Below, piece by piece: positions 1-64,000 of a stretch of DNA of 64,000 bases. The notes below the pieces were generated by a model. That model was not told the origin of the DNA. It ran no database searches and saw only the letters and a list, made by a program, of their open reading frames with translations. The first letter of the stretch is position 1. Every line of letters begins with the position of its first letter. The position numbers were made by a program, and so were the translations under genes. Source of the stretch: Struthio camelus (lineage: Eukaryota; Chordata; Aves; Struthioniformes; Struthionidae); contig NC_090956.1 in assembly GCF_040807025.1 (NCBI RefSeq), positions 1,538,517-1,602,516 of the forward strand, read 5' to 3'.

Positions 1-1971
<1,971 letters not shown>

Positions 1972-2181
1972 GGAGGGCGCGGGCGACAGCAGCGCCGGGG
2001 AGCGCGCCAGCCGAAGCGGCCCGCCCCCGCCGCCTCCCATTGGGCGGCGTCGACAGGGCGACTTGGCGCAGCTCGACGGCGCGCTGCTACAATTGGCCCG
2101 CGTCCTTGTCAGTTCCCACAACAGCCAATAGAAGAGCGCCGATCTCGCCGCCACACCCAGGAAGCGCCGCTGCGTCGCAAG

Positions 2182-2202
2182 GCATGCCGGGAACGGTAGT
2201 CC
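2182..2202 (-). promoter_or_regulatory. ZNF143/THAP11-like site (SBS2 type)
   Basis: On the minus strand this reads ACTACCGTTCCCGGCATGCC, close to the known promoter motif ACTACAATTCCCAGCATGC. Such sites are common in divergent housekeeping promoters. This is a motif match by eye only. Confidence 0.65.
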
Positions 2203-2207
2203 TGGCA

Positions 2208-2220
2208 GTTGCTAGGCGAC
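2208..2220 (+). promoter_or_regulatory. RFX-like X-box
   Basis: GTTGCTAGGCGAC is one base away from the imperfect-palindrome X-box form GTTGCTAGGCAAC bound by RFX factors. It lies a few bases downstream of the ZNF143-like site. Confidence 0.5.
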
Positions 2221-2545
2221 GCCGCCGCAGGCGGCTCACGGGGAGGACGGAGGAAGCGCGCACAGGGGATAAGGCCCGGGGCGAGGGTGCGCAAGGCGAG
2301 TTCCTCACACAGCCCCCGGCCCGGCCCGTCCGACGCTCCCGCCACCGCCGACAGCACCCTCCGGGCGGGCGCTCGGGCCGGCGCTCCGGTTTTTATTGGC
2401 TGCAGCGCGTCCGGGGGGTGGGGCCGGCGCCAGGGCCGCGGGGGCGGGACTTCCGGGTTCCCCCTATCCCGGGAGCCCCGGATGTCTCCTGCCCTGGCGG
2501 CGGCGGCGGTGACGGACGGTGGGCGTGGCCGGAAGCGGCGGCAGC

Positions 2546-2570
2546 GGGGCGGGGCGGGGCGGGGCGGGGC
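2546..2570 (+). promoter_or_regulatory. Five tandem GGGGC units (GC boxes, G-quadruplex-capable)
   Basis: Five exact GGGGC units lie about 100 bases before the ARHGAP17 start codon. They create overlapping SP/KLF sites and four or more G-runs with one-base loops, which could form a G-quadruplex in DNA or in a 5' UTR. Confidence 0.7.
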
Positions 2571-2671
2571 GGCGGGCAGGAGGCCGCGGTGAGCGGGCGG
2601 TCGCAGAGCTCCCGCGCGGCGTTTCGCGGTGTCGGTGCCCGGCGGGAGGCCGGGCGGGCGCGGCCGCCGCC

Positions 2672-2724
2672 ATGAAGAAGCAGTTCAACCGTATGAAGCA
2701 GCTGGCCAACCAGACCGTGGGCAG
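2672..2724 (+). CDS. ARHGAP17: ARHGAP17 coding exon 1
   Basis: The start codon follows GCCGCCGCC, a strong Kozak context. The 53 bases encode the first 17 residues of the BAR N-terminal amphipathic region plus two bases; the donor is GTGGGT. Confidence 0.96.
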
Positions 2725-5700
2725 GTGGGTGCCGGCGGCACGGGGCCTGCGGGCGGGCCTGGGCCGCGGCTGCTTCTCCGCCGCCGATCCCGGTGGTGGG
2801 GCCGCTCCGGGGGGGGAGGGGGGGGGAGGCCGGGCCCTGGCGCCGGCCCGCGGAAACCTCTGAGCGTCGCGGGGGTAGCGCTGGAGCGCGGCCCCGGGCC
2901 GCTGCCGCCGCGCGGGCCGTTCGCGTGGTTGGTTCTGCCGGGTCTCAGCCGCGTAACTCGTTTTAAGGGTGTAAGAGCAGAAAGCACCAATTCTGTTTGG
3001 GCTAAGGGAGCGTTTGTTATGGCGATCGGATGAAGTCGGGGGGGGGTTGGGGTAACGCAGCTCTGGAGATGATAAACTTGGCTGCCCCGAGTTCTTACAG
3101 AGCTATTTGCATTTGCACTTCCTGTCTGTGTCTCTGTAACTTTCGTTTCCTTTGTTAGCATGCTTTGTGGAGTTATTCTCATCTGTTGTTTCTCACTCGT
3201 TTTCACGCTTCTTAAGAGGGCTTCACAGAGTACATCCTCTGTGGCTTAATTTTAGCCAAAAAAAAAAGTCTTACAGGAAGGTCTTTAGCCTGATTCTGTT
3301 GAAACAAAGTTGTGTACAGCAGTATCCAACTGTATTTCTGTTGCGTGCTGAAATGGGAATGTAACTTTACTGTGTTTATTATGAAGTTCTGTAACATTTC
3401 CCCTGGAAATTGCTTTCTGCTTCTAGTGAAAATTTAGTCTGAAGTAGACTCTACTTCCATGGCCTCCGTTCCTGTAACTTATTTATTATGTTTGTTATTT
3501 TTGAGTTCTCCTTCCATATAAAACAGTTAAAATGTGTCAGCTAATAATGGCCAAGTAGTAGGTTGCAATAGGGCATTTATTTTGCTGTAAAAGAGAGTGC
3601 AACTTCCAGACCAATCTTCTATTCTTTTATTCTGATTCCATATAGAGGTTGTCTAGATGCAAAAATTAGTAGACAGCTCCAAATCCTAAGTGGAATTTCT
3701 AGTAACCTGCATTCTGCTAGGATCAGCATCTTGAGCCACTTCCCACATAAGGGGAAAAATAGGAATTAAATCTTGAGAACTGTCTGTATGTAGGGCTGGC
3801 AGCAGAAATTCTAACTTTCCTAATGACCTTTGACTAAATGCAGCTGGAAATATGTTTTTATTGCTAAGACTCCAATAAAACGACTGGCTATCAAAGCTGT
3901 TTCACAGCTGAGATTCTCAGGGTGTGGTTGTCTGTGTGCCTGATTATTGTTCATGTGTCTTTGCCAGGTAGTCTGCTGCTGCGTTAGGAGCATCTGCCTA
4001 GAATAGTGAAGTTCTCTGGTTTTATTAAAATATAGACAAGTATGAGTAATTGTTTTTCATTTAAAAACTGTTTAAAATGGTACTGACTCATCTGTTTTGA
4101 TAGTTTTGACATTAATAGTTAGTTTAAATTCAACTTAAAGTTTGTTTCTCTCTATCCTATTTTAGTCAGTGTGAAATACAAGTGCATCCTTATTGTCTCT
4201 GTTTATAAAGCATTTTTTAATAGTAAGCTCCCTCAGAAGTGTTCAGTTACTGGTATGGATTCTTTACCCAAGAGCGCAACACTTTTTTTTTTTTTTAATT
4301 GAATGGAAGTGAGAAGACTGTGAAGAGGGAGGGCAATTCTCAAGTTTTGACCAGCACTTGTTGCCTTTTTTGCACGTGAATTGCATCCTCATGCTTAAAT
4401 TAATCAAATTGCTCCTGTGGTATTTTATTTGCTGTGGTCTTCTTGTTAACTAAACGTATTTCTTATTCTTCTATTGCTAACCAAAGTATTGGGGTCTTTC
4501 CAAGTTGAGGAAAAAAGCTTATGTAATTGAAATCAGTTTTATTTCTGAAAATTAATTAATTATAATGAAACTCAAGAAAATTAGTTTATTTATATGGTTT
4601 GGGGATGGTAGGGAAAGAAACAAAACTCAGGAGGTTTGTTTTGGGTTTTTCCACATATGATAATGCATGTGGATAGGATCTATAAAAGTAGAAACTTGGT
4701 GAAGATACTAAGTTTTTCGGAGTGCAGTGTATTCATGTGTGCAGTGAAGCATCATTTTTTCCCCCAACCATACTTTTCTTTAACTTTTTGGTTAGCGCAT
4801 TGTCGCAACTCTTTTGCCTAACTTTCAAGCGTGACTGTTGCCTGTCAAGAGGCTGAAGTGGTTCTGATGTGTGAAATGAATCATTCGTGTTAGAGGTTCA
4901 CTCAGATACAAACAATGCGTCAAAGGGTAATGTTAATTTTTTCAAGGCCCAGAGTACACAATATAGTAAAGGCTATCATTTTCTAAAGTCAGAAATAGTC
5001 TCTGGAAGTGCTGCTTGCATCCCTCTTCCTCTGGTTGAGGAGCCCAGTAGGATGTCTTAGCCCTGCAGTACTGAATCAAGAAATTGAGCATCAGTGTGGG
5101 AAGAAGGAAAGCTGTGCCACTTCAGTGTAAATATTAGCTAACTTGAAAAATGCTTTGTTTCATTTGTTGGTGAATACCTGTAAGTACATTTAATATAGTA
5201 GCTTCCTAATATTTTATATACTAGCCAGTCATTCAGAATGTCGACAGGGTCATTCTGAGCTTTATTTCCTGAAAGGGAGGGGGGAGCATGGCACCGTGAG
5301 GTCAACAAATCTTGGCCATGCGTTGGTGGTGTATGTGTCATGAGTTTGTTCTCATTAATGAGGGGTGTTTAAAACAGTTAAGCGTTTATCCCATTGAGCT
5401 TGCTATATGCATGAATGATATTCTAGTCAGAGTGCTGAGGCTGGCCTGGCTGGCCTATAGCTAGTACTAGAAATGTGTGGCTCAAAATCAGAGGAGAAAT
5501 AACTTCTCAGCATGAAATGTAAGAAAAGATAGGCAAGAGCTTCGTTAAGGCAAAGGAATGGAATACATGGGAAGTCCCAGTCTGCGGGGACAGAGGGTAT
5601 AGAATTATGAAATACACGTAAGAGACTCATTAAAGAGGGGAACAGCCGAGTGGAGCAGGATTCCATCATGATTAGTAGACATGGTGTTAAATATTCTGCA

Positions 5701-8700
5701 GCAATTATCTTACGGAGGTTGTTGTACTTCTCGAACTAGAGGAGTATTCATCTGCTATTGAGTACTTTTTTTTGCCCCCCTCTTCTCTTCTCTCTGTATT
5801 TGACAGATTTCCTGTAAATGATGCAGCTGTGCAAACAAGCAGTTCTGCTTGGGGGAACAGCTCAAGCTCTGGTTAACCCATAAAGTAAAATATCAATTAC
5901 TTGCATATATACATCTGAAGGAAAGGGGCAAATTAAACAAATTCTTTAGACTTTCATTGAAAAGTGATAATTCAAAGCACTGGCCCCTCTGATTTCATCA
6001 AGTGATGTTAGCTAACAGTTGCTTTGGAGAGGCTGTTTAAGTCTGTACTAGGTAACTGTAAAACAGCTGTAATAGCTGTAAAACAGCTATTGGAAAGTAG
6101 CTTCAGAACTTTTTTTAGAGGCAGTTTTGTTTAGAATAACGGAGTTGCTCCTTTACTAAATTGTTAATCGCAGTGTGATAGTTGTGGTTTTCATAATCCA
6201 TGTCATAGATCTTTTCTATGATTCCTGCAAAGTTCTTGAACTCTTTTTGATCATATGATTATAATAATGGATTTCATTAATACCTTCGTACTTAACTTGC
6301 TGCTTTAGGCCGTGTATAACACGTTGGATAATATTCCAGGTTTATATGTTCTATCTCAGATTCAGATTCTGTGGTGTTATTAAAATTGAGCCTCTCCGTC
6401 TCCCTGCCACGGTTCGAACTAAAGTTTGATCAGAGGTGGTTATTTTGTGTGTGATTAGCTATGTATCTGCCTTGATCAAGATGTCAGTTGTCTATGATGC
6501 ACTAGTAAAGCTCACCGCTCATCAAGAACGGGTGATTCCTGGTAAGTCGTGCCTCTGTCCCCTTGCAGCCCTCAGCCTTGCTCCTCGTGATTTGTGTCTT
6601 AGTACGTAGGAGATGCTTCATGTATCGTTTTCAGGTGGCTTGTGGTTCATTAAAGGGTATGTGCTGAGATTGCTTTCAGGGGAATGTAAATATTCATTCC
6701 TCTAAAGCTGAATTTTGTTTGGAGCGCTAAGGCTCTTTCTTGCCCATTGAGAACAGCTCTTCTGTTCTGCACACGGAATTCAGATCTGTCTTGTCTGGGT
6801 GGAATACTCTGAAGCGAAAATCATAGCATCCAATTTGGTACGTGTGTCCTTCACTAATTTGAAGAGCTGGGATACTACCTTCCTGTCATATTTGTACCTT
6901 TACTTGGGACACTTCATAATCAGCCATTGATTGTGAAATGTCAGCTGTGTTTTAGATTCAGAAATGCGAAGGATCAAATCTTGTATGATGTCAATAAGGT
7001 AATTCTCCATATATCTAAGAATAACTGCTTCTCTTTTAGTTTTTATATGCTTTGTATATTACAAAGGGAAACTGAGATTTGGATTAGAAGCTCAGTAAGC
7101 ACTCTGCTTTTCAGCAATCATCTCTAGCAAAAATAAGTGTTCTGAAGTATTGTCATTAAAGACTTTCAGATGATACGCTCATAAGCATTTGAATTATGTA
7201 GCTAAATAATTCGTATGAGAAGCTAGTCCGCAGAGGTGTGTTTGTGTCGTGCTCTTCAGTTACAGAAAAACAGGTTTGTAGTTAAGGACGCTTGTTAGAC
7301 TGTCTAACAATTTTACACATAAGTTTGGCTTTTCTGCCTCTGGGGACACAACTATTACTGTTGTTCCCATCAATTTCCTCTTTCATCTTTTAGGTACATA
7401 CGACGAAATACCATACAAATTAAAAATTTTCTTGTTCTGGCCAGCTGACCTAGAAAGTTTAGGTCCAGTGAAGTGATCTAAGATCAAGACTGACAAATGC
7501 ATATACTTACTGTCTTTAGCAGAGATATTCCTATCTGTCCTTAAGCTGTTTTAGTAATTTAAAACCTAGACCGGCAGATCTGACTGACTAGAAATCTGTA
7601 ATAGGCCACAGACCATCTTAAAGAGATCACTTTTGTGCAAAAAGCTAATTTACTGTAGCCTCTTTACTAGTTTTTCACTGTTTGAGTACAATTTCTTGTA
7701 TACAAATAGACTTTTTTCCATGCCCTATACACATGACACTACTGTGACTCAACAGGAGTATTTGAAGGTATCTTTTAATAGCTTGCACCCTACATAAAAA
7801 TTATTATGCTAAACTATATTTAGTAGTTCTTAAAGCCACTTGACAATCTTGAGCTGGAATCAGGGATGTATTGTAGCATAATTATCACACTAAAGCAAGT
7901 TAAAGTGACTATTATTGAATGTTTGTGTCTAATAAGGAGCTATTTGCATTTGATTCAAATAGGGTTAAATTCTGCTGAAAACCAGTAATTTTTGTAGTAC
8001 TTCATGGGAAAACTTTGATGGTCCAAGTTACTAAATCTCCCCCCCCCCCCCCCCCCCGAGTGTTGTCTATTGGATCTGGTTTATTTTTTTCAGAATTATT
8101 TTGTGTATTATTACTTAAAGGAAGTTGTCTTCCTGGTCTTCAGTTGATAATACTCTGAGAACTAGCCTTTTTGAGCATCCAGAAAGATTTAGGGAAAAGA
8201 AAAATGCACTCATCTCTGGTAAGTCCAAAACGCTTCAACTAATATGATGTTAATCCTACCTTACCCCTTAAAAAACAATCAAACAGAGTATTTCAGAAAG
8301 TATTTTGCAGATGCCTAAGAGATTTCAATAATATTGTTCTTGTGTAATAAAACTGGTAAATTTGAGCCTGGTATTTTAAAAGGGTATTTGGGTGAGCCAG
8401 AAATTTTCGAGAAGCTTCATGTGATAAACTTTTATGTGGGGTGATCATTGTCATTGGTAAAAAGTTGGTCTTTGAAAAATTGGTAAACACCACTGAAATA
8501 AACTTTGAGGAGAACTTGCTTTGGTCTTTTAAGTTGATATTTGCCTACATCTGAGTACTCATGAAAAGAAGAAGAAAAATCTCATTTCAGTTTTTATAGT
8601 AGTTAACTTAAATACTTCCTGTTTATCTGCAAATTAAGTTTGAGGACTCTTTAATTAAAGAAAAATTATTTAGATCTTTCTGGATAGAAGATTAATTCAA

Positions 8701-11700
8701 TGGCAGGTTTGAAGAGTCTGAGTAGACTGAAATAGGGGGGATCTGTTTTCCTGAACACATACAGACTTTGAGACTTTATGTACCTAATTGTCAAAGCCTG
8801 GGGGAAATAAAATGCATGTGAGTTCTAAAGCACTTGTCTACTACCAGCAAGGGGAATGCGTTATTAAAAAACCTGCATGTTTGTAGACTGCGATGGTTGA
8901 ACAAACAGAGCGAGGAGTCTGTGAGCATTATGTTGACTGAAACACTGGAGTTAGCAAATACAGCTGCCACAACTTTTTATTACTACTTAGCCACTTCATA
9001 GGCTACTGTATGTGCAGCCCAGAAGTACCAAACTTGGAAATACCATTTCATGCAGAAATTCTCAATCTGAGAATCTGAGACTTAACTAAGCAAATGACTA
9101 ATAGTTACCCTTTTAACATTGCTTCTCAGCATGATATCAGCATGAGTTTCTTGGTATCTGGATGTTTGTTTATTTCTGGCATCCTTTGGGAAAAACTGAC
9201 ACAGTGTAAAGTTTTGTGCAGCTCATAAATCTGATTTTTTAATAGTACGAACTTTCAACAATAGGAAAACGTTTAGCTATTATGTTTTCGGTTTGTGTCT
9301 GCTTCGTGCGGTAAGACTTCATACTTATCAGTGTATTTGCAACTTCCATTAATGTAGCAATGAATGGAATAGCTCATTGATATGAATTATGTTTGCTCTG
9401 TGGTCCAGGTTCAATTATTTAAGCATGAAGGAGTTTAGGTTTGTTAGTTGCATTAATCCATATACTCTTCAAAGTGGAGTTGTTAAAGCCAAGGGGAAAA
9501 TCCTCTGAGTTTACTTAAGTAGAAGACTTTGTGCTGACTGCGTTCAATCTAATTGTTCTATCTCAGTGGGCGACTTTTGAGCTGGTGAGTTCTCTTAAGG
9601 GCTGAACAGCTGGTACCAGTGCGAGAGCGTATTCCTGTACTAGATGGAACGACTAATAAGAGGATAGATGATGTCTTGTGAGGAGATGGTCTGAAAACAA
9701 AAGACAGTATATTCTTGTCTGCCTTTTGGATGTTTTCTCTAAATTTTGTTAAGGCAATGATCAGCATGTCTTAAATTGTCAGGGACCAAGATGGTCTCAT
9801 GTTAATTTAAAGTCAAGGTTGTTAATAATCCCTAAGATTAGGAATTAAGTGCTTAAGTTGTTTTTAAGAAATGCATTTCTCTGCAGAAGTAGTTCAGTGT
9901 GAGAAGTGCCCAGTGCTGCACTCGTTTGGTTGCAGCGTGCTGCTTTCCGGAAAACCCCTATGTAAAACTTTGTAGATATTTAGTGTTGCACTTGTAGCGC
10001 TGTTACAAGAGCAGCAACAGGTCTTAAATCAGCGAGGAAGTATTTGCTCAGCTCTCAGTTTCAAAAGCCTCATCCCTTGTGATAAGGTTCCAGAACACAG
10101 GAGAACATAAGAACGGCTGTAGCGTGCTGAGTTAAATCTGTCTTGCTCAATGTACAGTGCCCAAAAGCAGGTAACTAGAGAAGAATGTAAGGCTCAAACT
10201 GACATCCAGTAACGTTTCCCGTGAATGTTCTCGCAGCCTCCAGCTATGTTTGTCTCAGGAACTTCCCAAGCTAGAGGTGGCTTCTGTGTGATTTGTGCCT
10301 TGATGGCACCAACTTTACTTTGTTCCTTACAGTGACTGTGCCACCGCTGTGAGCATAGACTTCTACCATATCCAAGGAGTGCAGGCTGTGTTTCAGCTGT
10401 AGTCTATTCTCCTGCTTCTCTGAAAGCCCAAAATTTGACAGTTTCAACTGATCATTTTCGCTTTAAGTGAAACATGTAGGAGGGAAACATGTTTCTCTGT
10501 GCCTGCATTCCGTGGGAATGAACTCCTGGATGAGTTACCCTGTTTTTCCTAACAGTGAGTATTACCAGGACATATGTAGCTTCAGTTATTTTGTTCCCCC
10601 TTAGCAGATGCAGAAGATACCCTTCAAATGTTTTATATAAATTTCTGGTATTCAGAAATACTATTGCATGCTATACCGTTTATGTTGCCTGCTAGGTAAA
10701 CTAGATTTTTCTGCGTAATGGAGGTTGCATGGAAAGGTTTTCTTTCCAATTTCAGAAGCAAACCGTTTGTTAGGTTACGGGGTTCCGTATAGTAGGGTTT
10801 GTTCATGCTGGATAATTGAAGGAGAATCATGTTGGATAATTGAAGGAGAATTAATGCAAATAGGTGAAGCAAATGAATATGGTGTGTGTAAGTTTTGAAG
10901 CATGTTGAATTGTTATGTGAATGCTCTTAGGGTTCAGCTGCAAAGAGTGAAGTCCTCTTCAGTTAATGAGAGCACTGAAATGGGCGTTTAACATACTGAG
11001 CATGCAAGGATTTCAGAGTTGTCCTTTCTTGAGACTGTAGTTTCAGAATCTTTTAAAGTCAGCACTATGCTGAAAGAGATGGCTCTGCCCTCTTGCATGC
11101 CACCAGCTGCATGTTCTCATCTCCTTTGTGCTGGCTGTAGTCAGCATGCTGCTGCTTGATGAAACAGATCAGGGAACTGATTAAATATTAACAGTAAAAG
11201 ACTGATACAAATATTTTGGGGCTTTTTTTTTTTTGCTGGATCATCTCAGGCTTGATATTTTTTTTATATAAGTGCCAATGAGGGGTAAGGAATGCACAGT
11301 CAAGGGTGAAGGGCACCGTTATTTCTCTGGTTGTTCCACAAGGTTTTGAAGGGTCTGGGGCAGTGATAATGACTGTGCCAAAATTGGCAAGCTGTGCTTG
11401 TATCAGCAGTGTGTAAGCAGAGCCTGACTCATCATCCCAGTGCCTTTGCAGCTCCCTGCGTGAAGCAGTACAGGGAAACAGAAAACTAAGAGTAGGAACA
11501 GGTATCTTGTGCCGACGTTTTTAGGTGCATCTAGGATGGAATAGTGAAAGTAACTTTTACTTGAATTTCCTTTTCTGACAGCTGCTCAGTGAAACTGTCA
11601 GCTGTGCACCTGAAATGCAGTGCTGCGTTCTAAAGGTGTAGTCTGACCTTTCTGATGTATGTCCATGAAAACAAAATAATCTTGGTGTAACCACCTTTGT

Positions 11701-14700
11701 AGGTGAAGCTGTGATTCCTTAACTCTAACATGATCTGATGGTGGCTTTTTAGAGCAAATAATGTTAATATCAGATCATACCCAGAGCTGAAATCTTAAAA
11801 TAGTAATGATTTAATCTGCTAAAATAGCTAGAGGTGTTTTAGCAAGCTGTTTCTACATGATGCTGTAACGTGATACACCTCGAATTTATGAAAGCAAATG
11901 CATTTCTTAGATACTTGCATGTATTTTTAGGTTCACTAATGCAGAATGGATCTGTGGTCAGAATTATTCTTTAGATCAGAGGTCACTGCATTAGCAAATA
12001 ATGAAATGCCAAATACATATGATCTTTTAGGATATGGTTAAATAAAAAATGTCTTAGTATGTTAGAAGTATTTTCTAATACCATGAACAGTTTCCAGAAG
12101 CAAGATTTTATAGCTTGATAAAATAAGTAGCTCTGCTTTTTTTTAGTGCTTTAAGAGAACATCAGGACCCAATTGGCAATTGAGAGCTCATAGTTCTGGG
12201 TACTGCTTAACTGCATTGGTTAGCTGTGTGGTGTTTACTGTGACATGGCTCTGACCCAAAACCTATGGGAGTTTAATAATGCAAACTCAACCAGGTAAGT
12301 TATGGGTGACCTCCTGTCATTCAGAACTGAGTAGCTTCACAGCACTTAGTGATAACAAGTGATTTTAACAGATAAGTGGGCTTGAGTATGTCAGTTTTCA
12401 GTATAGTTTTATTTGGGCTGCTTGATTACTATACATACACATCTTGAAAGAGAGGCTAAATTTAACCTTCACCAACATTGCCACATTTGAAACAGTACTT
12501 GATGTCTGGACAAGAAAAAATAGGGGACTTTCAATTTTTTTTCTTATCGGCAATGTGGCTTTTTTGACTGAATTAACATGTTTTGATTGAAATGTGTTCC
12601 TCAGGAACAAAATAATTTAAAAGCCTTGAATTTGTAGTAATTATTCCATTACTGATAAATGCATGTTAGCATAGTAGTGCATCTTATACTTGTACAATCC
12701 TGCTGTCTCAACAGGAAACTAGCTCTCATAAATACAAGCCAGCTGGGTGAGGTCACAAGTTCTTCTCTGAAGTGAGGTGGAGCCTTTTTTTCCTTGACAC
12801 GGATTGTTTTCTTGTGAAGTTAATTGCATTGCAAAATGACAGGAACATCCTGGAGTGACTACGGCAGAGAGGATCGAAGAGCTGGAGGAACTGCAAAAAT
12901 GAGCATGCAAAATAACTGAATCAATTGTAGATGAGAAAGATCAATAAAGAAGGTGTTTCTTTTCCTTCTGTTTTACAAGTTTTCCTGCACTAGAAATCAC
13001 TCAACTGAAATTTTGTATAAATATACTCTTTGGCTATTTTGACTATTTACCAAGATTCCAGTGACACTTCTAGAGTAAAAATAAAAGCAAACCTGATAAC
13101 TTTTACAGCTGAGAGTTGCACGTAAAAGGTAGGTCATTGTTGAAAACTTTGCTAGTGCTGTTGGAGCCTGCCACTTGTGGAATGCACATGCGTATACAAC
13201 CGTGGTGACTGATATTGTTTAGGCTGCAAAAAAACTGCTTTAGCCAGTGACAGGAGAATTAATTTGTAAGGTTGACTTTGTTTTGGAAGACAAATTGCCT
13301 TGGCGTGCAGTTTTGAAAGTTATGGCTATTACATGGCTTTGAAAAGTACAACAGTTTATTCAAATGCCGACCTTTTTCTGGCATCAGCAAACTAGTTATT
13401 AAACAATCCATAGGAAAAATTAGTCCATATGATTTTTCTGGATTAAAATGTTAACTTTCTATCTTTCCTGTATTTTCGAATAGAAATATATGAGCTAAAC
13501 TGTTGCAGCTTCTATTTCAGTCAAACATTTGACTGGTTTGTCATGCCATAAGCTGATTTAATACTTAGATTAAGTGTTCTGATCTGCTGGTATTTTTTAT
13601 ATGAACAGAACACTAGAATAAAGTAATGCTTGTTTTGCAGCAGCAATTCAAGTGTATGTTAGAGAAGTGCAGTACAGGTTAAACCTTTATTAGACTATTA
13701 GTCAGAGGCTCACGTTTCATTCTCAGAAATCTAGTGATAGAATTAACTTCCAGTTTCATGCTCGAACAGCAAAGAATATAGTGTGAAACACATGAGGGTG
13801 GTAATGGCATAGTTCTTCACATTATGCACATTAATATGGTCTTGTATACCCTGTATCTAAGCAACACAGAAACAGACCTCTATATCCAATGCTGTAAAGC
13901 CCAGTAGTTGGATGAGTAGTCCCAACTGCAGTCCAGTTGTTGGAGAGTCAGCTCAGGTTAGAAGCTGGTTTTCTGTTGATGAAACATAACTGAGGGTTCA
14001 GCTATTAGTTCCCAATTATGTACCCTGATCAGAAAATCAGTGCAAAGGAGTCATTGTGAAATGGCGAACATAAAGAATAATCCCTGTTGTGTCAGTCTTG
14101 GATAATACCTGAGGTCCCTGAATTCCCTTATCATACTTTCTTACTGTTATTTTAGGGCTTTTAACGGGTTGGGTTTTTTTTTTGCATTTTTATTTTCTGC
14201 TCCAACCTTATTGTTTTGCTTTTTCAATATTTTCTTGGTTGTGATTCAGTTTTGTTCCTTTTCATAAGGCTTTTGCCGGTTTTGAGACTCCCTGAACTTG
14301 AGAATGGACCTCCCTGAACAGTGTATTAAATTAATAGTATTATCTTTGGTGAAATGTTCATTTTGGATTCAAACTTTTTGACATTTGGGCAAGGTAATAC
14401 ATAGCTGAAATGTCCTGCCAAAGTGCAAAAAACAAGTGAATAAGCAAAAAACACTCAATTTTTTAGCAGTTCAGTATGTTTTGCTCATTCCTGTAATGCA
14501 TATTTTTCCTGTTCGCTCATGTCTGCGCTGTAAACTTTTTGTCTTTGCAAAAGATAGTGCTACTTCTTACAGACTTTTCTACTGATTGACAATGCAGAAC
14601 TTCTAGTAAAAGAAATCTCAAAACTGTAAAATATCTGAAGTGTCTGAAGTACAGTCGACCTCTTTTGTATTGGCCAGAATGGAAAATAATGTCTGGCTTG

Positions 14701-17700
14701 AAAGTTCAGGATGTGTTTGAGGGTGGGTGTTGTGTGTTTTGTCCCACCCCCCCAATAAAGGCGTTCTCAGGTCAGCAGGTGATTTGGCAAGGGAACTGGT
14801 CCTTGTCTAAAATTAAAAGCTGCCAAGCCCACATGTAGGGAACTCTTGAGCTGTTCTTTTCCAGAAACATCAATTACTGGCTTATCTGTATGGCTCAAGA
14901 AGTAAAACTGAATTAAGCTTTGTAAGTGTAACCTTCCTGTCGAAACTTTCTGGTTCCCCCTTCTATTGTACTTGCACAAATGAACTAGCTGGTGAAGCTG
15001 ATCCAAGTGAAAAATGGGTTTTCTTCTGCCAAGTTATTTTTCAACCGGATCAATTCTTTGAGCTGTTGGCTAGCGGACGTGCTGGTGATGGACAAAGGGA
15101 GACGCGAGGAGCTGATGTTGGTAGGAGCACACAACTGCTTTCTTCAGCAGCTTTGCCAGCTGATGCCACTTCAGTGTATTAATGAATTGCTGGCCTCAGG
15201 GTGCAGGTTCATGATCAGCTTATGTAGTGGCTGCTGCTGAAAGGGCCGGGTAGCAGCCGTGCCTGCCCTCGCTGCCGGCTCCCCTGCCCTCTGGCTGGAG
15301 TGCTGCAGCCCTGTGGGAAGCTGGGGCCAGGGCAGCTACAACCAAGAGCTAGTCCTTTCTTTTATCGGATATAATTCTAATCCAATCTGCACGTGACTGC
15401 TGTTAGCACAAGGGAGAGATGTAAGGCCCAGGGACCCGTGCTTGCATTTCGGGGGGGGGGGGCACTTCAGACAGGACTCCTGAAAGGAGAAACCTTGTAG
15501 GGGGGAACCTTGCCTCGGCTCCTTACCTTGGCTGTGATTTCATGGTGACTTCACGCTGGCACAAGTTCAGACTGCTGTTGAAGAGGCAAGGTGAGCAGCT
15601 ATGGAGTGAGTCAGAGCAGGGAAGTGATCTGGCTGCAGACTAACTTAGTACTATTTTTTTGGCCAGGTTAATTGTCAGCTAGACCCAGTTCTCTCGTGTT
15701 ACTCGCTGTCTGGCTGTACGACGCTGCTGGAGCACAAGGGAGGCGGTGGGAATTCCCGTTTTGGCAGCAGCTGCATTTATGTTGGCATACAGTGTTCGAA
15801 AAATTGCACCTTAGATTAAGGGGTAGTGAATTCAATAATTATTTAGATTACTTTCTGTCCTATTAGTATTTTTTCAATATCAAAATTGCGTCCCCCTAAT
15901 TTTAGATTTAAAAATAAAAAAGGTAGAAGAAAAGGTTGTTGCTTGTATGGAGGAGGGAAGGGCATTGTCTGAAAATAAACTTTTGAATGTAAATAAATAT
16001 TGGGCAATCAAATATTAAAAATAATTATTTAATAAGATACTGGATAAAGGATGTTGCATACATTATTGATAAATTATAGTAACAACTACATGTTTGGAAG
16101 GCTAATGTTCTACAGGAATGTTAGGTAAATAGGGTACCTTTCGCATGAGAAATTTGTGTTGTGATGTTTAAAGGGGAAATAACAAGGGACAGAAGAGAGA
16201 TTGATTTGGTCAGTTTAGAAGGTCGGTCTTGCATAGCTTCCTGTTGGTCTCAGATTTCCTGCCCCTGCCCCCCAAATTTGTGACAGCTTGACAGAGGAGT
16301 TTTACTTTAGAAAAAACACACAACTACGGCTAGTTTTCATACTAATTGGATTTAACCGTTTGGAATTTTAATCCCCCACAGCAGCATTTCACAAAAGTAT
16401 TTATACCTTCTGAACGAAATGCAAATCAAATGAAAGCAGGTTTATATTGGCCTAATGTACGTTCTGGGTTTTTTGAAAGTAGAAGAGAATACAGAAAAAG
16501 CCTTGCTAGCTAAAACTTTGGTATGGAAGAGTAGAGTAGCAGTAAGTATTGAATTTACTGGGAGAGCAGTCAACTAGAAGCACTTAATTTTTATTTGGAT
16601 CCAGAAGTTTAAAAACATGAGGCTCCTCAAAGACTGCTCTCTGAAATGTGACTTCCTCTATCAAGGCAAAATTGCTTTAATTCTTGTTCTGCGTTTAAAC
16701 TACAATTATAATTTAGCCTTCTAGAAAGTTGGACTTAAATGTGTCTTTTCTGTTGTGCATGCGGTGCATAATTATCTTTCTGGATTTGTTGTAGAGACCT
16801 GGCGGTTTAAACAGTATTTTTTCTTAAACTGAAGTGTCCTTGGTTTAATTCTCTATCTAATGCTAAAAGCAAATCTATGTGTTATAAGAAAGAGGTTGGA
16901 GTTCTGAAATGTAATGCAGGGCCTCATTGCTGTGACTGTACCTCTTAAAGTGACCCCAGAATAGGTTTGGCTTGAACTGCAGTTGTTCTTAGGAGCTAAA
17001 TTTACTGATTCACTTGGGAGAGGAGGTCTTGGATCCATTTCATTTACTAAGGAATTTCAGATCCACTAATGTGAACAGTCTGTCATGGGTTTCCCTGCAA
17101 TGGCGAAAGAACAGTCCGCTTTCTCTCCAAGATGATTATCTTTTTAAAGCCTAGTCTGCTTTTAATTAAAGTGGACAGGCTTCATCTGGTCAAAATTTAA
17201 TGGCTGAGATTATGGAAGAGATCAAAGTTGTAACTTTTAAATTGAGTGACCAGGCAAAGTTTGATGAAAGAACTCAGTGGAGAAGATTAAAGAAGACAAG
17301 CTGTAGAAATCTTTCACTTTATGTTGAGGCTTGAACTGTAGTTTTGCAATTCCCAAGCTTCTAAAGATATGGAACTTGATTAATGAAATATTTTGTTGCA
17401 CTGGAGGGGATGTACTGCTTTTTCAAAGCCCTTCTGAAGGATTAGAAGCACAAAAGCTGCTATAAGAGCATAGGTGACCCGAGTTGGTGGCCTGAGGATA
17501 ACTTTAGCATTAAAACTGATTCTGCATCTAGGAACGTCTATAGGAAGTGAGTTCATGAGTGACTTTGTCCAAAAAACTAACCTGTGGTGTGATTACTGCT
17601 GCTGCCATAAACATCAACGAGAGGCAAGTTTAAGGCTGGTGACCAGTACAGAAAATGCAATGAAAGCAATTTTAATACTTGTGCAGAAGTTTGTGTCGTT

Positions 17701-20700
17701 CATATGGGTGAAAAGCAGCCTGGACCATCAGACTAAATGGATGGTAGGCGAACTTGAGATCTGACTGGTGGCTGATTGAGTGGTGTTCACTGGCAGTGCT
17801 GGAGGGCACCATCGTCATCGTTAGCAGGTGAGACGTGGTGGGGCAGCTGCCGCACCAGAGGGCGGGCGATGGGGCGACAAGCCGAAGGGACAGCTGACGG
17901 GGACGTTGCAGTAAGGGAAACCCAAGAGGTCGAGACTAGCTCATGCGTTGTTCTTCCTGGTGCTAGGTGGATGTCTGCGTTTGCAGTGGTGTGACTCACT
18001 TTTCTAGAAGCTTATGGACACGTGGAAAATACCTGTTCTTGTTTTTCAGCACACCATAGTGGCCTCTAGGACATCGTACCTACCAACGCATGGTGCGGGT
18101 CTGTAAATTGGCAGACAGGGAATGTATAGGGGAGAAACAAGGATGGAAGTTGAGAATACTGGATGAAAAGTTAGGGACACTTACACAATATTGTACTCTA
18201 TTATTGAATCAATAAAAATTTTTCAGGAAAAGAAGAAATTAGAGGAATTGTATTCATTAAATAACTGAAAAATCCTTTCCTGATGAATTAGGAAGGAGAG
18301 CTTTGTTTGATGGCTGAAACATTTGAATTACCTTGTTTCCCCCCGTTATTTTTAATATCTTTGCTCGTTAAACAAACACTCAGATATGGGCAAAAAAATT
18401 GTTTATTTAGTTCATGCAAGTCGTTTGCTGTCTTGGGCATAAACTCCATGAGGAGACATTCTTTGGGGGTTGGAAGTCTTTGTGTACAAAGACTCCTGCC
18501 CCCCCCCCCCCACAATGCTGATTTGTCCTTTTATTTTACAAATTAAACTGAGATAGGATTGGCCAATGCTGTGAAAATAGCAGTCTGGAATTGCAGCTCA
18601 GATCCTCAAGTTGCGCATGGGTTTATACTCCAGAGTGTAAAGCTGACTGCTGGTAACGTCGTGAGTGAGAACAGCAAACAACACTCAAGTGTCATTTTTA
18701 CATTAAGCCTTCTTTTAGTATTGAAAAATGTATAGATACCCTTGCTTCTAGTGTCTTAATGGCCAGTTTAGAAATTTGCACTTTATTTTAAAATCTTGCA
18801 ATGCAGAATCTCTGACATGACAAAACATACAGGCAGGTAACAGTTAATTTCACTGAACGTGGCTCAGTGTAGAGTTCTTTCTCAGCGAGTGGCCAGCTTA
18901 AACTCCAGAGATGAAAGATCGTGACTGTCAGCATTTAGAAGTGATTTTAAAAGTGATAGTTAAAAATAAATCACAGAGTATTTATGTTTACTTTGGGTCA
19001 TACTAATATCTTTTGGAAAAAATCAAACTGCACTAACAGTGATCTTGCCTTGCTTCTAGTATGAGTGCTGGTTTTCTCATGGTGGGGACTCAAATGGGAT
19101 TAATTCTAGAATTATATAGCATAATTTGGTTACTGTGAGAAAAATACTGGGCCCAACATGTTTCTGCTCTGGCTTATCTTCAAAATGCTATGCAAGTGGA
19201 ACCAAACTCCTACAGTATATCTTGCATCCAGAAAGTTGAATATTGGCACAGGTTGCCAAAAGAAGCAAAATAAATCCTTTGTAATAAAATGGTTTTGAAA
19301 AGTGACCTTTAATATATGTATCTACAAAGGCCACAATTGTAGAATTTATTTTTCCAGTCCCACAGATCCTCCAGCATGCTTTTGTTAAAGATCTCTTGTG
19401 TTAAGCCTAGAGAAGTGAAAAAAGTAACAAATCCACTTATCTGTTTTTCAGTGCCTGTAGAATTTACTGTGTCGGTCTGTCTCATGTTGCAGAGCTTTGG
19501 TCTGCCTCTAAATAGGAAAGTGAGGTGTCCCTGTTTGCTGCCTATTGGAAAGTAGCAGCAGGTGGTCGATCTACAGATTAACTTCAAATTCACAAGTCCT
19601 GACCAAACCAATGGGCTTGCAGAGTAGAGAAGTGCACGGTTTGCCAGCGTATTAACGGAAGCTGGACAACTGTGTTCATATGAAAATATGGGGAGTGGGA
19701 AGTTTGCATGTTACAACCTTTAAATTGTTCTAAAATCTAGTTTAGGTAACCAGCGTTCAGGTAAATCTGAATGGCTGCTGGGAAGGAAGGAAGAACGGAA
19801 TTTATCTTGTCATGTTCTTCCAAATTTAGAAGACAAGAGTTCCTGGAACGCCTTGATTTCTTAAAGAGCAATTATCAAAAACAGATCAAAATGAAGCAAG
19901 ATACTGGCCATAAACAATGATATATTTCACATTTGGATATGAATTGTAGCAATCATTGTAGTAACTATATGAGTGTTCCCGAGTATTGGTACTCTTTTTC
20001 AGCATCCTTCCTGGAAAGGAATCATTGAGTTTGTCTTTGGTCTTTTCTGGCTGTTTCAGCTCTTTTCCCTGATCAAAATTTTCTTTTAATTTTAAAATGA
20101 TTTGACATGTTTGATAATTAGGCTCCCTTAAATTGGATTAGAAAACCTATGGTTCATACCACTTAAAGGAAGTCTGCTCCTAGAATTTAGCACAGTGTCG
20201 AATGGGGAAAATTAATCTGGTAGTCTTGAAACATCGATAAGTTACATTTTCTATAAAGTCTTTCTATTGAATGTTTGCTGTTAGAAAAGCAAACCTTTTA
20301 GAAGGGGAAACTGTCATCTAATTCTGGATTCTTTGTTTTGGAACAGAGCTGCTGATTCTTTCATTTTTCCTGGCAACAAATCCTGTCTATTGTACTATGG
20401 AAAGCAGGCAGGATGTGCTGTTAATTCAGTTTTCTGTGAAGGTGCTGTGAAATGTTAACTTGCCAGCAAAAGCTAATCTGGTTACTCTTGGTAACAAACA
20501 AATAGTTTGTTTAAGGAAAATCAAACAGCAGGGAAAACTAGCTTTAAGAGTCACTTGATTTGTCTCATGTTTTGGGTGGATAACGCTTAGTCTCAGTTTT
20601 TTCAGAAATGAAGAGCACAGACTTGTTGTTCTACCATGAAACCAGCTGCACGCCCCTCATCATCACCTATTACCACCCCCTTGCACGCCATCCGTGGCAC

Positions 20701-23700
20701 ATGAGTCAAGGTTTCTGTTTCCACTTTGACATTTGGACTGAGTCACTTGTTCTTTTGTGAATGTCCAAATCTTTATGGCTCTCCGTGTCAGGATTGCTCT
20801 TATTTCTTCCTTGCTAGTCTTTAATGGGTGGTAAATTTCCACTTGTTCCATAGCTTGCGACCTACTTTGGAGAGGGTCCCTATGGTTGGTGACGGTGCTG
20901 GGACGGTGGACAGGACTCAGAGGTTGCTGTGAAGCCAGGGAGCTCTCAAATATGGCTTAGCCGAAGCTTCAGATTTTTAACTCGCTAGCTCTGATTTAAT
21001 AGATCATTGTTTTACACAGGCATATATAGTTTTTGTCCTTTTGGAAGATAAAAAATTTTATCTCTGGAATTCTATTTGGCAGCTAAGTTTCTTTAACTTC
21101 TGTGTTAACGGTATCAGAAAGTGAAAAGCTATCTTTGAGTTTTTTGGCTGTCCTTGAACAATATCTGAAGAATTTGACGCTCATCAGTTGAGCTGTGTTT
21201 GGAGAGCTGAAAGCTGCACTTTGCTACCTGTTCCCACCCCAGAACTGTGTCAGCAAAGTTGTTTGTGTGAAGAGCAAATCTAGGGAGCTGATGTGGCTGA
21301 AAAGGAACCGTTTTTGCCAAATTATTTTCAGTCAGGTCGATTTTCTGAGCTGTGAGCAGCGTAAGAGAGGGACAGTGAAGGAACGAAGAGCTGCTTTCGT
21401 AGATGCTGCCATTGAGAATGGCCCATCGAGCCGCGCGCTTAGGATGTGTGTGTTGCTGCAAAATGTTGTACTTGCTTGTTGTGGAAAGAAGTATAAAAGT
21501 ACCGTTTTTATAGAATTTAATTTTTGTACTGTTTCACCCTCGTCACTGGTGAAGGTGGTGGTGCTAGCTGTAACAAGTGATTGTTTGTGGTTTTTAGAAT
21601 CAGTCTTTTAGAATGCATTGCTGAACTTTAATTGAAAGACTCGTAACCGTTACGCTAGCTGATTTGTAGAAAGTTTTTACCATAACAGGTATTGACAGGT
21701 ATCTTGCCAAGTGCTGTAGCATAAAACTTTACCTTCGGTTCTCACAATCCTTCCTTTCTCAGAGGACCAGCTCTATTACTGCTGTCAGTGGACTGCTGCC
21801 AGGCTTGCAGCTATGTTATATTTAAGCCATGTGAACAGCTGAAGAGCCTGGCTATTTCTGCTGCGGTAACATGTAATGCTTGAAAAGAATCTCGTACGCT
21901 GAGGCCCTGCGTTCCCCAGGCTGCTGATCATCCTGAGGTCTTTTCTCAGCCTTACGTCAACGTTACCTTTGTTACTGCGTGTGTCGGGGAACTTCCTTGA
22001 GCTAGGCAGGGCCGCGTCTCCGGGCCGTGGGCCGGGGAGCCTGCGCTCCGGAAGCGCGCAGAGCCGCGCTCGTCCCAAACCGGGGATGGTTTGGGCCCCC
22101 TTGCGCGCCGGGAGGGGCGAGGGAAGCGGAGCGTGCTTTTTCAATTAGTAATGGTTTGGAGGGACACAGTTTTGCAATTGAGAGTTAACTGTTTTGACTG
22201 CATTCAGTTTAACTGCTGGGAATGTGGGACAGCTGTAGCTGCTGTCATTTGGAAATCGTAATCTTAGTCTCAGTTTCGCTCTGTTCGTGGTGTACTATGG
22301 AGAAGTTTATAGCTTAGGGTTTTCAGACCGAAGGCTAGCTATTAAAACTGCTAGGTTCCCCTTTGTCCATAATAATTTTATAAAGCATCTGGGAACATTC
22401 TCTGCAACTAAATCATTCAATTCAAATGATTCTTAATTCCAGTAGACACTGTTTCTTCATCGCTATCTACTAGATAAGATATAAATGAGGAGATCTAATA
22501 AGGACTAAGACTAGAGAAGTACTTGCATGTAAAAGTATAGGTCCACAAATCTCTAATTGAAAGACTGCTGAATTCCAGTAAGATAACATTGGTAATTCCC
22601 GTAGTGTGGTAGGACCTGACAGTAAAAAGCTGCTGTTACTCGTATGTTTTGAACGTGTTCATATACTGCTGTTACTCATATATTTTTGAATACATATAAA
22701 TTCCCTTAAGGTTAGATTTAAAACGGCACTACTTGAGAAACTCCACTATTCTGACTGTTAATTTAGAATGCCCTTCTCCGCCTAGACGCTCACCGACCAG
22801 CCACAATAGCGTCCTTTGTACTCCTTCACTGGCGCTTTGGAGTCGCCTTGCCCTGTGGCGGCTGTGAGCTAGCAGACAGGTTTTCAGACCGCTGAGCTGG
22901 ACTGTCTCTGCTTGCTAACGTGGGCCCAGCCCACGCAGCAGAGCAAGGTCAGCTCTCTAGAGCAGAACAGTTGTGGAGGGCTTGGTGTAGGCATGGCTAT
23001 GAAATGTGTTGCTCTGGACTGGCTGTGGCTTGGTCCCAGGAGCTGGCTGCCCTTTGGTGCTTGGGGCATTTCTTTTAGTGTCATCCCAAAGGTATCTAGT
23101 TTGCATTTTTTAAGCCTGATTCATGAAGTGAAACAAAACAGATTGTGAACAAACCTCCTGATCGCTCCCACAAACTGCACTCCGGTCTGAACTAAAATGG
23201 CACAGCCACGCACTTTCTTTCCAAAGCCAGAACTTCCGCGCTGAGGGTATGGTTTCACGGTGTGGCTGAGCTGGGCCGGCGGCCTGCTGACAAAGGGAAA
23301 GTCTCAACTTCCTGGTTCCCTGCATTTACCACAGTGCTGGTTGGATCACACAGTAAACTAATTCAACTCACTTTGCTCTTGGTTTTTGCCATAATACATA
23401 CTGAATCAGTTTACTCGATCAGGTGAATGGAAGAACGAAGAAAGCGTCTTCACTTTGGCTTGAGATGAATTAACAGTCCACTGCTGCTATCTTGAGTGTT
23501 TATGGGGAAAAAACTTGTCTTATGTATTGTTCCCTAAACGCGTGGACAGACAAACTGTTAAAAGCACCGATTCCGGTTAGATATACGCTTCTGGCAACTT
23601 TGGTGGAGCCTGCTAGAGCGGAGGGCTGACGGGCCTCGTGCTCCGGGCGAGCCGTGCGTGCTTTGTCGTAAGCCTTCCAGGGTTTCATTCCCCAAAAGCT

Positions 23701-26700
23701 GTCTAATTCCCGTTGTCTGTCTGCATATGTACTATATGTGTATATTCTTAAATGGGCATGTATATGCGTAAGCCTGGTAGTCCTGATATAAAAAGCTTGC
23801 ACTCTAATCTCCTTTAGGAGAGGAGGCGGCAGCATAGGCAGCATAAACTTGCTTCAGACTATTTAAGATGACGCTTGGTACTTGAAAACAAAGTGCTAGA
23901 GTAGAATACTTCAAAAATAAATTTATCTATATAAACAGTATAAGGTGAGGACCGCAAGTTGCTTATATTTGTATCTATTTTAAACTCATTTTTAATGTTT
24001 CAGTTTAAGATAAATTGTATTCTTGTGCACAATGATAGGTGAAAGTTCAGTAATCCAGTATTTCAGACCTTGCTGTTTTCCTCTTTCAAAATTTAGTTAC
24101 GTTGTATAAATTTGCTAATTCTCTAGTTGATAGAGGCAGTTCTTGTCCCATGAGGCTGCTGTTGAATGTAAAAATTTAAGCTGAAGCTAGTAGTACCTGA
24201 TGTTCGGAGGGAGCTGTAGATACCTCTGGTTTGTTGCGTTTTCCCCCGTGACAGCTCGGTAACAAGATAGAGGATGTGCTGCTATTGCTAGGCTGCGTTT
24301 TCTGCTTCGTGGTTGTGGTCGCTGCAAAGCAATGTTGTTTAGTGGCTCTTTCTTGGTTTCGTTATTAAAGGTGGAATGTGGGCCTGCAGGAAGGGCGAGG
24401 TCTTCCCCCTCCGCGCTTCCGAAAGTCACGCAATCATAAGTGTCTTTCTGCAAAGCAGTCTTGGCTTGGAGACTCCATCCTGCTTCCATTAATGTGACAG
24501 GTAAAAACAGTCATTGACTTCCTGCTAACAGGCCGGCTGCAGGACCTCCAATAGACTGCCGTGCTAATCTCTTGTTAAATGTATGGGTGTTTTTAGCTAG
24601 AAATTCTTAACGCTGTTGGAAATAAATGTTAATTATTCTTAAATATCAGATTAGAACATTTCTCATCTTTTGTATAAATGGTTGTATTTTCCTTTGCAAG
24701 AAGCTTGCATTTTTGCAGCAGAGACCCTGAAACGTGTTGGCTAGCAAGTGTGTGGTAGGCAGATGTGGTCCAGTCGGCCTGCTTCCTTTTTTGGTGTTGT
24801 ACTCCATGAGTGTTGGTCGATCCTAGCACCAGGTCTTGTGCCATCTTGATCAGGACAGGATTCTACCTGATACGTATTTGAAGATGAGCTGCAATTGGTG
24901 CCTTTTTACATGCATTGGGACATTTCTTATCAAGCTACTTATCTTAAATACCAAGTCAATCTAAGATATGTCTGGGTTAGGTACAAAACTCAAATGGTGT
25001 GCCACTTGGTAACATCTTACAGAGTTGGTGGCATACATGTTTTTTAACGGTATATACAAATCTGACTCCATGAAAGCTGGTAATGAAAACAGGACTGAGA
25101 AGAGAACGGTTTTGAAATGGGTTTTTTTTTGGTGTTTGAAACCAGAAGCCATGTGAGCAATGATAAATACAGCCTACATCATCGACCCTTTTACTTCAAA
25201 GATGTGTGCAGTATCAAATTCAGTTTTGGAAATACGGACGGCTCATCTCTTGGGGAGTCTGTTAAAGGATGGAAAAATTCTTCTGCTTCAGAACTTTCGT
25301 GCTTGTGTAAAACAAAGTTGAGGCAGAGCGCTTCGTTCCCACAGAAACATTTAGTATCTCTGTGTGCTTGTATCGAACCAGTTAGCTGATGTAGGTAGCT
25401 GCTATTTAAGGTTGGATTGTATTTAAAACCAGCACGCTTAAAATCTGTTTTAAGATGTATATTCCTAGACTGTAGTTCTGTGTAATCTCCAGTGGAATTT
25501 TGCATATGTGCAAAACTGAAAAGTCCAAAAACTCAAATAACTGCTTTCTAAAAGGATGTAGTTTTGATCGGGCGTAGTCCTTCTGTTCTATTTTTGTGGA
25601 AGAAAAGCTTATTAATCTTGTGAAGTTTTCCTAAAATAAATATTGCTATTCTTGCACTTCATGTTGCTATCAAAATATTTAAGTGGCTTTTGTCTTGCTC
25701 TTGTTGGGGTTTTGAGCATTACTGTATTACAGTATTTAATTATTAAGCACTTTATGGATCACTCATAGTCCAAGCAGATGATGTGCCATGAAATTCAAGT
25801 CAAATACCTTTTTAAAAAAAAAAAAAAAAATCTTGTCTCTGGAGGCATTCGGTGTATTCAACTGATGAAGCACCTCAATAAAATGAACTTTTTGCATGTG
25901 AGCAGCAATAGACATGTAGTAAAAGTGAACAGCCAAGTATAAAAGATCAGGAATGAACTAAACATAGCTTTCTCTCTCTTGTAGATCTAGCAAAGGTAGG
26001 AGAAAACAACGTTACAGGAAATGAGAGTCAACATTAAACAAATCTGGTTCAACATTAAACAATTCAAAGTGTATGTATAAACTGGGATTGGAAATAGATG
26101 TGGAATAGTATGCTTAAAGGCTTGAGTACAATTGTTAATATTTTGGCTGGGAGTATGTGTAAGCATTCAGATATTTTTTTCTATTGAGAGTAGACCTTTA
26201 CCTGGAATATTATTAATTTCCAATAATCTTTATTGATAATAATACTAAATCAATAGAAAAGATCTAGGAAGGTCAGCAAAATGAGGCAATGGGAGACTCC
26301 TGGTGAAGGGTATGTGCGTGGAAGATCATGGGAAGGTGGTAACGCTGCCTTTTCCACTGATTAGTGCTGGTTCATAAAGCTCTGCAGTGGTGAAATATAA
26401 AAAGGTAAATTTGGCTGTCCTACTTTTCTCATGTGTCTATTCCTTTACATTCAGGTGCATTGATAATATTACTTGATTAACAACATGGACTGGAATTCAG
26501 ATTACTTTAATACCTGTTTTTATTCAAGCTGAGTTATTCAGGATTCCAGTTTGTTTTCTGTCGGGCTGTGTGCAGTCTGAAATACCTGTTGAGCTCGGTG
26601 AGGAGCTCAGCGCGGCGCGTTAGCGTTGCGGAGTTCTCGGACTGCGCGGCTCTCCCTGTCGCTCCGCGTGCTGCACGAGTGATAGATGTTCGTTCTGGGC

Positions 26701-29700
26701 AGCGGCCAGGAACCAGTGCTATGTACCCCATTGTGGACACGGTGTTGATTGCTATGGTACTTTTAACAAATAATGTTCAATTTATTATAATCCCACTATG
26801 ACCATTATTGCAGTCTTTGACCTCAAATGTGTTCATTAGTTTGACCTTTTTTTTTTTCCCTCTCCCTTTAGGGCTGAGAAAACTGAGGTACTTAGTGAAG
26901 ATCTCTTGCAGGTATTGTAATTCAGTTAATATGTTTTTTTTTTAAATGTTCTTTAAAAAGTTTGAACCTTGTGAGTTTTGTGGGGAAAGCAATTGCCCTC
27001 AAAAGGGTTGAAAACAAAGATAACTTTGGCTCTGACTTCTCTGCATGCAGAAAAACTATAATATATTTTGAGTGAAAAGCTAAAGCACTTCTGTTTCTAA
27101 AATCCTGTGATTTGGCTTGTTAAAATAACAGATAAAACTTCTTGCTTTTAATTACCTGATCTAGCTTGTTAAACTTAAGAACCATTAGCACTAACAACTT
27201 GCCAGTCTTTCTGGCACACTATGAGCCGGGAAGAAGTTCTGATTTAGGCACAGCTGGTTTCTGTCTCATTTTGTTATTCTGTTTTATTTTATGAAGATCT
27301 CGGCTTACTTTGGCCTTAAGAAAAGCTGCAGAGAGCACGCCAGTTGCTTGCAGATAGATACTGTTGTGATTTCTTCTAAAAGTCTGGAATCGTTCTGAAT
27401 ACATGTAATGCTTCTTGTTTAGTTTACAGTAATTATTCTCAAATTTATGATGTATTTTAAAAGTAGGCCATCTAACCAAAGATTACATTTATGGTAGAGT
27501 ATTAGTTACAACTATTACATTAACTAGGTTGACTGATTACATGAAACAAATTTGATTACAAATTTATTGTTCTGTACTGGTTTCTTCCGCTGGTTATTTT
27601 GATGGCAGAATGCAAGTTGGCAAGGAGAGTCAGATATGCTAGCTTGTCCATGGAGCTTCAGATTTAATGATTACTTCAGATTGATTGCAAAGCACCTTGA
27701 TATGCTGAAGTTTGAGAGCTGGCTATGAAATATGGAGGCCAAATACGAAAGCAATTGAGGCAGCTACTTTTATTACTAACTTCTCCAGCTGCTCAGACTG
27801 AAGTAGAAGATGGAGGGAGCGTACAAGGTTTAAAACTTGAATTTAGTGAGGATACATGAAAAGATCTTGAGTAATGGTTAAATGAGCAGAACAGAAACAG
27901 TTTAGCCTTCTCTCCAGGGGGCTGCTTTATTGACACACAAATATTCTAACAGTTTGGCAATATGATTGCTACTTTCTAAAGAGAAGCTTACACTTAAGTG
28001 GCATAAAGGATGTTAGAACACCTTAATAGCCTTTAAGGGCCATATGTTTTCTTGCTTAGCTGCAGAATAGTAGCAAGAAGTGAAAGCCAAAAGCTCTGCT
28101 GCTTGTTGCCAAAAAAATTTTGCAAGCAAGGCTTTCCCAGGCACAGAACAGACTGACTACACCCAAATGGAAGAATTTACTCACTTGTTTGTTTGTTCTT
28201 GGGGGCTTGTGGAGGGGAGGGAGGTTCTTATCTAACTAAATGGCTTAAAAGCTTGGTACTGTTCACTTTATAAACATGTTTTCAACAGTGTTCCTTTCTA
28301 TGTTTAGCTTGAGCTTTGACATAAGATTGCAGTAGCTTTTTCTGTTTTATGGAGTGTAATACTCCATTTCAAGAGTCTCTGTTAAATGTGTTCCTGTCTA
28401 AAGAGGAGGAATATACTTCAGCAGTCCTGGAAAGGCTTCTGCAATAAACCCACTTTCTGCAATGCGCTTATAGTGTATAATAGACCAGCTGTATAATGTT
28501 TTGTACACTGAAGACATCCTGTGGGTGCAGACAATATGGCCTCTAGGTCACATTTTCAGTTCAAAGGTAGCTTAATGGAGACTTATGTCCTTCATGATTT
28601 TCCTGATGTCTTTGAGCTAAAGAGCTGATGGGGGGCGATGGGAAGAGTATGTTATCATGAAGTTTTGAAGTAGTGTCTCTCCTATCAATCTTCTGCCCCT
28701 TGTATTTGGCATTCAGACTGTCTGGAAAAAGAGGTTGTCAGGAATATATCCGCTCCAGGGTTTGTCTAGGGAACAGAAGCCATCATGCATGTCTGACAAG
28801 GCTGCATTGGTGTACTGGGATCTGTGAAATGGTTCAGTTAACTGGATGTTGCCATGTTTTGGGTGTGGATAAAAACCTGTGCTCAGTATTTTAAGTCTAA
28901 ACTATATGACCTTGCAAAAATAAATGTTTTCATAAATAGGGGATGGTTTAGAACGTGTTGGTCTTTAATCTTAGCACAACAGAAACTTAGCTGCAACACT
29001 AGATGTAAAACAGTACCACCTTGTTCCTGTGTCTTCATGCAGGCTTTTTAAGTGGACTTAATTTTGAGGTTATTACTATGTGCTCAGTAAATAAAAAAAC
29101 AGTACCTTGTGCTTTCAGTGTAGCTCTTCGTGGACAATTTCTGTGCACCATACTCTTCCATAATACTTTTTACCAAGCTTTTTGAGCAGCTGAATTTGGT
29201 TTAATCTTGTGGCCATGAAAAGCTTTTCATCCCCGTAGTGTCTCATGTAGCCAGTGAGACTTCAGTCCTCCTGGAGTGGTGGTCCTCCTCACTAGCCATC
29301 CTATACCGGTTCTCTTCTACTGTCACTTCAGACTTTTTTTTAAAAAAAAAAAAAAAAGTGCTGCTCTAAAGTCCAGCAGACAATGACAACAAGCCTGGCT
29401 TTTGGAGCTTCTCCAATCTAGAACTTATCAGAACAGCTGCTTCCCCCTTCTGAAATTTCAGGAAATAAGGGAGCCCTGTCCTACATCTGCTTGCGTGTTC
29501 CAGGACGGGGTTCCCATGTCAAACAGAAGTGATTCTGCACTGTTCCTCACCAAGTTCCTTGTCTGTTTCTACCTCTCTTAGTCGGTAATCTTTGTCCTTG
29601 CAACTTCTCTCAGTCTGCGTCTCTGCTGTCTTTTTTACTAGCTGTGTTTTTTACCAGCTGCTTTTGTTAGGACCTAATTACATCCTCCTAACTGTAACCA

Positions 29701-32700
29701 CTTTAGGAGGATGCTGAAAGGGGTATCCATATTCTGTCACAGCAAGCAGTGTTCACGACTACCAAACAAACCTTTTGGGAGGAGAAAACAAGTCATTCTT
29801 ATCTGGATGTATAACACTCTAAGAGAATTTGCAGCATTTGGGTGTTCATTAGAACAAAGCAATTTGCCACTTATGGAAGAGCCAACTGATTGTTTACTTC
29901 CTATTTTAAAACCAGTTACTTTGCACTTAGGGGAACTAACACAATGCATGATAATTTAGCTAGCGCTAAAATTACTTCTATATGTCAGAGCTGATCTCTA
30001 TTTATGTATAGATATGAAACTTGGGGAGAATTATTGCTCTCTTGAAAATTTATTGGAAGTGATTTTAGAGCTGTACTGAAAACTTGAATTTGTTCAGATT
30101 ATTTCTACAGATGAAAACTATATGGGTTTTTTTTCCTTTTAAAATATAAGCCATTCCAAAGGGCCTCTTTTTAATCATGGTGAGTCATCAAAATGCAGAT
30201 AAACTGCATTCCTTTGGTGCTGTGCATAGCAAGCTCAGTGCCATAAGCAGTTCTATCCCAGTGCTCGTATACTTGGAGACTTTCAGTTGTTTGCTTTTGG
30301 TGTGTTTCTTGAAATAAAATAGTCAGTTCCTTGCCTAGAATCTTGTAAAAGAACAGTTTATTACCGTATATCTGTCACATTCACGTTGCATGTAGTGAGT
30401 CATGTTTCAAATACACCGTGGTAAACTGAGCTCCTGTTTGTGCAGCAATATCTGCTATTTGTTTTTTCCTTCCTCATCCCTTTTGCATCCCATTAGTTTC
30501 TCCCTGAAGATATTGGACCATGTAGGAACCTTTTCCTTGCATCTAATAGCCAGAGAAGAAAACCTTATAGCAAACTTGAAATATGTAGGTTTGTGCCAAC
30601 GTAAGGAACCAGTCACATATATCTCAGCCTTCTACTTTGCAGTATTACAGTGAAAGAATATTAGAGTTTTTTCAGAATTTTCTCCCTGGATTAGTGTCTT
30701 AAATACCTACATGTTCCGTTCATCCCAGACTGCAGATGACAAGTATGAAACTGATTCTCTCTTGCTATGACAAAGAGCAGGGGCAGAATTTTCTCCCTCT
30801 TCCATTCTGTAGTCTGTGGGCATTGCGAGCTCCAACTGAATAATTGTGCCTCTGAGAACAGGCACTTTTGCTGAGAGTCTGAACTTTTTGTAAGCTGTAG
30901 AACTTGAAAAATATGCAAGCCAGGACCAAATGTGATATAGGAAGATTTTCTGCTGAGGCCAAGGAAATAACTTCTGTTTTTTGTTTCGTTTTTTCTTTTC
31001 CTTCCCGCCCCCCCCCCCCCCAACTAGATTGAGAGACGTCTTGACACAGTGAGATCCGTGTGCCATATTTCACAGAAGCGATTAATTGCATGTTTTCAGG
31101 GCCAACATGGTACAGATGCTGATAAGAGACATGTAAGTACTACTGCTGTTTGGCTTGTCTTCTGAGACTAGTCTGAATCATGTCTGGTCTTTTGCATACT
31201 GATCAGCTGCTATGCCTCGTATTATCCCAGAGAATAAAACTCTCTAGTCATCTCATATGTCAGTATTATTTTTGGTAAAATATTAGCTGTGATACACCAT
31301 CCAGCTCTAATAACTCGAGCTTGGAGTACCTCAGTACTATCAAGACACTTACTCATTTGTACAATGTGCTGAGTTCTTGCAGCTTTCATAACACCCGACT
31401 AAGAAGAGAAGATACTCTGGAGCTCTGATCAGACTTCTTACATTTAGAATTACCTTTGTGCACTGATGGTTAAAGTTAAGCCATCCGTTTCTATATGTGT
31501 GATTGATTTCTAACCCTTAGCTTTCTTTAGGAAAACTATACCCAAACCACTTTAAGAAATGTAAAACCAAAAATGACTAACATTCAAGCTTTTTCCTTTT
31601 AATGGAAAATAGTTCTTCTGAAAATATGGGGACAGAGAATGAACCTCTTCAGGGAGATAAATGACAAGCTACTTAAATTTCACGTGAAAGCTGTTTGGCT
31701 GTCTTTGACCAAAAGCAGTTTACGTTTTGAGCTGGTGGTTCCATCTAAGACTAAGCGAGAAGAAAGTGCTCTTAAAAGTATCTGAGAACAAGAGTCTTGA
31801 GAGCTACTGTTCAAGGAGGTGCACTTAAATAGGCTTGAAATTTTTTGTGAATTGGCATCTTCTTAAAGTCAAAGAATGAGTTGGATATGTATATAATAGA
31901 AACCATATGAAGAAGAGAAAATTTTAGAGGGGATGTATTTGGGAAGCTGAAGAGGATGAGTAGCACTAAGTAAAATGAGCACTATTCCTTCTGTTCCATA
32001 GAAAAAGCTTCCTCTAACAGCTCTTGCTCAAAATATGCAAGAAGGATCTGTCCAGCTAAGCGATGAAACTCTGCTGGGGTAAGTGTCTGGCTCTTTTTAT
32101 AAGTTGCAGTCTGCCATTTTATTGTCTGCAGAGCTATAGAGACTTTAGGTGCAAAAAGACAGTTTTCCTCCTAATGAAACTAATGTTTCTAGGTTCCTTC
32201 TCTAATCCATAGGGAGAAAAAGTGAGCAAGCATTTCTTCTTGAGTGATTCTGGACAAGTTTTAAGCTTGCTCTGAGTTACATTCCAGAGGATTCTGACTC
32301 TCTGCACTGTTTATGAAGAACCTGAGTTATCTATCGTAAAAGCTTTTGAAAATTACTTCTCTCCTGATAGATTAGTAAAATGCTTGTTATCTCAAGTTAA
32401 AATTAAAAATATAGTATAAATATGGCATTCTGCAGATTTGCATTAATGGCTTCTGGCTTAAGGTAATGCCAATTTCCGTGTCCTGGCAAAGCGCATGTTT
32501 GCAACTTGCATGAAAGCATTTGAAAGGAATTGACATCAATATGCTAAATCTGTAGAGCAAATGTGATTCCTTGTTGTTGATGGACATACTAAAGGAGACA
32601 GTGTAGAAAGTCCGAAAAACCTTTGTGTTCGATTTTGTGCACTGTTGCAGGAGTTCTGAATTTGGATAAATATTCTAAAGTAAATAAAGTTTATCTTTAG

Positions 32701-35700
32701 AACAAACTTAAAACAAAGCTCAGATCAAGAATTTGGAACCTGAGACTGTGTCTGTGATTGTTTAGCTTTGTAGCGCTAAGAGACCCTTTCACATTAAAGG
32801 GACTTAAGAGAAGACTAAATACTACGTTGGTCAATTTTCCTGCATCTGGTAAGATGGAAGAATGAGCTTTGAAATAAATTGTAACTTCCCCATTCTTGGG
32901 GCCAGTATAAGAAGAAGATTTAAAGCCACCAAAAATATTTAAATAGTTATCATCCATGTTTTAAGACAAAGGTTTAATAATGCTCCTCAGCTGTCCCAGA
33001 TTTGCCAATGACAGCATAGAGGCATCTTGGTTTTATGCCACCAAATAGTGCCTTGCTTTATACAACACGAAATTCCAAAAGGGTAGCAGAGGACGCAGGC
33101 CACAATTATTTTTGAATCTTTTTGAATCTTTCTTCTTTAGTCAGTAGTAACTCATGTTACAACAACTCCCTATAATTCTTAAAGGAAAATGCTAGATACC
33201 TGTGGTGAAGCAGAGAATAAACTGGCAATGGAACTCTCTCAGCATGAAGTACAAATCGAAAAAGAAATCTTAGATCCACTGAATCAACTAACAGAGGTAA
33301 GTCACTTCCCCCTGACTGAACAAATAAATTTGGATTTATGTATAAACTGAGCAAAAAGGTTTATCTCAATGTTAATTAAAAAAACAGTGTTAAGTAGTCA
33401 TGCGTTAGTGCTGAAAAGCGAGTCTGAAATCTACAAAATTTAGTAATTGCAGTACACAGTTTAAAAATAAGTATAAGCCTTGATTTCTGGTTTTAGTCAG
33501 AGATCCCTAACATTCAGAAGCAGAGGAAACAGCTTGCAAAGTTGGTGTTGGACTGGGATTCAGCAAGAGCAAGGTAAGAAGTAATTTTAATACTAGTTTG
33601 TTCTCTAACCACGTTAACTTCTTGTGAGCATCTCATGGTGTCTGATCTGATGCTGGTATTTGCTTCTGAAGTGCTGCTGTACATCTGTTAATACTTACAA
33701 AAAAAGACACTTATATTTGAGTTATTCAGAAAAAGGACTCATGACTTCTTGATTCCACTTGGATCCAGATCTTGGAGCTCTTTCATACCTACATATATTT
33801 GGAAAAATGCTGAAGATTCATCTTTTTTTAGTTCACTTACGTTGTCAGCTTAAGTAAAAATTTGCATCTGGAAAAGCATTATGCTGCCCAGAGTTGGGAA
33901 GTAGCCCTCTGGGTTTTGTTTATCAAGGCTACCCAACTTCTTTGCAACTGCTTAACATAGGCTTCTTCATGCTTCCTTTAGGTTCATGGAGTCAGGATGC
34001 CATTAAACTTTGAAATAAATCAAGATTGAAATTATTTCCTGCTTTGACATACTGTGGATATAAAACTGGACTTAAACTGTGGTGGCAAATTATATAGTAT
34101 TTGCTGGGGTTGGTAGTCCTAAAATATCGTAACGCCCATGTTGTAGGTGGTAGAGGCTGCAGGATTTCTTGTGGATTTTTATAGTAGTTTGATTATTTGT
34201 GGATTATGCTGGCTATATCATAAATGGCATAGTTTGAACACCTTAGGAAGTTCCATTGGAGAAAATCTCTGAAACTGTTGCCTTTGTTTCTTACCAAAAG
34301 AAACCAGTTTTAGAAGGGACCCATAAATTCAGTGCCTTCTGTAATAATAGGTTTCACTGAATGACTGAAGCCTTTCTTCCACAGGTATAACCAAGCTCAC
34401 AAGACTTCAGGAACAAATTTTCAAGTGCATCCTTCAAAAATAGAATCTCTTAAGGAAGAGATGGATGAAGCTGGAAATAAAGTAGAACAATGCAAGGTAG
34501 GAGATGAGTCCTCTCCTTTACGTTGCCTCTCACTAGCAACTGTAGCAATCATAATATGGCTGCTTCTGTAAACCTTGATGGTGGAACTGGCTATCTGATT
34601 ACTGTACTTGCAAACAAAGTGACTGGACAAACATACATTAACAAAATGTATGCCTTAAAGGTATAGTTAGTGCTAGCTGAACTTTGTCTGAATTGCTTTA
34701 ACTTAATGAGAAACTTTGTTTTTGAAGATGGGCGTTTACATTATTTGCTGTTTTAGACTGAAACGATTAAGAGAGAGAGAACTGTCTTAGCCTTGACTCA
34801 GATGGTCAGGGCATCCATGTACGTCAGGCCACTGAGTAGCCATAAAGTGAGAGCTCTCTGGATGAATTTCAAGCTCCTGATGTACAAGGAACACTTTGAG
34901 TATTATAGCTTGGAGCAGTTCCTTTGCCGCTTCACTTCTCAATTGTCAAACACTACATTTTGCTGCAGTTGTGCTGAGCCCCAAAAACCTTTCAGTAGCA
35001 TTTGTCTTTGCATAAAAGGATTGACTCTAAATAATGCATTGCTATACAATTCAACTGCTAACTTTATTGGGCAACTTATTTGATATATAAAACGAAGTTA
35101 AGCAAAATTCATTCAAAATGCCTGAAAGAAAACAAATGACACTGTTTGAATAGTTAGCAACATCCTTTTAAAAATGAATTGCACTCTATTGTCTAGATGA
35201 TGTACCTTGACTGTAATTTCACAGTGCACACTTTCCCTGCAAGTAGTAGAAAATAGATTCTATGTTAGACATAGACACCTAAATAGACTAGGTGTTCTTA
35301 GACAGCCTTTTCTGCTTTCAGCCCTACCATGAATGAAAAGCTGCCGCTAGTCCATCCCATAAGCTTATTTGGAGTCTACCACTGAGTGTGTATAGCAGAG
35401 TGGGTGGATTATTGGCTTTCTGTGCTGCCTGAGTCAATAGTTCAAACTTACTGCAAGCAAAATAAATGTGCTTGGTTTTCTCTTTGTATGTAAGTTGTAA
35501 GTTTGATTTACTGTTTTGCATTTCCCCCCTCTTTTTTTTTCTTTCTTCAAAGGATCAACTAGCAGCAGACATGTATAACTTTGTGTCCAAAGAAGGGGAA
35601 TATGCTAAATTCTTTGTTATGGTGAGTATTGTTTTTTGATATCACTTTGATTACAGCACTTATGTGTGTAGACACTCTATTCTCAAAGATTGCATTTCAT

Positions 35701-38700
35701 GTACTAAACCTTCTAGTATTGTATTATATGCTCATCAGAAGCTAATGCTGTTTTTTTTTTTGAAATGTGGCTTCTGTTCTCAGTTATTAGAAGCACAAGC
35801 AGATTACCATAGAAAAGCATTAGCAGTCTTAGAAAAGGTCCTCCCTGAAATTCAAGCCCATCAAGGTAAAGTAACCTGTGCTCTGGCTGATGCTTCTCCT
35901 TGCCTGTGCCACCTATGCACAATATTCTCCTCTTTTATCTCAATTCTTTTGCATGCAGACTTATTAAATAAGGCCATTTTGATCTACTTAACAATTTTAC
36001 ATTCACAAGCATAATTCCATCTTTGCTGTGTTCTCTGGAGTTCTCCAGTCATATTTTAACACACTAATAAAATATTAAGGATCTGTCTGATACCCAAGTG
36101 GGTAAAGGAAGGATTTTTGGTTTTGTTGCACTCGTGTTCTTTCTTTCCTTGATATCATGTGACCTGTTGCTAATTCATTCCTTTCTCTTCTGGCCAATGA
36201 AAATTTCATTGTGAATTAGGAATTGTAAGGTCTTTGTTTCTTAGATGTTTACTAGGGGATAATCAGAAAAACTCCTCAGATTCTGTGGAGCTGACTTCTT
36301 TCCTGCCTCTGTGCCATCCCTTTTTCCCCATATGCATATTGCACTGCAGCTGGCTAATTGAGTGTTCAGATTGCTGTGTCTAAATATCAGTTAAGCAAAG
36401 AAGTGAATGAGACAGCTTCATTTCCTCTCTACGCTACTAAGCTCTTCATTGTCAACATAAATTTAGGTGTATCAGCTTTTTGGTATGAAGATGCACTGTG
36501 TGCTGTTGAGTATGCTATCCTACATAGTGACTGTACTGTCTCTTAATCTGCTATTTGCTGTGAACAAGAAGTTTGAATAAAGTCTGAGGAAAGTATATTC
36601 TGAGCTGAGCAAGACTCTAAAGTATCTTGAATTGTGGACCACATGCTAGTTGTAAAAACGGAACCACTAAACTGGAGATACCAAGAAATATGAGAGTATT
36701 GATGAAAGATAGTATTGAATCTCTCTACTGTATAGGTCTGATGGGAGTCAAGCTAATGCAAACAAATAATGCTTACCCAGCGTCAGAGGTGCTTTGTGAC
36801 TATCTGGTAGGTTCTCTATTTACAGGATATAGAGCTGACTGTTTTAGATTCTTTATTTTTTACCTACTCTGTAAAAAAAACTTTGCATATGGTGAGTGCT
36901 TCAGAAGAAGTTATCATTTCTAAAAGGCATGCTAGGAGGCAGCTAGGAGGAGTCCAAGATCTAAGAATAGGATGTGACTTAGTTATGTTTCTAGCTGTAA
37001 TATAAATTACTTTGTGAACAAATTACTACGCTCTCTCTTCCTAATGTTTACTGTAACTTGCAAAACTGGGGAAAGTAACGTGTGCTCCTCATGATGTGTT
37101 ATTGAATGAGAGGTGCTAAAGCTATATGAGGGATAAAGTTGGTGTGTTTCTATAAACACAAAGAACAAATTAAATCCTTTGCAGAAACATTGAGTCTTCA
37201 GAGGAGTCTTACAAAGTCTTTGACTGTCTTAATCTTTTTCCCCTATGAAAGAAATAATGGATCTGAACTAAAAATTAATAACCTTTTTACGTCTGCATTT
37301 TTCAGTTAAAATAAAGGCCAAATGTGAGGGGAAAATAACTCATAAGTAACAAGGGATGTACATAGAGGAAACACTTGTGCCAATTTTGACTTTCAGAGCT
37401 AAGCGACAATCGAGAAATTAAGTGAATATGAAAATTCATGAAATTGTTACAGTGATGGGCTGTTAACATAGCATTTCTAACGTAAGGCATTGGGATTCTT
37501 TAAATCAGCAGTCAATTTTCTGTTAACTTAAGAGTTCAGTATGTATCTGTGCTGAATACAGTTAAAACTTTTAAGAAGAGCCCAGGTCATGCAATCTGGG
37601 CAAAATTTTCTCAAAGGTTATTGCGAAGCTAAGCCTTCTGGAGCCTTGACTAATAGGGATTAGTGTAATTTACAAGTGTGTGACATTATTGTTGAGTCCT
37701 AGTGGGACATGCACCTTTCAGCTATACAAAGGACATGTATGTGGTGTGCCATCCAGAAAGATGCAGAAGTACTTTTACTTGAGAATGCCTTCAGGCCAAT
37801 TTTTCTCTTTGCTCATTATATGAGGGATTTTACCAATCGGGGCTCTAAAACTTTTATTGCATTCTTAAAATTCCTTTGCTGTACTGGAGGCTTTCTTCTT
37901 TTCTTATGTGGAACATAATTCAAGTTATTCTGTTAAATATATTGCTCAGTGTTTTGATACTCTCCAACTAGACAAATGGACTGAAAAACCAGCGTTTGGA
38001 ACGCCTTTAGAAGAGCATCTCAAACGCAGTGGTCGTGAAATTGCAGTCCCTATTGAAGCCTGTGTAATGATGCTTTTGGAAACAGGAATGAAAGAGGAGG
38101 TAGGCCATACCATTTCATGCCCTATGAACGAATGGGAAAAAGTAGCTCAGTGAAACTAACAGACTGGTGTCTGTATTTACCTCTGTATGCTTTAACAAAA
38201 TGCTTAAGGATTTTTTTTTTTTGTTAGTATAAATCATAAATCTCTTAGAAAAGCCTTGGACACTATTTGAAATATCTTTGAAATATCTTTGAGATGTAAT
38301 ACAACTAGAATGAAAAATCAAGAAAGGGCCAGAGGCGAGAGGGGACTAAGGCATCATCAGATAGCTGTAACACATTAAGAGCTAACGTGGTCATAACCAT
38401 ATATGATGATTTTACTGAAATTGAAACTGCTCTGAAAAGAGACTGATATAACTTTTACTATTTCATGCTTGTAGTAACATGGTGGTACCAGTCAAATGCA
38501 TCTGATCCTTATTATGCAGGGTTTATTCAGAATTGCTGCTGGAGCCTCCAAATTAAAAAAACTGAAAGCTGCCTTGGACTGTTCAGCTTCCCAGCTTGAT
38601 GAATTTTATTCAGATCCCCATGCTGTTGCAGGTATTGTGAATGTTCTGAATCAAAACCTGGTATAAATTGATATAACGGAAGTTTATTCTGTTCATTTAC

Positions 38701-41700
38701 CTGCCGCAGTATAAGATATTGTTCTCTGTGCAGAGTGAAACTTATGAGTGAAAGTAAATTGAAGCTCGCTCCATTGCGTAACTTAACACAGATCAAGCAT
38801 AGAGCATACATACGAATCACACTTGATGTATTTATCTCTGTAGGTCAGAGCCGTGTTTAAAATTCAAGTGATCATAGTAATTCCAGTATCATATTTCTTC
38901 TCATGACAGGAGTGTTTACACAATCAAGGGGGATTAGAGCCAAATGTAGCTTTAATAATGTGGCTGTCCTGAAAAGGGATGAGTTGAAGTTCTATAATAT
39001 AGGTTTCTGTCAAACTACAGTACTTACCAGAAGACTTCTTGTGTTAAGTGCTGAGTAGATACACTGTAGAAATGCCAGGTCTTCCTACTGTTTCACTGGC
39101 ATTTAGGTGCTGTTGCACAGATAAAATTACACATCTGAGGCCAAAGTTTTAAATGAAGTTTGAAAGCATTGGCTAAGAAGTTTGCCTTTGTCTGGTCTAC
39201 GTTGCAGGTGCCTTGAAATCCTATTTGCGAGAGTTGCCAGAACCTTTAATGACGTACAGTTTATATGATGAATGGACGCAAGCTGCAAAGTAAGTGTACT
39301 AAAAATGGATGTACAGAAAACATTGCACACATGTTAATCAAATTTCCTTATCATATATGAATTCAAAAGAAAAGTCCAAACTCCCACAGTTGACTTTTCT
39401 GATCTGACTACTAAATATTTTGTGTATCGTATTTTTTTAAATTGTGTTGTAACTTAACAGTAATTATATTAAAACATGTTCGTGAAACACCTTGCTTGTA
39501 ATAACACACTTAAACACAAGGGCTACCTCAGGCTACTGGGCACAAAGTATTGGGGCTGTCAGCAGCTGTTTTTGTTAATTTGCGAATTTGAAAAGCAGGT
39601 TATTGAATAACTTTCCATTTAGGCCTAAAATGAACTGTTTTGCATTAACTAATTCAGTCTTTGTTCGTGGAAGAAACAGTCATTTTCTGATCTGAAAGTA
39701 TGATGTAATGGAAATATCTTTTCTTTGCAGTATTCAGGACCAGGATAAGAAGCTACAAGAATTGTGGAAAATTTGTAACAGATTGCCTAAGCATTATCAT
39801 GCTAATTTCAGGTATGAATGAGCAGGTACTGACTTCTAGCACAGCAGCGTTAATGCTAGAGTATCACCTGTCTCAGAGCTGATGACCCAAAACTCTAATC
39901 CAGTTTTTTCTTGGCTGCGTTCCATTCAGACATTCTGTTTTATCTATCGAGTAGCTGGCATGCTTTGGTGTGGTGATACATGTGTATATATATTTTGTTT
40001 TCAGTTAGGTTAATTCATTACTGACTGTAATGAAGTGGTGATGCTTGGAACTCTTCCACTTAAATGTGGAAGAGTGTTGGCAGCAGTTTGACTTTTCACC
40101 TGCTATGCTCTCATTTTCTAGACTTAGAAATACCACCTGGACGCATCTTACGTATTTTATTTTTCCTTTTGGCTTTACCTTTTGGGAATGAAATAGAATA
40201 AAACTCTGACTCCTAAAAGTGTGGAAATTCTGTTACATGATATTAAAATAGCTGTTGAGGCATTCGCTATCTAAATATCTTTTTCTGAAAGCATAGTACT
40301 TTTGGAGGTCACTTTTTTTTAAGGTGGGAGATGTTTTCCTTTCTACCAAACTCAACTTCTGTGCTTCATGAGTTAGAAGCAGAGTAGCCAACTACCGAGC
40401 AAAAAATCTGATAATCTTATTTCTGTCTTTTGGGGCGTTGTCTTTAGGAGTTTTTGAAGTTTGACTTAAGTTGTTTTCACCCAGAAATGCTCCACGTTTG
40501 TAATGTTCTCTCAAATGAACAACAGAACTACTATTTGCTATAAAAGCTAATTATGTCCTAATATCACTGGTGTACTAGCATACGTTGTTGTGTGGGAAGA
40601 GTTCCTGCTGCTATAGTTCAATGATTTCCTTCCTTTTTGTAGGTATTTAATCAAATTTTTAGCAAAGCTTGCGCAAAACAGTGATATTAACAAAATGACA
40701 CCCAGCAATGTTGCAATAGTCCTGGGCCCCAACTTGTTATGGGCAAAGAATGAAGGGTAAGTTGTTTTAGAAATGCTTCAAAACAAAACTTCTTTGAAGG
40801 TGTAGAGTTTCTCATCAAATTGTTCTAAAACATGCAGACTATTCACAGCAGAGTATTTGCATTTAAAAAAAATATTTTAAACGTGTTTTCTCAAACTGTG
40901 CATCCAGATCATCTTTAGATATGCTTCTTTTTAATGCTGTAAACTTTATTAGAATATTCTAAATTTCATCAAAGTGCGAAGTTGCTTTTTATGTGGTACT
41001 TGAGTCTGGATGCATCATGCTTAGCAGAATTTGCCATTTAAGCAAGATGAAAACTTCTTATTTTTCCTTACTCTGGAGTTCTAATAAAAACTGTTTTATG
41101 AATTTCTGCCACAGATCCCTTGCTGAAATGGCAGCTGCAACTTCAGTCCATGTGGTAGCAATTATTGAGCCAATTATTCAGCATGCAGACTGGTTCTTCC
41201 CTGGAGGTAAATTCCTGTAGTGTAAGGAATTTTTGTATATGTGATAGCCCTATGCAGGTAAAACTTCAGTAGTGGTTTTTTTTTTTTTTTTTTTTGCACT
41301 GAGGCACCATTTTGTAGGTGCGTGTCTTATGATACATTTTGTCTTTTTTCCAGATCAAGATTTTAATGTGTCTGGGGCATTTGTTGCAATTCCTGCTGTT
41401 AATTCAAATCACTTGTCACACACTGGGAATGAATATGAATCTGGGACACTGGAACGGAAGAGGCCTGTTAGTATGGCTGTAATGGAAGGAGATTTGTTGA
41501 AGAAGGAAAGGTATGCTTCGTTCTTAGATCAGTTTTCAAACTGTAGCCCACTCCTGAGAGCTGGACTGCTAAGGAGGTGGTAATTGGACACACTTGTATT
41601 GGTCTCAGGAGAATTTTATATAAATACTGTAGATAACAATAGTGATTTATTTCCCCTCATGTTGTTGCAGCCTGAGGAAGGTTCAAAGGTAACGTACTGG

Positions 41701-44700
41701 TATTTCCTTCCAGTTATACTCGATGCATGACAAAAACTAAGCAGATAATTGCTGCTTCCAGTTACCATCTTCCTGTTACAGATCTGGGGGTATGAAATCC
41801 AGAGACAGAAGTGTATATAGTAACATCTATGAGTATCTAACTTCTGATGTGCCATGGCTTCTTTCCAAAGCCCATAAGCTGAGGTGGTGTTACCTGGTGC
41901 CTTCATGATAAGACTTCTGATTTGATGATGGTACAGTATACCACAGCAGATAGTAGAATGCTTTTAAAAAAAAGTGCCGTATAACATGTAGTGTAACGCT
42001 CATTTATTATCACTCATATCATGAATATTCAAGTAATGTGCTGTTTTGTTTTTATCCATTTATGCAAATATTAAATTGTTACCTAAATGTTAACTATGGC
42101 TAGACACATGCAAATTTATGAGCACTGACAGAAGGAAGAGAAGAAAATCAATTCAAGGTTCGCTGTCTTTAATGCAACAGGGATAAAATTTGCTTTTAGA
42201 ATTAATGTGTTGTGGACATTCTGAAATTCATTAGAATTTCGATCTGTTTATCCATAGTTAAATGGGGGTACTTTTCTTTTTTCTGCTTTAAACAATGCAA
42301 ACCATAGAAGTGTACATCCGGCAGCCTTATTTGATAGTCTGTCTTGAAGTCTGTAAAGGGACCTAGATGTTGTGTGTAATAAAAACAAAATTCATTTGGC
42401 AAAACATTCAAAGAGATACTCTGGTACCTAAGGAAATATATGTATTAACATTTAAAATTACTGAGTTGTTTGACCTCATTGTCATCAATGTCCGTCTTCA
42501 AATGTAATTGAATAGTTTGTCCCACTTATGTTTAGCTTACCCCTCTGTGTGGATAGGCCAAGAATCGTTGCATGTCTTAACACTTATGGTATTATATGCA
42601 GAAAGCTGATGCTTTCCTTGTTGCTGCTTTGCATGCTAAGCAACAGGGGTTGCACTTGTCTTTGTGGATTGCAATATCCAATTGTCCTGGTGCTTTAGTT
42701 ATCTGGAGCTGGCTTGCATGGTGTGTTTACTCTTTCTTCTTTCTGTAGCTTTGGTGTCAAGGTTATGGACTCCCAAGCGAATCCTCGGAGATGTGGCACT
42801 ATAAATAGAAAGCACACATCCCCAGCTTTCCAGCCACCCCTTCCACCCACGGAGGCTGGCATGCTGGCTCAGTCTGGAGTGGAGCAGCACTCACAAGCTT
42901 CTGTGGCTGAAACAAGCCCAGTGGGTGCTGGCTTTGCTCTCTCTGCTGGCACAGCAGAACAGTTACAAAGTCAAGGAAATGAGGATATCAGGTAAGAGGT
43001 ATGGCCCCTGCTGTCAGTGGCTTAGCAGGCTGCTTCAGCAACAAACTGATATGTCAAACGTACCTGCTTCATAAGGCACCTCTTCTAATTAGAATATATG
43101 TTGCCACATGTAAAGTAGCTTCAGATATGGGCAAAAAGCACTATGCAAGAGATCTCTAGTCACAGGTATTTACAACCTTAATTTGAATATCTGTTGTGGA
43201 ATTGATCTTCTAAAATAAGAGAATACTTGGGGGGGGGGGGGGAAAAAAGAGAATACTTGGAAAAAAGCTATCATGAAAAATACTAAAAAACTGCCCTTCT
43301 GTTATCCATATTGATTGTTGCGAGTTATACTCTAGAGGTGTCCACACAATATGACTGTCAGTTTCCTGCTGAAAGAACAAGAACTACCAGTGGCAATTCT
43401 AGAAACCTGTTGGTGCTTGTTTGGTTTTTGTACGTTATCTGGATTTATGTTGTCTTTGTCTGTAGCAAGTGTTAGTGATGACCAGACTTGCTTGCTAGCA
43501 AGCTGGAAGTCAGTTGATCAATTTCAAAATTAGTTTCTTTAGCATAAGCACGTATTCAGGGGTTTTTTTTTGCTACTTCATATTGAAATGCTGTGCAGTC
43601 ATATCCCAAGTATTAGTATACATGGACTCCAAGAGTAGTTGCTGTAGATTTGCATCTTCTCTTCAATAACATGAAAGCAGCACTTTGCTTTCAATAGTGA
43701 TGTGGTCTGAGAGAGATGACAGACCACATGTAAATGCCTGTAGTGCTCTTCAAATATCAGTCTCATAAACGTTAGTACAGTAAAAGATCGCCATGGAGTT
43801 CTACAAAGCATTGACTCTCCTGCATATAAGTTTGTTCTTGGAAGACATTTTTGCAAATATGTTCATGACAAAAGCCCTCAGATTTCTAACTTTGAAAATA
43901 CTTACCACGTTAGAGATGTTAACAGTTCAAGGGAATGCAAGAGTAGTGTAACTTTTCTGGCTTACCTAAACTTGTTTAAAGTGTATATTAAAACTTTTTA
44001 TTTTGTAAATACAGATGATTATTTAAGGGAGCTGGGGTTTTCTGGAGCTACAACTCCTCATTCAGATATCTCCTGTAGACTAACATTTCTTCCACAGGTG
44101 TCTTCTATGGTATAAGTTTCTAAAATAAAACTTTGAAAGTAGTGTCTAAAAGCTGCATTTAAAATCTGCACAAACTCTGCCTTCAAGTGATTAAAATTTA
44201 ATAACAGCGTCTGGAGAAATTAGTATTGCCATGTACCAGTAAAAGTAATTGAAAGGTGTTATCTGTCTTGAGATGAGTAAAATACTGCAACAGGCTCTAA
44301 GGACAGAAATGAATGAAGACTGCAACTGCATAGGAAGTAAGAGGAGGGGGCACTGCCCAGTACCAACTCAGTTGGCTCATATTTGAGTGCTTTATTTCCC
44401 TAAGTCCTGTTGTCTTCATGGCCAAAGGTCAGGAAGAACCTGACTTGAACTGACCTGCCTCTCAGAGGTTATACTGTGATAGCTCCCTCAGAGACAAAAA
44501 GCTTCTTAGACTGCCTTGATCCACTGCAGCAAGGTAAAAGCTAAATTTCGGGTAGAGTGGGGGGAAGACGTCAGGCAGTCAAACAAATAAAAAGAACCAT
44601 TGCTGTCTCCACACTCTGCTGTTGTGGTCTTTGGAGCCATTGGAAGCCCTCAGAAAGCTCCAAGGTCTTAAGCAGTGAGGACTGCATCTGCCTTGCCTAT

Positions 44701-47700
44701 ATACTATAGTAGCAAGCTGGTTGTGTTTTAAGTGGGGGGAGGGAGTTGTGTTGTTTGTGTTTTTTTTTTTTATTTTGTTTTCCTGACAGAGCTTCACAGA
44801 TTGCCATCACTTGGTCCTTAGTAGCTATATATACCAGATAACTGCTGGTGAATTTGATGTGATGCTGTGATAGAACATTTTGAAAAGGCTGTTATTGGGA
44901 TTATCATTGGTATATTTGGGGGAGGAAATGGGAGAATTAATTTTATGCGAACTTTCACGTTGAGAGACTTTACGTAAAGGATCTCCAAATGCACTGAGGA
45001 TGCTATAGCATGGAGACTGTACACTAGTTAGGAGTATTTCACTCAAACAGGTATTGTGATACTACAAAACTACTTGGATTTGTGATTTAACTGTTGTAAT
45101 TAATAATCTGTTGTACAGATTTGCCTGAAGCAAAGGGACTTCTCTGAAGAGTTCTAGGAGTGTTGAGTCTATTATTAAATATCAGCCAGTGCAGAAATTT
45201 TTCTAAAGGACTTGAGGTTCAGAACCAGAACACAGTTCATAATGTAAACCTGAATGGGTGCACTTCATCTGGGTGAGGCATTTTATGATCTCCTTCTAAT
45301 TTCTTCTTTAATTTTCAGTACCTCAAAACCTAAGGACACTGCATCTTCAGCTACTCCTCCACCCCCGAGAAACGGTGGGCATGCAGTCACTGTCCAGAAT
45401 CAATCAGCAAGTAGCACTAATCAGCTTTCTGTTAATCAGCCACAGAATGCAGCAGGTCCCAGTCCCCATTCAATGAGGCGAGGTGTGTTTTTAATTCAGT
45501 TTTCAAACCGCGAAGCTCCAGTTCTTAACGTACTGACAAGATGTTTGCTAAAGTCGCTTTACCAGTATCTCTTGTCACTTATTCCAGGCAATGGTTTAAT
45601 TCATCTTCATTTCACTAAGGCCTAGCTAAATGCATCTTTGGACTCTTTCATGAATGCTGGTAGTAATGTTACCAGTGCTATTTAATTAATTCACTTAAAG
45701 GCTATTGATTACCAAAATGCATACACAGGTTTACTAGCTTCATGTGGGTATCATTTTTATTTGATAATGCACCATTGTATTTTGATAATATACTTTTGTC
45801 CTACTAATTCATTTATTTCAGGAGTTTGCTTTGACAATACACAACCATGAAATGTCATCTCTTATCTTAACAGCTGTTAAGAAGCCTGCACCTGCACCTC
45901 CCAAGCCAGCCAATCCACCACCAGGGCAGCCAGGAAGCCAAAGTTCTGCCTCAGCTGCTCAGCCACCTTCTGTCTCTCCAAAACCACCTGCTAGAAGTTC
46001 TTCTCCTCCTGGTCAACACGCAAACCAAGGAGCAGCCCAGACCTCCACTTCCCAGGTTTCTGCACCTCGGAGATACTCCAGCAGCCTTTCCCCAATACAA
46101 GCTCCCAGCCACCCACCACCACAACCCCCAACACAGGCTACTCCCCCACTGCAGCCTAAATCAAACAGTCAAGCATCTCCTCCTGCTGCACCCAGCAGTG
46201 AGCATGGACCAGAGCAGCCCTGTTACACTCCTCCACAGACTCCAACACCACCTGATACACCCCCTCTAGGGAAACACAATACTAGTTCTCCATTGTCACA
46301 GCCACAGTCATCTACTCAAGAAACCTCACAGTCTCACTCTCCCCCTCACACTGGTACACTGCCAAGGCCACGGCCAGTACCAAAGCCCAGGAACAGACCT
46401 AGTGTTCCACCTCCGCCTCATCCTCCTGCTTCTCATTCAACTGGAGATGGTGGTATTACGAATCCCACGCAAACAGCTTCCAAAATAGTAACAGGTAAGT
46501 GAATTATTTTATCATACTCGGTGTCTCCTGAGGGAACGGAAATGAAGAAAGTAATACCTGTAGCTGTAAGTTAGCCTTCTGGGGGGAAACACAGAAAATA
46601 CAAATAACAGTTAAAATACTTAATTGCTGATGCCCTGTTAAAATACCCACACCTGTTGTGGTGCACCAGGATTTTGGGCAGCATCTTCCATAGTGAAGGT
46701 CTTCCTTGGGGCTAGAGGGGAGTATGTATTAGTCTGCTTTATTTTTTCCTGCTTTGGAAGCAAAACACTATTACAGCAACAAAACTATAGGGCTTTCTCA
46801 GGCCTCTACATTATGGCAATCTGTTATGCTTATGCATCTGTTGCCAAAAAGGCAAATCATTGGAGGAGGGAGATACAGCCCGAGGACAGTGTATTTCGGC
46901 ATATACAGAAGATACACTGGCCACTTTTGGCATTTTATTTTGGTGCTTTTGATACCCATGGTCATAGAGAAGATACTAATGCAGTGAATGTTTTATTTTG
47001 AAAACTAAGCCTTCCATGTGCCTTTAAGTTGGACAGAGAGAATTTACAGAATCAAATGTATTAATTATGTGTAATAGGTCAATATCTAGATACATTTTCA
47101 TATTTGGAACACAACCTTGTTTTTTCTGTTCTGAGATGTGAAGTATAGACCACTTTTCTGTCTTCTCTTAGGAACTTCATGAAGCTTGCAGTTAGTTTGA
47201 TAGGGATAACGTTCATTTAAATCTTGAAGTGAAAACTGCTGCTGACAGGATAAAAACTAGCAGATCTTGAAACGTTCTGCTGAGTCTCTGCTTATTTTAG
47301 GCACTTTTGAAGGAAAAGGCAATGAATGTAAGAGACTAATGCTTTTAAATGTACTTATACTCAGTAATGATTAAAACTTCCCAATGATGCTGCAGTGTCT
47401 CTAGAATAAGACTAATGTTTTGGAATGCAAAGTATATTCTGATGCCTAACAGCTGTACCCCATGATGCCTTCACAGGTGGGGATGGTTACTGCAAATAAG
47501 GTTTGTACTGACCAGAAACATGCAATATAGCTAAAACGCTCCTGCACAGCAATATTTTATTTGTAGCTTTATTTTGTATATGTGCTTTGGAATATGTGCT
47601 CTCTGTCAACTCTGCATTTTATCTCATTACCACATATCATTCTGTTTGTAAGATATCTTAAGATCTATGCTTTATTTTAATAGTCCTGTGAACATTGTTT

Positions 47701-50700
47701 AAGTTAATCCTTAGTCATAAAAATAACCATATCCCTTAAATAAGTGAATAACACTTAAAAAGTGTTGGTGCAAAGACACCAAAACTATACCACTCCAGGA
47801 GTCAGGAATGAAGCAGTGACCTGTTCAAAATAGGTGTGTTGTCATCGGTGCAGGCAAATGTTGCAGCTCGTGTTTTTTCTTCAATTCAGTGTTTTACGAG
47901 TTTTTTTTTTGTTGTTGTTGTTTTTTTTGATGTAGCTTTCACTTGAGGATTTCAGTTGTTTTTAACTACATGGGATTTATTTGTGCAAAATACACGCTCG
48001 TGTGACTAAATCCCTTTGCAGAAAAGCACCCAACAGCATCTCTGCATTCTGGCATGTTTGCATTTGCATTCTGTCAACCCAAGCCTCACTAATAGTACTA
48101 GTCTGTTCAATCGCAACTGCCAAACAATACATATTAATAATCTTACTATTCATATATAATGGTTTAGAGATGCTACCTTTTTAAGATGACGACTGCATGA
48201 CAGGCTGAAAAAATTGAGGCTGCATTGCTGAATTATCTCAAGTTGTGACTATTCGCTTACAGGAAAGATACTGATATTAGTATTAGATGGAGAAGGCAGC
48301 TTGGAAGTACAGTTTTTAAATAAGAGAAACTAGCAATAAATGAGCTTTTAAGCAACTGAAAAGTAGCTCTGCTTTTTAAAACAACAAACTCTTACCTGAT
48401 CATACTCTTGTTCTTTTGTCAGTATTTCTAAAGTAAAACAGCAGTTTATTGCAAAACTGAAGTCAGAAATAAGGCTAGGGTTTGGATCTTTACAGCACTT
48501 GCACATGAAATGAGACTGGAAACCTTGCTGATGAGTCGAACTTCAAAAAGAGGCTTAAGCTTATTTTCTAAGTCATGTTTCATAGGTTGACTGCCTTTGT
48601 TTTCATTTTGGAATTTTCCTGGTTCTGATGCAAAAGCTTTAATGATAGCAGACACTGAAGCAGAATTTGTCTTACCCCAGTTAAACAGGAGAATTATTTG
48701 CCCTTTAAGTAGTATCCAGCTGCTATGCAGAGAGCTGCTTCATTGAAGGGCAGAGAAGAGGGGAGTTAAGTTATACAAAAGAACCATCTGAGATAGGACA
48801 GTGATTGGCACAACTGCAACTATATATGGATTGTGAATTACTACAACTTAAATGGTGAGCTGCAGGGATAGCTCCTTTTCAATTCATTTAAAGGCATAAC
48901 AGAGGTACACTGGACTGTCCTGTAGTTTGGATGCGTTTTAAAAAAATGGTGAAATCAAGGTCTGATTGTCAACTTGTACTGTTAAAACTGAAAAGACTTG
49001 GTATTATTCCTTTAAAGTGAAAGAACCTTAGCAAATTGGCCATGCAAGCTATGTAAGGTAAATAATATGAAAGCTGTCATGCAGCAGAGTCAGTAAAGGA
49101 AAGTTAACACTTATCAGATTTGCTAGAGAATCCATTAAGGAACCCAGAAAAACTAGTACATTTTGCAAAAAAAAAAAAAAAAAAAGAGAGAGAGAGAGAA
49201 GTTGAAAGTTGAACTGATACTTAGGTTTACCTACAGCAGTACACTCAGTACAAGATCATCCGTTTTTTCCAGATGAATCTCTTTTTTGATATTTGCTCAG
49301 ACTTAACACCACAGCATATTACATAAGAATATCTGCTCTAACATTTACACATGCATATATTAGCTTTTATTTTTAAACACTGATGCTATAAACTGCCTCA
49401 GCTAATTTAGTGTGAAGTAACTGTTTTTAATTTAACCTTAAATAGCAGAGCAAGGGAAAATATACGGAAGTAAATGTCATAATATCAGAACTTGAAATCC
49501 TGAAATATTTTCAGGATACAGTTGAATTCCTTTGTCCACGTACTGGACTTCAGTAATGCTTCACATCCTATTTATGGTTTTAAAGTAATGAGCCCTAGGA
49601 AAGAATATTCTAATCAAAAATTTTATTAAACAATCTAGATGTTTGACCATCATTCAGTATGAACTGTATTGGAAAGTTTGATGGTAAGGAAAAGGCATAT
49701 GATTGGCCCAAAATGTTGCTAATTCATAATCATGTATGTGCTAATGCCCACTACTAACCTGTCATAAGTAACACTGCTTGCTTGCATTCTCATTAGTGTA
49801 GCATGCGAAAGGAATGGCTCTGTTTTTATGCTTGCTCTTACATTAACATACTAAAAGTATTGAAGTCAAGAACGTATAAAGTTGTTCATGTTTTGACTGG
49901 CCAATTTCATGTCGTATGTTTTCCACTTCATAGACACTTATACCTGGAAATTCATGTGTTTTATACAAAGGTTCATTTTGTATTTGAAGTAGCTGTATCA
50001 TTTGTTTGTCATGATCAAATATTCCTTTCCTGTGGCACCTCACATTTACAGTTACCTCCTTTTCTGGTTCACTTTTAAATATGCAGTAGTGGAAGGGATA
50101 ACTTCTGTGCCTGCCTCTAAAGTTGAAGTAGTCCTTTTCAACTGTACATTAAATGAAAATCAATAGTACAGGTAGGTAGGTAGTTATTAGGGAGAGTTCA
50201 GTGGCCCAGCTACTTAGATTCTGTGCTCTTCTTTTCTACAGTCAAGCTCAGTGTAGAACATCTTAAGCAGTGGATCGTTATCATAGTACATCAGATAATG
50301 ATACTAAAAATGCCTACAGAAAGATAAAAAGTTTAAAATTAACTAGCTGGAAAAGCACTTACTTTTTCATCTGCTGTAGAAACAAATCCTGTAGTTGGGA
50401 TAAAAGGGAGCTGCTTATGTTATGAAAATTTGGTTTTGTGGATCAGAAACTTATTTTAAATGCATGAATGTGAGGTTAGGTGAGAAGGTTTGGTTTTAAA
50501 GTATCTCCAGTAATTGTTTTCTTCATTACTATCAAAAGGCCTACTGAACAGTGTGACCTATGTGTCTTCTCCCGGAAGACTGTTTACGAAATACAGTTCA
50601 GTAACCAGGACACTGATTTTCAAAGTGACAATGGGGGCTGGGTAGAAGAATCTATTTAAGATTCACCTAGATGATGGATTTAATGAGTTGTAATGATACT

Positions 50701-52179
50701 GATGGTTTGTTCTATGCCTTCTGGTTGATTTCTTTTACGACTGAAATACTAACATTCTTAGCAGAATCTGGTACTCTTCTCCCAAGACTGTGATACAAGA
50801 CTTGAGAGAAGATGTATAGTTCAAACCTCCCAAGAAAACATAAATCCTGGAATTATGTTATAGGAAAGGCTATAGAATCTTTGAGTTCTGGTAATATGGA
50901 TGAGAACATTTACCACTCCTCTGCAAGGCAAGCCAGCTGGTGTCAGACACAATACAAGAATGCTATCTACTAAATTAACAGTATCATTCAATACAAAGTT
51001 ACGGCAATTCACTAGTGAACTGTTTATGCTTAGACAATGGGACCCTTATTGAAATAAGGGAGCAGGGGAGGCTGCACTCAGACTTTAATTATATTTCTGC
51101 TTTTGCCTCTTTCATGTCATTTAGCACAGAAGCTTTCAACTTAGCACAAATTATTTTATAAATGTGTAGGTTTCAGACTTAATTTTTGAGATATGGTTCA
51201 AGGTCTTTAAAAGATGCCACCTGAATTTAAAAAGAAGTCTCTGTTTGGATTCTCTGACTTAAGTGATCTAAATGATTTTCCATTTGGAGCAGCTGCTATG
51301 TTGCAATAGGCGATGTTTCTCCTGCAAAGTCTGTGGCATATTATAAATTCGCTTTCCAAAATACTGACTTAATATTTTCATTTACATATTGTGAGCTGTT
51401 CTCGATTTTTCTGGTCTTCTAACTACTAGTGCAGTCAGTCACCAGAAATGCAATATTTGAGGTCATTGGCTTGGACAAAATTCTCCCCCCTCATTAACAG
51501 AGGGCAAAGAATACGATGTTCCCTGTAATCCACAGGAAAGGGGTTTAGTATGCGTTCAGTTTAAATTTGTTTGCTGTTTTTGTGGCAATGCCTCCTTTTG
51601 ACACCGTACATGTTCCCATCACTTCTGAAAAACCTTTGGTGGTGTTTACCTGGCTGATCATCTAGATGCCAGACTTCTTGCTGAGTGACCAATCCTGATT
51701 TGATGTCAGTGTCTGAAATGAAGTATCACTTCTACAGGGCACTGAGGAATCTGATATCAAATTATACTTTGCTTTCTTCCATTCTTGAAAAAGAAATGTT
51801 TTTCTCTGTTATGTACATGACTAAAAAGGTATGTAGGAGAAGCAACCCAAACATAAGCTTTATTTGTTTGGCTTAGCCTTTTTGTGTTCATGTGTGCGCG
51901 TGCACATATGTGCCAGCCCTGCGTTTGAAAAGCCCTTGTTGATCTGTCCTTTCCGTTTTCTTTCTAAGGAAATGTATCAGAAACACAATATTTAATAAGA
52001 TGTCACTGTCCAGACCGCTAAATTTCCTGTTCCATTTTTTTTGTGCAGATTCTAATTCCAGTATTCAAGAACCACTTCAAAACCCTTCTTCAGAGCTTCT
52101 TACAGAGACAGCAAGCAAGGAACTGCACAACCACCTCATGCTAGATATTGACAATGATACAGAAAGCACTGCTCTGTAA
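2672..52179 (+). CDS. ARHGAP17: ARHGAP17 (RICH1), BAR-RhoGAP protein, complete coding sequence in 20 exons
   Basis: ARHGAP17/RICH1 is a GTPase-activating protein for Cdc42 and Rac. It binds membranes through its BAR domain and works at tight junctions and in vesicle traffic. I placed 20 coding exons totalling 2652 bases (883 residues plus stop), close to the roughly 880 residues of the human long form. Residues about 1-245 (exons 1-9) form the BAR domain, starting MKKQFNRMKQLANQTVG. Residues about 250-445 (exons 10-15) form the RhoGAP domain, with GLFRIAAGASK carrying the expected arginine finger near residue 289 and VLGPNLLW later on. Residues about 500-840 are proline-rich with many SH3-type PxxP motifs, mostly in the 621-base exon 19. 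The C-terminus is DNDTESTAL, a class I PDZ ligand as in human. All exon phases agree and no frameshift is seen. It is divergent from LCMT1 and convergent with the next gene. Confidence 0.97.
8039..8057. repeat. Poly-C run of 19 bases
   Basis: An uninterrupted C homopolymer in ARHGAP17 intron 1, the longest of several in the window. Length calls in such runs are prone to sequencing error. Confidence 0.9.
10805..10852. repeat. Tandem duplication, 24-bp unit, two copies
   Basis: The word GGATAATTGAAGGAGAAT occurs twice in direct tandem with a single-base difference in the flank (ATGCTGG versus ATGTTGG). It looks like a local replication duplication. Confidence 0.8.
14976..15115 (+). repeat. Diverged interspersed repeat, copy A
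   Basis: This stretch can be aligned by eye with 21276-21400. Shared words include GCCAAGTTATTTT/GCCAAATTATTTT, then C(A/G)ATT(C/T)T..TGAGCTGT, and a GGGA-rich block ending in GAGCTG. Two copies in one intron suggest an old transposable element, whose family I do not recognise. Confidence 0.45.
21276..21400 (+). repeat. Diverged interspersed repeat, copy B
   Basis: Partner of the copy near 15.0 kb, in the same orientation, with small gaps. No terminal repeats or target-site duplications were identified. Confidence 0.45.
22000..22135. other. CpG-rich patch in ARHGAP17 intron 1
   Basis: A local cluster of CpG dinucleotides (runs such as CTCCGGAAGCGCGCAGAGCC) in an otherwise AT-rich intron. 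It contains CCGGAAG, an ETS-type core. It could be an internal promoter, an enhancer or a decayed GC-rich insertion. Confidence 0.5.
26580..26720. other. CpG-rich patch just upstream of ARHGAP17 exon 2
   Basis: About 140 bases with dense CpG (AGCGCGGCGCGTTAGCG and similar), ending about 150 bases before the exon 2 acceptor. An alternative promoter or alternative first exon is possible but unproven. Confidence 0.45.
26872..26911 (+). CDS. ARHGAP17: ARHGAP17 coding exon 2
   Basis: A 40-base exon encoding R-AEKTEVLSEDLLQ after a long T/C tract and TTTAG. It ends in phase 0 with donor GTATTG. It matches the human BAR sequence almost residue for residue. Confidence 0.95.
26912..31027 (+). other. 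ARHGAP17 intron 2
   Basis: A 4.1 kb intron. Apart from an A/T homopolymer region at about 29332-29356 and the 14-base C run next to the exon 3 acceptor, I see nothing beyond AT-rich intronic sequence. Confidence 0.7.
31008..31021. repeat. Poly-C run next to the ARHGAP17 exon 3 acceptor
   Basis: Fourteen C bases end six bases before the first base of exon 3 and form most of its pyrimidine tract. Confidence 0.9.
31028..31132 (+). CDS. ARHGAP17: ARHGAP17 coding exon 3
   Basis: 35 codons, IERRLDTVRSICH to GTDADKRH, in the BAR domain. The acceptor CAACTAG directly follows a 14-base C run that serves as the pyrimidine tract. The donor is GTAAGT. Confidence 0.96.
32002..32078 (+). CDS. ARHGAP17: ARHGAP17 coding exon 4
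   Basis: 77 bases, KKLPLTALAQNMQEGS to DETLLG, in the BAR domain; acceptor CCATAG, donor GTAAGT, ends in phase 2. Confidence 0.95.
33185..33296 (+). CDS. ARHGAP17: ARHGAP17 coding exon 5
   Basis: 112 bases encoding KMLDTCGEAENKLAMELSQH and EVQIEKEILDPLNQLTE. The acceptor is TTAAAG; donor GTAAGT, phase 0. The end (LNQLTE) departs from the human reading as I recall it, while the rest is well conserved. Confidence 0.94.
33497..33573 (+). CDS. ARHGAP17: ARHGAP17 coding exon 6
   Basis: 77 bases, SEIPNIQKQRKQLAKLVLDW plus DSARA, in the BAR domain. It follows a 200-base intron; acceptor TTTTAG, donor GTAAGA. Confidence 0.95.
34385..34496 (+). CDS. ARHGAP17: ARHGAP17 coding exon 7
   Basis: 112 bases, RYNQAHKTSGTNFQVHPSK to EAGNKVEQCK, in the BAR domain; acceptor CCACAG, donor GTAGGA, phase 0. 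Confidence 0.95.
35553..35621 (+). CDS. ARHGAP17: ARHGAP17 coding exon 8
   Basis: 23 codons, DQLAADMYNFVSKEGEYAKF then FVM, in the BAR domain; long pyrimidine tract, acceptor AAAG, donor GTGAGT. Confidence 0.95.
35784..35865 (+). CDS. ARHGAP17: ARHGAP17 coding exon 9
   Basis: 82 bases, LLEAQADYHRKALAVLEKVL then PEIQAHQ, closing the BAR domain. It lies only 162 bases after exon 8; acceptor TCTCAG, donor GTAAAG, phase 1. Confidence 0.95.
37972..38099 (+). CDS. ARHGAP17: ARHGAP17 coding exon 10
   Basis: 128 bases, KWTEKPAFGTPLEEHLKRSG to LLETGMKEE, the start of the RhoGAP domain; acceptor AACTAG, donor GTAGGC, phase 0. Confidence 0.95.
38520..38631 (+). CDS. ARHGAP17: ARHGAP17 coding exon 11 (arginine finger)
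   Basis: 112 bases beginning GLFRIAAGASKLKKLKAALD. The Arg of GLFR (residue 289) is the catalytic arginine finger position of RhoGAP domains. Acceptor ATGCAG, donor GTATTG, phase 1. Confidence 0.96.
39208..39289 (+). CDS. ARHGAP17: ARHGAP17 coding exon 12
   Basis: 82 bases, GALKSYLRELPEPLMTYSLY and DEWTQAA, containing the conserved RhoGAP YLRELPEPL block; acceptor TTGCAG, donor GTAAGT, phase 2. Confidence 0.96.
39731..39811 (+). CDS. ARHGAP17: ARHGAP17 coding exon 13
   Basis: 81 bases, IQDQDKKLQELWKICNRLPK then HYHANF, in the RhoGAP domain; acceptor TTGCAG, donor GTATGA, phase 2. Confidence 0.95.
40643..40756 (+). CDS. ARHGAP17: ARHGAP17 coding exon 14
   Basis: 114 bases, RYLIKFLAKLAQNSDINKM to VLGPNLLWAKNE, containing the conserved RhoGAP block NVAIVLGPNLL; acceptor TTGTAG, donor GTAAGT, phase 2. 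Confidence 0.96.
41115..41206 (+). CDS. ARHGAP17: ARHGAP17 coding exon 15
   Basis: 92 bases, SLAEMAAATSVHVVAIIEPI then IQHADWFFPG, the end of the RhoGAP domain; acceptor CCACAG, donor GTAAAT, phase 1. Confidence 0.95.
41354..41510 (+). CDS. ARHGAP17: ARHGAP17 coding exon 16
   Basis: 157 bases from DQDFNVSGAFVAIPA to MAVMEGDLLKKE, the linker after the RhoGAP domain, with the conserved block SGTLERKRP. Acceptor TTCCAG after a T run, donor GTATGC, phase 2. Confidence 0.95.
42749..42991 (+). CDS. ARHGAP17: ARHGAP17 coding exon 17 (probable cassette exon)
   Basis: 243 bases from SFGVKVMDSQANPRRCG to EQLQSQGNEDI, with a PPLPPT motif. It starts and ends in phase 2, so skipping it removes exactly 81 residues and keeps the frame. 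Human ARHGAP17 is known to make a long and a short form differing by a segment of about this size. Acceptor CTGTAG, donor GTAAGA. Confidence 0.93.
43217..43260. repeat. Direct repeat flanking a G run
   Basis: AAGAGAATACTTGG occurs at 43217-43230 and 43247-43260, 30 bases apart, with 14 G bases (43229-43242) overlapping the end of the first copy. It fits slippage or duplication around a G tract. Confidence 0.8.
45319..45482 (+). CDS. ARHGAP17: ARHGAP17 coding exon 18
   Basis: 164 bases from STSKPKDTASSATPPPPRNG to AAGPSPHSMRR, a Ser/Pro/Asn-rich linker. Acceptor TTTCAG, donor GTGTGT, phase 1. It joins in frame from either exon 17 or exon 16. Confidence 0.94.
45874..46494 (+). CDS. ARHGAP17: ARHGAP17 coding exon 19 (proline-rich)
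   Basis: 621 bases, about 207 residues, starting AVKKPAPAPPKPANPPPG. It is extremely rich in Pro, Ser and Gln with repeated PxxP motifs, the SH3-binding region of RICH1. It ends NPTQTASKIVTG; acceptor TAACAG, donor GTAAGT, phase 1. Confidence 0.96.
46495..52048 (+). other. ARHGAP17 intron 19 (5.5 kb)
   Basis: A large AT-rich intron before the terminal exon. It holds an A run plus GA microsatellite at 49167-49199 and a short (GGTA)-type repeat near 50171-50182. Open frames up to about 100 codons here have no recognisable homology. Confidence 0.7.
49167..49199. repeat. A run followed by GA microsatellite
   Basis: About 19 A bases followed by seven GA units in ARHGAP17 intron 19. It could be the tail of an old insertion, but no element body is recognisable next to it. 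Confidence 0.85.
52049..52179 (+). CDS. ARHGAP17: ARHGAP17 coding exon 20 (terminal)
   Basis: 131 bases after GTGCAG, from DSNSSIQEPLQ to the end ...LDIDNDTESTAL and a TAA stop at 52177-52179. The S/T-A-L ending is a class I PDZ-binding motif. Confidence 0.96.
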
Positions 52180-52960
52180 AGGAAACTCTAAAACTTTTAT
52201 CTTTCCTCTCCTGGTGGAAAACTAACAGACCTAACGGTGAAAAGCTTCTTTTGACGATATGGCAAAACTGTATAGAATTTTGACTTGTGCACTGCTGAGA
52301 AAGTGACTTAGCCATTCAGAAGTTTAATGATCTGTGTCTGAACCGTGGTTTTCAAAATCTTGAATGGAAGGAATTGATTCCTGCAGAAACTTGCATAGGA
52401 AGCCTAATTGCTGCTAATACCAATAGTATTAGCAGAAATTCCAAAATGAGAAGCAGCAGAACATTAGTTATTTAAAGTGCATGTATTATGGAAATAATCT
52501 TCTTAATGTCACGGTTAGACTTTTATTTCTAGTTCTTAGACATTACAAGGAGATGCCTTGCAAGAGACATTCCCTCACTGATTTGCTGCAGATTTTTGTT
52601 AAAATATGAACCAAAAAATGCCAGAGTGCTGTTGGTGACTGCTGGTTATCAGTTGCCTGTCAAAACTGTGGATGTATTCTAGTGCCTTGAAGGACTGTCA
52701 TACTGTAGAAGGAAACTTACTGTATCTTTAACCATTTCATTGCTCCTTAATGATCAGTACTTAATCCTTATTTCATAGTTATTTGTATTAACCAAACCTG
52801 CTTTTTGTTTATGTGAAACTTGCAACTGTTTCAAGATAAAACTGTGGAAGTGTTTTTGCTTTCATTGGAAAATGGTTGAATTTTGAAAGAACTTTGGTCA
52901 TCTGTTTGGATTCATCAGTTGGGTGAACATTTATAAAATTAAAGATTGTCTTTTGTCAAC
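52180..52960 (+). other. ARHGAP17: ARHGAP17 3' UTR (estimated)
   Basis: From the stop codon to shortly after the first plausible poly(A) signal, ATTAAA at 52938-52943. This gives a 3' UTR of roughly 780 bases. The exact cleavage site is inferred. Confidence 0.6.
52938..52943 (+). terminator. Poly(A) signal ATTAAA, ARHGAP17
   Basis: The common variant ATTAAA is followed within 30 bases by a T/GT-rich stretch (TTGTCTTTTGT), as expected for a cleavage region. A canonical AATAAA at 53401-53406 is a possible distal alternative. Confidence 0.6.
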
Positions 52961-52970
52961 TGAAGGCATA

Positions 52971-52976
52971 TTTATT
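52971..52976 (-). terminator. Candidate poly(A) signal AATAAA for the minus-strand BLUF-like gene
   Basis: On the minus strand this reads AATAAA, about 650 bases after the stop codon at 53627. It lies less than 40 bases from the ARHGAP17 signal on the other strand. Confidence 0.5.
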
Positions 52977-53626
52977 CAAGTCTCCAAATATTGCTGTTTC
53001 TGTGGTACATTTGAAACAAAAGTTCTACACTGAAGGTTATGCAACTATGCCCTGGGCTTTTTAACTCATGAGTCACTGGCAGCTCAGCTTGATCTTCTTT
53101 TAAGAAGCATACTGGGAAATGAATATGCATTTGTTCCTTAATATGTAGACAGGAATGCGTCTAGCTGCAAAGAAAAATGCTGGATACAGCCCATATCATG
53201 GAAAGAAATGTGATGGGATAGGCCATACAGTTTCTGTGAATGAGAGGGAGGGAGAGGAAGAGAAGACTAGTCACTTGAGCAGGAATTGAGATAGCATTCA
53301 TATAACTAGCTGAAACTCATTTACTTAACCTATAAATTCCATAATACTCTATAATACATCTTAGTCAAGGTATTAAAATATACCTCAGGCTCACTTGTGA
53401 AATAAAACTACATTTCCTAAAGACCTTTACAGGATACATTGCCTTTAGTGACTAAAAATATTTATCTTGTCACCATCTCCTTCATGCCACAGTTGTAAAG
53501 TATCGATGGCTTCCCCAGTGGTTCCCTATTTCAGACATCTCTAAGTAGGAAAGATCCATCCCATTAGTAGATGTAGACCTAACTTCCTCTGTCGCTACAC
53601 TAGCACTGTAGCAAACTCCCGCAGCT

Positions 53627-53866
53627 CTAAATTTGGTGTTTATAAGCCAGAATTCTAGTTCTGTGGCTTAAACTGACCTTTGTCCCTAAAACTGTAGGCA
53701 GTGTACCTGAATCCATAGCAGGTTGTAAAGGATTTAAATACATTTTCAGAAATTCTTCTGGACTTGCACATTCTTCAGTGTTACACAAATAGTTAATTGT
53801 CTCTGCTGGGATTAGCAGCTCGGGTGCAAGAGTATGTAGATTGTTATTCAGATCATCACTGTCATC
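53627..53866 (-). CDS. BLUF-like gene, coding exon 6 (terminal)
   Basis: 79 codons and a TAG stop. It starts DDSDDLNNNLHTLAPELLIP, runs through EEFLKMYLNPLQPAMDSG and ends ILAYKHQI. Acceptor TATCAAG, phase 0. This region lies C-terminal to the BLUF-like domain. Confidence 0.8.
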   Translation of the reverse strand, partial: DDSDDLNNNLHTLAPELLIPAETINYLCNTEECASPEEFLKMYLNPLQPAMDSGTLPTVLGTKVSLSHRTRILAYKHQI

Positions 53867-56800
53867 CTTGATAATAAAGAGTATATTTCAGTACAGTTAA
53901 AATAAAAACAGAGCTATGACACAATTACAGTGAAGGAAATTTGCCAAGAACAGCAGGGCTAGAGTTGTTATCCCTTTTTTTTAACCAAATATAACTTTAT
54001 CCTTTGTTCTTAAGAGTACACAGCAACAAGGAAAGTGTAGCAAGCAACATATTACTTCAGGAGTGACATTTACATGACTTTAAGCTATGTTCATACAATT
54101 GGCTAGTTCAATAAAATGGCAGCACCAAATAAGCTAGCATAAGTCTTAAAAAAAAGAGGGGGTGGGGGAATAAAATGATGGGTTTCCTTAACGTTTTAAC
54201 ACAGCTTCTAGAATCCTTGCAGGTATATGTGCTTGTAAACTGTATTTGAAAGACAAGAGCATCTGCTTACTGGTGTGGATTTGGGAGGTAAATCAAGTAA
54301 ATTTCTTATAGTGTAAATATTTAAAGTTTACCTCAAACATTTTTGGAACATAGGCTGCCAGTTTGAAGAGGAGAGTCAGACACTCTGTGACTACCTCTAC
54401 TGTAGACTGTGACTGTGTTGCATCTTGCAGGTATGTCACAGGAGGCGTCACTGTTGTAACATACCAGTCTGGGAACAGTCTGGTTGGGATGTTATGCGAC
54501 ACCACTAAAACTTTAATTTCCTGGAGTAAAGCACTGAGTGGAAAGAGCGAATTCCATCCTTAAGTACAGCAACGAGTTTTTACCAGATGTTCAAGTTTCA
54601 TAAACTAAGCATTGATCTGTTTGCATTCCCAGAGCTCTGCTAGAGCATTATATGCATACAGCATTATCATAGCACCTTCCCCCCAGTCCTTGTAAATTTT
54701 GGATCTAGCTACAAGAAACTTTTCCATATTGTACTACAACATCCTGTGCAAGGTTATTAAGCAGACTATGAAGGAACAATTCTGGTCAAATGTCACAGTA
54801 AGAAACAGGCAAAAGAGCAGCAGGGTTTAATAAATGCAAGAGTATGATGGTAGCTTTCTTTGATACAACTCCTTCTACAGACAAAATTGCGTGGCTTTCA
54901 TGAGGTCCAGTTTTCAGTGAATAAATAAGAGGCCATAGAGGAACGTATGTATTGGTTAAGCTACAGAAGATGATAATTGGCTGAACTCTGGTGACGGGTA
55001 GGCAGTGTTGAAAGGGAAAATAACAGGTAGGAAGGCAGTGACTAATACTCTATAGATGACTTTAGAATTCTAGTATGTATACCTACAAATGTTTACAAAG
55101 CAGGATACAGAAATCATGCAGGCAATTGGAATTAAGGAATGAATTTTCCTATTTTCTAAAACCTTTCAACACTGTTTGAAGTCTTGGCAACTTGAAGATG
55201 AACTTCAATGCAGAGGACTATGCAAGAGTCCGCTGTCACTTAGCCAACTGCTCCCTGCATACAGAAAAGATGCATGTCATATTAACTTGAAAATGGTATC
55301 TGCACTATGGGCCACAGGCATTCAGTGGGAGAACAAAATAGGTTGTTATCATAGGTAATGTTCAGTTTATCCTTAAAGGAAGCATTCTACCACTGCTGTT
55401 GCAAATTTTCTGTCAACTAAGCTAACGTGAAACACTTACCTACGTCCTTCATTTTGGAGAGAAGCTAAATCTTGGATGATAAGATGTATTGTACCAATGC
55501 AAGACTGCAAAGGAAAAAGGAGAATTTTTATGAAATTGCATATTACAAAATAGTTGTGAAAACAAAAATTCATCAGCTGCACTATAAATGGACTTTCCCT
55601 TTGAGTTGCAGACACAGAAGACAGACCAGCACCACCACATCGTTATTAAGGTCCTAGCTCTTTCTTTTTAACCCAGCGTATGGAGTAGGTGGTAACTATT
55701 CATTTGTAGCTAGCTGGATCTTAGAACTCAAGTTTGCATAAATGTGAATCAAGCCACTTGATCCCAAAAGGGGCTTACATAACTTACCTCTACTACATGA
55801 AGAACACAACTGGAATAGAGAAGTAGTACACCTGAGACTTGTTCTCCTGAGTGGCATTTTGATGCATTTTCAAACAACCTTTTGTGGTAACCTGTTTCAA
55901 AAGTAAAATTGGCAGTTTGTCATATGGCTTATAGTGAAAGTCCTACCAAGTTAGCATTGTATGTCCTGTTGCAGATTCTTCTCTCTGAGTCTGTCTACCA
56001 CAGACAACAGATTCATAGATTATGCTTTTATTATTCAGAGGAAATGTAAAAGCACTGTTAACATGGGAATCTTTTCTTGACATATGCACCAACACAATTC
56101 ATATTAGCTCCTAAAGCTGCACCAAAATCTGCAATATTTGCTTTGAGTGGCTGCAGTGTGAAATTCACATTAGCGTTTGTTTACAGTAAAGATGTAGTTA
56201 CATCTTTGTTGCTGTAGTTGCTTTTAAGTACATTACCTGAAGGCCCTGAACATAGAGCACTCAGAAGTTTTGCATGTGCAGTCTAATTCTTGCTCCTGCT
56301 TGACATTGGTACTAATACAGTTGCTTATTAAAAAAAAAAAAACTTTTTGTATCCCACTCATCAGAGAAAACATTCAATATACATTAATTACTTTGCTGAG
56401 AAACTCATACTTGAAAGTTGGTTGTAAAAGCAGTATCATACTTTGAGAATGAATTCTCTTTTTCCCTCAGGGTATATAATACTTGTGCCTTATTTGCTAA
56501 GGAAGGATCCTAAGTGATAATTCTCTTTATGTTATTTAACAAAATGGTATCTTTTAATTTTCTGCGCTACTGCAAGGCTTATATACATCACTGCTGTATG
56601 CTGTTCATACTGTCACTCCAATATACATGCAATGCAATGAGCATGATTTTGGTATGTGGCAGTTTGTTACAATTATGCGCAATTTACAGTTTTGATGTAG
56701 TCAAAGAGATTTTATAAAAGATGAAAATGAAATACAACAATAGAATGTCACCTAAGAGATCACCTAGAATACCAGCATGTATTTTGAAGGTAATTTGTTG

Positions 56801-57906
56801 TTTTCAACAGTTAAGCTATATTTAAGAATCCTTTTCAAAACTTGAATTGAGGATAAAGTCAGCTCCCTCTGGTGGACAGCACTAGAATTATCCTTTACAG
56901 TAAAGGAAAACTGTTAAGTAGTCAGTGAAACCAGAACTTCAGTATAGTATAGGAAGAAATTTGCAAGTTAATTTCTCGTGTCTTCTCAGTTCAGTGTCGT
57001 GAAACACCGTTATGAGCTGTGCACATCGGTTTCACTTTGTATGTGTTTTGGTATTCTAAATCCTAAAAGGAAGTACAGTAATACTGCAGCTGTGCCTGCT
57101 GGAGCCACCCCCTGCCCTGAATGAACTGAATTTTCAACGATACTGCTGCCTAACTCAGTAGTTAGTTCCTTTATCTTAAAAATAAAGGTCCTTATGGGGC
57201 TGGGTATGAAACCCCTAAAATATCACATCCTGGAGAGAGAGAATGCGAGCGCATTGCACACCAATGCAAGTGCAGCAGGTACCAGCATTTACTCGGGGTG
57301 CGAGGGGGGTCTTTAGGATGAGTAAGAGCGCAGATCGACAAGGCGCGTGCCGCTGCAGCGGGGGCGGCAGGTCGCAGAGGAGGGTCTGCGGGTGAGGGCA
57401 CGCCTGGGATCACATCTGCGCAGCACACTTTGCACTACCGGACCGCGACAGCTTTGCCAGCGAGCCCAGCGATGTTCCCACCGCCGGGTCCTCCTCCGCC
57501 TTGATTCCCAGCCCCTCCTGGGCGCACGGTGGAGATGCTTCAGCAACCCAGGCGGCGAGCCGAGCTGCGAGGCGCTCCCAGGTAGGATACACGGGCCGTC
57601 CCAAACCCCCTGCGGCCCAGGGCTGCGGGCACCTACCTGTGACCGCCGCCGCCTCGGCCCCCTCGCCCAGCTGGGCCACCACCACCAGCCTGTGGAGCGG
57701 GAAGCGGCTCTGGGGACAGAGAGGGGCGAGGCTCGCTCAGGCCGCCCCGGCCCTCGGCCCTGCGGGCCCGCCGGCGGCAGAGCCGCCCGCCCCACCTGGC
57801 CCGCGCCGTGCAGCCGCTCCAGCCGCGTCGCCAGCAGGCTCCGCCGCTCCAGGGCCGCGGGCCCCGCCGAGTGTCGCCGCCCTCGCGGCGGGTGGGCGCC
57901 CGACAT
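53627..57906 (-). CDS. BLUF-fold protein, probably TEX47 family, six coding exons
   Basis: I assembled a 264-residue protein from six minus-strand exons: 57796-57906, 57637-57709, 55788-55891, 55440-55504, 54332-54533 and 53627-53866. They total 795 bases, and every junction agrees in phase with GT/AG consensus. The order of elements fits a BLUF domain: LHRLVVVAQL (42-51, first strand), SGVLLLY (81-87) with VLHVVE (91-96), a helix TIHLIIQDLASLQ, EIKVLVVSHNIP (123-134), then RLFPDW (136-141), as in the BLUF RxFxDW ending. In vertebrates this fold and length fit TEX47 (testis-expressed 47), which I recall as about 250 residues. The family name is an inference from memory. The Tyr, Asn and Gln flavin contacts of photoactive BLUF proteins appear to be Val47, His75 and His93, so light sensing is unlikely. 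Exon 1 is GC-rich with a short variable N-terminus. The function is unknown. Confidence 0.8.
54332..54533 (-). CDS. BLUF-like gene, coding exon 5
   Basis: 202 bases, ALLQEIKVLVVSHNIPTRLF then PDWYVTTVTPPVTYLQDATQ and on to AAYVPKMFE. The acceptor CACTCAG at 54534 was chosen over the nearer CCAG because only it keeps phase with exon 4 (completing a Ser codon). Donor GTAAAC. Confidence 0.83.
55440..55504 (-). CDS. BLUF-like gene, coding exon 4
   Basis: 65 bases, SCIGTIHLIIQDLASLQNEG then R plus two bases. A strong pyrimidine tract and TTTGCAG precede it; the donor is GTAAGT. Confidence 0.82.
55788..55891 (-). CDS. BLUF-like gene, coding exon 3
   Basis: 104 bases, GYHKRLFENASKCHSGEQVS then GVLLLYSSCVLHVVE, the core of the domain. 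Acceptor AAACAG, donor GTAAGT, phase 0. Confidence 0.85.
55892..57636 (-). other. Intron 2 of the BLUF-like gene
   Basis: 1.7 kb, AT-rich in its left part and rising into the CpG island on the right. I saw no further exon that would fit between exons 2 and 3, whose phases already agree. Confidence 0.7.
57637..57709 (-). CDS. BLUF-like gene, coding exon 2
   Basis: 73 bases encoding SRFPLHRLVVVAQLGEGAEA then AAVT plus one base. Acceptor CCCCAG after a C/T tract, donor GTAGGT. It carries the first beta strand of the fold. Confidence 0.78.
57796..57906 (-). CDS. BLUF-like gene, coding exon 1
   Basis: 37 codons from the Met at 57906-57904 to GAGQ, donor GTGGGG, phase 0. It is a GC-rich Arg/Ala/Gly sequence without a recognised domain. 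The start is the first Met of this open frame; it could move if transcription starts elsewhere. Confidence 0.7.
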
Positions 57907-57960
57907 GGCCCGGAGAGCCGCGGGGCGCCTGCCGGGGGGCCGCGACGACCTGCGCAGGCG

Positions 57961-58318
57961 GCGAGGGGCGGGAGGGGCCGCGGGGGCACGCGGAGCCGCT
58001 GAGGGGCGCGAGGGGCCGCGGCGGGGCGCGGAGCCGCTGAGGGGCGCGAGGGGCCGCAGCGCGCGCGGAGCCGTTGGCGGGGCGCGAGGGGCCGCAGCGG
58101 GGCGCGGAGCCGCTGAGGGGACTGAGGGGCCGCAGCGCGCGCGGAGCCGCTGAGGGGCGCGAGGGGCCGCAGCGGGACGCGGAGCCGTTGGCGGGGCGCG
58201 AGGGGCCGCAGCGGGACGCGGAGCCGTTGGCGGGGCGCGAGGGGCCGCGGCGCGCGCGGAGCCGTTGGCGGGGCGCGAGGGGCCGCGGCGCGCGCGGAGC
58301 CGCTGAGGGGCTGCGGTG
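57961..58318. repeat. GC-rich minisatellite, unit about 38 bp, about 9 copies
   Basis: The word CGGAGCCG recurs at 57991, 58029, 58066, 58105, 58142, 58180, 58219, 58257 and 58295, giving steps of 37-39 bases. Units share GAGGGGCCGC and alternate between CGCTGAGG and CGTTGGCG variants. The array starts about 55 bases upstream of the minus-strand start codon of the BLUF-like gene, inside its CpG island. Confidence 0.92.
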
Positions 58319-59574
58319 GCGTTTGGTCGTCGCCGGGGGCAGCCCCCTCACCACGTCCCTCGCGGCTCCACCCGCCACCCCACGGCCCGGCCCTTCGCGC
58401 CCGCCCACGAGTGCTCCACACGGGGCAGGGTTGCCGGGTCTCGCTTTAATGAGCTCATCTCCAGCTACACAAAAGCCACCAGCGGACATTGTTTGATTAA
58501 GCTCACGAGAAGGAGGCTGAATTACAACGCTAACAGTGCAGCCCAGGTTATGTTTCCTCCTGGCTGCCGCCTCAGAGGATATGTTATTTAAAATGTTTTT
58601 ATTGGCCCTGGCGGAATTTTTTTAACAGCGTTAAACTGCTCACAGAACAGCTAAAGACAGTCCGGAGAAGGGGAAAAGGTGCTGTCCGACACGCACGCGC
58701 CATCATCCCCTCCACCGACTCCAGCAGTGCTCGGTGTTAGTTGGTTCTTTTGCTTTGCTGTCTGGGTTGTTTTAGTTCCTTCAGGTGTATTTGATTATAT
58801 TTAACACTGCTGTTCCTGCGGTTTCTGGTTTCTACGCTGCATGCTGGCGTTAGTCAGAGTCAACTTGCTGGTCTGCCCCTGCCGCCTCAGGACTGTGCTT
58901 GGTTTTGACATACTGCATGGAAAGACTCACGTATACGCGGACAATAAGAATTACTTTAACTTTAGCACAGACTCACAGAAGCGTCTGGACCCAATGCTAA
59001 TTGTACGCATGCTTTTGTGTACTGCACGTGTGCGCATTCGTTGAGGAAGGTGAACCACCGTGAGCTAAGGCAGTAAAGCACTTGCTACAGCGACAGAGTA
59101 CCTCGCAAACGAATGCTGGCCCTCCTTATGCCACTTGGAGAAGTTATTCACTCCTCAGAGTTAGAGGAGCTATCAGAAAAGGAAATCAAGCACACCGTAG
59201 CTGGTCATAGAGGCACAGATGGGAATAGAATCCAGATTTCCTGAATTCCAGGTAGTGCTTTACTCCAAAAAACATAATTTAAAGTTTAAAATAACCAAAC
59301 AAACCTTTTCTGCCTCGATGCCTTCCTCAGCTCCTTACACTTATCCTGTTGTTTCCAGTTTGGGTCCAATTGTGATGGTGCTAAGAAGGCCCAGCACCTT
59401 TCACAATTAGGCCCCTCATTAGGAATAAGGAAAGTATGAGGGAGGAGGATCTCTGTTCTTAAAAAAAGAAATAAAATTTAGAAAGGATTACAAATTACAT
59501 TAACCCTCTGCTAATTATTACTATTTACACCAGTTAAAATTAGTTGATGTCATCTTGAATCAAACAGCCAACTA
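58319..59574 (-). other. SLC5A11 3' UTR and short intergenic gap
   Basis: Between the minisatellite and the SLC5A11 stop codon. The minus strand carries AATAAA at 58603-58598, giving a 3' UTR of about 1 kb if used. That leaves only a few hundred bases before the next gene's promoter. I see no other gene here. Confidence 0.6.
58598..58603 (-). terminator. Candidate poly(A) signal AATAAA, SLC5A11
   Basis: Minus-strand AATAAA about 970 bases after the SLC5A11 stop codon, the best canonical signal I noticed before the CpG island. Confidence 0.45.
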
Positions 59575-59792
59575 CTATGCAAAGTAGGCCCAGAGAAAGA
59601 GCCCAGCACATACACATAATATCAAGTTGATGTTCAGGACGTGTTTCACCAGAGGTTTCTCGTCCAATGAAGCCACTGGAGGTTCAGGTTTGGTCGGCAT
59701 CACGTTCTCAGAATTGTCCTGTTTGCGTTCCATCCCACAGAGCCACAGAAAGACTGTCGTCAACTTAGAGCTCTTTTTGGTATTAGTTGTAC
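59575..59792 (-). CDS. SLC5A11: SLC5A11 terminal coding exon
   Basis: 218 bases. It completes a Cys codon, then reads [36 protein letters not shown] and the end LFLWAYFA, with the stop at 59577-59575. Acceptor ATTTTAG. Confidence 0.94.
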
Positions 59793-62700
59793 CTAAAATG
59801 ACAATAAATAGTGAGGTAAAAATGTCACCAGTAGAACAAATCCCAGGAATGTATCAGTATGATCCTGTACAGTGTGTTTTGATATTACTGTATAAAAATG
59901 CATCATCATTCATTAAATGAATACAAAAGCCCCACCAAGATGTAGGAAGCCCTTCAAATAACAGCTGCTTGGGGCTGTAGTGTCTGTTTCATTCTTCCCT
60001 GGAGATCTGAATTCAGATTCTGCTGTTCTCAATATTTTAAGAAACAGTAACAGTAGACCAAACCTAAAAGCTTATCTGTGACTGCTTGACGCCAATAAGC
60101 TTCCATTTGCTTGTGCATGCTCTGGTCCATTTAGGGTTACTCCAAGCCACGCATTTGTAAATGGAGTTCTCCCAGCTTTGGTGTTGGTTCGGGCATATGT
60201 AACTAAATACTAGGAAGGTAATGACACCAAGTGAGACTTCCCAGCAGTTGGGAAATCTGCGCAATAACTCATTAACTTACTGGCCTTTTCAGTATCTTTT
60301 TTTAGGTCTCAGGAATACACAGCAAAAGCTGCATAGTTACATAAACAGTGTCCCAAGCTTAGCAAAAACAAGTGATGATAATCATGGCTGGAAAGTGCAG
60401 AATGAGTTGCTATGCATGTGGGTACCTAATACCGACAAGTACAAGTTTTAAAAAATGTAAATCCTCCTTCACTGATCTGTCAAGAACTCCGCTCAGGGCT
60501 CTGTGTTCTCCCTGCTGCTAGAGCCGATCAGAAAACATCACTGAAAAACAGAAATGGAATTTCATGAAAATAATTGTGACTGTCTTCCGCCCCCCCCCCT
60601 TTTTTTTTCAACCAACTCTCCTTGCAGCAGGTGCAAATAGCACTAGTCTCTAGCGCAGGATAATGGCCATGGCTCTCTACCCCATCTATCTCCTTTCCTG
60701 ATTTCAAGCATATGTAATGCCATCAAGAGATGTAAAAGAAGCTAAACTTCTGCTTAGCTAAAACTGTCACGTAAAACCTCTTAGCGTACCCTGAAGATAC
60801 AGAAATCCAGAGGAAGCAGTTTTAATGTTTCTTGTCTTCAGAGCCTTTACCTAATACTTAGGGTTGTTAATTGTAGGTGTTACTGAGTATGGTTTTGGAG
60901 CACTTACATTTATTATCATTTGAACTATTTTCAGAGGCAATGCTTATATCAATCTGGAAAGCTGGACGCTCAGCTTCACACACTCCATTTCCAGCATCAG
61001 GGGAAGTGCTGACTGCTAGGTCTTGCTTGACTGGTAGATCCCCACGTGTGAACCAGGTAAGCCGACTTATCTGATGGCATGAAGAGTGGTGTTAAAGAAA
61101 ACTGCTCTCATGGTTGTTTAAAGGACTACCTCAGCAGTATAGCAGCTTGGAGAGAGAATACTTTTCTTTAAGGGATCAAAATCTGTTCCCCAGCTGTGTT
61201 GGAGCAGGTGAGCAGTTAAGTGCTCTGTTGGTAACTACAAAAGTGATGGCTGCCACTGGAGTTCTGCATGTTGATTCTAGTTTAGTATGGAACGTGATGG
61301 CTGTTTATACAGATATACTCCCTGAAGGATGGTATTCTTCACTTTTTGTTACTGAGGATGAGGTGTTTCAGCATGGGTCCACCACTGGATGGAGACTGAG
61401 AGCAGGTCAGTGGGAGAAGGCCAAGAAGAGAGCAAAAGAATGGAAATCGTGGCCAGTGAGGAAAAATTCAAAGAACCGGGGTTGTTTAGACAAGAGAAGA
61501 CAGATGGGAGATATGATTATTTTCTTCAAATATGTAAAAGACTCATTAAGGAGGAATGTTCTTGATGTCCATGGCTGGCTGACAGTAAGGAGTGAGCACA
61601 ATTTGAAGCTAGAAAGATACAGGTTGGAGATGAGGAAAAACTTCTACTGAGGGGGCAGATAAGCTCTTGAACTGATCGCACACCTCCCCAGGCACTTTCC
61701 ATCACTGGGGATTTTTAAGAATAAGTTAGCCACAGGTCTTTCAGAAATGTGTCAGGTATAGTTAGTGCTATCTTGAAACAAGAGGATGCACCAGCTGTAT
61801 GATTTCTAAAGGTCCCTTCTGGCCCTACCTTCTACCGTTTCTGTTTTTCTGTAGCCTTAGTGTGTCTATAGAGAATAGTCAAACGGGCACAAACCTGTTC
61901 CAGAGGAAGTGTGCTCTCTGCCCTTGATTTCTCTTTTCTGCAAGGAAAAATGGTTCCTCACTAAATTAGTAAGAGAGTTGATAAAGATGATCTAGAAGCT
62001 GGAATCTCTTGGAAAATAGAGGGAAAGAGCTAATTTGTCATGGGTTAAACATACATGTTTGGAATTAAGATTGGCTCTTAGCATCTACTGTTGACCGCTC
62101 GCCAGGGTGGGACTCTGGATTTGTGGGACCAAAATCTTAAATGGCAAGGCAGCAGGATGCTGGAGCAGAGAGGGAATTGCATTACAAGTTATTGCAAGCA
62201 TTTTCATAAAAGAATGAATGGAAACCTCAGTTTCCACATTACTCATCTCTACATTATTCCCGTGGATATAATGTGGGGCATCCTGGAAACAATTTAAAAG
62301 TAATGAAAGAAATCTAAGGGAGTGACGCACCATTTCTTCCGAGGGGGGTTCTGTGAGCATGCTCACAACCAGCACAGTGATTGTAGAAATCGCAGCTAGG
62401 ACCATGGAGAAGTAGAGATAGTGCATGTATTTCACCACACCTGGTCTGATGTCTGTCTCTCCACACTGGGGCTCTGGATAAATGAAGTCCAGCACCAATC
62501 GAATGACGCCCAGCAGCAGCCCAATCACCAGGCCCCAGAATGCACCCTAAGAAATTAAGGTTATTCTTTATTGGAACAAGAAACAAACATCCAGTCTGTA
62601 CCCATGTGTGTTCTTAGGCTATAAACTGGCCAGGCTTTCTCCTTGCTGTGTTAGGGGGCCTTCCCTCTCTTCTTTTTCCTGCTCTTGCTGTTTATGTAGA

Positions 62701-63540
62701 TCCATTGGTGCTGTTACAGTAACCTCGTATCTCTTCTGTGTGGGGTCAAATGGATCCTTACTTCTGGTATAGAGGGAAGATGCAACATCTTATGCCAGAA
62801 TACTTGGAAGAGTGATATTTGCATCCTAATGGTTGTCTTAGCCGTGGGGTGCTTATAGCTAACTACTCTCTACCTAACAGAAGCCCTTTAGGGAAGTTTC
62901 CCAGATACTCCAGATCCTAGCTTTCCCCTTTTCCCAGCACCATTTCCAGTTACTTATTGGAGTAACTGGACTCCTACTGCCATTTCGTCTGCCTCCTTAA
63001 CTCCCTGGGCTCACTTTGCTCTCTGCAGGCCCCCTGATGCAGATGGTACAAGTCCATGTAATAAATGACTGCATGGCTAATCAGCCCCTTAAAGGCTCCA
63101 AGATTTGTGAAGGACACTCTGCAATTGAGTAATGCAATCATCCCACTCTTTCTGAAATGACAGTGGAGTCTTTGGAAAACAGCAGGGAATACTCCCTCCT
63201 GCCATGGGCTGATTGTTGCTTGGGCTTTGCAGTGGACTGGGTGCATTCATTCTCCCAAACACCACAAGAGGAGCCAGAACTGCAGCCTGGGGCTGTGGTT
63301 TGAACTGCAGGACTCTCATGAGGACAGAGAGACCACAAAGGCAACTGTGCTGAGCGCAGCAGAGTTGTTACCTTTTCATTCGCTCTTTTCCAGAAGCAAC
63401 CCAAAATAAACACCATTGCCACTGGGGGCTGCAGATAGGAGCTGATCGACTGCATGTAAATAAAGAGCTGCCCTCCCTGGCCAGCCTGTACCAATGGGAT
63501 CCACAGGATGGATACCACAGTGAGCAGCAGCACAAAGATC
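59575..63540 (-). CDS. SLC5A11: SLC5A11 (SMIT2), sodium/myo-inositol cotransporter 2, last four coding exons
   Basis: SLC5A11 is a plasma-membrane transporter that couples Na+ to uptake of myo-inositol. The exons 63372-63540, 62331-62546, 60908-61070 and 59575-59792 give the C-terminal 254 or so residues; the rest lies past the right edge. Family signatures are [88 protein letters not shown] and WLCGMERK. At least five hydrophobic segments fit late transmembrane helices, the last being [16 protein letters not shown] at the C-terminus. TEPPSxEM, LTWFTR and the final WAYFA-type end separate it from SGLT paralogues, and the multi-exon structure separates it from SLC5A3. All junctions agree in phase. 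It is transcribed toward ARHGAP17. Confidence 0.94.
59793..60907 (-). other. SLC5A11 last intron
   Basis: 1.1 kb between the last two coding exons, with a C run followed by a T run near 60590-60608. No other feature was recognised. Confidence 0.7.
60908..61070 (-). CDS. SLC5A11: SLC5A11 exon (second from last)
   Basis: 163 bases starting [20 protein letters not shown] and ending [10 protein letters not shown] plus one base. It is a hydrophilic loop matching the human LTWFTR region and then diverging. Acceptor CCATCAG, donor GTAAGT. Confidence 0.9.
61071..62330 (-). other. SLC5A11 intron containing a CR1 remnant
   Basis: 1.26 kb intron. Its centre is occupied by a plus-strand CR1-like 3' fragment (listed separately). 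The plus-strand open frame at 61114-61650 runs into that repeat and is not a host gene. Confidence 0.7.
61420..61850 (+). mobile_element. Degenerate CR1 LINE 3' end (sense on plus strand)
   Basis: The sequence follows the old sauropsid CR1 tail in order: a stretch like 'GGGAGATATGATTATTTTC' then 'TTCAAATATGTAAAAG', 'GATGAGGAAAAACTTC', 'CCATCACTGGGGATTTTTAA' and finally 'AAAGGTCCCTTCTGGCCCTA'. Its translation has the usual relic pattern of a retroelement 3' region with stops. The match is from memory of the repeat family; no reverse transcriptase domain is visible. It sits antisense to SLC5A11 inside an intron. Confidence 0.7.
62331..62546 (-). CDS. SLC5A11: SLC5A11 exon (third from last)
   Basis: 72 codons from [20 protein letters not shown] to TEPPSEEM; acceptor TTCTTAG, donor GTGCGT. 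Two transmembrane helices flank a loop with Cys28 of the exon. Confidence 0.94.
62547..63371 (-). other. SLC5A11 intron
   Basis: 825 bases between the third and fourth exons from the end. I see only moderately GC-balanced intronic sequence with no further exon. Confidence 0.7.
63372..63540 (-). CDS. SLC5A11: SLC5A11 exon (fourth from last)
   Basis: 169 bases starting with the end of an Arg codon, then [20 protein letters not shown] to FWKRANEK. Acceptor TTGCACAG, donor GTAACA, phase 0. It covers two transmembrane helices. Confidence 0.93.
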
Positions 63541-64000
63541 CTGTGCAAGAAAAAAGATGCTGTTATTGTTCGCTCAGACCTTTCTTTTCCGATTGTTCAG
63601 ACTGCAAGTCTCGTAGCGAGAGCTCTTGCAATAAGAGGGCTTCCACTCCAGTCCTCCAACAAACCTGTGCAATATGTTTCTTTCCAGAACTCAGCCCTTC
63701 TTCGCCTGTATTGGATCCCTTGCCCATTTTGCATCACTCAGGTTTCCCCAGGCATCATCTCTGGCTGTTCAATTCATGCCTCTGTCTGTGTGTCTTGGTG
63801 CTATGAAATCTTGGTTTTACTCTACTAGTGTTGACTGACTGAGCCAGATTCTCCCCTACCATCTAATAAGAAGAGTGCAAGAGTGGCTCTAAAGAAAAAT
63901 GCGGTCCGATTCTTCTCTCATTTTTTCCCGTTTGATGCGGAGCAACAGATATTGAAGATACTGCACAGTGGCAGCAGGGAGCAAGGTGTGCTGACAAGGT
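63541..64000 (-). other. SLC5A11 intron (partial, right edge)
   Basis: From the acceptor of the exon at 63540 to the window end. I looked for the preceding SLC5A exon on the minus strand and did not find it. Confidence 0.65.

Follow-up and report, generated by a model that had tools for sequence, protein, structure and literature searches.

Introduction

The closest described relatives of the gene reported here are a bovine sperm protein, TEX47, and an algal protein, MOT7. The bovine report describes TEX47 as a sperm-specific subunit of the tether/tetherhead (T/TH) of inner dynein arm f, with the f-beta linker as an interaction partner (PMC11779644). The algal study places MOT7 at the center of the T/TH stellate, reports that MOT7 mediates blue-light regulation of dynein arm f, and found no MOT7 equivalent in the human axoneme (PMC10266980). 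That TEX47 is the counterpart or orthologue of MOT7 is already published in both reports (PMC10266980, PMC11779644). The first-pass annotation of the DNA analyzed here had placed human TEX47 elsewhere in the genome, on chromosome 7, and two further papers support such a separate location in mammals: sheep TEX47 is found at OAR4:72880869-72895751, within the ZNF804B span (PMC8445479), and human TEX47 is given between ZNF804B and STEAP1 on chromosome 7 (PMC6834745). Our literature search returned no match for the name DYBLUP, and none of the titles on C7orf62 (TEX47) was about retrogenes.

Results

We analyzed a 64,000-nt stretch of Struthio camelus DNA (the window) and found in it a TEX47-family gene of six minus-strand exons spanning 57906-53627, with a coding sequence of 795 nt that specifies 264 residues and a stop codon. 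Exon 1 (57796..57906, 111 nt, residues 1-37) begins with the ATG and has an open frame and a GT donor; its residues 20-37 fall within the alignment of the protein to a Chlamydomonas chain in the PDB sequence search. It is followed by exon 2 (57637..57709, 73 nt, residues 38-62), exon 3 (55788..55891, 104 nt, residues 62-96), exon 4 (55440..55504, 65 nt, residues 97-118, identified by frame and splice sites), exon 5 (54332..54533, 202 nt, residues 118-185), which contains the motif HNIPTRLF, and exon 6 (53627..53866, 240 nt including the stop codon, residues 186-264). All five introns are GT-AG, and the intron phases at the exon ends are 0, 1, 0, 2 and 0. A retrocopy origin of the gene was rejected because five introns are present.

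On sequence grounds, the gene encodes a TEX47-family protein. Against the Pfam TEX47 model (PF24787), the assembled protein scores 229.5 bits (E 3.5e-68, residues 42-229), far over the gathering cut-off of 25 bits, and its best solved relative by sequence is bovine TEX47 in a model of the sperm doublet (PDB 9fqr_H0, E 3.4e-47). Both the six in-phase minus-strand exons giving 264 residues and the TEX47 membership claimed in the first-pass annotation are thereby confirmed, the latter by the very Pfam search that it had proposed. Like bovine TEX47, with which it is identical at 81 of 202 aligned residues, the window protein carries HNIPTRLF and has His at the site of the BLUF Gln. A more distant match, at E 4.5e-10 over residues 20-238, is to the Chlamydomonas chain 8glv_D9, labelled inner-arm dynein f/I1 light chain, which we take to be MOT7; 55 of 192 aligned residues are identical, and the His is again shared.

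At the DNA level, bovine TEX47 used as a tblastn query against the 64 kb matched exon 3 (E 9.1e-7), exon 5 (E 7.3e-16) and exon 6 (E 9.4e-11), and the best of 22 control queries (20 shuffles of bovine TEX47, the reversed bovine sequence and the reversed Chlamydomonas sequence) reached only E 0.21. The Chlamydomonas query gave E 0.52 at best in the same 64 kb, once at exon 6 and once at a site unrelated to the gene. The bovine query did not find exons 1, 2 and 4 in the window; these are supported by frame, splice sites, matches at the protein level and a second copy of the gene with a corresponding structure (see below).

The surroundings of the start codon are rich in G+C (0.858 across 57750-58249), and a G+C-rich tandem array (57963..58311; 38-base unit, 9.2 copies) begins 56 bases upstream of the TEX47 ATG. 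A search of the window against Rfam gave no matches.

A plus-strand RhoGAP gene (2513..52179, bounded not by exon limits but by the outermost ORFs that we read as coding, 2513-2863 and 51943-52179) converges on the TEX47 gene. Four of its exon pieces, joined, match RhoGAP at E 2.1e-35; searched singly against Pfam, three of its ORFs and a proline-rich ORF gave no match over the cut-off. On the other side, two minus-strand ORFs (62085..63596) contain the C-terminal exons of a sodium symporter of SGLT type, and two joined pieces match Pfam SSF (sodium:solute symporter) at E 1.3e-17 and SGLT1 chains at E 2e-44. We take the two genes to be ARHGAP17, to which we also assign the end ORFs, and SLC5A11, the names given in the first-pass annotation; the matched domain families agree with them. 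Unlike sheep TEX47, which lies inside ZNF804B (PMC8445479), the window gene has six exons and sits between RhoGAP and SGLT-type genes.

A second TEX47 gene, also of six exons, is present in the Struthio camelus genome, on contig C19 (the window belongs to contig C15). A whole-genome search with the Pfam TEX47 model gave six matches from six candidates, three exons at each of the two loci (in the window gene, exon 3 at E 1.3e-7, exon 5 at E 2.1e-17 and exon 6 at E 2.3e-8), and a search with bovine TEX47 gave six matches from the 11 candidates that were scored, with E values allowed up to 10, at the same two loci. No third TEX47 copy was found in the genome with either query. Both searches missed the known exons 1, 2 and 4, so that an isolated short exon might have gone unnoticed; an intronless copy, as the one inside ZNF804B may be, should have been found if present in this genome.

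The two genes have a common architecture. Their phases are the same (0, 1, 0, 2, 0), exons 2 to 4 are equal in length (73, 104 and 65 nt), and exon boundaries 2 to 5 fall in identical alignment columns; boundary 1 (columns 38 and 45) adjoins a gap. Against bovine TEX47 in the PDB, the C19 copy gives E 9.5e-38.

The neighborhoods of the two genes also correspond. On C19, a RhoGAP gene converges tail to tail on the second TEX47 gene, as in the window. Among the candidates scored (99 of the 249 were left unscored), exons matching the window RhoGAP protein numbered four each on C15 (the gene itself), C19 and C1, with single weak matches on C4 and C2. The C19 gene and the C1 locus are, among these candidates, the two nearest paralogues of the window RhoGAP, each with a best E value of 1.1e-12. 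With C1 about equally close, C19 is not singled out by the RhoGAP pair on its own; the C1 locus has no TEX47. Beside the C19 TEX47 gene lies a USP-type (ubiquitin hydrolase) gene (C19:12393137), whose best other match (six matches from 21 candidates scored) is at C15:882130-883257, ~0.7 Mb from the window TEX47 gene. As the second TEX47 gene sits in a matching neighborhood, we propose an old duplicated pair: the two genes look like relics of one block duplication. Judging from the neighbors, the ancestral block would have comprised TEX47 together with RhoGAP (RICH-type) and USP-type genes, and would have been duplicated long ago, probably in the early vertebrate genome duplications.

We then considered how the two copies relate to mammalian TEX47. 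The window gene may be the one-to-one orthologue, and the C19 gene a sister copy lost in mammals, a reading for which we see an even balance. Identity to bovine TEX47 is 81 of 202 aligned residues for the window protein against 78 of 200 for the C19 copy, the bovine query scores higher on the C15 exons than on those of C19, and the motifs YLxDxTQxQS and YLCN occur in the window protein and bovine TEX47 and are absent from the C19 copy and the Chlamydomonas sequence. Against this, the best topology of a four-sequence tree pairs the two Struthio camelus copies, at a support of 3.3/44, and none of the three topologies is rejected (AU p 0.25, 0.52 and 0.58). The first-pass annotation had offered two options for the window gene, an ancestral multi-exon copy or a separate paralogue, and there is something in both: two multi-exon copies lie in apparently duplicated neighborhoods.

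That either copy is a non-functional, decaying duplicate is very unlikely. Such decay would fit the uncertain 3' end of the C19 gene, where the last exon either is a single ORF (338 codons in total, including the stop) or is shorter and followed by a seventh exon; however, both copies have open frames over six exons with GT-AG splice sites, and each matches Pfam TEX47 at better than 1e-65 (222.7 bits, E 4.2e-66, for the C19 copy). Over 201 codons the copies differ at 106 first, 81 second and 148 third positions, second positions being the fewest and the third-position count being affected by the G+C difference between the copies (GC3 0.47 vs 0.77).

We also asked how far the resemblance to BLUF domains extends, as the first-pass annotation had emphasized it. 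BLUF (PF04940, cut-off also 25 bits) is the next Pfam family after TEX47 for the window protein, at 13.2 bits and E 0.097, below the cut-off. The protein has its core motifs in the order seen in BLUF photoreceptors, for example the photoactivated adenylyl cyclase 5mbj, with ~100 residues aligned, and a three-sequence profile matched nine solved BLUF-cyclase sequences at E 0.077-0.45, none of them significant. The flavin-site Tyr, Asn and Gln are needed for BLUF photochemistry. Unlike in the photoreceptors, all three are replaced in the alignments of the window protein, by Val47 (encoded in exon 2), Gln79 and His93 (both in exon 3). The corresponding residues are Leu, Ala and His in bovine TEX47 and Phe, Ala and His in the C19 copy. 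The Chlamydomonas chain, unlike the window protein, keeps the Tyr and at 25.9 bits lies barely over the BLUF cut-off of 25, with Glu and His at the Asn and Gln sites.

Because the BLUF cut-off and the flavin residues both fail, light sensing ranks low, and from its sequence a light-sensing role for the window protein is unlikely. We give scarcely any credence to a working flavin-binding blue-light sensor that tunes sperm dynein as proposed for MOT7, even with BLUF second in Pfam, the BLUF cyclases among the profile matches, an algal relative that passes the cut-off and the blue-light control of arm f reported in PMC10266980, since the window protein scores 13.2 bits against 25 and has other residues at all three flavin-site positions. 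The emphasis on BLUF in the first-pass annotation is weak: the scores and residues speak against it, as does the description of bovine TEX47 as an axonemal subunit in PMC11779644.

Discussion

The window protein most likely plays a structural part in the sperm axoneme, because bovine TEX47 is reported to sit in the T/TH of arm f (PMC11779644). By analogy with the published bovine and algal structures, from which its place and partners are inferred, the protein would belong to the tether/tetherhead complex (CFAP43/CFAP44), by which inner dynein arm f is held on the doublet microtubule in sperm flagella, and would contact the linker of the f-beta motor. The role is perhaps confined to sperm, since no MOT7 equivalent was seen in the human axoneme (PMC10266980). 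We put a probability of roughly 0.8 on the combined reading that the window gene encodes a T/TH structural subunit of the TEX47/MOT7 type and that it and the C19 gene descend from an old block duplication.

The TEX47 protein family and its axonemal place were already known; the gene history, with two multi-exon copies, is new. As both multi-exon copies lie tail to tail with RICH-type RhoGAP genes, our data suggest that TEX47 originally lay beside such a gene and that its ZNF804B location in mammals is derived. A fuller scenario, which we offer tentatively and rate somewhat below an even chance, is that TEX47 was present twice in early vertebrates, each gene lying behind a RICH-type RhoGAP gene of its own. 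The ostrich lineage would have kept both, perhaps splitting them between sperm flagella and epithelial cilia, and mammals would have vacated both sites, being left with a single copy that moved into ZNF804B, perhaps as a retrogene replacing its parent. A species carrying both genes may use one TEX47 outside sperm, and could serve to examine why no MOT7 equivalent has been seen in the human axoneme studied to date.

A TEX47 gene between a RhoGAP gene and a symporter gene

The first-pass annotation had joined six minus-strand exons (57906-53627) in phase into a 264-residue, TEX47-like protein, and both the gene structure and the family placement held up. The spliced coding sequence is 795 nt long and encodes 264 residues before the stop codon; all five introns have GT-AG ends, and the phases at the exon ends are 0, 1, 0, 2 and 0. 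In a Pfam search, the TEX47 model matched residues 42-229 of the product (E 3.5e-68). The best match among PDB sequences was bovine TEX47 (9fqr chain H0; E 3.4e-47), followed by 8glv_D9 from Chlamydomonas (E 4.5e-10), which carries the label inner-arm dynein f/I1 light chain, and, third, by a dehydrogenase (E 0.15). We take 8glv_D9 to be MOT7, the Chlamydomonas counterpart of TEX47, a name missing from its label, because MOT7 has been placed at arm f (PMC10266980). When searched against the window DNA, bovine TEX47 alone detected exons 3, 5 and 6, each at E 9.1e-7 or better; among the controls, 20 shuffled and two reversed sequences, the best E was 0.21, and the Chlamydomonas sequence reached only E 0.52. 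We conclude that this is a real TEX47 gene, ordinary in function.

On one side lies a plus-strand gene terminating at ~52179, in which four joined exon pieces match RhoGAP (E 2.1e-35) and the ORFs taken singly gave no match over the cut-off. The minus-strand gene on the other side has E values of 1.3e-17 against the sodium:solute symporter family and 2e-44 against SGLT1. We presume these neighbors to be ARHGAP17 and SLC5A11. The TEX47 gene starts within a G+C-rich stretch, and immediately upstream of its start codon is a G+C-rich tandem array of 9.2 copies of a 38-base unit (57963-58311), which periods of 76 and 114 bases also describe.

Resemblance to BLUF light sensors

The BLUF reading of the same annotation survived only as a resemblance: a profile of three TEX47/MOT7 sequences reached BLUF cyclases, at E 0.077-0.45 only. 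The BLUF model itself scored 13.2 bits on the window protein against a cut-off of 25, with the Chlamydomonas sequence barely over it (25.9 bits). Tyr, Asn and Gln residues are important in the BLUF flavin site. At these positions, located by alignment with a BLUF cyclase, the window protein carries Val47, Gln79 and His93, bovine TEX47 carries Leu, Ala and His, the second ostrich copy (see below) Phe, Ala and His, and the Chlamydomonas chain Tyr, Glu and His, so that His at the Gln site is common to all four. By sequence, then, the window protein is predicted not to be a light sensor, and a BLUF fold for TEX47 would rest on this resemblance together with the published description of MOT7. The same profile weakly matched (E 0.43, profile positions 60-214) PDB 9y6s_7M, a chain of 254 residues annotated as a Tudor domain-containing protein, which could be a relative or a chance match. 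Passages of PMC8445479 use blue-light photoreceptor activity gene-ontology terms on sheep TEX47 in an adaptation argument; bovine TEX47, in contrast to that annotation, lacks the flavin-site residues.

A second TEX47 gene on another contig

Searching the 1.45-Gb assembly with the Pfam TEX47 model returned six matches from six candidates: three exons in the window, on contig C15, and three at C19:12386929-12388143. Bovine TEX47 gave six matches among 11 candidates at the same two loci, and no further locus at E up to 10. The second gene (C19:12386620-12388690) is likewise split into six exons, again in phases 0, 1, 0, 2 and 0. Exons 2, 3 and 4 are 73, 104 and 65 nt in both genes, and four of five exon boundaries share their alignment columns, the exception being the first, which sits next to a gap; the 3' end of the last C19 exon is uncertain. 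For its product, the E values are 4.2e-66 against Pfam TEX47 and 9.5e-38 against the bovine protein. Across 201 codons from exon 2 onward, the copies differ at 106 first, 81 second and 148 third positions, counts to be read with caution given unequal third-position G+C in the two genes (0.47 and 0.77). With open frames, proper splice sites and the fewest differences at second positions, both copies look maintained. Among the open-licence PMC papers listed by our searches, we saw no description of this pair.

A probable block duplication

With 150 of 249 candidates scored, the window RhoGAP protein had at least 14 genome matches, including four on C15 (the query gene itself), four on the plus strand at C19:12370764-12374970, four at C1:58758728-58760347, and one weak match each on C4 and C2. 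In closeness to the query, the C19 and C1 loci hardly differ (best E 1.1e-12 for both; piece identities of 58-71% and 51-68%). Four of the five window RhoGAP pieces match the C19 stretch used for comparison at 67-85% identity, with the fifth matching immediately beyond it. The C19 RhoGAP gene, taken here as ARHGAP44-like, converges tail to tail with TEX47, the order also seen in the window: the last piece matched (C19:12375602) lies ~11 kb from the TEX47 copy, and a proline-rich ORF, presumably the ARHGAP44-like tail, ends ~6.5 kb from it. The far side of the copy carries a gene for a ubiquitin hydrolase (Pfam UCH), whose best other genome match (six matches, 21 candidates scored) is C15:882130-883257, ~0.7 Mb from the window gene.

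Because three gene pairs share the same two contigs, the arrangement points to one old block duplication as their probable source. In vertebrates, ARHGAP17, ARHGAP44 and SH3BP1 belong together as a trio and USP31 with USP43 as a pair, a pattern that would be compatible with an origin in the early vertebrate genome duplications. The whole-genome Pfam model search found no TEX47 match on C1, where the RICH-type RhoGAP locus is, we assume, SH3BP1-like; a third ancestral TEX47 copy beside it may have been lost.

Relation to mammalian TEX47 and role in the axoneme

In agreement with the first-pass annotation, which placed human TEX47 on chromosome 7, the human gene is listed under that chromosome between ZNF804B and STEAP1 (PMC6834745), and sheep TEX47 lies inside the span of ZNF804B (PMC8445479). 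Since these sites match neither the C15 nor the C19 site, the mammalian position is probably derived, with retroposition a plausible, putative route. Either ostrich gene may be the orthologue of mammalian TEX47. The window protein and the C19 copy are similarly identical to bovine TEX47 (81/202 and 78/200 residues); the best tree of four sequences pairs the two ostrich genes with support of 3.3/44, and all three topologies survived the AU test.

PMC10266980 places MOT7 at the center of the tether/tetherhead stellate anchoring inner dynein arm f, mentions a proposed blue-light role for it, and reports that an equivalent was not found in the human axoneme, TEX47 being a potential homologue. Bovine TEX47 has been described as a sperm-specific tether/tetherhead subunit, orthologous to MOT7, that interacts with the f-beta linker (PMC11779644). 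By analogy, the window gene product would occupy the same tether/tetherhead place, and a structural role for it appears well-founded. For the TEX47 family, these data add a second copy, which was unexpected, and a neighborhood that is probably ancestral.
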